From positions 1 through 42,946 of the forward strand of contig CAJVYQ010000041.1 in the NCBI GenBank assembly GCA_913009825.1: a DNA stretch of 42,946 nucleotides. Direction: 5' to 3'. Under the pieces are notes generated by a model. The model saw only the letters and a list, made by a program, of their open reading frames with translations, was not told the DNA's origin and searched no databases. A program made the translations under genes and the position numbers. The DNA is from an uncultured Deferribacteres bacterium (GTDB lineage: Bacteria; Zhuqueibacterota; JdFR-76; DREG01). Below, piece after piece: positions 1 through 42,946 of this stretch. The stretch's first letter is position 1. Each line of letters opens with the position of its first letter.

Positions 1-402
1 AGAGCGCAAAGGAAGCGGATTTGTTCAAAAAACTAAAGTGTTACGGTATTGTCACTACTCAGGCAGCCCGCGAAAGACTCAAAAAAAACAGGAAAAAAGT
101 TAGATGAGATCATTCGATTGTTTCGTGTGTTTTCTGCCTGTGTCAGACAGACGTAAGCTGAATAGTTACTATTTTTTTATGTATTACCACACCAACTTAT
201 TTGACGTAAGTTACGCTATAAAAAAATAATAAGAAAGGTGAAAAAGGAAGTTTTTTTTGTTAAAAAAGAAAGTGAAAAAAGATTTTGCATTTCGATATTT
301 TATTTATTATTATTGAATTCGATGCGAAATATATGATATAAGAATTTATTTTTTAAGGGTTGATGATAATTTAGTATAAACTATTTTAAGGTGAAGGGTT
401 GA
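1..402. other. Intergenic region upstream of rpoD, with repeat remnants
   Basis: No convincing gene. The first 45 bases are identical to the last 45 of the window and include the arm of a CGCAGAG-type hairpin (agagcgcaaagg). A GTCACTACTCAG motif at 51-62 and its inverted partner CTGAATAGTTAC at 158-169 bracket about 95 bp. A small inverted repeat AACTTA/TAAGTT lies at 194-199 and 207-212. The part from about 180 to 400 is very AT-rich and should hold the rpoD promoter and leader. Confidence 0.6.
285..313 (+). promoter_or_regulatory. Candidate sigma70-type promoter for rpoD
   Basis: TTGCAT at 285-290 and TATTAT at 308-313 are separated by 17 bp, about 90 bp upstream of the rpoD start. The surrounding DNA is so AT-rich that chance matches are likely, so this is only a candidate. 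Confidence 0.35.
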
Positions 403-1260
403 ATGGCAAATATTAAGACACAAGATAAGAATCGTGCTGAAAAATCCTTGGAAAAATACCTGGGGGAGATCGGTGCATATTCTCCGCTCCCCTCGGAAAA
501 GGAAGTCGAATTAGCCATTAAAATTAAAAAGGATGACAAGGAAGCGTTGGATTCTCTGGTGCGGGCGAATCTCAGATTTGTTGTTAGCGTAGCAAAAGAG
601 TATCAGAACCAGGGTTTACCTATGGAAGACCTGATAAACGAAGGGAATTTGGGGTTAATTAAGGCGGCCACAAGATTTGACGAAACCCGCGGGTTTAAAT
701 TTATTTCTTATGCTGTCTGGTGGATCCGGCAATCCATTCTGCAGGCGCTTGCAGAGCAATCACGCATTGTTCGCCTGCCGCTCAACCGGGTTGGCGCCAT
801 CAATAAAATTGGTAAAGTGCTGGAAAATTTAGGGCAGGAATTTGAAAGAGACCCCAGTCTGGAGGAGTTGGCTACTCACATGAACATGTCCTCGTCCGAG
901 TTGGCCGATACTTTAAAAACATCTTCCCGGCATCTATCTCTGGATGCGCCTTTTCAGCAGGGCGACGGCAATAGTTTAATGGATATTCTACAGAATGATC
1001 AACTTCCATCACCGGATAATAAGTTGATGGATGAATCGCTGCGAGTTGAAATTGAGAAAGTCCTGCATACGCTCACCATCCGTGAAGCACGAATTATTAA
1101 ATTATATTTTGGCATCAAACAGGACAGACCATTGACATTAGAGGAAATCGGGGAAATCTTTCACCTCACCCGTGAAAGGGTTCGGCAGATAAAAGAGAAG
1201 GCCCTGAGGAAACTACAGCACAAATCCCGTCGCAAACCGTTGCAAAAATATCTTGGCTAA
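403..1260 (+). CDS. rpoD: RNA polymerase primary sigma factor RpoD/SigA
   Basis: Primary (housekeeping) sigma factor that directs RNA polymerase to -35/-10 promoters. The 285 residues start with region 1.2 ([16 protein letters not shown], about 14-29). Region 2 follows ([16 protein letters not shown], then [18 protein letters not shown] and [15 protein letters not shown] at about 76-112), then region 3, then a C-terminal region 4 helix-turn-helix ([20 protein letters not shown], about 240-262). It lacks the long region 1.1 and the non-conserved insert of E. coli RpoD, as in the short primary sigma factors of Bacteroidetes-type bacteria. ATG 403 is preceded by AAGGTGAAGGG, a good ribosome binding site. 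A hairpin terminator follows directly, so it is probably monocistronic. The partner-switching genes later in the window could feed a different, alternative sigma factor that is not present here. Confidence 0.95.
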
Positions 1261-1269
1261 ATCATTTGG

Positions 1270-1296
1270 AAAACCCGGCTTTTGTTCGGGTTTTTA
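1270..1296 (+). terminator. Rho-independent terminator after rpoD
   Basis: AAACCCG at 1271-1277 pairs with CGGGTTT at 1287-1293 around a 9-nt loop. The run of T continuing to 1295 completes an intrinsic terminator 10 bp after the rpoD stop codon. Confidence 0.8.
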
Positions 1297-1341
1297 CCTT
1301 TCTGTTAAGTTACACCGTTCTCCCGCTAATTTAAATTTGAT

Positions 1342-1370
1342 TTGACATATTCTATTTGTTTATGTACATT
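1342..1370 (+). promoter_or_regulatory. Sigma70-type promoter for the unknown gene/GGDEF pair
   Basis: A perfect -35 TTGACA at 1342-1347 is followed after exactly 17 bp by TACATT at 1365-1370. Transcription would start near 1377, just before ATG 1381. The longest open frame (TTG 1342) begins inside the -35 box, so that start cannot be used by this promoter. Confidence 0.6.
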
Positions 1371-1380
1371 GTTGATAATT

Positions 1381-1983
1381 ATGGAATTGTCGGATGTAAC
1401 GATGTCATTTATAGAACAACTGATTCTCCGCAGAGAAAAAATTTATCATCATTTCGCACAAAAGGAAGGGGCGGTTCAGCTCCCTCTCCTAATCGATGCT
1501 TCGGATCGTATTTTAATCTGTCTGCCGGAAGAACCCAAAATGGTTTTTGTTACCGGTGAAATTATAAATGAATATCAATCTTATTTTGCTGCTTTCTCCC
1601 TGCAATTTTGTGCACCTTTGGAGATAGCGGATAAAATTCCGGAAACAACAAAATGTATTTATTACGACAACAAGACTTTCTCTCTGCTGCATAAATTTCC
1701 GGAAGCGCTGGAGAAGACGCTTCGTGCAACCCGGTATAAAATGGCAATCGATACGAACCGGAACTTTTCCCTGGCTGCCGCACTGGTTTGCAGAGCAACA
1801 CAGGCACCGGTCAGAATATCTTTTAGCAAACCGAACGCAACATCCTTTTTCAATTTAATCCTGTCTGTTCAGATGGATAGCGGTTCATATCAGGAATTAA
1901 TACAAAAATTTAACCGGCAAATTCAAGCACTTCTCCAAACCGGAAGAAAAAACGAACGGATTAACAGGCAAAAAGGTCGATGA
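1381..1983 (+). CDS. Uncharacterised protein, faintly GT9/DUF6913-like
   Basis: About 200 residues from ATG 1381, or 193 from ATG 1402. I do not recognise it firmly. It has no signal peptide or membrane segment. A central stretch (KMAIDTNRNFSLAAALVCRA, then a basic FSKPNATSFFNLIL) recalls the 'D-D-N-x-x-F-x-x-A-x-L-C-x-x-x-G-A' section of short glycosyltransferase-9-like proteins, but the family's second half is missing. ATG 1381 would give an almost leaderless mRNA from the promoter at 1342-1370. ATG 1402 leaves about 25 nt of leader but no clear ribosome binding site. The stop codon overlaps the start of the following diguanylate cyclase by 4 bp (ATGA), so the two are probably translated together. 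Function is unknown; a role linked to c-di-GMP signalling is only inferred from this coupling. Confidence 0.7.
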   Translation: MELSDVTMSFIEQLILRREKIYHHFAQKEGAVQLPLLIDASDRILICLPEEPKMVFVTGEIINEYQSYFAAFSLQFCAPLEIADKIPETTKCIYYDNKTFSLLHKFPEALEKTLRATRYKMAIDTNRNFSLAAALVCRATQAPVRISFSKPNATSFFNLILSVQMDSGSYQELIQKFNRQIQALLQTGRKNERINRQKGR

Positions 1984-3053
1984 ATTTTCAAAACAGACTC
2001 TCGGAACTGCAAAAAAAGTATAACGAAGTAGAAATATCAAACCGCTCTCTATCCAGTAAACTTTCGGAACTGTTCATCCTCTACAACCTGACCCGGATTT
2101 TAACCACAACATTTGATCTAAAAAAAGTTTTCAAAAATATTTTCTCACTCTTTCAGGAATCATTAACCGTCGAGTATAATTCAATCATTTTAGAGGATTC
2201 ATTTGCCCGGGATTTAGATCTGAATAAAATTTACGGTTCGGCCAAACAGGGTAAAAAGAATATCATTTATCCCGTTGAATCGATCCACGAAAAAATCGTT
2301 AAAAAGAAATCTTTTATCCTCCGGCCGATTGTAAACCAGGAAGAAATTGTACCTGATAAAGAGACTTCCGTCCATTTTCCTCTTCAGTTACTTGGGTTTC
2401 CATTAATCATCAGCAGTAAAAAAATTATCGGTTCGCTCTCTTTTTTCCGGGAAGAAGGAAATTCTTTTCAACCGGATGAAATCGAATTTTTACAAAGAGT
2501 TGCCGATGAAGTCAGCAACATCCTGGATAAAATTTATCTTTTTTATCAGACCAAAGAAGATACCTTCCGCGATCATCTGACCGGAGTTTACAACCGACGT
2601 TATTTCAACCAGCGTCTGGATATGGAGATTAAAAGAGCGGAACGTTACAAACGCAGCTTTTCCATGTTAATGATCGATATCGACGATTTTAAACTGGTAA
2701 ATGATACCTACGGCCACATTACCGGAGATGAAATACTAAAAGAGCTAACGAAAATATTGAAAAAAAATCTGCGTAACAGTGATATTCTATCCCGTTTTGG
2801 CGGCGAGGAATTTGTTGCCCTTCTGCCGGAAACAAACTCCCAAAACGCCTTTTTAACGGGAGAGAAATTACGGACGGAAGTGGAAAACAAACTGATTATT
2901 CCCGAAGATCACAAAAAAAATGTCACCATTTCCATCGGCGTGGCAAATTATCCGGTCGACGCCTATTCTGCAGAAAAACTGGTGGATAAAGCCGACCGGC
3001 GTTTGTACCAAGCAAAAAATAAAGGTAAAAACAGCACGGTAATGGAGGACTGA
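1980..3053 (+). CDS. GAF-GGDEF diguanylate cyclase
   Basis: Predicted to make c-di-GMP from two GTP in the cytoplasm. An N-terminal coiled coil (about 1-25) leads into a GAF-like sensor domain (about 30-190). The cyclase domain (about 195-355) has the metal/substrate motif MIDIDDFKLVNDTYGH and an intact active-site loop RFGGEEF (GGEEF at 274-278). An RNSD motif at 265-268, five residues upstream, fits the RxxD inhibitory site, so product inhibition is likely. There is no membrane segment, so it is a soluble sensor-cyclase; the ligand is unknown. Its ATG overlaps the previous stop by 4 bp. Its stop lies only 3 bp from the stop of the convergent gene at 3057, which carries a degenerate GGDEF domain. 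Confidence 0.9.
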   Translation: MNFQNRLSELQKKYNEVEISNRSLSSKLSELFILYNLTRILTTTFDLKKVFKNIFSLFQESLTVEYNSIILEDSFARDLDLNKIYGSAKQGKKNIIYPVESIHEKIVKKKSFILRPIVNQEEIVPDKETSVHFPLQLLGFPLIISSKKIIGSLSFFREEGNSFQPDEIEFLQRVADEVSNILDKIYLFYQTKEDTFRDHLTGVYNRRYFNQRLDMEIKRAERYKRSFSMLMIDIDDFKLVNDTYGHITGDEILKELTKILKKNLRNSDILSRFGGEEFVALLPETNSQNAFLTGEKLRTEVENKLIIPEDHKKNVTISIGVANYPVDAYSAEKLVDKADRRLYQAKNKGKNSTVMED

Positions 3054-3056
3054 GCC

Positions 3057-4358
3057 TCAGGGCAATTGATCATCAAAAGGCACGTCTTCTTCTAAAAAAT
3101 GCAGCGCCGCTTCCAGATCATGTGTGAACAAGTTTAAGTTTACATTGGCAAGCAACTCCAACCTTTCCAGATAATTCTGTAATTTTTTCTGTTTCCTTTC
3201 AGCCTTAAAAAGATCAGTATACGGCATAAAGATTAACAATGATCCCGGCGGTTGAACAAAAATAATATCTTCGACACCAAATACTTTATCGACTACAAGC
3301 AGAACATGCTTGCTGTTCCCGATTTGTACTGCCGATTCTGTATCCGCCGACGCCCCGGTCAACTGCAGGCGCAGAAAAGCGAACGGTTTTTGAGTAGCCT
3401 CGTGCTGTCTCTTTTCGATGGTGAATAGCGGTTCGAACAGGGAAACCGGAAGTACTTGCAGGCCCTGTTCCACTGCTAATTTTTCCAACCACGATTTACG
3501 GGGCTGCCGTGCTGCCGTGTTGAGATGATAGGAATAAATTACTTTTTTTGCAGAAGCGCCTAACTCAAACTCTTTGCCGCAGGATAAACAGAGTGCTTTG
3601 GTTAGCCGGGTGGAAATAGTTGCATTGCAGACATGACACCGGTTCGTCTGCTTCTCAAAACTGTTTGTTTCTCCGGTGAGAATCGGAGCGCCGCACTTGG
3701 GACAGAACATTCTGACGTTCAGTTGAGAAGCGTTGCAATAGGGACACAAATTCACCCTGTCGTAAATTTTTTTTGTCAACGGGCCGTTTTTTACTCCGTC
3801 TTCCAGCAAAGTAAGAAAATCCTCACGGGATAACCCTGTTTCCAAACCGCAACGGTTCATTTCATAAGAAAATCCAAAAGGCGCCTGCGCATCCGGTACG
3901 GGAACCACATCCTCAATATTTTGCCGCTGTAACATTGCAAGCAACGCATCTGTTTTATGGGAAACGGGGACATGATTTTCTTTTCCATGGCGGTGGGAAA
4001 TAAATGATAAAACAGCATTTATTTTTGCCAGGAGAAATTTTCTATCGAACGGTTTGGATAAATAATCTAACGCTCCGCTTTGCAATGCCTGCAAACGTAC
4101 GGCGGAATCATGCAAGTTAGCCAGAAAAATGACCGGCAGATCAGGTGATTTTCGGCGGACATTGCGACACAATTCGACGCCGTTGCTGTCCGGCAGTTCC
4201 CATTCGGAAAGGATGATATCCATCGAATCGGATGGTAATTTGCGAAAAAAATCGGCAGCATTTATGAAAATCCGGCACTGAAACCGGTTTTCTGTGAGAA
4301 GCTTTTGCATCACACGAAGAACGGTGATATCCGGATCGATTACTCCAATTACTGCCAT
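3057..4358 (-). CDS. Pseudo-receiver / TackOD1-like zinc ribbon / degenerate GGDEF protein
   Basis: 433 residues in three parts. Residues 1-120 fold like a response-regulator receiver, but the phosphorylated Asp is Glu52 (IILSEWELP) and the acidic pair is D8-P9-D10. Lys102 is kept (YLSKPF), so it may be locked in an active-like state. Residues about 180-285 hold four CxxC pairs (C205/208, C219/222, C241/244, C257/260). The spacing and the DRVNLCPYCNASQLNVR-type sequence recall the TackOD1 output domain. Residues about 320-425 resemble a GGDEF domain (FAFLRLQL; DIIFVQPPGSLLIFMP), but the GGDEF loop is P370-P-G-S-L, so no cyclase activity is expected. It is the last gene of the long operon, 12 bp after the upstream histidine kinase, and probably acts as a non-catalytic adaptor or nucleotide sensor. 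Confidence 0.75.
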   Translation of the reverse strand: MAVIGVIDPDITVLRVMQKLLTENRFQCRIFINAADFFRKLPSDSMDIILSEWELPDSNGVELCRNVRRKSPDLPVIFLANLHDSAVRLQALQSGALDYLSKPFDRKFLLAKINAVLSFISHRHGKENHVPVSHKTDALLAMLQRQNIEDVVPVPDAQAPFGFSYEMNRCGLETGLSREDFLTLLEDGVKNGPLTKKIYDRVNLCPYCNASQLNVRMFCPKCGAPILTGETNSFEKQTNRCHVCNATISTRLTKALCLSCGKEFELGASAKKVIYSYHLNTAARQPRKSWLEKLAVEQGLQVLPVSLFEPLFTIEKRQHEATQKPFAFLRLQLTGASADTESAVQIGNSKHVLLVVDKVFGVEDIIFVQPPGSLLIFMPYTDLFKAERKQKKLQNYLERLELLANVNLNLFTHDLEAALHFLEEDVPFDDQLP

Positions 4359-4370
4359 AGCAACAATGTT

Positions 4371-5459
4371 TTATTCGTTCATGTTCAAAACGGGCAGGGT
4401 GAAATTGACACGAAACCATTTGCCAACTTCTGATTCCGCCCAAATTTCACCGCCATGTTTTTTTACAATATATTTTGCATTATACAGCCCAAGCCCGGAA
4501 CTTTTACCGGCATGGGTAATTGTATCTTCAACCTGGGAAAATTTCTGAAATATTTTTTTAATGTCTTGTTTTTTCAGGCCGTCACCTGTATTGGTTACCG
4601 AAACTTTAAGGGGATCATTTTCGGTAACAAAATGAACCAGGATTTCCCCTCCTTCATCGCCGTATTTTACGGCATTCGCCAGCAAGTTGTTAAGTACAAC
4701 ACGGATCAAACGAGGATCACAAAATACGGAACTCAGCATTTTGTCACTCTCCACAAAAACGCTGATTTCATTTTTTTCAAACAGCTCGGACATCTCTTCC
4801 AAAATCGGAAGCAGGACATCGTGGAACAGATCGACCGGCTTTTTCTCCAACATCATCTCTCCCTGCTCGATTTTGGCCAGTTCCAGATAATTCTGAATCA
4901 TTTCAATGAGCGAGTTGGAGGAACGAATGATCACATTGGTTGCTTTTTTTTGTTCGGCATTCAGAGTCCCGATCACTTCTTCGGATAACAGTTCGGCAAA
5001 CCCCAGAACAGAGATCAACGGACTCCGCAATTCATGAGAGACGAACCCCAGCATATTAAGATACTGTTTGTTGATCTCCACTAATTTTTTGTTCTTTTGA
5101 TTTAGTTTTTGGGTCGCCTCATTCAATTGTCGATTCGAAATTTCCAACCTGCGGAACATTTCCGATTTTTCCTTTAAAAGCGCAGCTTGTGTGGCAAACC
5201 GGATCAAAGAACGTAATTTTTCTTTCACAGGCCAACCCTCTTCCAGATCTTCAAAGTCTACAAAATCAACTCCAGGCAATTCATTAAAACGATCGATATA
5301 CTCTTTCAAAATCATATCCAACAATTCATCCTGGTTGTTGGTTTGTCTGATCAATTCCGTGCTGATATTGTAATTACGAAACAGCTCATTAATCTGCATT
5401 TCATAATCATCATTTTTGTCCTGCCAGGGATCCTTTTTTAGTAGAAGCGAACTTTTCAT
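4371..5459 (-). CDS. Soluble sensor histidine kinase (HisKA-HATPase)
   Basis: Predicted to autophosphorylate and pass phosphate to a receiver. The N-terminal 100 residues are unassigned and predicted helical, followed by a coiled coil (about 95-135). The HisKA domain has H142 in FVSHELRSPL, and the ATPase domain has the N box (VLNNLLANAVKYG), G1 (VTNTGDGL; the usual D is T-N, slightly unusual) and G2 (SSGLGLYNAKYIV). No membrane segment or periplasmic loop is visible, so the signal is internal. The start at 5459 has a good site (AAGGTGACAAG). It lies 24 bp after a single-domain receiver (5484-5936), its likely phosphorylation partner, and 12 bp before the pseudo-receiver protein, which could be its non-phosphorylated partner. 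Confidence 0.88.
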   Translation of the reverse strand: MKSSLLLKKDPWQDKNDDYEMQINELFRNYNISTELIRQTNNQDELLDMILKEYIDRFNELPGVDFVDFEDLEEGWPVKEKLRSLIRFATQAALLKEKSEMFRRLEISNRQLNEATQKLNQKNKKLVEINKQYLNMLGFVSHELRSPLISVLGFAELLSEEVIGTLNAEQKKATNVIIRSSNSLIEMIQNYLELAKIEQGEMMLEKKPVDLFHDVLLPILEEMSELFEKNEISVFVESDKMLSSVFCDPRLIRVVLNNLLANAVKYGDEGGEILVHFVTENDPLKVSVTNTGDGLKKQDIKKIFQKFSQVEDTITHAGKSSGLGLYNAKYIVKKHGGEIWAESEVGKWFRVNFTLPVLNMNE

Positions 5460-5483
5460 CTTGTCACCTTCACATGTTTTGCG

Positions 5484-5936
5484 TTAATGAACTTCGGGTT
5501 CCTCAGATTTATCAAGCACTTCATATATTTTATCCACCAACTGAATGGGGCTGAACGGTTTATAAAAATAATTACGGTCATCTATTTTGATATCCGGTTT
5601 TTCCTCTTTGGCTACCGCCGTCAAAAATACTACCGGTGTTTTCTCCGTGCTTTTATCGGCTTTCATCTTTTTGTAAACATCAAAACCGTTCCACTTGCCG
5701 GGAAGAATCACATCTAATAGTACAAGATCAGGATTCTGTTGCCGCACTAAATTCCAGGCATACTCTCCTGTTTCCGCCTCTAACACCGTAAAATTATCCA
5801 CTTTCAACGTCTCTTTAATTACATCACGAATGTCTTTTTCATCATCGACAATCAAAATCTTTTTACCAAAGTGGCTTTCCCCCCGGCGTTTTGTACCGGA
5901 ACGATCATTTTCTATATTTATCATTCTCTCTATCAT
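5484..5936 (-). CDS. Single-domain response regulator (CheY-like)
   Basis: 150 residues: a short basic N-terminal extension (about 24 residues), then one receiver domain and no output domain. All key residues are present: acidic pair D31/D32 (ILIVDDEKD), phospho-acceptor D75 (LVLLDVILP), the Thr in VVFLTAVA and the Lys in YKPFSP. It must act by protein contact, for example on the downstream kinase pair or the pilus platform upstream. ATG 5936 and ATG 5924 are both possible; neither has a strong ribosome binding site. It sits 10 bp after the PAS pseudo-kinase gene and 24 bp before the histidine kinase gene, inside the long operon. Confidence 0.88.
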   Translation of the reverse strand: MIERMINIENDRSGTKRRGESHFGKKILIVDDEKDIRDVIKETLKVDNFTVLEAETGEYAWNLVRQQNPDLVLLDVILPGKWNGFDVYKKMKADKSTEKTPVVFLTAVAKEEKPDIKIDDRNYFYKPFSPIQLVDKIYEVLDKSEEPEVH

Positions 5937-5946
5937 AAAATAAGTT

Positions 5947-7116
5947 TTATGCGGAAATCCTTAAACTTTCACTCCAGGATGGAAACGCAAGCTCGATAAC
6001 CAACTCTTTTTCTGTCTCAATTTTGAATTTTCCCCCGTTCCATTCAATAATCTCTTTCGCCAATGCCAAACCGATACCGAAATCCTCCATTCTTTCTCTG
6101 AGACTGAACTGGGAATTCACCATTTTTTGCAATTCTTTACGATCGTTTGGAACAATATCAGGACAGGTAAATCGAAGATACAATCCCTTACCTGATTGAA
6201 ACATCTCGATAGTAATCGTGCCGTCAACCAAAGTGTAAGTACTTAGAATTTTTTGCATATTAAACAGTGCCCTGCCTAATAGATCCTGGTCAATAAATAT
6301 GGAGCCGCTATCCTGCACCTCAAACTGAATTTGAATTTCCTGATTGTGTATTTCATCTTCTAATTTACGAAGGACATCCACCATGAGGTTGTCTAATTTA
6401 ACCAAAGTTTTGTTCAATTTTTCTCCGCTATGCAATGGTGAGATTTGGATCATATCTTCAATCAAGCTCTGTAAAGATCGACCGGATTTTTTCAGAAAAT
6501 TGAAATAGGAGAGTTCCTCTTTGGACAATTTTGTCCGAACATTTTCATAGAATTGTTCCGTCAGGCCAAGTAATCCGTTAAGCGGAACACAAATTTCCTG
6601 CGAGGCGAATTTAATAAACTGGCTTTTTAATCGTTCAAATCCCTTTGAATCGGTCACATCCCGGAACAGAAAGACAAAACCACCTTCGATTGTATCGGTG
6701 GCGGAAAGATCGGAAACGAAAACCCAATACACGGTCTCCTTTTTGTCAACCGGCGAAAATTCGAAATCCATTGAGGGGTGCTGTATCTGATTTTTCAACA
6801 TTAAATATCGTGTCAATTTTTCGGCAGGTACAAACTGCCGTAGAGAAGTCCCCAAACATTCTTGCTGCCTGGTTTTAAACATGTTCACGAAAGAAGAATT
6901 CACTTCCTGAATGATCATGTTTTTGTCTGTTGCAACCATTCCTTCGGACATACTGTTAACCACCGCTAATAATTTTTGATGCATCTCCTCTGCGTGAGCG
7001 CGTTGTTCCTTTTCCTTACGGTAAATCCTAGCAAAATCCCGGCTGTACACTAAAATTTGCTCTTGGGTCCTGGTTAACCGATTCTGAATTTTTTCGAAAG
7101 ACAAATCCTGATCCAT
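5947..7116 (-). CDS. PAS-domain pseudo-histidine kinase
   Basis: 389 residues from ATG 7116, chosen over the longer frame because AGAAGGA lies just upstream and the longer version would overlap the preceding gene. An N-terminal coiled coil (about 5-50) leads to a PAS domain (about 50-157), a HisKA-like helical hairpin (about 160-230) and an ATPase-like domain (about 240-380). The catalytic features are lost. The H-box reads FASQEICVPL, so the phospho-His is Q173. The N box ALFNMQKILSTYT keeps only N286. The G1 DxGxG is replaced by CPDIVPN. Only the G2 loop (FGIGLALAKEII, about 346-357) is well kept. No kinase activity is expected; a dimerising scaffold or sensor partner for the nearby kinases or pilus platform is likely. 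Located directly after the PilP-like gene. Confidence 0.82.
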   Translation of the reverse strand: MDQDLSFEKIQNRLTRTQEQILVYSRDFARIYRKEKEQRAHAEEMHQKLLAVVNSMSEGMVATDKNMIIQEVNSSFVNMFKTRQQECLGTSLRQFVPAEKLTRYLMLKNQIQHPSMDFEFSPVDKKETVYWVFVSDLSATDTIEGGFVFLFRDVTDSKGFERLKSQFIKFASQEICVPLNGLLGLTEQFYENVRTKLSKEELSYFNFLKKSGRSLQSLIEDMIQISPLHSGEKLNKTLVKLDNLMVDVLRKLEDEIHNQEIQIQFEVQDSGSIFIDQDLLGRALFNMQKILSTYTLVDGTITIEMFQSGKGLYLRFTCPDIVPNDRKELQKMVNSQFSLRERMEDFGIGLALAKEIIEWNGGKFKIETEKELVIELAFPSWSESLRISA

Positions 7117-7147
7117 TAATTTTCCTTCTTTTAGATCACCGGGACAT

Positions 7148-7642
7148 TTAAAACAGATAATAGATACGCAATTTGCTGTTGTTCCCCAGAACCACTTTAT
7201 TATCGCAAACATTGAGAACCATCATACTGTAAAACCTGCCTCCCACAGCAATATATTTTCCGGCCAGGATAGCATATGCTTTTTCTCCTCGAAGAACAAT
7301 CCCCTGCAGCGGATTTTTATACAGCGCACGGTTTTTCACTCCGGAATTAAATTTTGACGGTTTGAACGGGTCTTTAATCCGGTGCTGCTTAACACGGGCA
7401 ATCGTTGTGGTACGTTCTATTTTCTCCAAAGGATCAGTCTGTGCAGAAAATACCGGAAAAGCGCTAAACAGGCTTGCTTGCACCGGATCACCGCTGACAT
7501 ATTTTACTTCAAAATGATGCCTGCCGTACTGTTTGTCCGGTACGGAGAAGATAAGAATCAGAAAGGGTAAACTCCATTTCAGTGTAATTTTAAATTGAGA
7601 TCGCATATTCTTAACAAATTTATTATTACCACAGCCAACCAT
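7148..7642 (-). CDS. PilP/GspC-like pilus platform protein
   Basis: 164 residues. One hydrophobic segment near the N-terminus (LKWSLPFLILIFSV, about 22-36) is followed by a linker and a C-terminal beta-rich part. The conserved-looking pieces are KDPFKP (about 91-96), then NPLQGIVLRGEKAYAILAGK and VGGRFYSMMVLNVCDNKVVL. This matches the 'DPF.P ... L.GI ... A.I ... Y.VGG...G..V..I....V.L' pattern of the PilP/GspC homology region, which links the inner-membrane platform to the secretin. It is not lipidated, unlike many PilP proteins. The ATG at 7642 overlaps the PilO-like gene by 17 bp; ATG 7606 is an alternative. Assignment rests mainly on this pattern and on its place after PilMN and PilO. Confidence 0.65.
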   Translation of the reverse strand: MVGCGNNKFVKNMRSQFKITLKWSLPFLILIFSVPDKQYGRHHFEVKYVSGDPVQASLFSAFPVFSAQTDPLEKIERTTTIARVKQHRIKDPFKPSKFNSGVKNRALYKNPLQGIVLRGEKAYAILAGKYIAVGGRFYSMMVLNVCDNKVVLGNNSKLRIYYLF

Positions 7643-8198
7643 TCATTTTTAAACAGAGCAATCCTTTATATTTATTTTCGGCAGATTCCGGCCATATTTT
7701 CACATTTTTTATTTGAAAGCACGAAAAATTGTTTTCCAGATTTTCCCAATACGCTACTAAATCCATATAACGACCCACAATTTCAAAACCAAAATCAAAT
7801 CCGGCCAAATCCTTTTCCCTTTTTTTTATTGTCATTTTCTTAATGGTAACATGTAAATTCCCATTAATCAGAGCCAACCGTTGATAGGCCAATGTATCGG
7901 TGGGACATATATTTGCATACCGCAGATATTGCCGGGGTCGCCACTGGCGGGCGAAAGGGCCCTCTAATTTAATAGTACGCAGTCTGTCTTGTGCTTCCTG
8001 AATTGATTCTTCCTGCTGAACCAAAGACCGGGAAATTTCTATTTTTTCATGCCACAACGGCAACAATTGCCGGTAAAAAAAGATGCCGGTTGCAGTTAAT
8101 AAAAAAATACTGATCACCAAACTCCGGAACAGTGCCGCCACATTTCTAAACCGGTATGGATATTTGGAATAATATTTTATTTTTAATCTAAAGATCAT
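7626..8198 (-). CDS. PilO/GspM-like inner-membrane platform protein
   Basis: 190 residues from ATG 8198, which has AGAGAAGAAG upstream; a longer TTG start at 8222 is less likely. The architecture is that of PilO/GspM: a short basic cytoplasmic N-terminus, one membrane helix (SLVISIFLLTATGIFFY, about 25-42), a periplasmic coiled coil (EISRSLVQQEESIQEAQDRL) and a C-terminal ferredoxin-like alpha/beta part. Sequence similarity to known PilO proteins is weak, so the call depends on topology, size and position. It overlaps the fused PilM-PilN gene by 11 bp and the PilP-like gene by 17 bp, so tight translational coupling is expected. Partner of the PilN half in the trans-membrane ring below the pilus. 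Confidence 0.68.
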   Translation of the reverse strand: MIFRLKIKYYSKYPYRFRNVAALFRSLVISIFLLTATGIFFYRQLLPLWHEKIEISRSLVQQEESIQEAQDRLRTIKLEGPFARQWRPRQYLRYANICPTDTLAYQRLALINGNLHVTIKKMTIKKREKDLAGFDFGFEIVGRYMDLVAYWENLENNFSCFQIKNVKIWPESAENKYKGLLCLKMNGWLW

Positions 8199-9765
8199 GC
8201 TTCTTCTCTTTGATTTTTGCAAAAATCAGATACGGAATCGAATCGATATACTCATCCCGGACCTGGTTTCGTTTCACACCAACAAATTCAAAATAGCCGG
8301 TCTCGTTCAGTTTGTTGTAAAAATCAGTAATAAAATTAGGAGAGATCGCTTTTCCCTGAATTTCCAGTGCAAATCCGCCGGTTTTTTTTCTTTTCCTTTT
8401 TGAACTGAAATCTTTGTATTCTGCAGCGGGGATGATCTGCAACAAGGTGATCCAGGTGCCATTGGGAATCACCTCACCTACAGCTTTTAATATGGGGGAA
8501 TATCTGGAAAACCGTATCAGGTTATCCGGATTGGTTTTCTTTTCGGCCAACACATTTTCCAGAAATACCCGGTTTTTCAAACCCCGGGTTTGTTGTATCA
8601 GATCCTTGTGCTGAAAATCAAATTTAACATATTGTTGATATTTCCGATCCACCTGAAATGACAAAATCATGAAGAGAACAGAAGTGAACAGGGCAATAAG
8701 AGATGCAGCAATATGAAATTTGCTGTGATACTTGTTTTTATCTTTTATTAACCATTTCACTTTTTTACTTACATCCCTCTTTTGTTCGCTTTTTTTTTGC
8801 GCGCCCGACAAAGCCAGTGACATTGCCGGGGCAAACAGGGATTCGATCTCTTTCAGTTTTGCCGAATTAAAATCCGGGCCTATTCTTACCATGCGGGAAA
8901 AAGGCGTTACTTTTTCCACCGGCAAAAGCAGGTTGCGTGAAAGATAATTGTGGAACCATTGATAAATACCACCGGCGCCCACAATGCGCATTTTTGAGAC
9001 CGGCAGGGCGATATTTTCCGAGAAAGACTGGATAACCTTTTTCAACTGACCGGAAAAATCCTGCAGCCAGTTTTCAACGTGAAGAAATATATCCTGAATC
9101 TTCTCCATTGAATCATTGGTCTGCCAGATTAGTTTTTCATTCTTGAAATCTATGTTGGCAAATTTGAGCAGATTGAACAGCTTCTTTCGCTTGTCGGCAT
9201 CTTCCCGGTAAAATTCCGGAATGAGTTGATCTAATGAAAAATGAATGTGCTGATGTACCAGAACATTGCCATCCATTGTTAGGGTGATCCGGCTATCTAA
9301 ATACCCCACGTTCAGATAGAGAATTGCTTCTCCCCAGGAGATCGATTCTTCCAGTAGCGGCAGAGAAAAATCTTCAATTTCCAGCCTGGCCGGTCTGTCA
9401 ATCAGATTGAAGTGAGAACCCCACTGCAACCGGACGTTTTGTTCCGAAACGATTGCCTGAAGCTCCGGTTCATTTTTACCGAACAGGCTTTTAAAAATAT
9501 TGCGTCCTCGTTTTACCTGAAAATGAACATTCTCTCCCGGCACATTGATGGTTACAACACCATTATGAAAATCGATTTTGCTTAGCCGTTTTGAAATAAA
9601 TTGCGTAAGCTGATCCTGGCCGGCATGTTCCGGGAGATCAAGCAGCAGACAGTGAGTTAACTCAAACTCAGTTCCCAACATTCTTATTCCGACAACCTTA
9701 ACGGAATCATCCCCCCAATCTATGCCGAAACAGAGTTTTTTTTGTTTTCGTTTAAACATCTTCAC
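8188..9765 (-). CDS. Fused PilM-PilN (GspL-like) platform protein
   Basis: 525 residues. Residues 1-325 are an actin-like ATPase fold of the PilM type: phosphate-1 loop FGIDWGDDSVKVVG, and later RIVGAGGIYQWF, the adenosine-type motif. A basic linker, one membrane helix (HIAASLIALFTSVLFMILSF, about 351-370), a short coiled coil and a periplasmic PilN-like ferredoxin fold (LKAVGEVIPNGTWITLLQI onwards) follow. In type IV pili PilM and PilN are normally separate proteins; the fused order matches GspL of type II secretion. It should recruit the assembly ATPase, which is not encoded in this window. The GTG at 9765 and the ATG at 9759 are both possible starts. A 97-bp gap with a hairpin separates it from the pseudopilin gene. 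Confidence 0.8.
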   Translation of the reverse strand: MKMFKRKQKKLCFGIDWGDDSVKVVGIRMLGTEFELTHCLLLDLPEHAGQDQLTQFISKRLSKIDFHNGVVTINVPGENVHFQVKRGRNIFKSLFGKNEPELQAIVSEQNVRLQWGSHFNLIDRPARLEIEDFSLPLLEESISWGEAILYLNVGYLDSRITLTMDGNVLVHQHIHFSLDQLIPEFYREDADKRKKLFNLLKFANIDFKNEKLIWQTNDSMEKIQDIFLHVENWLQDFSGQLKKVIQSFSENIALPVSKMRIVGAGGIYQWFHNYLSRNLLLPVEKVTPFSRMVRIGPDFNSAKLKEIESLFAPAMSLALSGAQKKSEQKRDVSKKVKWLIKDKNKYHSKFHIAASLIALFTSVLFMILSFQVDRKYQQYVKFDFQHKDLIQQTRGLKNRVFLENVLAEKKTNPDNLIRFSRYSPILKAVGEVIPNGTWITLLQIIPAAEYKDFSSKRKRKKTGGFALEIQGKAISPNFITDFYNKLNETGYFEFVGVKRNQVRDEYIDSIPYLIFAKIKEKKHDL

Positions 9766-9788
9766 AATTCACACACTTCCCGCCAGAA

Positions 9789-9821
9789 AATCAATTTTGT
9801 TCCGGACAAATTAAATTGATT
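9789..9821. promoter_or_regulatory. Stem-loop between pseudopilin and PilMN genes
   Basis: AATCAATTT (9789-9797) and AAATTGATT (9813-9821) form a 9-bp perfect stem whose loop contains the palindrome TCCGGA. It lies in the only gap larger than 40 bp inside the operon. It could be an RNA-processing or attenuation element that sets different levels of pseudopilin and platform; there is no strong T-run, so a full terminator is unlikely. Confidence 0.4.
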
Positions 9822-9862
9822 GCACACACGTTGCAGCATCAACAAATCGCAAACGGTCCAAT

Positions 9863-10393
9863 TTAAAAATATGCATAATATTCTTTAAACCGGTTTTTGT
9901 TCAAATTGACAATAAAAAATCCATTTTCCGCCTGATAATACCAGCCGCCTGTCGCTGCAGGAGATTCCGAAATCATCTTTTTTAGTTGGTTCAAATCACC
10001 CACGCTAATTGTATCAATAACCACTGTTTCAAAACCGGTGACAGCTTCTTTGGGAAAAACGCTCAAATAAGGACCAAAGCGAAAATCACGGCTCCGGGTA
10101 GTAGACGGTTTTCCTTTTTTGTTTGTGTACCAGAGAAGCTGTTTTTTAAAAGTTTCCACGTTCCCGGCCCGGTTAAAATCCTCTCCGGAACAAGGAAATA
10201 AATCATGATCCAGAAAATAACCGTGAAGCGCTTTTCTTACATCCGTTAAATCCCGCTTCAATTGTTCCTCTTTTATTTGTTGCTGCCGGTTTTGCAGCGT
10301 TAAAACGGCCATGCTCAGCAAAATGCCGATAATACTAAAAATCAAGACGAATTCAACAAAAGAGAAACCTTCATTTTTTTGCAGATTCTGCAT
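9863..10393 (-). CDS. Type IV/type II pseudopilin
   Basis: 176 residues with a class III signal: a 9-residue leader ending in Lys-Asn-Glu-Gly, cut before F10 (GFSFVEFVLIFSIIGILL), with the conserved Glu at mature position 5 and a 20-residue hydrophobic helix. This is the N-terminal signature of pilins and pseudopilins processed by a prepilin peptidase. The globular part resembles GspG-type pseudopilins in length and in the alpha-helix spine plus YLSVFP-like beta region, but lacks their usual calcium-site sequence. It is the only pilin-like gene here; major pilin, peptidase, ATPase, PilC/GspF and secretin are absent. Its start overlaps the 3' end of the kinase gene by 23 bp, with GAGAGG upstream, which ties pseudopilin translation to kinase translation. 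Confidence 0.82.
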   Translation of the reverse strand: MQNLQKNEGFSFVEFVLIFSIIGILLSMAVLTLQNRQQQIKEEQLKRDLTDVRKALHGYFLDHDLFPCSGEDFNRAGNVETFKKQLLWYTNKKGKPSTTRSRDFRFGPYLSVFPKEAVTGFETVVIDTISVGDLNQLKKMISESPAATGGWYYQAENGFFIVNLNKNRFKEYYAYF

Positions 10394-12065
10394 TCTCTTG
10401 CCTCTCGATCCTTGCGTTCACTAACGGCAGCGTGAAGAAGAAAATACTTCCTTTGCTGATTTCACTTTCAACCCAAATATTGCCGCCCAATCTTTCGATA
10501 ATCCGCTTACAAATCGGCAGACCCAGGCCGCTGCCTTCCGGTTTCGTTGCTGCATCCGAGGAAACCTGTTTAAATTTTTCAAAGACCACCTTGAAATATT
10601 CTTTTGGAATGCCTTCGCCGCTATCTTCCACGGCAATTTGCAGAAAGTCACTTTTGTCAACCAAACGCTTCCCGGAAAACGGTTTGGACCAAACCTTAAT
10701 GACACTTTTCTCCGGACTGAATTTAATCCCATTCCCGATCAGATTGACAAACACCTGAATCAAACGATTGGTATCGCCCACAACCATCATATTAACCGGA
10801 TCAAAGTCCGTATCGATGATGATGTTTTTTTTCTCCGCCAATACCTTCACCGAATGGAACGCTTCCTGAAAAACATTTTCGATGATCACATTCTCTTTTT
10901 TAACGGAAAATTCGCTGTGACTCATTCTGCTCAAATCCAAAAGGTCATTCACTAAGTCGATCAACCGGTTTGTCTCTTTTTCGATGATAGACAAAAACTC
11001 TTTCTGGGTTTTTTTATCCGGTGTATCATATTCAAGTAAAATCTCGGTAAATGATTTGATGCTTGTCAGCGGCGTGCGCAATTCGTGGGAGATGGAAGAT
11101 ATAAATTCATCTTTCAACTGGTCCAATTTTCTCAGATGAAACAGTTCTTCCCGCTCGGTCAGATCCCGGCAAATACCAATAACGCCGATCCGTTCTTTCT
11201 CCGTATTTTTCAGGATGGAGAGATGAATTCCCAACGGGAAATTTTTCCCATCGATGGGATTGACATAATTAAATTGACCTTCAAAGTTGCCAATCATATA
11301 AGTTTTCTGCAAGGATTTGTCCAAAAATCTGACAAATTCAGGAGAAAAAATTTTATGGATTTCACTGCCGATGGCTTCCACAGAAGATATCCCGAAATAT
11401 TTTGAGGCAAAAGTATTGATCAGGGAAATTTTATTCTCCATATCCAGAGCGAAAAGACCATCTGCCATACTCTCAAGGGAATTCTCCAGGAAATTTTTCA
11501 TGTTGGCCATGGCTTGGTTTTTTAGAGCCATGTCCTTGTAGAGAAAGGCATTTTGCAGTGCGGAAGCCGCTTGTGTCCCCACCAAAAACAGTAAATCGGA
11601 TTTATGGGAAGTCAATTCATTGGTGCGGAGTTGCAGAAAGATAATCAGAACACCGATGATATTTTTCCCGGAAAGCAGCGGCACCAGCGCCATAGACTGA
11701 TCCTCTGTTTCCCCATCCTCATCCGGAATAATTACAACCCGTTCTTCTTTGCATGCCCACTTAATATAACCGGATTTTTCCAGCCAGCGTAAACGCGCGG
11801 AAGCGTTCCGGTCAATCTTATAATCATAATACAGATAATAATCATCGGAATATTTCTCTTTTAACAATAAACCCAAAGAGGAGAATTTAACAATCTCGCG
11901 CAGAAAAATGATGAGCTGCTGCAAAATTTCGGATACACTCTTCCCCTCGATGAGAAGTCGCGACCCATTGAAAGTGTTTTTGTACTCATTGTACGTCACT
12001 TTTACCGATTGATCCGAAATTTCAACTGGCCGGTTATCCCTTTTTAATTGTAATATTGAACCCAC
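10371..12065 (-). CDS. GAF-PAS sensor histidine kinase
   Basis: 564 residues from a GTG start with GGAG upstream. A GAF-like domain (about 35-180) is followed by a coiled coil, a PAS domain (about 190-305, ending in ICRDLTEREE), a HisKA domain with H327 (FISSISHELRTPLTSI) and an intact ATPase domain: N box VNLIGNGIKFSP, G1 AVEDSGEGIP, G2 EGSGLGLPICKRII. It has no membrane segment, so it senses a cytoplasmic signal. It is a canonical active kinase, in contrast with the pseudo-kinase at 5947-7116. It lies 25 bp after the HDOD gene and its 3' end contains the start of the pseudopilin gene, suggesting a role in regulating the pseudopilus. Confidence 0.9.
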   Translation of the reverse strand: MGSILQLKRDNRPVEISDQSVKVTYNEYKNTFNGSRLLIEGKSVSEILQQLIIFLREIVKFSSLGLLLKEKYSDDYYLYYDYKIDRNASARLRWLEKSGYIKWACKEERVVIIPDEDGETEDQSMALVPLLSGKNIIGVLIIFLQLRTNELTSHKSDLLFLVGTQAASALQNAFLYKDMALKNQAMANMKNFLENSLESMADGLFALDMENKISLINTFASKYFGISSVEAIGSEIHKIFSPEFVRFLDKSLQKTYMIGNFEGQFNYVNPIDGKNFPLGIHLSILKNTEKERIGVIGICRDLTEREELFHLRKLDQLKDEFISSISHELRTPLTSIKSFTEILLEYDTPDKKTQKEFLSIIEKETNRLIDLVNDLLDLSRMSHSEFSVKKENVIIENVFQEAFHSVKVLAEKKNIIIDTDFDPVNMMVVGDTNRLIQVFVNLIGNGIKFSPEKSVIKVWSKPFSGKRLVDKSDFLQIAVEDSGEGIPKEYFKVVFEKFKQVSSDAATKPEGSGLGLPICKRIIERLGGNIWVESEISKGSIFFFTLPLVNARIERQENAESAKK

Positions 12066-12090
12066 GTCAACTCCACACAGTTATTTAAAA

Positions 12091-12942
12091 TCAGTTTAAC
12101 ATTTCCAGGAACACAGATGATTTTTCATACTCTTCCTGAATTTCTACGATCAACTCACTCAATTCCTCTTCGGAAATACTGAGCATTTCCCAGCATTTTA
12201 CATCAATTTCCGCACCTTTTTTACCGCCGCCATCTCCCATCCCTTCCAGGCGCGAAATGGCATTTGCCAGATGGACAATGGCAACCATTTTCAGATTTTT
12301 TTCCGCCCGGCCCGGAGAATGGTGAAAGGCGACCGCCTCCTGAATCTGTTTCGGGAAATTCCACTTGTCACACAGCCATTCGCCGATGTGGCAATGGTTC
12401 AAACCTAAAACTTCATTCTCCGCTTCCCGGAAACTCACTTTTTTTTCATCGATCACATCCAATACCTGTTCAAACTTTGTATGGAGAAACTGGTCTAATA
12501 CAATTTTTCCAATGTCATGAACCAGGCCAGCCACAAATGCTTCTTCGGGGACTCCCAGCCGAATTCGCTTTGACAGCACCTTGCTTGCCACCGCACAGCC
12601 GATAGAATGCTCCCAAAGCTTTTTCCGGTCGAACCGTTCGTTTTTACCATTTTTGTTAAATGCGGAAAAAACGGAAGCGGTCATCACAATATTTTTAATT
12701 GAATTAAAACCGAGAATAACTGTGGCCTGGGTGAGCGTGGAAATTTTCCTCGGCAACCCGTAATAAGCAGAATTCACCACTTTCAGTATTTTACTGACGA
12801 GAGACACATCAATGCTGATTGTTTTGGCTAAATTTGACGAAGAAACTCCCGGATCTTCCACCATTGTGATCACTTGCTGCACTATCTGCGGTAAAGTAGG
12901 CAAACTCTGTATCTGGCTTACTAATTTGTGAAGATTAGCCAT
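12091..12942 (-). CDS. HDOD-domain signalling protein
   Basis: 283 residues, nearly all a single HDOD domain (about 5-210): LPTLPQIVQQVITMVEDP at the start, then LAKTISIDVSLVSKILKVVNSAYYGLP, the HD-like VHDIGKIVLDQ and VAFHHSPG. HDOD proteins are HD-related domains that usually lack phosphohydrolase activity and work as scaffolds in two-component and motility pathways. This one keeps the HD pair in VHDIGK and HH further on, so some metal binding cannot be ruled out. The ATG at 12942 overlaps the end of the upstream receiver gene by 8 bp, so the pair is co-translated and probably forms a receiver-HDOD complex. Confidence 0.9.
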   Translation of the reverse strand: MANLHKLVSQIQSLPTLPQIVQQVITMVEDPGVSSSNLAKTISIDVSLVSKILKVVNSAYYGLPRKISTLTQATVILGFNSIKNIVMTASVFSAFNKNGKNERFDRKKLWEHSIGCAVASKVLSKRIRLGVPEEAFVAGLVHDIGKIVLDQFLHTKFEQVLDVIDEKKVSFREAENEVLGLNHCHIGEWLCDKWNFPKQIQEAVAFHHSPGRAEKNLKMVAIVHLANAISRLEGMGDGGGKKGAEIDVKCWEMLSISEEELSELIVEIQEEYEKSSVFLEMLN

Positions 12943-13330
12943 TGAATAGCTCCTGTTTCTTTCCTAAAAGTTCCTGAACCCGGCGAATGATACGGGATGG
13001 ACTGAACGGTTTTGTAATATATTCATCGGCGCCGATCTCCGCCGCGTTTTTTCTGTCCGCTTCCTGCCAGCGAGCGGTAAGCATTATTACGTAAATATTT
13101 TTGAAACGATAGTCCGACTTAATCAACTTGCAGAGATCAAAACCGGACAGTCTTGGCATCATCACATCCAGAAAGATGATGTCCGGGATAAAACCACTGC
13201 ATAATTTTTCCCAGGCCAATTGTCCGTCCTCCAGGGTTATTACCGAATACTTTTCCTGCTTCAAAACAAAAGAGAGGGAGCGCCGGATATAGGGTTCATC
13301 GTCAACAACCATGATAGATGTTTTTTCCAT
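12935..13330 (-). CDS. Single-domain response regulator
   Basis: 131 residues forming one receiver domain: acidic pair D10/D11 (IMVVDDEPYI), phospho-acceptor D55 (IIFLDVMMP), Thr in VIMLTAR and Lys in YITKPFSP. It has no output domain. A good ribosome binding site (AAAGGTGAAAC) precedes ATG 13330. It lies 3 bp after the RsbU-like phosphatase gene and overlaps the HDOD gene. Likely carries phosphate from one of the operon kinases to the partner-switching or HDOD branch. Confidence 0.92.
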   Translation of the reverse strand: MEKTSIMVVDDEPYIRRSLSFVLKQEKYSVITLEDGQLAWEKLCSGFIPDIIFLDVMMPRLSGFDLCKLIKSDYRFKNIYVIMLTARWQEADRKNAAEIGADEYITKPFSPSRIIRRVQELLGKKQELFNG

Positions 13331-13333
13331 GTT

Positions 13334-14944
13334 TCACCTTTTCACTTTCATAATTTGCAGAGTAATATCATCTGCCTGATCAGTAGAATTTGAATAAAAC
13401 TTTACCTCCCGGAATATTTTATCCGCCAATTTCCGAACGGGCAGAGCAAAATTTGCGGCAATCAATTTTTCGATCCGGTTATAGCCAAACAGATTCCCTG
13501 ATGCATCACTGGCTTCAATAACTCCGTCCGTATACATAATCAGAAGGTCGCCGGGATGCAAAATAACCGTTTTTTCTTCAAAATCAACTTCGGGAAGAAC
13601 GCCCAACAGCAGTCCATCCGCATCCAACTTTACAAACCGGTTCTGCTTTGCCCGATACCAAATAACCGGATGATGACCGCCATTTGCAAAACTTAAACGG
13701 CGTTTTGAACGGTCGTAGCGCAGTAAAAAAACCGATATAAAAAGCCCGGAACGGTTCATATCATCGTAGAGCAATTTATTGGCGCGGTACAATATTTCAT
13801 TTACCGATGATGAGGCGTGAATCAAAGATTTCAGAACGCTGCGCGTGTTTGCCATCATCAAAGCGGCGCCGATATTATGCCCGGAAACATCCGCCATCAC
13901 CATTTCCAGACAACCATTATCATTGAGAAAAAAATCAAAATAATCGCCGCCAACATTTTTGGCCGGAATGCAGCGGCCAAAAATTTCCAACTCGGGCAGA
14001 TCGGGAAAACGGGTCGGCAACATCCCCGACTGTATCTGTTCCGCAATCTCCAAATCGCGTTTCAACCGCTCGGATTCCAACACTTTTTTCAACAGTTGAT
14101 TGTTGTAAATTGCGATGGCCGCCATGGAGGCGATGGAATTGAGCAGCTTTAAATCTCCCGATGAAAATGGCTCTCGGTTCCGTTTTTCCGTAACATTAAT
14201 GACCCCAATTTTATTGTTGTCAATTTTCATGGGAGAAACAATCATGGGGACCGAAATAAAAGACTGCGATTTGTAATCATCTCTTTTTTTTAATTCAATC
14301 TCCGGGGGAATATCCTGCAGTGTTTCCACCATTAACGCTTCCCCGTTTTGCAAAACATAACCACTGATACTCTTTTCGATGGAAACACGGGAATTTTCCA
14401 CTTTTTGTATATCAAATCCCAACGCCGCGGCAATGTCCAGCGTCTGGGATTTTTCGTTGAACAACATGATCGAGGACCGGTCGGCATTCAGCGATAATTC
14501 TATTTTTTCCAAAATAATATTGAAAATTTTTCCCGGTTTTAACAATGCGCCCAAAGATTGACTCAGATCGTACAGAAAATTCAATTCCTCATATTTATTG
14601 ACAATTTCGGCGGACATGTTATCCAGTTCATTTTCCAGTTGGATCCGTTCGGTCAAAATAGTCCGGACGAAAGTGCAAAAATGGTTCAAACCGGCAGCGT
14701 ACTCTGCTGCGGCTTCCCGCGTAGTTTCACAGGTTAGCGACAGATCGCCCCCCACAATCATCTTTTTCTCTATCGAACCGTTCAACGATCCGGCGGTAAA
14801 ACAAATCTGACTGTCACAAATAAGCCGGAACGGAAACGGAGTGATCTGTGCCAATTCCGCCATCGCGTTTTTAAACCACGGGGACTGAATCAATTCCCGG
14901 TAATCCACACTGTTTAATTCCTTTTTTCCGCCGATAAAAGTCAT
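13334..14944 (-). CDS. rsbU: GAF-PP2C (SpoIIE/RsbU-like) serine phosphatase
   Basis: 536 residues. The N-terminal 120 residues are unassigned. A coiled coil and a GAF domain (about 135-290) follow, then a PP2C-type SpoIIE phosphatase domain (about 305-535). Metal-binding motifs are visible: GGDYFDFF, VMADVSGHNIGAALMMA, LLIMYTDGVIEA and the final DQADDITL. Such proteins dephosphorylate the Ser of an STAS anti-anti-sigma protein. The STAS gene and its HATPase partner lie just upstream, and the start overlaps the latter by 4 bp, so the whole partner-switching module is encoded together. The gene symbol reflects the family, not proven orthology. The signal sensed by the GAF domain is unknown. Confidence 0.9.
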   Translation of the reverse strand: MTFIGGKKELNSVDYRELIQSPWFKNAMAELAQITPFPFRLICDSQICFTAGSLNGSIEKKMIVGGDLSLTCETTREAAAEYAAGLNHFCTFVRTILTERIQLENELDNMSAEIVNKYEELNFLYDLSQSLGALLKPGKIFNIILEKIELSLNADRSSIMLFNEKSQTLDIAAALGFDIQKVENSRVSIEKSISGYVLQNGEALMVETLQDIPPEIELKKRDDYKSQSFISVPMIVSPMKIDNNKIGVINVTEKRNREPFSSGDLKLLNSIASMAAIAIYNNQLLKKVLESERLKRDLEIAEQIQSGMLPTRFPDLPELEIFGRCIPAKNVGGDYFDFFLNDNGCLEMVMADVSGHNIGAALMMANTRSVLKSLIHASSSVNEILYRANKLLYDDMNRSGLFISVFLLRYDRSKRRLSFANGGHHPVIWYRAKQNRFVKLDADGLLLGVLPEVDFEEKTVILHPGDLLIMYTDGVIEASDASGNLFGYNRIEKLIAANFALPVRKLADKIFREVKFYSNSTDQADDITLQIMKVKR

Positions 14945-15387
14945 ACTGATTTGCTTCCCAAAATTAATTTCTCTATTAATAATTCATTCCGGTTTTTTCC
15001 TGTTGTATATTTTATTGAATCCATAAAACTGTCCATCAAAAACAATCCCCTGCCGCTGCTTTGGAAAACATCCGGTTTTTTTGCCAATTGTTCTGCCAAA
15101 ACGAACCCCCTGCCGTCATCGAAAACCCTGACGATGAGTTTGTTCAACTGTTTTTCCAACCGGAAAGAGATCTCCGAAACGGGTTTGTCATTTTGCGCAT
15201 GTAAAAACACATTGGTTAAAGCTTCCATGATACACACTTCCACTTCAAATCCCGCTTTTTCATTTTCCGGCCAGTACAATTCCACAATATTCCTGGCAAT
15301 TTTGGCAAATTTGCGAATATCAACCGGGGATGGATAGAATGAGAACTCAATTTCAAAGTCACCATCTTTTTCTTGACCGGACAACAT
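14941..15387 (-). CDS. rsbW: HATPase anti-sigma factor / serine kinase (RsbW-like)
   Basis: 148 residues from ATG 15387, which begins 1 bp after the stop of the STAS gene; a longer frame to 15444 would overlap that gene by 56 bp and is less likely. The protein is a GHKL-type ATPase domain: N box MEALTNVFLHAQ, G1 VFDDGRGF, G2 SSGRGLFLMDSFMD. RsbW-type proteins phosphorylate their STAS partner and hold a sigma factor or another target when the STAS protein is phosphorylated. No alternative sigma gene lies in the window, so the target is unknown and may not be a sigma factor at all. Confidence 0.88.
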   Translation of the reverse strand: MLSGQEKDGDFEIEFSFYPSPVDIRKFAKIARNIVELYWPENEKAGFEVEVCIMEALTNVFLHAQNDKPVSEISFRLEKQLNKLIVRVFDDGRGFVLAEQLAKKPDVFQSSGRGLFLMDSFMDSIKYTTGKNRNELLIEKLILGSKSV

Positions 15388-15388
15388 T

Positions 15389-15694
15389 TCAGATAATGTC
15401 AAATATTTTGTTGAGTCTGGTAATAGAAAACATGGATGCCACATGCTCCGTCAATCCGGATATTCGAATTGTTCCTTTTGCTCTGCGCGCTTCCCTCAAA
15501 CTGTAAACCAGCGCACCCAGACCGGAACTGTCGATGAAGCGCACTTTTTGCAGATCCAGGAGGATTTTATTCTGCCCGTCACGGATCAATTTCAGCAATT
15601 CTTCGCGCAATTCCACTGCATTCTGAATATCGATCCTTTTGTCTTTGATCAGCAAAACGGTGCCGCCATTTTTCCCTACTAATTGAATATTCAT
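15389..15694 (-). CDS. rsbV: STAS anti-anti-sigma factor (RsbV-like)
   Basis: 101 residues, a complete single STAS domain, with the phosphorylation site FIDSSGLGALV; Ser56 after Asp55 matches the Ser phosphorylated in SpoIIAA/RsbV. It is predicted to bind the HATPase protein encoded next (1 bp away) when unphosphorylated, and to be reset by the RsbU-like phosphatase. The ATG overlaps the preceding degenerate receiver gene by 4 bp. Confidence 0.92.
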   Translation of the reverse strand: MNIQLVGKNGGTVLLIKDKRIDIQNAVELREELLKLIRDGQNKILLDLQKVRFIDSSGLGALVYSLREARRAKGTIRISGLTEHVASMFSITRLNKIFDII

Positions 15695-16125
15695 GCGAAT
15701 ACCCTTTGATTAATTGGATAGAATAACGATCGACGATGGTTGTATCTTTCCCGGTAGCGACTCACCAGGGCGGCGTTTATCACTTCTTTCAGATAGTACC
15801 GGTCTTCCGGCCAGATGGCAAAATAGGCAATCCCCTGACTCCGTACCCGGCGCTCCAATTTTTGCGACGGTTGATTTGCGATAACGATAACACGAATATT
15901 TTCATCCGTCTTTCTGATCTGCCGGATCAATTGCAGCTCGGCAGTGGAATTGCTGTTTTGCAGCCCGGTCACCGCCACATCTAACCGGTACTTTTCGAAG
16001 ACCGATAAAAAGGAGCGGCTGTCCCTGAATATTTCCACATCAAACAATCTTGAATTGACCATTTCACGAATGGCACCGGCGATCTTTTCAGAATCCGAAA
16101 TTATTGCAACTGTCTGTCTCAGCAT
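15691..16125 (-). CDS. Degenerate receiver-like protein heading the operon
   Basis: 144 residues with the alternating beta-alpha pattern of a receiver (TVAIISDSEK, LDVAVTGLQNS, IRVIVIANQPS, GIAYFAIWPED). Of the phosphorylation residues only D11 is left: the acceptor Asp falls at G54, the Thr/Ser position is Ala, and the conserved Lys is Trp (FAIWPE). A basic C-terminal tail (about 120-144) has no recognisable domain. It is preceded by AGAAGGAAAT and is the first gene after the operon promoter; its stop overlaps the STAS gene by 4 bp. Probably a phosphorylation-independent partner of the STAS/HATPase pair. It could also be an unrelated Rossmann-like fold. Confidence 0.72.
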   Translation of the reverse strand: MLRQTVAIISDSEKIAGAIREMVNSRLFDVEIFRDSRSFLSVFEKYRLDVAVTGLQNSNSTAELQLIRQIRKTDENIRVIVIANQPSQKLERRVRSQGIAYFAIWPEDRYYLKEVINAALVSRYRERYNHRRSLFYPINQRVFA

Positions 16126-16182
16126 ATTTCCTTCTCTGATGAATCATAACAAATACCTCTTCATAATTAATTTTCGCCATAT

Positions 16183-16211
16183 TTTATAAAAATCTTGATT
16201 GATTTTAACAA
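16183..16211 (-). promoter_or_regulatory. Sigma70-type promoter of the signalling/pseudopilus operon
   Basis: On the minus strand, TTGTTA (16211-16206), a 17-bp spacer and TATAAA (16188-16183). The start would lie near 16176, leaving about 50 nt of leader before ATG 16125. No comparable promoter was seen inside the operon, consistent with one long transcript. Confidence 0.55.
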
Positions 16212-16673
16212 GCACCCTTTTCTTTTTGCTGAAGTTGAGGAAATCGTTTTGTTCCGCTTTCTTTCTGACCGCCAAATACATGACTCTGGTTTTGGATATC
16301 AAAATTACAGATTTTTATAGAAGGGGTGGAAGGAAAAAGGAAATTAGTTTGAGCCCTCCCTTTTTCGGTCAGGCACTAACTATGAAAAGGGAAATCATTA
16401 ATTTGGAGTTAGATTAGTGAGGAGTAACAGGAGGATCGAAGAAGAATAGTATGAAAAGTTTTGTTAAGCTTTAAGCCTGGATTATTCATGAATTTTGTTG
16501 TAATAAACCTTAACTTATTCGTATATAACAAGTTAAGCTGATGTTGATAAAAAAACAAATTTCTAAACGCAGAATTCGCAAATAACGCAGAGAATAGCGA
16601 TTTTCCTTTTCCGGTAATTTTCGGTTGACAGCTATTTCTGATTAGAAAAAATAGCTAAGATTTTCTCCATGTA

Positions 16674-16737
16674 TCTCTGCGGCCTCTGCGTTGATGAAAA
16701 GCCTCTTTTAACGTAGAGGCGCAAAGGACGCAGAGGA
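16674..16737. repeat. CGCAGAG-type palindromic repeat, copy 1
   Basis: TCTCTGCGGCCTCTGCGTT at 16674-16692 pairs imperfectly with an arm at 16710-16737 (aacgtagaggcgcaaaggac then gcagagga). The same hairpin recurs at 28747-28820 and 42840-42914, and half-copies lie at 16565-16592 and 16888-16909. Confidence 0.75.
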
Positions 16738-16980
16738 TCACAGAAAAACGGTTATAATCAAATTTATTTCACCCGCCCACAATTTCAGCCGTGGACTACA
16801 AAAAAGGAAGTACCCTTACCGCTCCAACGGTTCTAAAAAAAAACACCCGCTTGTCCGCAAAACATGCAACAAAAAACCTGCAAAAAACCTCTGCGAGTCT
16901 CTGCGTTAATTATTTTCGTGAATAATTCAGGTAACAAAAAAGGGGGTAAAATAAGAAGGGGTCCAGCGAACTTTTTGCTC

Positions 16981-18315
16981 TTAGCCCTGTGGTTCACAAC
17001 CGGATAATTTCTTTGCCGTTTCCCGATCAATTTGCAGGATTTTTGCCGCCAGCGTATAGTCTCCGTTGCAGACTGCGAGAGTATGCAAAACAGCTTCTTT
17101 TTCGATTTGATGAAGCGGCTTCAGGTTTTGATTCACCGATTTGGTCAGATAGCCGGGCAAATCTTTTACGCCTATTTTCCGGTTGCTCTGTATTGCCAGC
17201 GCGCTCTGAAGCACATTCTGCAGCTCCCACACATTTTCCGGCCAATGGTAGCGTTGTAAAATCTGCAGCGCATTTTCATCAACGGAGATATCGTCTGCCT
17301 CCTGCTGAAAAAAATGCCGGATTAATAACGGAATATCATCCTTGCGGTCTTTCAGGGACGGAAGATCAATTTTGTGCGCATTCAACAGATCAAATAATTT
17401 TATGTTAAATTGATTTTCATCGATCATTTCCTGCAAATCGATTTTGCCGGTAATAATGAAACGGACATCAACCGGTATCGCTTTTTCAGCCCGGATAGGA
17501 AAAATTTCCCCGGTGAGCAGTATTTGCAATAGTATTTTTTGCGCTTTTTTAGACAGCGCAAAAATTTCCTGTAAAAAAACCGTGCCTTTGTTAGCGGTTC
17601 GAAACACACCTAATTTACTGTACCCTTTGTCCGGTCCGGTTGATTCTTCCCGTCCCAGCCATTCATCCAACAGCCGCTGCTCTTTCAACACGCTGCAATC
17701 GGACGGGACAAATGATGCGGAAGCGCGGGCACTGTTAAAATGGATGGTTTTAGCGATCAATTCCTTGCCGGTACCGGTCTCGCCGCAAATCCAGACAACT
17801 TCCCGGTTTTGCGAAGCCGCTTCAATTTCCCGTTTTACCGTCATCATGGCCGGCGAATTACCGACAATATTTTCGAAATTGTACTTCTGGCGTAAAATAC
17901 GTTTCAATTGGCGGTTCTCCCGGCGCAACTTTTTGGTTTCGAACAGCCGTTTCAGTAAATTTTCCAATTCTTCGAATTGAATCGGCTTGGTGATATAATC
18001 GTAGGCGCCTTCTTTCATTGCATTCACTGCAGATTCAATACTGCCGTGACCGGTTATAAAAATCACGGCAATCTCCCGGTCGATCTTCTTCAACTGCCGC
18101 ATCAATTGTAAGCCGTCCAAATGCGGCATGATAAAATCGATCAGGGCGACGTCCACGTCCTGTTGCCGCACCAGTCCCAGAGCCTGCAAACCATCCGCTG
18201 CCGTAAAAGTACGGTATCCGGAGCCGGAAATAATTTCGGACAGAAGATCGCGGAAATCTTCCTCATCATCCACGATGAGAATACGTCCCGTTTCATCTGG
18301 TTCTTTAATTTTCAT
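16981..18315 (-). CDS. Degenerate NtrC-family (sigma54 activator-like) response regulator
   Basis: 444 residues: receiver, AAA+ domain, Fis-type helix-turn-helix. The receiver is intact (D16/D17, phospho-acceptor D60 in ALIDFIMP, Lys110). The AAA+ domain keeps Walker A (GETGTGKE, 178-185) but has lost what is needed to remodel sigma54 polymerase. GAFTGA is replaced by STGPDK (225-230), Walker B GTLFLDEI by GTVFLQEI (Asp to Gln249), and the arginine-finger segment FRxDLxYRLN by FNIKLFDLLN (303-312). The sensor-II GNVREL reads ENVWEL. The C-terminal helix-turn-helix (EKEAVLHTLAVCNGDYTLAA, about 405-440) is shortened. It probably binds DNA or partners in a phosphorylation-dependent way without activating sigma54. 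It stands alone, separated by repeat-rich gaps on both sides. Confidence 0.85.
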   Translation of the reverse strand: MKIKEPDETGRILIVDDEEDFRDLLSEIISGSGYRTFTAADGLQALGLVRQQDVDVALIDFIMPHLDGLQLMRQLKKIDREIAVIFITGHGSIESAVNAMKEGAYDYITKPIQFEELENLLKRLFETKKLRRENRQLKRILRQKYNFENIVGNSPAMMTVKREIEAASQNREVVWICGETGTGKELIAKTIHFNSARASASFVPSDCSVLKEQRLLDEWLGREESTGPDKGYSKLGVFRTANKGTVFLQEIFALSKKAQKILLQILLTGEIFPIRAEKAIPVDVRFIITGKIDLQEMIDENQFNIKLFDLLNAHKIDLPSLKDRKDDIPLLIRHFFQQEADDISVDENALQILQRYHWPENVWELQNVLQSALAIQSNRKIGVKDLPGYLTKSVNQNLKPLHQIEKEAVLHTLAVCNGDYTLAAKILQIDRETAKKLSGCEPQG

Positions 18316-18779
18316 CCCGTTAAACCCTGAACCATAAATTTTTTGCCGGAGAACTTAGTAGTTAAATAGTATTGTAATTTCCCTGTAAATACAAGAAGAT
18401 TTTTTGTACTGCCAAAGCAAAATATAAATATTCATTGCATCAAATTTCCGTGAAACAAATCGCGAGTTTCAGTGATTATTCATATTCAATTATCGTAACT
18501 ATTAGGACCGGCAAAGAGAACATCCCCTCCGTCGATGTTGTTGATTTGAGGAGGTGAGAATTTATTTTAATTCACAATTAGGATAATTAGTGTCTTAACG
18601 AAAAGTGGAAAACATGCATCTTGCTTGTTTTATAAACTGTTTAGTTTCCTGCTTTTCAATAAGATTATAATTCAAACAAGATGTTTGATATACAATTTAG
18701 ATCCTTTTCGTTCAAGCACTAATTATCAATTGTTAATGATTTTTTATGGGAATTTTCCTTAAGTCAATAGTATTCTCCC
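18316..18779. other. 464-bp intergenic region with a long palindrome
   Basis: No gene seen. The promoter of the NtrC-like gene should lie at its low-coordinate end. The rest is dominated by a roughly 150-bp imperfect palindrome (see the repeat at 18575-18735). A short CCTCC/GGAGG inverted pair occurs around 18525-18555. Confidence 0.6.
18575..18735. repeat. MITE-like imperfect palindrome
   Basis: Outer arms at 18583-18605 and 18704-18726 match as inverted repeats at 20 of 23 positions (ATAATTAGTG.. against ..CACTAATTAT; CGAAAAG against CTTTTCG). Inner arms AAACATGCATCTTGCTTGTTT and AAACAAGATGTTT continue the pairing, as does CAATT outside. There is no open reading frame. Size, AT content and terminal inverted repeats fit a miniature inverted-repeat element, but no target-site duplication was identified. 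It could alternatively be a very long terminator hairpin after the CHAT gene. Confidence 0.6.
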
Positions 18780-21700
18780 TTACTCCCCTCCGGCACCGCG
18801 CCAGAAAAACGCACTCCACAAAGATGCTTTTTTGTGTCTTCTGCGTAACAGATTGCGTGCATTATGGAAAGCAATGAACGGTTGGTTTCTGTGCAATTGG
18901 GACAAAAAAATCGATAGAAATTCTTTTTTAATGGCTGACGGCACCGGCCAGCGCAGCCCGGCGTAATTCGGGATTCCCCCGTTGCGCCATGCCGTTTGCC
19001 GCACACTTAAAACCGGCAACCGGCCGGTCAGCGTATCTTCCGGGAAAAGAGCGAAGACGAATGCGGCGCGACAGCGCAGAGAAAACAGATCCCGCAGATA
19101 GAAAAACCCGTCGTTATCATCGGGATTGGCAGAAACAGGACCGGCCGGATTCGAACCATCTGGAGATGGTGCTGAAAAGGGAATGTACGAATTGAGAACC
19201 GGCTGCCCGGCAGAAACAACCGGACGGTTGAGAATGAAAAAATTGGTTGATTGGATCCGTTGACGAAATTGCTTTTCCGTGATGGAACCCGAATTAACCT
19301 TCTCAAACACCAACCGGGGAAAATCTTTTTCCAGGTGCATAAAAAATTGTTGTCCGATCCACATTCCCTTTTTTACGGCAAAGCGCTTTACCCGCCGGGA
19401 CAAGCCCAAATCATTTAAAGAGGAAGAATAGCCGATTAGGTGCGCTGCCGCTGAAGGCTGTTTGCCAAACGGAAGGATTTCGAACGGAAGATTAACCAGC
19501 GGTGCGGCGGGAATCACAACCCACTCTTTCTTTTGCTGCAACACCGGGAAAAAGGGCATCAGTAAAATTTTTCCAAGTGAGTCTCCCTGCGCCGATGAAA
19601 CAGAATCCAGCCTTACAGCACGCATGAAACGGGCGGCCTGTTTTTTCAATTTTGTATTTGCCATTTGCGTTTTGAACGCGAAAAGAGAATCGGAGGTTAG
19701 ACACCATGAAAATAAAAAATCCTGCGTTGGAAAAAAAATTAACACGGCCAGGTCTGCCGACAAACCTTCTTTTGCTTCCTGCAAAGAGAAATCAAACGGT
19801 CTGAAAAGCGCCAACCGTTCCGGATCACTTTTTTTCAATCCGTCAATCAGATCCTGAAGCTGCTGTTTTGCGTAGGTCAGGCTGTCCAGAACATCGTAAA
19901 ACAGACGGTACCCGCCGCGCCGGCTTCTTTTAATTTCCAACAGCCGGTTGTTCAACCGGTTAACTTCTTTCAGTTGCGTCAGGTAATTTTTTATTCCTCC
20001 ATTCTGATTCTCACTAACTTGCCGTAATGATACCCGGTGAAGCATCGCCAATCTGAGTAGTCCCTGGTACTCTTCAAAACATTTCAAGGCTGCAATATTG
20101 TCGCCGTTTTCAAAGTAATTTTTGATGAGAGATGTATACAGATAGTTCATTTCTTTCGAGGCAGAAAGATCAAAAACAGTATCCGGTTTTGAAATTTTTT
20201 CCTGTCGCAAAATTCTCCGCGCCCGTTGAAAATAGTCCATTTTCACCGAATCCGGGGACGCAATGCGCAGGTCCCGTATTTGCCCTAATGAAGTGAGAAT
20301 TTGCCATTGCAGATTACGAAAGCCGTTCGCCCCGGCTAAGGAATTGGCTTGTCGAAAATAGTTTTCCGCTTCGGGCAATAAACCAACGTTGCAATTCAGT
20401 TCGCCCAGATAATTAAGGCCTATTGCCTGCTGCTTTTGCAGCGAATTACGCCGTGCAAGATCTACCGCCTGCTCAAATTCATCTACCATCGCGGCCACTT
20501 CCTGCCCATGAAGAGCAAACAAAGGCAGAGATGACTTTTGTTGGGATACCGGCTCTCTTTTCATTTTAAACGTAAATGCCAGAAAAGAAAGCGCTGCCCG
20601 CTGCAGAGTAAGCTCCGTTCGTTCCCGGATAAACGAATAGGGATAAGCCTGCAGCTTAGTCAGCGTTTCATCGATCCATTGAATAACAAGGTTCACATCG
20701 ATGCGCACATCTTTGTATTGGAGCTGTCCGCCCTGGGAATATTGCGAAAAGGTGATTACCATCCGGCAGATATTCAACAAATTGGTCACCTCTCCGGCCA
20801 AAAAGTTGTATTTGCTACAACGTTTGTAGGAAATGGAAAACCATCTCCATGCGTTGGTCAAATTACCCAGGGTCAGGTGCATCATGCCGATGTTGTTGAC
20901 CATGATTGCCTGCCCCAGCGGATCACCTTCCTTGCGTAAAACAGCTAATTTATCTTTTAGCAACTGCAGTGCCTGCCGGTAATTCTTCCGCTGTGCTTCA
21001 TTTTCCGCAAGAAGTGTGTAAATTAACGCACGCTCATCATTCACGGAAAAACCGTAAAGTTCCCGGGTAGTGCTGGGACCCAGGTTGCCGAAGCTCCAGA
21101 GAGGTATGGAATATCCCAAAAATTCCAGGCGCACAGAAGATGACGGCCGGTAGCGTTTTTTTAGTTTTTTATCCTGTAAAATTTCCAGCGCCCGCAAACA
21201 ATATTGCCGCACTTGCTTTTCATTCTTAAGCAGCAGATAGTTGTAAGCAATGTTGCGATATGTTTCCAGCACAGCCCGTTTGTTCTTCTGTTTTTGGTCC
21301 GCTGCCAATGTTGTGTGGTACTTTTCGATGGATTTTTTGAAGTCGCCGGAAGATTGGTAAATTAGCGCCAGCAGTTTTTCAATTTTTTGCTTTTGTTGCA
21401 AATCTGCCGGACCGGAGTATAAAACATCAGCCCGGTTCAATGCGGAAATGGCGGTTTGCCACTCTTTTACGCTGATGGCAGTGTGTCCCAGCCGGAAAAA
21501 GAAGGCAGCCTCTTGGCTAACACCGGCAAAAGTGGCAGCCAATTTCTGCTTGCGCAAGTAATAATCATACGCTTTTTCATGCCCGAAATCGCCCATATCA
21601 TAATAAATATCAGCCAGTTTAAGATAGAGACCGGCTTCCTGTTTTGGGTTTGTTTTCTCATCATTCAATGAAACAGCCAGGTCCAACAGGCGGATAGCCT

Positions 21701-24275
21701 TTTCGTACCAATTTTGCAGTTCGGCCGCTTTACGCAGCGTAATCGCGCGATACAGCCAGATGACCGGGCCAAAAATTTGTCTTGCCGCCCGGATTAACAG
21801 GCTTCTTTTCTGTTCCAATTCCTGTTGTTGAAAAATTTCAAGTTTCACATAATTGTCACTCAGAGCTATGTAAGCTGGGATCAGGCGAAAATCCCGGTTT
21901 AACGCCTGTTCCAGATAATCATTGGCCAGCGTCAATCCCTTGCGGTCATCTTGATATTGAAGAGAGTAAAGCAGTCCCAAAGCATAAAGGGCGCTTTGCT
22001 CCCCGGGCTTCTTTTTCAGGCGATTGCGGAATTCTCTTTCCAGCGAGGGGAAAAGTTGTAATTCCCGGGCGCAGGTTATCAATCCCTGTAACGCTTCAAT
22101 TCGGTTCGGTTTTTCCGACAATAACTTTTGATATTTTTCGTAAGCAGCGGCGGTCTGTCCGTTTCTCCGCATTCGTTCGGCTATATCAAACTGCAACTGC
22201 CGGATTTGTTCACGAAAAAAGGTGTTTTCAAAAACATTCAGATCGGTGCGATTCAAAATCTTTCTGCAAATTTGAATTGCCTTCCGGTTCTGCCTGTTTT
22301 CCGTGTAAATTTCACTCATCAAAATACCGGCATTAAGGTTGGCTGTTTTTTGCCGGGGGAATTTTTGCAGCACAGTCTGCAGCTCATTCCGAGCAGTTCG
22401 GGAATCTCCGTTTCTACGAAATAACTTTCCCCTGACAATGTGCAATCCGGCGACAAGTTGGGGAAACTCCCGGTATTTTTCCATGGCATCTTGCAGAACT
22501 TCCATTTCATTTTCGGCGTCCTTCTTTTTTAGAATAGAAATGATCCGTGCGCAGGCCCGCTGCCGCCAGAGATCACTGCCGGCGGTTTTTAAAATATGCA
22601 GATAATTTTTTAATGCCCCTGCACTATTTCCAAGCCGACAGAAAATATCCGCCTGCAGGAATAAATTTTTTATAAATGATTCCCCTTCTTTCGGCCCGGA
22701 ATCCAGCGATCCCTGAAGCAGACTCAGTGCCCGCTCCCGTTCGCCGTTCTGCCGCGCCAACTCCGCTTCGAACCGCGCAATTCCCCGTTGCACCGGTACA
22801 TTGCCTGAAAATCGTTGTCGCAACGAATCCGGAGCCCGACTCCACCGCGGCCGCGGCAAACCGCGCGCCTGCCACAAGGCTAATTTTATCCTGACAAACA
22901 ACGGTTCGTTCCGGCCGACCTCCCGCAGCATTCGTTGATACAACCGGATCGCCTTCCCTTTTTCTCCCGCCTGAATTTGTTCTTCCGCAACAACCAAACC
23001 CGCCAAAACACGCCAGGGATTTTCATCGGGAAAGCGCTGACGAACTGTTTGAAATGCCAAAAGCCGGTTCGTATGGAACGTACCCAGGGCAATGTTTAAG
23101 GGCAGAGCGGACAGACTATCGTCATGTTCAAGCTGATCGGGCAACAGCAGAGAAAAAGAGGAATCTGCCCATTCATATTGCTTCCGGGCGGAGGCAAACA
23201 CGGGAATGACGCCGGTGTGCGGTACCGCGCAAATGTTAAAATGACCCGATTCCCGCAGGGCAAAAAACAGGCGATCCTGAGAAATTTCGGGATAGAGAAC
23301 TTCCCGGTGTGCCGGAAAAAGAGAGACCAAGCGGGAGACCTGAATTCTCGTCTTCACAGATTCCGTACCGTTCGCATCGCCGGATGAATCCGCGGCAGGC
23401 AAAATTAGAGAAAGACGAATCAGTGCCGGGTTATCGCTCAAATCGATGCAGTCATCGGCGTTGGTATCGCTTTCGTAGCGTAGAAAAAACAGCGTGGAAT
23501 CGTTTTTCCCCCATACCGGAAAAGATTCATTTACATCCCCGGGCAGAAGAAGTATGGCATTTGTATCTTCCATATTCATTTCGGAGAACGATTGGTTCGT
23601 AAAAAAAATTTTCAAAAAAATATGCTGCCGGGTATATTTGCCGATTTTATGAATTTTTGTGTATGCCAGCCACTTTCCGCCGGAAGACCAGGCAGGAGAA
23701 GTTCCACCGGTAAACGTGAAAGGAATCACATTATTTGAAGCGGGATCAAGCAGCCAGATATTACGTTCGCCGGTTAATCTGGTGGAAGTGAAAGCAATCC
23801 ATTTGCCATCCGGAGAGCAGTCCGGTTTACCATCATAACCCAGATAGTTGTCGATTTGCCGGATTTGAATTTTACTGCCCGGCATTTTGGCCGGTTTACA
23901 GCGCAGTTGCCACAGATCCCCTTTCGCATCGCTTCGCTTGGAAATAAAATAGATAGTGCGGTTATCGGCAGCCCAGCAGGGCGAATAATCATCCGCTTTG
24001 TGAAACGTAAGCTGGAAAGCCGGTCCGCCGTGAACGGATTTAAGCCAGATATCCCTGTTGCCGGAACGGCGGGAAGTGAACGCCAGCCAGCGGCCGTCCG
24101 GAGAAACAGCCGGTTCCGTATCATCATCCGGGAAGGTTGTAACATGTTGAATTTGGGAAAATTGTTTGTAAAAATAAGGCCGGTAAATTTGTGCGTACTG
24201 AGCCCGGGCAGGGTTCAGAAAAAAAAGAGCGGCGCAAACGCCCCAAAAAACAGCGTTTCTGTTCCGCCCGATCAT
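18780..24275 (-). CDS. Secreted beta-propeller-TPR-CHAT protein with degenerate CHAT domain
   Basis: 1831 residues. A signal peptide (FWGVCAALFFLNPARA, cut after ARA near residue 25) sends it to the periplasm or surface. Residues about 40-330 are TolB/PD40-type propeller blades (AVSPDGRWLAFTSRRSGNRD, CSPDGKWIAFTSTR, SSGGKWLAYTK). About 420-1420 is a long TPR array. About 1480-1831 is a CHAT (caspase HetF-associated) domain, recognisable from AVLIFFPT, the core VVIPAAPLVNLPFEILPFG (1586 on) and the end GLRWPVPSAIKKEFLSIFLS...ASLWSAFFWRG. The catalytic parts are not kept: the usual 'H-x-A-T-H-G' reads FFILNRPVV (about 1679-1687) and the usual 'LSACxTG' reads FALFPEDT, with Pro near 1745 for Cys. 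Protease activity is therefore doubtful. The start overlaps the lipoprotein stop by 4 bp (ATGA), so the two probably work together at the envelope. Confidence 0.82.
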   Translation of the reverse strand: MIGRNRNAVFWGVCAALFFLNPARAQYAQIYRPYFYKQFSQIQHVTTFPDDDTEPAVSPDGRWLAFTSRRSGNRDIWLKSVHGGPAFQLTFHKADDYSPCWAADNRTIYFISKRSDAKGDLWQLRCKPAKMPGSKIQIRQIDNYLGYDGKPDCSPDGKWIAFTSTRLTGERNIWLLDPASNNVIPFTFTGGTSPAWSSGGKWLAYTKIHKIGKYTRQHIFLKIFFTNQSFSEMNMEDTNAILLLPGDVNESFPVWGKNDSTLFFLRYESDTNADDCIDLSDNPALIRLSLILPAADSSGDANGTESVKTRIQVSRLVSLFPAHREVLYPEISQDRLFFALRESGHFNICAVPHTGVIPVFASARKQYEWADSSFSLLLPDQLEHDDSLSALPLNIALGTFHTNRLLAFQTVRQRFPDENPWRVLAGLVVAEEQIQAGEKGKAIRLYQRMLREVGRNEPLFVRIKLALWQARGLPRPRWSRAPDSLRQRFSGNVPVQRGIARFEAELARQNGERERALSLLQGSLDSGPKEGESFIKNLFLQADIFCRLGNSAGALKNYLHILKTAGSDLWRQRACARIISILKKKDAENEMEVLQDAMEKYREFPQLVAGLHIVRGKLFRRNGDSRTARNELQTVLQKFPRQKTANLNAGILMSEIYTENRQNRKAIQICRKILNRTDLNVFENTFFREQIRQLQFDIAERMRRNGQTAAAYEKYQKLLSEKPNRIEALQGLITCARELQLFPSLEREFRNRLKKKPGEQSALYALGLLYSLQYQDDRKGLTLANDYLEQALNRDFRLIPAYIALSDNYVKLEIFQQQELEQKRSLLIRAARQIFGPVIWLYRAITLRKAAELQNWYEKAIRLLDLAVSLNDEKTNPKQEAGLYLKLADIYYDMGDFGHEKAYDYYLRKQKLAATFAGVSQEAAFFFRLGHTAISVKEWQTAISALNRADVLYSGPADLQQKQKIEKLLALIYQSSGDFKKSIEKYHTTLAADQKQKNKRAVLETYRNIAYNYLLLKNEKQVRQYCLRALEILQDKKLKKRYRPSSSVRLEFLGYSIPLWSFGNLGPSTTRELYGFSVNDERALIYTLLAENEAQRKNYRQALQLLKDKLAVLRKEGDPLGQAIMVNNIGMMHLTLGNLTNAWRWFSISYKRCSKYNFLAGEVTNLLNICRMVITFSQYSQGGQLQYKDVRIDVNLVIQWIDETLTKLQAYPYSFIRERTELTLQRAALSFLAFTFKMKREPVSQQKSSLPLFALHGQEVAAMVDEFEQAVDLARRNSLQKQQAIGLNYLGELNCNVGLLPEAENYFRQANSLAGANGFRNLQWQILTSLGQIRDLRIASPDSVKMDYFQRARRILRQEKISKPDTVFDLSASKEMNYLYTSLIKNYFENGDNIAALKCFEEYQGLLRLAMLHRVSLRQVSENQNGGIKNYLTQLKEVNRLNNRLLEIKRSRRGGYRLFYDVLDSLTYAKQQLQDLIDGLKKSDPERLALFRPFDFSLQEAKEGLSADLAVLIFFPTQDFLFSWCLTSDSLFAFKTQMANTKLKKQAARFMRAVRLDSVSSAQGDSLGKILLMPFFPVLQQKKEWVVIPAAPLVNLPFEILPFGKQPSAAAHLIGYSSSLNDLGLSRRVKRFAVKKGMWIGQQFFMHLEKDFPRLVFEKVNSGSITEKQFRQRIQSTNFFILNRPVVSAGQPVLNSYIPFSAPSPDGSNPAGPVSANPDDNDGFFYLRDLFSLRCRAAFVFALFPEDTLTGRLPVLSVRQTAWRNGGIPNYAGLRWPVPSAIKKEFLSIFLSQLHRNQPFIAFHNARNLLRRRHKKASLWSAFFWRGAGGE

Positions 24276-24841
24276 TTTTTTCTCACCCAGCTTCCATCAT
24301 CGAGTTGAATCCATGTTTTTTTTTCGGATTGCTCGATATTGATTTTTTCAACAATTGATTCAATCTGTTTTCGCCTGGCCGGGGAAGCCGGCGTATTCAT
24401 AGCAATAATCCTTGTCCGGATAACTTTCCGGTCGTTATTTTCCTGTTCCACAATTCGCCGGACTGCGCTCTCCGGTTCTTTTGTCCGGGAAATGCTGCCC
24501 ATATCGACAATTTCCAAATAACCCTTGTTGTTCTCACCGATGATCCCCAACTGTTTGAGGTTCACTATTTTATCCCGGTTCTGTTGCCGGTTTTTTATCG
24601 CCTGCAGCACAGAATTCTTATTTTCCGCCGGAGATGGGCTGTGGCTGAACTGTGAAAACGGATACGAAATCAGGCTGTGGGATTCCATCTCCAGGCGTTT
24701 ATAAGAACCCAAAACCTGCTTTTCCAGATCGGTTAACTCCCCGGTGATGTTTACACGGGGAATGCGGATTGTGCAGTTTGTCATGAAAAACAGGAGAAAG
24801 ATGGTTAAAAGATTTCCCCCCGCATTACTTGTTTTCAGCAT
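24272..24841 (-). CDS. YdbL/DUF1318-like lipoprotein
   Basis: 189 residues. A lipoprotein signal (LLTIFLLFFMTNC, Cys23) has an unusual Asn before the Cys. The C-terminal third matches what I remember of the YdbL/DUF1318 family: AVRRIVEQENNDRKVI, spacer, then a Trp-rich end WIQLDDGSWVRKK resembling the 'G..W.R' ending of E. coli YdbL. In E. coli YdbL acts with the AsmA-like YdbH and the lipoprotein YnbE in a cell-envelope bridge for phospholipid transport. An AsmA-like gene lies 5 kb upstream (29314-32562), but on a separate unit. The start overlaps the phosphatase gene by 17 bp and the stop overlaps the CHAT gene by 4 bp, so the three form one transcript. Confidence 0.68.
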   Translation of the reverse strand: MLKTSNAGGNLLTIFLLFFMTNCTIRIPRVNITGELTDLEKQVLGSYKRLEMESHSLISYPFSQFSHSPSPAENKNSVLQAIKNRQQNRDKIVNLKQLGIIGENNKGYLEIVDMGSISRTKEPESAVRRIVEQENNDRKVIRTRIIAMNTPASPARRKQIESIVEKINIEQSEKKTWIQLDDGSWVRKK

Positions 24842-25673
24842 ACAGATTATACTCCCGGAGAATTTGCAACACTATTTTATTCCAACCGGCCGGTCCGGTA
24901 TCTCCGGCTAATTTGGGCGACAATTGCCGTGTGATTCCGACATTGTATCGATTCTTTGCATTTTTTACCAGACACGGAATTTGCACATTTTGCAGCATGG
25001 CCAGATCATTCAACGAATCGCCGATCCCTACTGAAATCCAGTCACCAGGTTCATTGCCGCGATAAAAATCGATCAACGATCTCACAGCCAGCCCTTTATC
25101 GTGGGGGCCGCTGAGATGAAAAAATCGCCCCCCTTTAGTGATTTTCAGATTTCTTTCCGCCGCCGCTTTTTCCAGTTCCGGCAGCCTTTTTTCACTGTCT
25201 TCATCCGGGAACCGGAACGGCTCGCTGTAGTTACGCCGCCGGGACAACTCTGCCTGATAGAAACTGAGTCCGGTTAATTCCTGTATTTCCCCGGTACTCA
25301 GATCGCCAAAACCCTGCAGCCGAATATGCAGGTTTTTTTTGCAGTCAGTTAAAAAAGAGCATAGTTTTATATACGGAACACCAAACTGTTTCACCTCGTA
25401 ACCGCAGTCTGTTCTGTTAAAAATTGCGTTTTCGAAATATCCCAGTGGCGAATAGATAGCGGCACCGTTCTCCACAATAAAAGGATGGTCTACACCAAGT
25501 TCTCCCCGTATAGCGATCGATTCATCTTTCGTTTTTGAAGTGCAAAAAATCAACGGGACACTCAAAAAAAACAATTGCTGCAACGCCTCTTCTGCCTCCT
25601 GCCAGGAGTAGGTGTAATGATCCAGAAGCGTTCCGTCCAGATCGGTAAAAATGAGAAGGTTTGGTTTGTTCAT
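24825..25673 (-). CDS. mpgP: Mannosyl/glucosyl-3-phosphoglycerate phosphatase (MpgP-type HAD)
   Basis: 282 residues of the HAD-IIB family. Motif I is FTDLDGTLLD (about 9-18), motif II CTSKTKDES (about 44-52), then KGLAV (Lys) and motif III GIGDSLNDLAML. The cap-domain sequence and VENGAAIYSPLGYF fit mannosyl-3-phosphoglycerate phosphatase, which removes phosphate in the last step of mannosyl- or glucosylglycerate synthesis. The synthase-like gene 365 bp upstream suggests glucosylglycerate here, and this enzyme class accepts both. It overlaps the start of the downstream lipoprotein gene by 17 bp, linking solute synthesis and an envelope module on one transcript. Confidence 0.88.
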   Translation of the reverse strand: MNKPNLLIFTDLDGTLLDHYTYSWQEAEEALQQLFFLSVPLIFCTSKTKDESIAIRGELGVDHPFIVENGAAIYSPLGYFENAIFNRTDCGYEVKQFGVPYIKLCSFLTDCKKNLHIRLQGFGDLSTGEIQELTGLSFYQAELSRRRNYSEPFRFPDEDSEKRLPELEKAAAERNLKITKGGRFFHLSGPHDKGLAVRSLIDFYRGNEPGDWISVGIGDSLNDLAMLQNVQIPCLVKNAKNRYNVGITRQLSPKLAGDTGPAGWNKIVLQILREYNLYAENK

Positions 25674-26038
25674 GTTTGGTTTTGCATCTGTCTTAAAAAT
25701 AATTTACTGTAACTATTCAGCCTGGTTTCCTTTTGCCACAAAGATAGTACGTCACGAAGGTTTTAAAAAAACTATTTTTATAAAATATTGAATTGTGGTA
25801 ACTGCTCAGGCTAATGAGTTCATCGTTCCCCCGAAGGGATGCCTTCGGCAAAAGTTCCCGGTTCGAACCCTTTTGTGCTTCGTGTATATCTACGCCGTTA
25901 ACCTTTGAACCATGAACCAATGAACCGTGAACCTGATTCGTTACAAACACCTTATTTTTTTAACAAACCAACATAACTTTTTTGTATTTAAGAACCGTCA
26001 GACCAACGAACTTTCAGCCAAATATTTCCTCTCCTCCC
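25674..26038. other. 365-bp intergenic region with several repeat types
   Basis: No gene. It contains GTAACTATTCAG at 25709-25720 and a relative GTAACTGCTCAG at 25798-25809, TTTTGCCACAAAGA at 25731-25744 (near-copy at 40324-40337), and a 7-bp hairpin CCGAAGG/CCTTCGG at 25831-25848. Four TGAACC units lie at 25906-25933. It may hold the promoter of the phosphatase-lipoprotein-CHAT unit. Confidence 0.6.
25906..25933. repeat. Tandem TGAACC repeat
   Basis: TGAACC occurs at 25906, 25913, 25921 and 25928, with period 7-8-7. Confidence 0.7.
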
Positions 26039-27247
26039 TCAGGAGTTATCCTCCTCCACCGCTTGCAGCAACAGTTGAAAAAAATTCGGCACGGCCGCCG
26101 CCACACGGTTCCAATTGGGAGTTAGCGGCAGGTCCAACGGGCTTTTCAGTACTTCCTGACCGGCAATCATAATCGATCTGGCAAAGGTTTCCACCGCCTG
26201 TCCCTCCTGGTGACGATCGAAATACAGATTGTTGATGGCAGCGTCGTGGTCATAGTGGCTGATAGTATCCTGACCCACTCTCAGATAGGCAATCTGCAAA
26301 GTACGCAGCAGCCCTTCCGAGAGGATAACGCCTTCCTGGCCCAAATTTCTGAAGATCGATTTAGCAATATCGATGGACATTTTCATCAATCCCTTTTGAG
26401 GATCATTCGGAGACAACACCTGGTGCTTATGGTCATAATTATCACAAATCTCGGACTGACAAATTCTGTTGATCGAAGTTGTCCGATACACTTCAGAAAG
26501 AGCGCCCACTTCCAGTCCCCAATCTCCCGGAATACGGATAATTCTGGCCAGATCAACCGCCAATGAAAATTCACCCGCCAAAGGATAGCGAAAACTGTCC
26601 AGATAATTCAAAAGCGGTACATTTCCCAATATTTTTTTAAGCGCCCTGATCATGGGAGAAACAAACAAACGGGTTACCCGGCCATGCATTCTGTCTGTCA
26701 CACGACTGTAAAACCCCTTGCAATATTCATAGTCGAGGGTAGTACTCATCACCGGAAAACAAAGTCTTGCCAGCAACTCCCGGTCGTAGGTTAAGATATC
26801 ACAATCGTGCAGCGCTACGACCCGGCTCTTATTTTCCGCAATGATATAACCAAGCGCCATCCACACCGACCGGCCTTTTCCATCGGAGCCAACATTCAGT
26901 TCGTGCTCGCTCAGCAAGTCGTACAAGAACGAAATTCGCGGGCCGGTGTTCCAGACAATTTTCACTTCCTGGGGCAAAACGGAAAAGAATCTTTTCACCT
27001 TGTCGAATTGTTCCGCATCTGTCTGTCCCATTGTTACCACAATCTGGTTGATGTACGGAACTGTTTTAATCACTGCCAAAATCTTTGGCAGCGCCGTACC
27101 CTCCAATTCTGCATAAATCGAGGGTAAAACAACGGAAAGGGGACGAATGAATTTGTATGCCTCTAACTTCCTTTCGATTTCCGAGATGTCTGATTTTCCC
27201 AATTTATGCAAAGTGGTTATGACACCGGTCTGATAAAAATCACCCAT
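26039..27247 (-). CDS. gpgS: Glucosyl-3-phosphoglycerate synthase (GT81)
   Basis: 402 residues, a GT-A glycosyltransferase. Markers are PLSVVLPSIYAELEG, the metal-binding DxD in ALHDCDILTYD (about 147-157), GKGRSVWMALGY and the acceptor-side LAGEFSLAVDLAR and DWGLEVGALSEVYR. This set is typical of GpgS, which transfers glucose from a nucleotide sugar to 3-phosphoglycerate. Mannosyl-3-phosphoglycerate synthase is the alternative but is less similar. The ribosome binding site GAGGGTGAT precedes ATG 27247. It lies 38 bp after the glycerate kinase gene and 365 bp before the phosphatase gene, giving a pathway for glucosylglycerate, a compatible solute made under salt stress or nitrogen limitation. 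Confidence 0.9.
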   Translation of the reverse strand: MGDFYQTGVITTLHKLGKSDISEIERKLEAYKFIRPLSVVLPSIYAELEGTALPKILAVIKTVPYINQIVVTMGQTDAEQFDKVKRFFSVLPQEVKIVWNTGPRISFLYDLLSEHELNVGSDGKGRSVWMALGYIIAENKSRVVALHDCDILTYDRELLARLCFPVMSTTLDYEYCKGFYSRVTDRMHGRVTRLFVSPMIRALKKILGNVPLLNYLDSFRYPLAGEFSLAVDLARIIRIPGDWGLEVGALSEVYRTTSINRICQSEICDNYDHKHQVLSPNDPQKGLMKMSIDIAKSIFRNLGQEGVILSEGLLRTLQIAYLRVGQDTISHYDHDAAINNLYFDRHQEGQAVETFARSIMIAGQEVLKSPLDLPLTPNWNRVAAAVPNFFQLLLQAVEEDNS

Positions 27248-27285
27248 ATCACCCTCGCTTTTATCTTATGAACTGCAATTTATTT

Positions 27286-28617
27286 TCAACGGATCAATAG
27301 TACCTGAATATCGATTACATTGGTTCCCGATGCACCGGGAGAAAATAGATCGTCTATCTTTTTGAAAAAGGAGTAAGAATCATTATTTTTAAGAAATCCT
27401 TTCCACTGCAAACCCAAAGAAGCGGCACGGTTCAGCGAATCGGAAAAGCCGAAAGCCCCTGCTGCATCCGTCGGTCCATCGGTGCCGTCCGTACCAACGC
27501 TAAAAAAGGCGGCATCGCCCAAACCGGCCAGGTCTTTTAAAACAGCCAAAACCATTTCGGTGTTTCTTCCCCCTTTTCCGTCACCGGTCACTGTCACCGT
27601 TGTTTCCCCCCCGGCAATGATGCAGGCCGGCGGCGGCAAAGGCTGACCGCTCAAGCGGATCTCTCTGGCGATAGCGCCGTAAAACCGGGCAATTTCTCCG
27701 GCCTCTCCCTGAACCGAACTGGACAAAACAAGCGGTTCCCAGCCGTTCCGGTGTGCCAGTTCTTTTACCGCAAGCAATGCTTTTTGATTGTTGGCAACAA
27801 TGATATTCTTAACCTTGCTAAAGAGCGGATCGCCCGGCTTGGGCGTTTCCGCTGCCGGATTTTTCCGTTGATTCAGGAACCACTGCCGCAAGGCCGGAGA
27901 CAATTCCGGCCAAATTTTATAATCCTTCAAAATTTCTTCCGCCCCGGCAAAATCGGAGGGATCGGGTGTTGTTGCGCCGGAAGCGATAGATGCCGGTTTA
28001 TCCCCGATAACATCGGATATGATGAACGAAACCACTCGTGCCGGCAGTGCTAATCGTGCAAGCCGGCCGCCCTTTACAGCGGAGAGATGTTTTCTAACCA
28101 CATTCATTTTTTCGATGGGAACCCCTTTGCGCAACAACAGATTGGTGATGTCCTGCTTATCTTTCAGGGAAATCCCGGCGCGGGGGTGGACCAGCAGCGC
28201 GGAGCCGCCGCCGGAAATAAGCGCGATAACCAGATCCTTCCCGCCGGTTTTTTCCAGCAGTTCGATTATTTGGCGCGTAGCGCGGACACCGTTTTCATCA
28301 GGTACCGGATGGGCGGCTTCGAAAATTTTTATTTTTTTCAGGGGAACCGCGTGTTCATATTTTGTCACCACCACCCCGTCATGGATCAGATCACCCAAGA
28401 TATTTTCCGTCACTTCTGCCATGGCTGCGGAGGCTTTGCCGAAACCGATCACCCAAATTTTACCAATATCGTGCAGAGAGAGCCATTCGCTTCCCAACTG
28501 AATTTTGTCGCCTTTCACCCGTAAATTCATTTTCAGAGATACTTCCGGAGATGCTTCTTCGATGGCAACATAATAAGCATCCGTGAAAAACTTCTTTGCT
28601 TCTGTGCGAAAATCCAT
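27286..28617 (-). CDS. Glycerate kinase (MOFRL family)
   Basis: 443 residues from ATG 28617, which has AAGGGAGAG upstream; a longer frame to 28635 is less likely. The family's markers are VIGFGKASAAMAE, ISGGGSALLVHP, the long MOFRL C-terminal domain with GGRNTEMVLAVL and the end SVGTDGTDGPTDAAGAFG. This type of enzyme phosphorylates D-glycerate, usually to 2-phosphoglycerate. Next to gpgS it could supply the phosphoglycerate acceptor or recycle glycerate from breakdown of glucosylglycerate. Symbols differ between species (gckA, ttuD), so none is given. Confidence 0.92.
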   Translation of the reverse strand: MDFRTEAKKFFTDAYYVAIEEASPEVSLKMNLRVKGDKIQLGSEWLSLHDIGKIWVIGFGKASAAMAEVTENILGDLIHDGVVVTKYEHAVPLKKIKIFEAAHPVPDENGVRATRQIIELLEKTGGKDLVIALISGGGSALLVHPRAGISLKDKQDITNLLLRKGVPIEKMNVVRKHLSAVKGGRLARLALPARVVSFIISDVIGDKPASIASGATTPDPSDFAGAEEILKDYKIWPELSPALRQWFLNQRKNPAAETPKPGDPLFSKVKNIIVANNQKALLAVKELAHRNGWEPLVLSSSVQGEAGEIARFYGAIAREIRLSGQPLPPPACIIAGGETTVTVTGDGKGGRNTEMVLAVLKDLAGLGDAAFFSVGTDGTDGPTDAAGAFGFSDSLNRAASLGLQWKGFLKNNDSYSFFKKIDDLFSPGASGTNVIDIQVLLIR

Positions 28618-28721
28618 TTTTCTCTCCCTTCTCAAGTCTTTTTAAAATAGTCAAAAACAAAATAAAATTCAACAATACCGGAATTGTTTTCTACATAGAT
28701 GCGTCTGTGTGGCCATAAGTT

Positions 28722-28844
28722 TATGTAACACTTTTTTTTTACTGAAATCTGCGTTCTTTGCGCTCTCTGCGTTTCAGAGCGGCTGTTTTTTAACGCAGAG
28801 GCGCAGAGGACGCGGAGAAATTGAAAAATCCGGTGACTATTCAG
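28722..28844. repeat. Composite palindromic element, copy 2 (inverted relative to the window end)
   Basis: Bounded by GTAACACTTT (28722-28731) and GTGACTATTCAG (28833-28844), with a CGCAGAG hairpin (arms 28747-28774 and 28791-28820) inside. Its reverse complement aligns over about 100 bp with 42836-42945, including the CAATTTCTC lead and the AGTGTTAC end, so the two are copies of one element in opposite orientation. Confidence 0.78.
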
Positions 28845-29050
28845 CTCACGAAACACAAAACCCTCAAAATGCCTACTATGATTTTTTTTGCTTTTTCGAG
28901 TCTTTCGAGAGCTGCCTGAGTAGCGTCGGAGATTCATCAAAAATTATCGAATCTAATTGTACATGAGAAACTTAAAACTGGTCTTTCATGACTTTTATAT
29001 TTCTATAACTGCCGAGATCATTTCGCTTTTCCGGTACGACACGCGAAATT

Positions 29051-29127
29051 GTCATTCCCGCATGATTCAAGCAGTAATCCACATTAATCCGGAAAATGGA
29101 TTCCCGATAAAAGCATTCGGGAATGAC
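29051..29127. repeat. dRS3-like ATTCCC palindrome
   Basis: GTCATTCCCG (29051-29060) and CGGGAATGAC (29118-29127) are perfect outer inverted repeats. Inside are AATCC/GGATT (29086-29102) and ATTCCCGA/TTCGGGAAT (29100-29124). The core recalls the ATTCCC-N8-GGGAAT repeats of Neisseria and others. Confidence 0.7.
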
Positions 29128-29313
29128 AAAATGCCGGATGATGGCAATTTTTCAAAATACTAAAGTGTTTCCAAGTTTCTTGAAAGCTACCCTTTAGATG
29201 GCCTGCCTGTTACAGAGTGGCCGATAAAGTATTCGGACAGGTTACCTGATAATTGTTGTTTTGCAAAGAACTAATGTGTTACAAATCCACCACTTTTACA
29301 TCCCTGCGATCCG

Positions 29314-32300
29314 TTACGAACCCGTTTCTGTTTTTATAATATTCAGAATAAATTTAATGGGGACCCGGGATATTGATATTTTCCCTCCCTGAATACGAAC
29401 CGGCAAATACCAGGGCTGGGCAAATGATACGGAAGGATAAAGATTACCGTGCTGAACCCGAAAGGAGATAACATTGGGTTTGTAGCCCAGTTTGATCATC
29501 TTCTTTACAGATCTGATTCCCGGGTCTTTACCGTACGGATCGATACTGTTCAATAGATTTTCTGTGGCACGGGCGCCAATTTCGGTCACTTCCAGGCCTC
29601 CGGACAGGACAATCTTTTTCGTCGTTTCCAGACCCCGGCCAAGCAAATTAAAAGAAACCCCTATGCGTGCCTCTTCCTGTTCTTTGGCAACGCCGGGTAA
29701 AATGGACGAATTCACCCGGGATAACTGCCCGGCGAGCCGGTACGAAATATCTTGCCAGGCACCGCTGTTTAAATTGATGAGTGCATTCATAACCAGATTG
29801 CCGTCGTACAAATCCATTGATAAATTGGGAATCAGAATTGAACTCTTTTGTGAATCCATGAAAAGTTCAATGTTGTCCACTTTATAATCTTTGATCACAA
29901 GACTATCCGCTGTAATTCGGAAAAAAGAGTTCTGCTGCTGAAAAAAGTCGGGATACACAGTAAACAGGTCAAACCGGTGCTCCGCTGTTTTCGAAGTAGG
30001 CTGAGAAACAAAATAACCGCTCTCCGGATCATATATCTGATCGAAAGGGAGCCTGCCATTCAAATTGTACAATGCTATTTTATCTTCATTCCGGATGCTC
30101 AGGCTGTCCGCATCGAGCCATCCATGCAGTTCCAGCACAGCAGGATTGACAGCCCGGGAAAACACGGCAAATTTTGCTTCCCAGTCACCGTAAAAAGTAG
30201 TGTTCAAAATTATTTGAACCGCAGAATCCGGGTTTGACCGGACGGTACCGCTGAGATAGTAAAACGGCGCGCCATTGAAATAGTCCGTCATACCGGTACA
30301 ATGGATGCGCAAATTTAACTGCGGCTGTATCACATCGAGAGACTGGAGCGATAACCGGCGCCAATTTTCAAAGACAATTGTGGAGAAAAATTCTGTTCCG
30401 GTAAAAACAGGGGTAGTCTCCAGAAGTTGGAATCCGGAAATCTTTCCTTCCAGATCCAACAGCAACCCGGATAAATCCCCGGAAAAAACGCCGTACGTAT
30501 CCAGTGTGTCCAAATGCAAATACCAGTAGGGATTATCGAACAGTTCGTTCTTCAGCCGCAAATCCCCGATGATCTGTAACTGCATCCGGTGCTTTTCATC
30601 GAACCAGGTATTCGCCTCCGCAGTAACGGTCACCCGGCCGGACCAAAGTGCGGATGTCATGTCGTCGCGCAGGTACGCCGGAAGAAACTCTTCTATCAGA
30701 GGCAAGTCGATTTGCAATTTTTGCAGGTAAATATCGGACTCACCGGACTTGGTGATAAAGTTGCCTTCAAATGCCCCGGTGATCAGATCATTCAAAGAAA
30801 ATGTTCTCGATTTGAAACGGACTTCTGCAAAGCCGGCCGATGCGGTTACATCGCCTGACAGTTTCAGAGAAACATCGGGCAGCAGCTCCAGTCCTTCTGT
30901 GGTGTCGAATTCCACAGAAAGGTCTTTGGTTTTAAATTCCGTGTGCAAAAGCGCCCGGTTCTCAAAATTGCTTTGCAGTTGAGCTAAAAAATCCGCCGAT
31001 CCGGTTACGGAATTGGGCGCTATTTTTTCCAGGTTGATCTCCCGAATATCGACACGTGCAAACAGCTTCAGAGAATCGAAATTCATCTCTTGCAGCGAAT
31101 GAACGTTTTTACTCTTCAAATTGAACTGCGACGTCAAAACCGCGCCGAAAATATCGTCGGCATCCAGCCGGAGCGCCAGACTGTCCGGAACAAAATTTCT
31201 TGTCAATGCGGCTTGCAACGAGAGATGCCAATTTTTTAAATCTATTTTTCCCAAACCATTATCCAACAACCGGATTGCCTTTAATGCCAGCGCGGCGGAA
31301 ATATCTCCCTTCTGAAACTCGTTACCGACAAAAACACCGGCATTGCGGATCCAGCCGTCGAAATTAGAGAGTTGAATCTGACGATTGCGAAAATCAAAAC
31401 CCTGAAATCTATTATTCCAATTATACTCAATTCGCCACTTGTCGTTTTTCTTTTCCGCAGCTATCCGAATAGAATCCAGTGAAATCTGACCCCGAAACGT
31501 TGTATTTTCCGGTAGAAATTCCCGGGGAATTTGGGCTTGTAATAAATCGCTAAAAATTGCTCCCAGGTTCAAAGAGAGAGAGTCCGAAAAGAATTTAGCC
31601 TTTATATAAGGAATACGAACCAGTCCCACCGAGAATTTTGTGAAAAACCAGTTTTTAATATGCAGGCTCAATTGGGCCTGCAAATCGGTCAGGTTGGGAT
31701 GGAATAAGCCGGAAAAATTGCAGTCAACGGGCGGCAGCGGCAGCTGAACAGCGGTTTTTTCATCATTAAACCAGTCGATTTCAACCCTGTTTTGCTGCAA
31801 TTGTAAACTGACTGCGAACGGAATTTTTGTGGCCGGCTGCTCCGGCAACCTGGCGCTTTTCAACACAAAGTTACCGGAGGATGATAGCTGTATCCGCTTT
31901 ACCCGCAATGAATCCAATTGCAGATTGTGCGGCTGATAAGTCATCCGCAATGCTCCGTGATCGATCCCGGCGATTATCCGATAGGTAAAATTCCGCAGCG
32001 AAAAGACGGAATCCCGGCCGGAAAATTGAAACCGGCGCAAATCAATTAAAAAATTTGACAGGAAAAAAGAGAAGTTCCCGCTCTCCGAACCGCCCCTCCA
32101 TTCCATTTCAGCCCGGCGCAGCTCTAATGTTTGAACCGCCAGCAGCCAATGGTTCAAAAAAGAAGATTGGGATGTCGATGAATCACCGGCGAAAAAATTC
32201 TTAAAATCTGCATCAATCAGATTTATTTTCGGATGATCGATCACAATTTTGGAAATGACAATTTTTTTGTGCAGCAGGGCTTTCAACCGGTAGCGCAGTT

Positions 32301-32562
32301 CAACCCGGTCAACGGTAAGAAAATCTTCCTTATTGGCGGGAAACGGCCGGGAGATTGTTACATTTTCCAACCGGAATCCTTTTAGCAGATGGAACGATGC
32401 CGTGTGGATTTGCACAGTTCTGCCAAATTGTTGGGAAAGAAAAGCCGTTGCCAATTGTTTAAATCGCGCCGGCGGATATTGATGAATGAAATAAAAATAA
32501 ACCGCGGCAATAAAAAAGAAGGATACAAGCAAAAGAATAAACACCGTCCGGAGAAACCGCAT
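29314..32562 (-). CDS. AsmA/YdbH-like envelope protein
   Basis: 1082 residues. One N-terminal membrane helix (VFILLLVSFFFIAAVYFYF, about 7-25) is followed by an AsmA N-terminal domain (FGRTVQIHTASFHLLKGFRL, VELRYRLKALLHKKIVISKI) and a very long, almost purely beta-rich periplasmic region, as in the bridge-forming AsmA/TamB/YdbH proteins that carry lipids between membranes. The C-terminal part (about 930-1070: SLDLYDGNL-like repeats, then DPYGKDPGIRSVKKMIKLGY and QHGNLYPSVSFAQPWYLPV) seems most like the AsmA/YdbH C-terminal region. A DUF1318/YdbL-like lipoprotein occurs at 24272-24841, which supports but does not prove a YdbH role. No other gene follows it closely. Confidence 0.7.
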   Translation of the reverse strand: MRFLRTVFILLLVSFFFIAAVYFYFIHQYPPARFKQLATAFLSQQFGRTVQIHTASFHLLKGFRLENVTISRPFPANKEDFLTVDRVELRYRLKALLHKKIVISKIVIDHPKINLIDADFKNFFAGDSSTSQSSFLNHWLLAVQTLELRRAEMEWRGGSESGNFSFFLSNFLIDLRRFQFSGRDSVFSLRNFTYRIIAGIDHGALRMTYQPHNLQLDSLRVKRIQLSSSGNFVLKSARLPEQPATKIPFAVSLQLQQNRVEIDWFNDEKTAVQLPLPPVDCNFSGLFHPNLTDLQAQLSLHIKNWFFTKFSVGLVRIPYIKAKFFSDSLSLNLGAIFSDLLQAQIPREFLPENTTFRGQISLDSIRIAAEKKNDKWRIEYNWNNRFQGFDFRNRQIQLSNFDGWIRNAGVFVGNEFQKGDISAALALKAIRLLDNGLGKIDLKNWHLSLQAALTRNFVPDSLALRLDADDIFGAVLTSQFNLKSKNVHSLQEMNFDSLKLFARVDIREINLEKIAPNSVTGSADFLAQLQSNFENRALLHTEFKTKDLSVEFDTTEGLELLPDVSLKLSGDVTASAGFAEVRFKSRTFSLNDLITGAFEGNFITKSGESDIYLQKLQIDLPLIEEFLPAYLRDDMTSALWSGRVTVTAEANTWFDEKHRMQLQIIGDLRLKNELFDNPYWYLHLDTLDTYGVFSGDLSGLLLDLEGKISGFQLLETTPVFTGTEFFSTIVFENWRRLSLQSLDVIQPQLNLRIHCTGMTDYFNGAPFYYLSGTVRSNPDSAVQIILNTTFYGDWEAKFAVFSRAVNPAVLELHGWLDADSLSIRNEDKIALYNLNGRLPFDQIYDPESGYFVSQPTSKTAEHRFDLFTVYPDFFQQQNSFFRITADSLVIKDYKVDNIELFMDSQKSSILIPNLSMDLYDGNLVMNALINLNSGAWQDISYRLAGQLSRVNSSILPGVAKEQEEARIGVSFNLLGRGLETTKKIVLSGGLEVTEIGARATENLLNSIDPYGKDPGIRSVKKMIKLGYKPNVISFRVQHGNLYPSVSFAQPWYLPVRIQGGKISISRVPIKFILNIIKTETGS

Positions 32563-32888
32563 TTTTAAGAATCCCGCCAGTTATTTAGAAGTATATTGAA
32601 TACGTTTGTCTCTGCTTTTTGCCGGACAAATTCTTAAATAATGTAACGATGCAGAAAAATTAACTAGTAAAATGAAGTTAACAAAAAAAATCCGGGATTT
32701 TTATGCAATGATCTTTTCTATTTTATCATTCTGTCAGGCTGAACCGTTACCAAAAATGTTTGATCTGCCCGCTCAAAAATATTAAAAATTTTTGCTTCTC
32801 ACAATAAAAAATTGTAATTTAATAAAAGTATTCAGCTTTGTTTGTCTTTGCAGAGGAAAGCGTAGAGAAAAAAAGAAGGAGTGTTTCC
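32563..32888. other. Divergent intergenic region
   Basis: AT-rich spacer between the AsmA-like gene (minus) and the coiled-coil TrkA_C gene (plus); it should hold both promoters. No clear element beyond A/T runs was seen. Confidence 0.5.
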
Positions 32889-33506
32889 ATGGATTTACTG
32901 AACAAAGTGAAAGATTCACTTGATAAAATCACCAAAACCAGCGCCGAAGTTGCCCGGGAAGGAGTGGAAAAAATCAGCGGGAGGGCAACCGCTTATACGA
33001 AACTGAGCATGGTAAAAATGGAAATTAAATCGCTGGAAAAGAAAGTAGAAAATGCTCTAACGGAAATGGGCCGCGAAATATATGAACGTTCCGAAAAACA
33101 GGAGATGAAAAATCCTGCCGCCGATTTAAAACCACACACCGACAAAATCAGAGATCTGAAAGCGGAATTAACCGCGAAAGAGGATGGATTAAAGAAAGTT
33201 TATAAGGAATTTGCCCGAGACAGCATCGACAAAGAAAAGATTAAAAATCTGAAGAAAGAATTAGAAACCGGCGGCGGCACCATTGAACAGATACGACTCA
33301 CGGAAAATTCTCCGGTGTTGGGTAAAAAGTTAAAAAGCGTAAAACTCCCCAAGGAAGTTCTGATTGGCACAATTACACGAAACGATCTGGTCATTATACC
33401 GGATGGCACCACTGTTTTTGCCAAAGATGACAAAGTGACCTTGTTGGGCAAAAAGGAAGATGTGATGCAAACAATTCCCATTCTGCAGCCGGAAAAAACC
33501 GAATAG
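32889..33506 (+). CDS. Coiled-coil protein with C-terminal TrkA_C-like domain
   Basis: 205 residues from ATG 32889, chosen for the GAAGGAGTG just upstream. Residues about 1-145 are helical and charged, with heptad-like stretches (LSMVKMEIKSLEKKVENALT, IRDLKAELTAKEDGLKKVYK). Residues about 148-205 resemble a TrkA_C/RCK_C domain (SPVLGKKLKSVKLPKEVLIG, ITRNDLVIIPDGTTVFAKDD), which in potassium transporters binds nucleotides such as c-di-AMP. No membrane segment and no NAD-binding RCK domain are present. The combination is unusual, and its role is not known; it may respond to a second messenger or to osmotic state. Convergent with the next gene, 28 bp away. Confidence 0.7.
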   Translation: MDLLNKVKDSLDKITKTSAEVAREGVEKISGRATAYTKLSMVKMEIKSLEKKVENALTEMGREIYERSEKQEMKNPAADLKPHTDKIRDLKAELTAKEDGLKKVYKEFARDSIDKEKIKNLKKELETGGGTIEQIRLTENSPVLGKKLKSVKLPKEVLIGTITRNDLVIIPDGTTVFAKDDKVTLLGKKEDVMQTIPILQPEKTE

Positions 33507-33534
33507 CGTAAAGGGTTCAAATAAAGGGACAACC

Positions 33535-34947
33535 TTAACCGAGATAAAGGCCGTCAAAAAACGTTAAATCCGGCGGACATTTTGCCACAAATTCTTTTTC
33601 ATCGCCGGCAAATAAAGGGGATATTTCCAATCTGCCTACTACGTTGCCATTTTTGCGCTTCACCGGCACACCGGTCTTTTTCAGCCAGTTTCCGTACAAA
33701 TTACAGAGCGCTTGCCGGGCAGTTTCCGCAGAATCTTCTCCCGCAGCATTTTTCACCGGGCTGAACTCTTCCGCCCTTGCCACTTCCATCACCACGGACT
33801 GAGTTGTATACTGCAGAGCATCGAAGATAAACATTTCAAACTTGTTTCCGTTGGCTTCTCCCGGGTTAATCCGGTTGCCGGCTTCGTCTATGTACGGTAT
33901 TTTCTTGTGCGCCCGGTGATAAGGCATCACCAGATTCCCATTGGTTAAATTTTTAATGAATGTCCGGTTGATATTATGGATAGCGATACTGCCGGCGTTA
34001 AATTTTAGCCGGCCATCAGGAGTTTTCGCTTCCATCTCCTCCTTGCTTAAGTCGCTGTATTCAATAACCGACAGCTTGCCATTCCGGTAACCAACCACAC
34101 CAAGTTTCTCATAAGGATCTCGTTTCGCCAAAACCTTACTGGACATTTCGGCTTTTTGCTGAACATGGTAACCCAGGAAAACAGGGTCACAAATTCGGGT
34201 CAACACATTATCCACCTGAAAATAGAACAGCTCCTCGATACCGCGTTTTGCCATATCTTCAAGAGCGCCGCTCTGTTTTAACGCCTGCAGAGTGCCGCCG
34301 TGACCATTGGGATTGGTAAACACTTTCCCCTTTTCAGCCAGAAATAATTTCCCGTTTTGATCAACTGCCGGGATCATCTGTTGCTGAAAGAAAAACAGGT
34401 CTTTTTTCGCTAAACCGAAATATTGATTTTCCTGAAAAAATGCCCGGGTTTCCGCATCGTTGATAGCGCTGGACATGATGTACCAGGGCAGGGAAGTATC
34501 ATGTTTTCGCGACAAAGCAAGGATTTTTTCAGCATGAAGCTGGAACAGACTTTTTCCTTTTACCGGTGTCACAGGATATTTTCCTTTGGACCCGCTGTAG
34601 CCCAATCTGGTTCCCTGGCCGCCGGCAACCAAAATAACGCCTACTTTCCCCGCACATAAATATTCTTCACCGGTTTTACGCGCACGTTCTGCTTTTTGAT
34701 TCTCTTCTTCCGATTCAGGAATGGGAATAACTTCAGCCGTAACAATATCCTGCCTTCGTTTTTGTGCTTGCTGGGGATTCAGCACAAATGTTTCCGCCAA
34801 ACGGGCGACCAAAGCCAAATCGATACTATGTAATTGACGGGAGAATTGCTCCTGCTGTTCCCGGTTTAACTGGGGCCAAAAGCGGAAAACATGTTCCTGA
34901 CCGTATTTTTTAAATTGTTGACGTAATTTATCTACATCCATGTTCAT
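33535..34947 (-). CDS. UDP-sugar pyrophosphorylase (UAP1-like UDPGP family)
   Basis: 470 residues from ATG 34947 (GGAGACTGAAG upstream); a longer frame to 34968 is possible. The nucleotide-binding loop VGVILVAGGQGTRLG with GKYPVTPVKGKSLFQLHAEK is the UDPGP-family signature, of the kind found in eukaryotic UDP-N-acetylhexosamine pyrophosphorylase rather than bacterial GlmU. Also visible are NPNGHGGTLQALKQSG and YFQVDNVLTRICDPVFLGYH. It makes UDP-HexNAc or UDP-hexose from UTP and a sugar phosphate; the exact sugar cannot be read from the sequence. Confidence 0.85.
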   Translation of the reverse strand: MNMDVDKLRQQFKKYGQEHVFRFWPQLNREQQEQFSRQLHSIDLALVARLAETFVLNPQQAQKRRQDIVTAEVIPIPESEEENQKAERARKTGEEYLCAGKVGVILVAGGQGTRLGYSGSKGKYPVTPVKGKSLFQLHAEKILALSRKHDTSLPWYIMSSAINDAETRAFFQENQYFGLAKKDLFFFQQQMIPAVDQNGKLFLAEKGKVFTNPNGHGGTLQALKQSGALEDMAKRGIEELFYFQVDNVLTRICDPVFLGYHVQQKAEMSSKVLAKRDPYEKLGVVGYRNGKLSVIEYSDLSKEEMEAKTPDGRLKFNAGSIAIHNINRTFIKNLTNGNLVMPYHRAHKKIPYIDEAGNRINPGEANGNKFEMFIFDALQYTTQSVVMEVARAEEFSPVKNAAGEDSAETARQALCNLYGNWLKKTGVPVKRKNGNVVGRLEISPLFAGDEKEFVAKCPPDLTFFDGLYLG

Positions 34948-35123
34948 CTTCAGTCTCCGTGAGATCATTTACTGAAATAAAAATTTAATCCGTGCAAAAT
35001 TTGTGATCAATCATTAAAGTTAACTTCTTCCCGACGAAACGTAAAGTTATCCTTTTCTCAGAATTTAAGCCGAAATCCTCATCGATATAGAGAACGGATC
35101 CCCGAAACAGTTACGATCTTTGC

Positions 35124-37577
35124 TCATTTATTGACTAACGCGGAGGTTTTCTTTATCCTCTTCCTGCTCTTTTGTGCGGCAGGTTTTTGATCAAAAGCCA
35201 ATTCAAACACATCGTCCAGCTTCTCCACAAAATGAAAGGTCATTTCTTCACGTGCTTTTTCCGGCACATCCTCAATATCTTTCTCATTCTGTTTTGGCAA
35301 GATGACGTGATGGAGACCGGCTCGTTTTGCCGCCAGTACTTTCTCTTTAACACCGCCGATTGGTAAAACCCGGCCACGCAATGTTACTTCGCCGGTCATA
35401 GCAATATCGCTGCGGATTGGGGTGTCCTTGATCAATGAATACAGCGCCGTGGCAATGGTGATACCGGCCGAAGGCCCGTCCTTCGGTATTGCGCCGGCAG
35501 GTACATGAATGTGGATATCATGTTTATCAAAGAATGAACTCTCGATCCCTAATTTATCCGCTTTTGACTGAATGTAGGACAACGCCGCCCGCGCCGATTC
35601 TTTCATTACATCGCCTAAGTGGCCGGTGAGGATCAAATCCTTTTTCCCGGGCATCTTGGTGGCTTCGATGAACAGAATATCACCGCCGGAGGGAGTCCAG
35701 GCTAACCCTGTTACCACACCGGGATCGGTCAGTCGTTCGGCAATTTCACGGATAAATTTGGCCGGCCCCAGATATCCGGCAACATTTTCAACTTCTACTT
35801 TTTTCTTTCTGAATTTTCTCTCCACAATCCCTCTCGCCACACGGCGACAAATCGTGCCGATATTTCTTTCCAAATTGCGCAATCCCGCTTCCCGCGTATA
35901 ATCCCGGATAATTTTGAGAATGGCCTCATCCGTAATTTCCAGTCGCCGCTCTTTCAGACCATGCGCTTCCAACTGCCGCGGCACCAGATATTTCTTGGCA
36001 ATAAAAAGTTTTTCTTCTTCCGTGTAACCGGGAATTGCCAGCACTTCCATCCTGTCCCGCAGAGCCGAAGGGATCGGATCCAAAATATTTGCCGTGGTAA
36101 TGAACAACACTTTGGTAAGATCGAAAGGAACATCCAGATAATGATCGGAAAAAGAAAAGTTCTGTTCAGGGTCCAGCACCTCCAACAACGCCGAAGACGG
36201 ATCGCCGCGGAAATCCATGCCCAGTTTATCAATTTCATCCAGCATAAAAATGGGGTTGCGCGAGCCGGCCTTGCGAATTCCCTGAATGATCCGGCCCGGC
36301 AGCGCACCGACATAAGTACGCCGGTGACCGCGAATCTCGGCTTCATCCCGGACACCGCCCAATGAAATACGGATAAACTTTCTTCCCAGCGCCCTAGCTA
36401 TGGATCGTCCCAGAGAGGTTTTTCCCACGCCGGGAGGGCCAACCAGGCAAAGGATCGGACCTTTCAAATCGGCTTTCAATTTCCTCACCGCCAGATATTC
36501 CAGGATACGATCTTTCACCTTCTCCAGGTCGTAGTGATCTTCATCTAAAATCTTTTTGGCCCGGCGTATATTCAGAAAATCTTTGGTTTCGATGGACCAG
36601 GGCAGGGTTACCAGCCAATCGAGATAGGTTCGGCTCACCGTGTATTCCGAAGCGCCGGTTGGCATTTTTGCTAACCGGTCCAGTTCCCGCACAGCTTCTT
36701 TCTCAACCTCTCTCGGCATTTTGGCTTTCTTAATTTTCTGCCGCAATTCTTTTATTTCTATGGTTCGCTCATCCTCTTCGCCCAGTTCCTTTTTAATCGC
36801 CACCAACTGCTGGCGGAGAAAATATTCCCGCTGGTTTTTACTCATTTCAGATTGTACCTGATCCTGTATTTTGGAACCCATCTCCAAAACTTCCAACTCG
36901 CGGGTGATAAAAACCGTCAGTTTCTCCAATCGCTTTTTCACATCGGTCATTTCAAGGATGGACTGTTTCTCTTCCATGGAAAGGTTCAGGTTGCTTGAAA
37001 TCAGATCGCTTAATTTGCCGGGATGCGAAATATTCATCACCGCAATTTGCAATTCTTCGGGCAGGTGCGGCACCAAAGTAACGATCTTTTGGAATTGAAT
37101 AGTAACATTTTTAACCAACGCTTCCAATTCCAGACTTTTTTCGAACTGATCCTCCAACGGTTCGATGGTAGCCTTAAAATATGGTTCCACGGCATCCATG
37201 TTTTTGATTTCCATTCTGGATAAACCCTGTACCAGAATGCGAATGCTGCCATCCGGAAATTTCAGCATTTTCAGCACAGTAGCAACGGTACCGACACGAT
37301 GAATATCATCAGGGGTCGGATTCTCCACCTCGGCATCTTTTTGTGCCACCAAACCTAAAAACCGGTTGCCAATCAAAACATCATCTATCAATTGAATCGA
37401 GTTTTTTCGGGCCACAAAAAGAGGAGAAACCATGAAGGGGTAAATCACCGTGTCACGCATAGGCAGAATAGGAACCTGAAGAGGAATCTCCATTTTTTCA
37501 ATTTCCCGGTCGCCTTTTATTTCTGATACTTCCTTTCCGTTGAGATCATTCTCATTTGCTTCATGCAAATTGAGCAT
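35124..37577 (-). CDS. lon: ATP-dependent Lon protease
   Basis: 817 residues, full-length LonA. The N-terminal substrate-binding domain runs to about 210 ([20 protein letters not shown]). The AAA+ module has Walker [10 protein letters not shown], Walker [12 protein letters not shown] and the sensor regions. The C-terminal Ser-Lys protease domain has PKDGPSAG (catalytic Ser) and the Lys in [15 protein letters not shown]. It degrades misfolded and regulatory proteins in the cytoplasm. A strong site (AAAGGAGGCG) precedes ATG 37577, and it lies 20 bp after hsp20, with which it forms a protein-quality-control unit. Confidence 0.97.
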
Positions 37578-37597
37578 AATTCGCCTCCTTTATCCAT

Positions 37598-38056
37598 TTA
37601 TTCCGAAATAGAGATTGAAAACTTTTTGCCCATATTTTCAATAGCTTTCGGAATGATAATTTTTAAAAAACCGTCTTTGAATCTGGCCTTCACATTCTCC
37701 CCATCGAGATCACCGGGGATGTCGATCTCTCGGACAAATGTACCATAACTGATCTCTGCCAGGTGAAAATGTTCCCTGGCCTCTTCGCATTCATCATTCC
37801 GCCTGCCGGAAATAATAACTTTTTTATCAGACATCTGTAAATTGATGTCGCTTTTCTTCACTCCCGCCAGTTCCACTTTGATAACAAATGACGCTGCCGT
37901 TTCGTAAACATCGATGTGTGGAGCCCAGCCATTTTCAGAAACCATCAGCATGGGGTTCTTTGAAACAAAAAAATCTTTCAGCAGCATCTCCACTTCGTTT
38001 TCCATCTGCCGCAGGTTTTTGAGTGCCTTGTTTATATCGTGATCTTTAAACGGCAT
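37598..38056 (-). CDS. Small heat shock protein (Hsp20/alpha-crystallin)
   Basis: 152 residues from ATG 38056, which has GGAGGGTAGAG upstream; the longer frame to 38098 is unlikely. The alpha-crystallin domain (about 45-140) has the typical VYETAASFVIKVELAGVKKSDI, LQMSDKKVIISGRR and the GFLKIIIPKA end. It holds unfolding proteins for refolding or, with lon 20 bp downstream, for degradation. No CIRCE operator was found upstream; regulation is not evident. Confidence 0.93.
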   Translation of the reverse strand: MPFKDHDINKALKNLRQMENEVEMLLKDFFVSKNPMLMVSENGWAPHIDVYETAASFVIKVELAGVKKSDINLQMSDKKVIISGRRNDECEEAREHFHLAEISYGTFVREIDIPGDLDGENVKARFKDGFLKIIIPKAIENMGKKFSISISE

Positions 38057-38420
38057 CTCTACCCTCCATGTAATTAATAGATCGACACAGAACTGCAAAA
38101 TTCTATTTCATAAATACAAATATAAAAATAATTACGGTTTAAAACAAAATATTTTGGCAAAGAGTGTAAGCGGCTTGTTTTTGGGAAAAAGCAATACAAA
38201 ACATATTTGTAAACATCCTATTTCAAATTGCGGGTTTGAATACCCGGGAGGCTTCATTCGAGGGGGTGGGACATTCAAGAGATACACATAAGTCAGTTAA
38301 CCAGGGTAAGTTACAGCCGGCCTATACAAAAATTGCTACAAGACCGGCTGCACAAGTATGCAGAACAGTTGAAAAAAGATGGAAACCAACCATCCCCCCC
38401 TTAAAATAATTACCGGGCTG
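38057..38420. other. Intergenic region between dksA-like and hsp20 genes
   Basis: No gene. AT-rich near 38100-38160, where an hsp20 promoter is expected (minus strand TTGTTT-N17-TATATT is one weak possibility). An inverted repeat CAGCCGG/CCGGCTG at 38314-38320 and 38344-38350 has a 23-nt loop and no T-run. Confidence 0.45.
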
Positions 38421-38834
38421 TTAATCGTACCATTCAAATATTTCGGTGGGAATTGTTGACCGTCCGCGGTAATTCGGTCTCCGGCGTTGTTGTTTTTCAA
38501 TCTCATTTTTACACCGGATACAATACTTTGCCGTTGGCACAACTTCCAACCTTTCAAAGGAGATTCCGTTGTAACATTGCTCACAAATACCATATTCCCC
38601 ACCATCTATTTTTTTTATGGATTCCATGATACCTTCCAATTCACGTGCCAATTCACTTTCCTTTGACATCAAATTGTTCATAGCGTCATCCAGGCTTACC
38701 CGGTCAACCCAATCGGCAGCATTTTCAGCCTGAAGCATGCCGATCTCTTCGGAGCTGGCGCCAACTCGCTCAAGAATCTCTTGTCGACGCTGAAGCAATA
38801 AATCACGCAAAATTTTCAATTCCTTTTTAGTCAT
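38421..38834 (-). CDS. TraR/DksA-type zinc finger regulator
   Basis: 137 residues from ATG 38834 (AAAGGTGG upstream), in place of the longer frame. An N-terminal coiled coil has a DksA-like tip region (NAADWVDRVSLDDAMNNL, about 38-55). A four-Cys zinc finger CEQC...CIRC (about 85-110) and a basic tail follow. DksA-type proteins bind RNA polymerase through its secondary channel and tune transcription with ppGpp. This one may be a DksA paralogue or a general stress protein of the same family. It lies 35 bp after the MinD-like gene. Confidence 0.85.
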   Translation of the reverse strand: MTKKELKILRDLLLQRRQEILERVGASSEEIGMLQAENAADWVDRVSLDDAMNNLMSKESELARELEGIMESIKKIDGGEYGICEQCYNGISFERLEVVPTAKYCIRCKNEIEKQQRRRPNYRGRSTIPTEIFEWYD

Positions 38835-38869
38835 AGCAAACCACCTTTTCCAATATAAGTATAAAATAA

Positions 38870-40159
38870 TTACTTTGTCGTCTTTTTTACCAACTCTGTT
38901 TCCAAATTTCTGATTGCGCAAGGATAGCCACCGTTTTGATACTCACAATCGTCCCAATAGCCACAATTTACCGAACAGATGATCGGTTCGTTTTCTATTT
39001 CATTTTCGGGCACTTCAAGCCGGTGAAGCAACCGCTTCAATTTGCGTCGATCCAGATAGCTTTGCAGCCGGGAATATTCCAAAATTTTTCCCGATGCCAT
39101 TTTGCTAACCTGACGAGATGCCTTTCCGTTAGGTTTATAAATTAAAAACGGTTTTTTCTGCATAGCGGCTTCACGCACTTTGTTGTCAAACGGAATGATG
39201 CCCCAAAAATCCATTTCAACAGATAACAGCTCCCCAACGGCCGTTTTCAAAGCGACCCCTTCATTGGCCTCCCCTGAATTCATCACCATATTTAAAATCA
39301 GTTTCGGTTGAAATCTCTGCATAACACCGCGAAAAATACCCGCTGCATCTTTATCCAACTTTTCGACATTTTTGTACAATTCCTTAACAGAAACAAAGTC
39401 GGGATGATTCCAAACTCTTTCCTCTTCAGAAAAATATTTTGAGATCCCGGGATGATTTCTGAATGTACGGTACATTTTCCGCATTAATGCTTTTTTTATG
39501 AAATAAAAAGTCTCTTGTATGGACGCCGGATCCGGAGACGATACTACCGCGCCATCGCCGGCCGCCAGAAAGAAATCGATGACATTGTACGATGAACCCG
39601 CGCCCAAATCCAGCAGCACATAGTCAGCATTCAATGTGCCCAGTTCTCTGATTAATTTAATTTTTTGAGAATATTTGGGATTAGCAAGTCCCAACGTGCC
39701 CGAGGCGCCGGAAATAAATGAGAGGTTTTCCACCCCGGTTGGCAGTACAATCTCTGCCAAATTTGTTTTATTCATGGTGTAATAATCAAAAAAGGAATAT
39801 TCAGGATTATCAATGCCAAGATAAGTATGTAAATTGGAACCACCAAAATCAGCATCAACCAGAATAACCCTTCTACCCAAACCAGCCAGGGCAATCCCAA
39901 TAGCAAGGGTTAATGATGTCTTCCCTACTCCTCCTTTACCACCTCCGATGGCCATCACATGCCTGGGGCTGGCAGGCGCTTGCAGTAAAAGTTCTTTGAT
40001 CAGATCCGATTCGTTGATGGGCAACCACAACTCATCCTGATTATCCCAAATCAGATCGCTGGGTTTGATCCTTCTCTGTTTGATCATTTGCTGCAATTCA
40101 TGGATGGTCAACGGACCAACCTGTGTGTTCTCCACTTTTAGAAAAACCGAAGATTCCAT
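38870..40159 (-). CDS. GYF-domain MinD/FlhG-like ATPase
   Basis: 429 residues. An N-terminal GYF_2-type domain (VENTQVGPLTIHELQQMIKQ, DLIWDNQDELWLPI, about 7-55) precedes a deviant Walker-A ATPase of the MinD/ParA/FlhG group: GGGKGGVGKTS (72-82), VDADFGGSNLHTYLG (101-115), DYVLLDLGAGSS and SSPDPASIQETF. A C-terminal extension ends in a four-Cys cluster (C395, C399, C405, C414), which could bind a metal. MinD-like ATPases position structures such as pili, flagella or chemoreceptors at the membrane; there is no clear amphipathic membrane-targeting helix. The GYF domain usually binds proline-rich peptides, and could recruit a partner. Its target is unknown. Confidence 0.82.
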   Translation of the reverse strand: MESSVFLKVENTQVGPLTIHELQQMIKQRRIKPSDLIWDNQDELWLPINESDLIKELLLQAPASPRHVMAIGGGKGGVGKTSLTLAIGIALAGLGRRVILVDADFGGSNLHTYLGIDNPEYSFFDYYTMNKTNLAEIVLPTGVENLSFISGASGTLGLANPKYSQKIKLIRELGTLNADYVLLDLGAGSSYNVIDFFLAAGDGAVVSSPDPASIQETFYFIKKALMRKMYRTFRNHPGISKYFSEEERVWNHPDFVSVKELYKNVEKLDKDAAGIFRGVMQRFQPKLILNMVMNSGEANEGVALKTAVGELLSVEMDFWGIIPFDNKVREAAMQKKPFLIYKPNGKASRQVSKMASGKILEYSRLQSYLDRRKLKRLLHRLEVPENEIENEPIICSVNCGYWDDCEYQNGGYPCAIRNLETELVKKTTK

Positions 40160-40486
40160 GGCAACCCCAACATATTCCTGCTTAATGTTTAGTGTAACTA
40201 CAATAATACATCATAGTTACCTCTTTTAAAATAGAACTTTTTAAAAGAGGTATAATATATATTACCAAATTTCCCTTTTGTCAAGTAAAATTTACAGAAT
40301 TTTTAACCTGTGTAACACAAAACTTTTGCCACAAAAACATTAAGTAATGAAGAATATCAACAACGTGATAATTTAGTGATTTAAACGCAGTTTGTCTTTC
40401 TGATTCTTTTCCAAAAAAAAGTTTATGATAGCTTTTTGCCTTTCCTGCCCGATGCAGGCGGGGTTTCTTTGTAGCTGATAAATATT
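40160..40486. other. Intergenic region with promoter and inverted repeat
   Basis: No gene. It holds the predicted promoter and hairpin described at 40218-40284, and a repeat-like TTTTGCCACAAAAA at 40324-40337. A CCTGC/GCAGG hairpin at 40444-40458 may end the udk transcript weakly. Confidence 0.55.
40218..40284 (-). promoter_or_regulatory. Promoter with inverted repeat at the transcription start
   Basis: Minus strand TTGACA (40284-40279), 17-bp spacer, TATATA (40261-40256). The predicted start near 40249 falls in a 14-bp perfect inverted repeat, TACCTCTTTTAAAA at 40218-40231 and its complement at 40239-40252. The repeat could be a repressor operator or a 5' stem-loop that stabilises the mRNA of the MinD-like and DksA-like genes. 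Confidence 0.55.
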
Positions 40487-41104
40487 TCAGTCTAGAAAAA
40501 CTTTTACCTGATTTTGTAACAAATTGAGCGCAACAGAAATATCGCCGTTTCCCGGAATAATAAGATCGGCATAACGCCGGGCGGGTTCAACAAATTGTAA
40601 GTGCATGGGACGCACGCTTCCTTCGTACTGCTGCAAAACTGATTCCCGTGAACGGTTCCTTGTTAATACATCCCGTCTTAAACGGCGTATCAGCCGGATA
40701 TCGGAATCTGTGTCGACGAATATTTTTATATCGAGCAGCTTGCGCAATTCCTCAAAATGGAGGACGAGAATCCCCTCTAAAATAATGATATCATACCCTG
40801 TCATAAGTGCGGTTTCACTCTGCCGCAGATGGTCACGAAAATCGTAAACCGGGCGTTGAATGGATTGACCGGCTACTATTTTTTGCAAATGGCGAAGAAG
40901 CAACTGTATATCGATGGCATCCGGATGGTCAAAATTTTGCGCTGCCCTCTCGGTAAAAGACAGGTGGCGCAAATCTTTGTAATATGCATCCAGGGGCATC
41001 ACAACAACACGGTTGCTTTCCGCTTTTTTCACCAGGCTTTCGGCAATCAGAGTTTTACCGGAACCGGTGCCGCCGGCAATACCGATTAATAATGGCCGTT
41101 TCAT
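40487..41104 (-). CDS. udk: Uridine kinase
   Basis: 205 residues. Walker A GIAGGTGSGKTLIAESL (about 8-24), VVMPLDAYYKDLRHL, FDHPDAIDIQLL, IILEGILVLHF and RLIRRLRRDVLTRNRS are all typical of uridine kinase, which phosphorylates uridine and cytidine with GTP or ATP in pyrimidine salvage. The ATG overlaps the cytidine deaminase stop by 4 bp (ATGA), giving a salvage operon of two successive steps: deaminate cytidine, then phosphorylate uridine. Confidence 0.96.
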   Translation of the reverse strand: MKRPLLIGIAGGTGSGKTLIAESLVKKAESNRVVVMPLDAYYKDLRHLSFTERAAQNFDHPDAIDIQLLLRHLQKIVAGQSIQRPVYDFRDHLRQSETALMTGYDIIILEGILVLHFEELRKLLDIKIFVDTDSDIRLIRRLRRDVLTRNRSRESVLQQYEGSVRPMHLQFVEPARRYADLIIPGNGDISVALNLLQNQVKVFLD

Positions 41105-41511
41105 GGATGTTCCAGCCCGCTTAAATACTGTTCATCAAAGGCATCGGGATACAGATCGGCGATTTTTACTTCCCTTTGTTCCTTTTTTTTATTGATGAGA
41201 ACAATGGTTAAATCCCGGGCAAAATCCCAAATAACCTGCCGGCATGCGCCACATGGCGGACAAAAATTTTCGGTGTTAGCATAAATGGCCAGGCAGTCAA
41301 ATTCCCGTACTCCTTCCGACAATGCTTTGAATAATGCCACCCGTTCGGCACAGATGGTTAAGCTGTAGGAACTCACTTCAATATTACAACCCGTAAAAAT
41401 TTTTCCCTTTTTTGAAAGCAAGGCGGCACCAACTTTAAAACCGGAATAGGGTGCAATGGCTTGTTTGCCGGCTAATTTTGCAATTTTTATCAATTCTGTT
41501 TTCGTTCTCAT
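41101..41511 (-). CDS. cdd: Cytidine deaminase
   Basis: 136 residues, homotetrameric type. The zinc and catalytic motifs are present: CNIEVSSYSLTICAERVALF (Cys-Ala-Glu) and CPPCGACRQVIW (PCxxC). It converts cytidine and deoxycytidine to uridine and deoxyuridine. The ribosome binding site before ATG 41511 is weak. It overlaps udk by 4 bp. Confidence 0.96.
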   Translation of the reverse strand: MRTKTELIKIAKLAGKQAIAPYSGFKVGAALLSKKGKIFTGCNIEVSSYSLTICAERVALFKALSEGVREFDCLAIYANTENFCPPCGACRQVIWDFARDLTIVLINKKKEQREVKIADLYPDAFDEQYLSGLEHP

Positions 41512-41604
41512 AAATACTCTGATGCGGTAAAAATGATCCGTTCCGGTACAGTTCTAATCCGAAAAAAATGACTAATCATTCAGACGAAAAGTAAATCAAA
41601 AAAC

Positions 41605-41634
41605 AAACATCCGGGAAAAAATTCCCGGATGTTT
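41605..41634 (-). terminator. Intrinsic terminator after ssb
   Basis: AAACATCCGGGAA (41605-41617) and TTCCCGGATGTTT (41622-41634) form a perfect 13-bp stem with a 4-nt loop. On the minus strand it is followed by TTTGTTTTTT. It closes the ssb transcript about 100 bp after the stop and separates it from cdd-udk. Confidence 0.85.
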
Positions 41635-41730
41635 CAAATTATTAAAGATTCCATTCAAAATTTGTTAACCTGAATTATTTATAAATCTTCTCATATTTTT
41701 ACTTAAACATCGATGATTGAATAGTTCGGG

Positions 41731-42162
41731 TTAGAAAGGTAATTCTTTATTGCCCGAGGATTCCTTTTCCTCCGGAAAATCCGTTTCTGTAAAATCCGTC
41801 TCACCGCCGCCCGATTGGGTATCTTCATCCCGTCGACCCAGCATTTGAATATTGTTGGCAACGATTTCTGTCTGATACCGTTTCACTCCGTTTTGATCTT
41901 CCCAGGAGCGTGTCTGTAAACGGCCTTCAATGTAAACCTGGCGACCTTTTTTCATATACTCTCCGGCAATTTCCGCCAGTTTCCGCCAGCAAACAATTCG
42001 GTGCCACTCTGTCCTTTCCTGTGTCTTACCATCCTTGTCCGACCAACTTTCATTTGTGGCAATTCTGAATGTAGCAACTGCCACGCCACCGGGCGTGTAT
42101 TTCAATTCCGGATCACTACCCAGATGACCAATTAAAATAACTTTGTTTACCCCTCTTGCCAT
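41731..42162 (-). CDS. ssb: Single-stranded DNA-binding protein
   Basis: 143 residues. The OB fold is typical of bacterial [80 protein letters not shown] short Gly/Ser/Asp-rich tail ends in KELPF; the Pro-Phe end that docks partner proteins is kept, although the usual run of Asp is thin. It binds single-stranded DNA during replication and repair. AAAGGAGGTATT precedes ATG 42162. Confidence 0.96.
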
Positions 42163-42539
42163 AATACCTCCTTTTTCTGATATGAACTGCTATATTTCAA
42201 ACTGTTGTCACTATCCAGCCATGATGTTTATTGCCGGACCGGGAAAATTCGTCTCTCCGCCTGAATTGGGCAGACACTTAGCAAGATAAGAAAACCATAT
42301 TGTGCTATTCGACAGGCTCATGAAAAACGGGAGTCGAAATGGATCAGGTTAAAACGTAGAACATCGCTGAATAGTTACATTCAATCTTACAAAAATATTT
42401 TACTACTGTCAAGATTTTTTTTCTTTATCTGCCCCGGCGCAACAAAAACCATAAAAAAATGGGAGAAATTACTACACACAATTTCGGGTTTGTTTTTATA
42501 ATATTGGCAAATATGCAAATTATCCTGCAAGCGTTCAAT

Positions 42540-42668
42540 TCAGGATCGATGAATAAGATCTACGGGAATGTTGAAATGTAGTGTCGCTTCAATGTAATTG
42601 AATCTCAGCTTTTCTGCTTGTCTGAAAATCCCTGCTATCTGATTGTCTGTCCTTATCGGTTTTGCCAT
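42540..42668 (-). CDS. Possible small protein, 42 residues
   Basis: ATG 42668 follows a near-perfect site (AAGGAGATGCAGG). The 42 codons start with MAKPIRTDNQIAGIFRQAEK and end with NIPVDLIHRS before TGA at 42542-42540. The strong ribosome binding site is the main support. No family is recognised; it may be a real small gene, or the 5' remnant of a longer gene cut by repeat insertion. It lies between two repeat elements. Confidence 0.45.
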   Translation of the reverse strand: MAKPIRTDNQIAGIFRQAEKLRFNYIEATLHFNIPVDLIHRS

Positions 42669-42738
42669 CCTGCATCTCCTTGATTTGATTGTGGAAATGC
42701 AGGGTGATTTTTAATCTATTTTTGTAACTATTCAGGTT

Positions 42739-42814
42739 GCCCGCTAATATCGCTAAAAAACGCGAATCGTTAACTATTTTGTCCTATTCGTATAATTTCG
42801 TGTAATTCGCGGGC
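42739..42814. repeat. Long imperfect palindrome of the GCGAATTACACG type
   Basis: GCCCGC (42739-42744) and GCGGGC (42809-42814) are the outer ends, and the segments between pair imperfectly, including CGCGAAT/ATTCG. It sits directly after GTAACTATTCAG and before the CGCAGAG hairpin. Confidence 0.6.
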
Positions 42815-42839
42815 TGAACAGGCAGACGATTTTTTCAAT

Positions 42840-42914
42840 TTCTCTGCGCCCTCTGCGTCTCTGCGTTAAAAAAACAGGCGCTTTAAAACGCAGAGACGCA
42901 GAGAGCGCAAAGGA
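42840..42914. repeat. CGCAGAG-type palindromic repeat, copy 3
   Basis: Arms TTCTCTGCGCCCTCTGCGTC and onward to 42870, and 42885-42914 (ttaaaacgcagagacgcaga and on), are nearly complementary and separated by a short A/G-rich loop. Each arm itself repeats CTCTGCGT. The copy continues into the 45 bases shared with the window start. Confidence 0.78.
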
Positions 42915-42946
42915 AGCGGATTTGTTCAAAAAACTAAAGTGTTACG

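Follow-up and report, generated by a model that had tools for sequence, protein, structure and literature searches.

We suggest, at a confidence just short of even, that the locus described here is a signal-transduction superoperon arranged around a stripped type II secretion-like machine, whose four leftover parts form a sensor scaffold for the signalling proteins. It is possible, though here we are more hesitant, that this filament scaffold has lost motor, platform and secretin for good and persists as the transmembrane sensor of a pathway with several kinases; other KSB1 lineages would then show parallel reductions, the furthest leaving one uncleaved pilin next to a kinase.

In the window (the whole stretch of DNA analysed, 42,946 nt), fifteen ORFs form one run on the minus strand, from 16125 to 3057. 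An earlier note on this DNA had described fifteen minus-strand genes with overlaps or short gaps; all the ORFs are present, and the measured junctions are gaps of 3, 10, 12, 24, 25 and 97 nt (the last between pilin and PilMN) and overlaps of 4, 4, 8, 17, 23, 35, 56 and 65 nt (23 nt between HK2 and pilin, 65 nt between PilP and g05). The genes, with the evidence for each, are as follows:

15691..16125, minus strand: g16, receiver-like protein (Response_reg E 9e-7, alignment, synteny)
15389..15694, minus strand: g15, STAS protein of anti-anti-sigma type (DSSG Ser motif conserved; 68% to G002)
14941..15444, minus strand: g14, RsbW-type HATPase (HATPase_c_2; N, G1 and G2 boxes intact)
13334..14944, minus strand: g13, GAF-SpoIIE/PP2C phosphatase (Pfam SpoIIE E 4e-50)
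12935..13330, minus strand: g12, single-domain receiver (Pfam)
12091..12942, minus strand: g11, HDOD protein (Pfam E 9e-66; tree)
10371..12065, minus strand: g10, kinase HK2, GAF-PAS-HisKA-HATPase with SHELRTPL (sequence, Pfam, hydropathy)
9863..10393, minus strand: g09, GspG-like pilin (cleavage site EG^FSFVE intact; start inside HK2)
8188..9765, minus strand: g08, fused PilM-PilN, GspL-like (profile search of PDB, fold)
7626..8222, minus strand: g07, PilO, GspM-like (one transmembrane helix; hhalign 91%; synteny)
7148..7642, minus strand: g06, PilP, GspC-like homology-region domain (hhalign 98%; synteny)
5947..7212, minus strand: g05, PAS pseudokinase (Pfam, alignment)
5484..5936, minus strand: g04, single-domain receiver (Pfam, alignment)
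4371..5459, minus strand: g03, soluble histidine kinase HK1 (Pfam, alignment, synteny; 55% to the family f4 orthologue)
3057..4358, minus strand: g02, receiver-TackOD1-zinc ribbon protein (Pfam, alignment, relatives)
16981..18315, minus strand: g17, NtrC-type activator (Pfam), outside the run across an 855-nt gap; a syntenic neighbour in f4

The gene content given in the earlier note was borne out by Pfam for the signalling domains and by homology, fold and gene order for the pilus parts, and the pilin does start inside a kinase gene, its ATG lying 23 nt within HK2. The two kinases that the note called active, HK1 and HK2, both have HisKA and HATPase domains (Pfam), with the phosphoacceptor His and the ATP boxes in place (by alignment for the active-looking HK1, by sequence and Pfam for HK2). 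Its two pseudo-signal proteins are equally recognisable: g05 has Gln for His (SQE for SHE) and a degenerate ATPase domain with the ATP-binding motifs gone, and g16 has lost the phosphoacceptor Asp, an Asp-like residue being retained in f4 in the alignment. The STAS Ser site, the HATPase boxes and the PP2C phosphatase together make up an RsbVWU-type partner switch. The HDOD protein falls in a tree clade apart from the type IV pilus HDOD, and comparison with relatives indicates that g02 probably has a degenerate GGDEF-like end. The one good promoter proposed for the operon did not stand: the candidate at 16208-16181 scores 9/12, which is not above chance, and a promoter and terminator scan found 43 sites of that score in the region against 38.9±7.2 in shuffles, no excess. 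Rfam and tRNA searches of the window gave no match. A mobile or viral origin was rejected, as a plasmid search gave no match and viral contigs gave weak N-terminal pilin matches only.

Hydropathy of all operon proteins reveals a credible membrane helix only in the pilin, PilMN, PilO and probably PilP; HK2 is cytoplasmic, its single hydrophobic stretch falling within GAF. The product of g09 is a major pilin with a cleavable N-terminus, both G-1 and E+5 of the prepilin-peptidase site being kept. Pfam gave a weak match for PilN (E 0.002) and none for PilM, PilO or PilP, which were identified by homology to the complete machine of relatives and by identical gene order. For PilMN, a single-sequence search of genome contigs found no match, but a profile of ten relatives matches the PilM of 3jc8 in the PDB with E 5e-41, and the fold agrees. 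These genes amount to a PilMNOP/GspLMC assembly sub-complex in which the PilM region is reduced. Two features run counter to a sensor role: processing and assembly of the pilin are still possible because its cleavage site is intact and one prepilin peptidase is encoded in the genome, and PilP keeps its homology-region domain. The known partner of that domain is the secretin.

Pilus and signalling genes occur together in related genomes too (families f1, f3 and f4; in part also f9, f12 and f20), which supports their being one conserved unit; the absence of such co-occurrence, which would have counted against a joint unit, did not arise. Gene order is identical for 14 of the 15 genes in a genome of the same family, and the same core is present, spread over two contigs, in a second family. 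In a third (f4), nothing of the type II secretion-like machine is missing from the superoperon, which encodes GspE, GspF, pilin, minor pilins, PilMN, PilO, PilP and secretin together with a CheW/MCP/CheA/CheB/CheR set. The module in the window descends from such a complete machine, whose ATPase, GspF and secretin were encoded within the same operon, and its form is that of the f4-type machine minus motor, platform, minor pilins and secretin. That the absent parts occur in the same operon of relatives is new with respect to the earlier note, which had proposed an operon adapting a machine encoded elsewhere: the conserved pilus and signalling unit stands, but an origin as such an adapter does not, as f4 has the complete machine within the operon.

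The ATPase, PilC/GspF and secretin are indeed missing from the operon, as the note had it, and the genome's only copies are orthologous to genes of the separate type IV pilus found in relatives. Trees assign the extension ATPases to that pilus, and likewise the only platform protein (PilC on contig C11, which also carries PilB) and the only secretin (PilQ on contig C55, in a complete PilMN-PilO-PilP-PilQ-PilT set); the single prepilin peptidase lies within the type IV pilus locus and could be shared. That GspE, GspF and secretin had moved elsewhere in the genome was rejected by the trees and by conserved type IV pilus synteny. The same parts are absent in G000 (96% complete), G002 (98%) and G004, and also in G011 and G023 (99-100%). 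We conclude that the losses are real and genome-wide. A true lack of PilC in G002 was considered and rejected, the type IV pilus contig ending inside the second PilB gene (C68, at 24273).

PilM is changed where the motor is lost. Its subdomain-1C region in the window measures 72 aa and the LP-M motif is gone; the segment spans 72-82 aa in all three reduced forms, each having lost 25-35 residues and the motif, versus 103-109 aa in 12/12 others, each part of a complete machine or a type IV pilus. Modelled with equal alignment rows, the segment is unfolded in the window and folded in G005, and the window model matches PilM crystal structures at about 1e-11 versus about 1e-25 for the comparison model. 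These calls involve few, very divergent sequences, and the low pLDDT may stem from a shallow alignment.

We read the pilus parts as a membrane sensor scaffold because the only clear membrane proteins of the operon are machine parts. Pilin, PilM-PilN, PilO and PilP would provide an inner-membrane and periplasmic scaffold for the signalling proteins, which are otherwise cytoplasmic. When the pilin, PilO or PilP changes, the PilN membrane helix would convey this to PilM, which is actin-like and lies in the cytoplasm; PilM would alter HK2 and HK1, with g05, the pseudokinase, acting as adaptor; output would run through the receivers, HDOD and receiver-TackOD1 proteins, gated by the STAS/HATPase/PP2C switch. 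What we observe directly is the gene content, the synteny, the missing parts, the lost PilM region and the intact motifs of kinases and partner switch; we infer the direction of the signal, the physical contacts and the final output in this scheme. Distant relatives keep differing fragments beside the same signalling genes, either a lone pilin or PilN-PilO-PilP only. Two f9 genomes (99-100% complete) have PP2C-REC-HDOD-HK2-pilin, where the pilin lacks the cleavage Gly and is apparently uncleavable, and their other ATPases, platforms, PilMN and secretin are of the type IV pilus only (in G023, Tad-like too); G067 has REC-PilN-PilO-PilP-HK1-TackOD1.

We prefer a scaffold that works without a motor. 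In the main rival, a somewhat unlikely one that follows the note's idea, the remaining parts plug into the machine of the separate type IV pilus. The reduced module would then be an alternative base for the housekeeping pilus: the shared PilD would cleave the pilin, PilB/PilC of C11 would polymerise it, the filament would exit via PilQ of C55, and the operon would set the timing. The intact cleavage sites of the window, G002 and G004 pilins, the presence elsewhere of genes for a complete type IV pilus and a single PilD, and the homology-region domain retained in PilP are all consistent with this. However, that pilus owns a complete PilMN-PilO-PilP-PilQ, the PilM region is of equal length in all motor-bearing systems and shortened here, and the f9 and G067 fragments persist although motor-driven assembly is unlikely there. 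It is distinctly improbable that the pilus genes are relics, decaying but held in place by gene overlaps while the signalling genes control something unrelated. Identity within one family is 21% for PilO and 30% for PilMN, compared with 42% for type IV pilus paralogues between the same genomes; as a rate argument the PilMN figure is weak, reduced copies diverging faster than those paralogues. PilO is very divergent (21-27%) and almost flat across codon positions (61, 49 and 59%, window against G002), and may be under relaxed constraint. Against decay, codon positions 1 and 2 diverge less than position 3, most clearly for pilin and PilMN; the pilins are 42-53% identical, with 29 residues common to seven sequences; and in three genera, which belong to two families, all four ORFs are intact (PilMN of G004 being pieced from two contig ends).

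Co-transcription of signalling and pilus genes by historical accident, with no joint function, is very unlikely: f20 (and f2, on the downstream side) does have a complete machine without these signalling genes, but the association is maintained over six families in differing arrangements, GspE-HK1-TackOD1, secretin-HK1-TackOD1 and HK2-pilin among them. That GspE, GspF and secretin sit in unassembled gaps is hardly credible. The assemblies are at draft stage, in 123 and about 210 contigs, and the G002 type IV pilus PilC was itself lost at a contig end; yet the same parts are missing in all five genomes, and the abutting flanking genes leave no room for them.

If the motor-less sensor scaffold is confirmed, a motor machine has been converted into a signalling device, with stepwise dismantling of a secretion/pilus machine in one little-studied phylum, KSB1, where the regulatory shell was kept along with some of the membrane parts. 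It would also tie TackOD1, an obscure output domain known from archaeal pilus loci, to bacterial type IV filament machinery, and make the natural deletions a tractable set for finding the PilM region that serves the motor. Literature searches for pseudopilin with histidine kinase and HDOD, and for the HDOD domain with type IV pili, found no papers.

With the type II secretion and type IVa pilus machines the operon shares the GspG-like cleavable pilin, the GspL-like PilM-PilN fusion, PilO/GspM and PilP/GspC, a complete homologue (GspE, GspF, secretin) being present in the same operon of relatives; it differs in having no extension ATPase, platform or secretin and in a PilM without the conserved region. 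Extension ATPase and platform are two of the four proteins present in every type IV filament system (PMC10191384). STAS, HATPase and PP2C, with key motifs intact, are shared with RsbV/RsbW/RsbU switching, but here they are embedded in a pilus operon, and no sigma factor gene was seen nearby or elsewhere in the window. In PilS-PilA sensing, a two-component system is controlled by the pilin; pilin and histidine kinase are paired there as here, where their genes overlap, but PilS is a membrane protein and HK2 has no credible membrane helix. In Myxococcus xanthus, the state of the type IV pilus is relayed to the Dif system through PilB (PMC5544727). Pilus machinery would likewise stand upstream of signalling here, and the f4 operon has CheW, MCPs, CheA, CheB and CheR, but PilB is absent from the window operon, which has two kinases, HDOD and a partner switch instead of Che genes. 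Finally, TackOD1 proteins are found in thaumarchaeal type IV pilus loci (PMC5847659), where, as here, receiver and TackOD1 lie beside pilus genes; the window protein differs in being bacterial, and in that relatives add a GGDEF-like domain which appears degenerate in the window.

The window is the whole of its contig, which comes from a 96% complete, 5.1-Mb draft genome whose relatives are KSB1 bacteria. The earlier note's account of gene content and overlaps proved accurate: 15 genes, joined by overlaps or gaps of 3–97 nt, encode in order a pseudo-receiver, STAS, HATPase, GAF-PP2C, receiver, HDOD, kinase HK2, pilin, a PilM-PilN fusion (PilMN), PilO, PilP, PAS pseudokinase, receiver, kinase HK1 and receiver-TackOD1. 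The candidate site for its "good promoter" was not above chance. The operon and its surroundings are as follows:

16125-3057, minus strand: the 15-gene operon
1980-3053, convergent: GAF-GGDEF diguanylate cyclase gene adjoining the operon end, with no match at the corresponding place in G002, another genome of this family
16126-16980: long upstream gap with several CTCTGCG/CGCAGAG-type repeat copies in both orientations, resembling a dispersed palindromic element
16981-25673: genes for an NtrC-type activator and giant PD40-TPR-CHAT-like, small lipoprotein-like and mannosyl-3-phosphoglycerate phosphatase-like proteins

G002 has 14 of the 15 genes in unchanged order, with a different receiver in the remaining position upstream of STAS, and G004 (family f3) carries this core split over two contigs. 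In family f4 (G005, = BMS3Bbin03, and G006), the run is extended into a superoperon: the neighbours of window genes g18–g20, NtrC, pseudo-receiver, STAS, HATPase and PP2C; CheW, MCPs, CheA, CheB and CheR; receiver, HDOD and HK2; GspE, GspF, pilin, minor pilins, PilMN, PilO, PilP and secretin; and finally PAS kinase-like, receiver, HK1 and TackOD1. Compared with it, the window operon lacks the Che set, GspE, GspF, minor pilins and secretin. In G067, G069 and more distant records, complete type II secretion-like machines stand without the signalling genes, and the machine is therefore probably the older of the two units.

HK2 was not found in the G005 operon (L019 6364-8530) and is present in its sister G006; a 167-aa ORF of no assigned identity lies between HDOD and GspE in L019. 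The 16981-25673 gene order is kept beside the f4 operon, with an aminotransferase inserted. Just upstream of the G002 operon (L017 14869-16782), an M6-type peptidase bearing a type IX secretion tail is encoded.

Elsewhere in the window's genome, contig C11 encodes a pair of long PilB-type ATPases and a single PilC-type platform, and C55 one secretin accompanied by PilT. Both loci recur in the order members examined, where they make up a canonical type IV pilus that has PilMN, PilO, PilP and PilQ of its own. Trees place the C11 ATPases and platform and the C55 secretin among the type IV pilus genes of relatives and separate from operon-type genes (support 100/99 for ATPases, 100/100 for secretins). 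Judged by sequence, the missing machine parts are gone, not moved. True absence of PilC from G002 was ruled out, a contig end explaining the gap. The C11 locus (L100 12577-18778) additionally holds genes for HK, receiver and HDOD proteins; its tandem ATPase genes, with a receiver between them, are an arrangement conserved across the order.

The window pilin has an intact cleavage site and 29 residues that are invariant in seven sequences. The PilM region matching subdomain 1C by position spans 72–82 residues in all three reduced genomes versus 103–109 in 12 PilMs of complete machines or type IV pili; most of it is lost from the reduced PilMs, as is the LPxM...A..E segment found in most of the others. 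AlphaFold2 models built from the same ten alignment rows gave this region a pLDDT of about 30 (window) versus 77–91 (G005), and solved PilM structures were matched at about 1e-11 and 1e-25, respectively. PilM is known to contact the extension ATPase: the contact is described in a study of Thermus PilF (PMC6325625) and, reportedly, in a Myxococcus paper on PilB-PilM. The lost region may serve this contact.

Parallel reductions occur elsewhere in the phylum. G011 and G023 (f9, 99–100% complete) keep PP2C-receiver-HDOD-HK2-pilin, with HK1-TackOD1 elsewhere; barring Tad-like genes in G023, the rest of their ATPase, platform, PilMN and secretin genes all belong to type IV pili. In both genomes the pilin has lost its cleavage Gly yet still has the conserved globular segment YR.DHGFYPC...FRRQLTWYTD. 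PilP-secretin-HK1-TackOD1 is still present in G050, a third f9 genome; G067 has REC-PilN-PilO-PilP-HK1-TackOD1 separate from its complete machine, and in f12 GspE lies between HK2-receiver and HK1-TackOD1. The kinase-machine link, as read from gene arrangement, therefore predates the window's family, and the machine fragments retained differ between lineages. G070 has an orphan pilin without the cleavage Gly and Glu, adjoining a prepilin peptidase gene (L151 5121-6507), and a TackOD1 gene interrupted by an in-frame TGA (L179 5938-7398), possibly a late stage of decay of the system.

By hydropathy, no credible membrane helix was found in the operon's signalling proteins (the hydrophobic stretch of HK2 is inside its GAF domain), and pilin, PilMN and PilO stand out as the clear membrane proteins, PilP giving a weak signal. 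The simplest reading is therefore that the machine parts act as membrane input for the signalling proteins. Sensing in the periplasm would fall to pilin, PilO and PilP; the PilN helix would carry the change across the membrane, and HK1, HK2 or the pseudokinase would receive it from cytoplasmic PilM. Output would pass through the receivers, HDOD and receiver-TackOD1, with the partner switch as a gate. The contacts, signal direction and output of this relay are all inferred. The main rival, that the reduced module runs on the type IV pilus motor, may still hold, since the window pilin remains cleavable and PilP retains a secretin-binding type of domain.

Among the open-licence papers searched, we found no description of this operon arrangement. 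Four core proteins are the criterion for a type IV filament machine (PMC10191384); ATPase and platform are absent from the reduced module, which is thus not such a machine by itself. Thaumarchaeal type IV pilus loci have been reported to contain TackOD1 proteins (PMC5847659), which supports a common filament-linked role. Closest in working would be the Myxococcus type IV pilus-Dif relay from pilus to signalling, in which, however, PilB carries the signal (PMC5544727), whereas the reduced module is without PilB.

Follow-up and report, generated by a model that had tools for sequence, protein, structure and literature searches.

The described proteins closest to the giant studied here are Csx29, the TPR-CHAT protease of type III-E CRISPR systems, and separase (peptidase C50), both of which carry a dead caspase-like domain beside an active one but are intracellular. 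The protease region of Csx29 comprises a pseudo-caspase and an active-caspase part and is regulated through the TPR domain; on sensing a ligand, this domain shifts the position of the CHAT dyad (PMC10028731). Csx29 has one CHAT region and is a partner protein of the RNA-guided Cas7-11 complex. Separase likewise places helical repeats ahead of a caspase-like protease domain. Conserved bacterial proteins with a caspase fold and without a His-Cys dyad are represented by the pseudo-orthocaspases (PMC6426788), but these are a p20-domain family and neither CHAT proteins nor propeller-TPR giants. For the neighbouring genes, the nearest parallel is the E. coli envelope pair YdbH-YnbE with ydbL in the same locus, where an AsmA-superfamily protein, an outer-membrane lipoprotein and a DUF1318 protein are encoded together (PMC8593681, PMC12977461).

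The 42,946-nucleotide stretch of DNA that we analysed (the window) encodes an exported giant (Table 1) that is orthologous to the front two thirds of tandem-CHAT proteins of 2700-2880 residues, as mapped by BLAST, Pfam and HMMs. It is probably a non-catalytic remnant of an envelope protease resembling separase and Csx29, kept as a binding scaffold together with a DUF1318 lipoprotein. The account as a whole, i.e., a tandem-CHAT family with an ancestrally dead CHAT1, a deletion of CHAT2 in this lineage and a scaffold role with the lipoprotein, is the one towards which we lean. The initial annotation had described a signal peptide, a PD40 propeller and a TPR array ahead of a CHAT fold without its catalytic dyad; these observations hold throughout, and the interpretation attached to them is partly supported. 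Pfam recovers the propeller and the repeats, and the signal peptide was recognised by eye; at least two orthologues (L042, L146) have a lipobox at its site instead. Conservation of TPR1 peaks at residues 700-1170 (mean column identity 49%; alignment A3). The giant shares with Csx29 the placement of a CHAT fold behind a TPR array, but it is exported and has a propeller, its relatives contain two whole CHAT modules and the window copy only a dead one. The Pfam scan of window genes returned no cas gene that would point to a Cas7-11/Csx30 association. From separase it differs in being exported, in lacking the dyad and in having no securin or cohesin context.

Table 1 Features of the giant locus, in window positions
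Feature	Position	Strand	Basis or remark
Exported propeller-TPR-pseudoCHAT giant	18780..24275	minus	1831 aa ORF, no internal stop
Sec signal peptide, residues 1-25, MIGRNRNAVFWGVCAALFFLNPARA, ends ARA	24201..24275	minus	By eye
PD40 beta-propeller, ~residues 40-400	23076..24158	minus	Pfam PD40 E 1.5e-26, three stretches
TPR array 1 (TPR1), ~residues 420-1440	19956..23018	minus	Pfam TPR families
Pseudo-CHAT1, residues 1441-1831	18783..19955	minus	Terminus coincides with CHAT1 end of orthologues
Codon P1685, catalytic-His position	19221..19223	minus	hhalign against intact CHAT2
Codon E1746, catalytic-Cys position	19038..19040	minus	hhalign against intact CHAT2
Intergenic stretch at deletion site	18316..18779		tblastn and flanking synteny with L039
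NtrC-type response regulator, conserved downstream flank	16981..18315	minus	Pfam; follows giant-aminotransferase in L039
DUF1318 (YdbL-like) lipoprotein, lipobox Cys23	24272..24841	minus	PF07027 E 2.5e-11
Lipoprotein membrane-proximal segment, CSxxAPExxVTGEKTALENQVxGTYxxIExDxWxxASxR	24644..24775	minus	Out-conserves DUF1318 domain
AsmA-superfamily protein gene	29314..32562	minus	PF05170 E 1e-8

In Pfam, CHAT1 of the window protein is a sub-threshold match at residues 1721-1825 (E 0.0024, 17.8 bits; the cut-off of PF12770 is 24 bits). Alignment of the last ~390 residues, through a profile of the CHAT1 domains of 34 KSB1 orthologues, to the intact CHAT2 of the orthologues with hhalign reached 100% probability (E 5e-57, 361 columns, 18% identity) and placed P1685, in the motif FFILNRPVV, at the catalytic His and E1746, in FALFPEDT, at the catalytic Cys. 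The AlphaFold2 model of residues 1241-1831 (pLDDT 85.7, pTM 0.87) has Csx29/TPR-CHAT (Z ~25) and separase (Z 24.1 to 5fby, 294 residues) as its top structural matches, and also matches DdvA, a transmembrane anti-sigma factor, over the TPR-CHAT part (8rot, Z 18.6). The structure prediction and comparison proposed with the initial annotation thus returned the CHAT fold of PF12770. By the profile alignment, the His-Cys pair that characterises active CHAT proteases and active C50 separases is absent from the protein. A profile search against PDB sequences with alignment A1 was dominated by TPR/PPR repeats, so that it gave nothing informative on CHAT.

The dyad of CHAT1 is missing not only here but in 34 of 34 KSB1 copies. 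Neither site shows a residue pattern among these sequences; the His site has one residual His (L047), and the Cys site has no Cys. Cys is not conserved at ≥50% in any column of the 34 domains, and hence no alternative conserved nucleophile is seen in CHAT1. Nine copies inspected from the more distant Delongbacteria/UBP11 are dead as well. The simplest conclusion is that CHAT1 was already dead in a common ancestor, so that the dead domain is no recent oddity of the window gene. The absence of the dyad was correctly read at the outset, but its loss most simply predates this gene. What the window gene itself lost is a second module, TPR2-CHAT2, which normally bears the dyad within the same polypeptide.

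With the single window protein as query no relative was found; with the TPR1 alignment as query, giant orthologues were recovered in 57 of 82 genomes of candidate division KSB1, mostly as a single copy per genome and broadly inherited within the division. Complete orthologues are mostly 2700-2880 residues long, with open frames about 1000 residues longer than that of the window, and are arranged as propeller-TPR1-CHAT1-TPR2-CHAT2. The window protein corresponds to the exported propeller-TPR1-CHAT1 front part and terminates in WRGAGGE, where the CHAT1 of orthologues ends in GFEGM. In full-length members, CHAT2 carries the motifs CHGxY and SACETGL; Pfam CHAT matches the L039 orthologue at 2e-80, and Pfam C50 also touches its CHAT2. 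The homologue search for copies with and without the dyad, likewise proposed with the initial annotation, thus yielded a CHAT1 that is dead in every copy examined and a CHAT2 that is usually intact, the latter at about 35 KSB1 loci and at seven loci in Delongbacteria/UBP11, where the same two-CHAT layout occurs with the CHAT2 dyad H/SGCDTGG. One Delongbacteria orthologue (L131) is broken into two ORFs (1918 and 523 residues) on a low-coverage contig, which may be a sequencing error. The two CHAT modules of full-length members lie ~600 residues of TPR apart, and a model of one of them (L052) renders TPR2 as a continuous superhelix (pLDDT 84.5, pTM 0.62), although its placement of the two CHATs is unreliable because the pTM is only 0.62. 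We considered whether a dead and a live CHAT in tandem reproduce exactly the layout of separase and dropped this idea, because the halves of Csx29 and separase share one protease region and the giants have two complete modules.

In L039, the giant is followed by genes for an aminotransferase, NtrC, a response regulator, a kinase and RsbU, and in the window the truncated giant is followed directly by NtrC, response regulator, kinase and RsbU. Flanking genes are conserved on both sides, and the deletion therefore took TPR2, CHAT2 and the aminotransferase gene; a single event would explain the difference between the two loci. Searches with the C-terminal halves of orthologues (tblastn) detected no TPR2 or CHAT2 remnant in the intergenic stretch or the downstream flank, and no close CHAT2 copy was found elsewhere in the genome, which is 96% complete. 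Two other CHAT proteins of this genome were rejected as a relocated TPR2-CHAT2: against the CHAT2 model they score 231 and ~264 bits, in two pieces, below the range of true dyad-bearing CHAT2 (mostly 500-590 bits), and are hence paralogues. One of them, on contig 14 (L160), has 834 residues, a signal peptide and an intact-looking dyad (CHGFF/LSACQS), so that a secreted CHAT protein, considered unusual in the initial annotation, is not unusual even within this genome. The other, on contig 67 (L159), has 1237 residues, an N-terminal hydrophobic segment and the motif LSGCDTGLG.

A dyad-bearing TPR2-CHAT2 is usual in the family, but it is missing or dead in several lineages besides that of the window. 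The protein of G007, from a different family, likewise ends at the CHAT1 boundary; six loci of the tree, and L158 besides, keep the CHAT2 region without its dyad; and in family f9 the locus L139 (5536-10910) has a 1646-residue open frame that matches neither CHAT model, having lost both domains, and keeps its DUF1318 and AsmA neighbours. On the TPR1 tree, catalytic CHAT2 was lost on at least four branches, and the propeller, TPR1 and the pairing with DUF1318 persisted through this repeated loss. In the nearest relative by TPR1, G003 (L038, ~9400-10126), CHAT1 is frameshifted and lacks a stretch around its His strand, and a stop follows early in TPR2, near a contig end; the frameshift may be real or a sequencing error.

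The main competing explanation holds that the window gene is a decaying remnant under relaxed selection after deletion of the protease module, that it serves no function by itself and that it is bound to disappear, as it did in its family-mates. The window branch is the joint longest in the TPR1 tree, at 1.55 changes per site where the median is 0.24, and no match to the giant was found in G001 and G002, which belong to the same family; this combination fits relaxed constraint. Decay would also agree with the frameshift within CHAT1 of G003 and with the retention of conserved positions in TPR1a (0.48) and TPRmid (0.58), the lowest in the window copy. However, the 1831-codon frame is intact, 77% of conserved positions are retained in PD40, 69% in TPR1b and 66% in CHAT1, hydrophobic core columns are largely retained (77-94% per domain) and the 4-bp overlap with the lipoprotein gene is preserved. 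In addition, substitution ratios (Nei-Gojobori) computed for relatives, not for the window gene itself, indicate that dead domains are under purifying selection there: dN/dS of CHAT1 is 0.19-0.25 where synonymous changes are unsaturated (seven pairs), and a pair of other lineages without the CHAT2 dyad (L067/L153) shows 0.10-0.32 across domains. We regard decay as somewhat unlikely.

That the truncation is an assembly artefact is very unlikely. The genome is a metagenome-type draft of 123 contigs, but the junction lies inside a 43-kb contig with AsmA and DUF1318 genes upstream and downstream genes in the order of L039, the stop falls exactly at the domain end, and G007 ends at the same boundary in another family. 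Catalysis by CHAT1 via non-canonical residues found no support beyond the single copy retaining a His and is extremely unlikely given the patternless dyad sites and the lack of a conserved Cys in 34 sequences. Defence proteins are among the TPR-CHAT proteases whose function is known (PMC10028731, PMC9729208), and the family could be viewed as anti-phage or conflict effectors like Csx29 or the CHAT-gasdermin systems. This appears highly improbable for a giant that is exported, is inherited broadly in the phylum, mostly as one copy per genome, and has a conserved lipoprotein partner; apart from a generic TPR model, PADLOC returned for it a single match, short and weak, to Cas2b (E 0.0014).

The giant gene is coupled to the gene of a YdbL-like lipoprotein by a 4-bp overlap (24272-24275), as claimed at the outset. 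The suggestion that this is a new arrangement stands only in so far as the coupling is real: a gene for a lipoprotein with a DUF1318 domain lies directly upstream of the giant in most loci, and the window thus displays the usual arrangement of the family in KSB1. Among the 82 KSB1 genomes, 54 have both genes, 21 neither, three the giant only and four DUF1318 only. The seven mismatches include loci running off contigs (e.g., G031 and G011) and G001/G002, in which DUF1318 is part of a canonical locus of the ydbH-ynbE-ydbL type. Such canonical loci occur in giant-less genomes of the window's family at L163 (5972-9290) and L164 (1-2349); at L163, PF11739 and PF07027 matched and YnbE was recognised by eye, and PF11739 reaches E 1.2e-21 in G002. 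Three of four Delongbacteria/UBP11 genomes encode the same type of lipoprotein, away from the giant.

The membrane-proximal segment of the lipoprotein is more conserved than the rest (mean identity 0.76 versus 0.58 among partners of intact CHAT2), which hints at a specific interaction. The window lipoprotein has lost the Trp and the Arg of the segment. Of 28 partners of intact CHAT2, 26 have the Trp, versus three of 11 others (Fisher p 1e-4 on raw counts), but on the tree the loss of Trp and the loss of catalysis provide just two to four independent contrasts, too few for significance; Trp/Arg as a cleavage mark is purely hypothetical.

In other KSB1 genomes, an AsmA-superfamily gene is usually directly upstream of the lipoprotein gene, a linkage that does not extend to all families. 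In the window, three genes for glucosyl/mannosylglycerate synthesis (24825-28635, minus strand), encoding GpgS-like, MPGP-family phosphatase and glycerate 2-kinase proteins, separate the AsmA gene from DUF1318, which are adjacent in many other KSB1 genomes. The locus resembles YdbH-YnbE-YdbL in its DUF1318 protein (PF07027) and its AsmA-superfamily neighbour, but differs in that the DUF1318 protein is itself the lipoprotein and a giant CHAT protein is added. As the AsmA-like protein has no match to the YdbH model PF11739 in the window or in relatives, only to AsmA/DUF748 models, we treat the parallel as a lead and not as membership.

With our preferred reading of the window gene as a remnant scaffold goes a most likely mechanism for the full-length members. 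Their propeller, TPRs and pseudo-CHAT1 would fold, would dock in the periplasm or at the outer membrane with the DUF1318 lipoprotein, a contact that we infer from gene pairing and conservation, and would sense a ligand. The TPR array would relay this signal to CHAT2, as the TPR region of Csx29 does, and CHAT2 would by analogy cut an envelope substrate. In the window lineage, the sensing and docking part alone would be left; this protein cannot cleave by the CHAT dyad and would, together with the lipoprotein, serve for binding only, as a scaffold or a decoy. The scaffold proposed in the initial annotation is plausible, as is a regulatory role. A broader model, unlikely in its entirety, is that the envelope of KSB1 and Delongbacteria contains a system of two parts, a giant tandem pseudoCHAT-CHAT protease and the DUF1318 lipoprotein on or through which it acts, linked to an AsmA-type intermembrane bridge; several lineages including that of the window would have converted it into a non-catalytic receptor, and TGEKTALENQVxGTYxxIExDxWxxASxR would be the docking or cleavage site.

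The family is exported, found across one phylum and shared with another, and a whole CHAT module has apparently been dead since before these groups split. Repeated loss of the active module, with the remainder kept alongside one lipoprotein, provides natural experiments on pseudoprotease function, and the family may point the way to regulated proteolysis at an envelope machine of the AsmA/DUF1318 kind. Beyond the deletion site, positions 10371-18315 of the window (minus strand) hold a cluster encoding NtrC, response regulators, an RsbU-type phosphatase, an anti-sigma kinase, an anti-anti-sigma factor, an HDOD protein and a histidine kinase. The NtrC, response regulator, kinase and RsbU genes recur in L039, again downstream of the giant.
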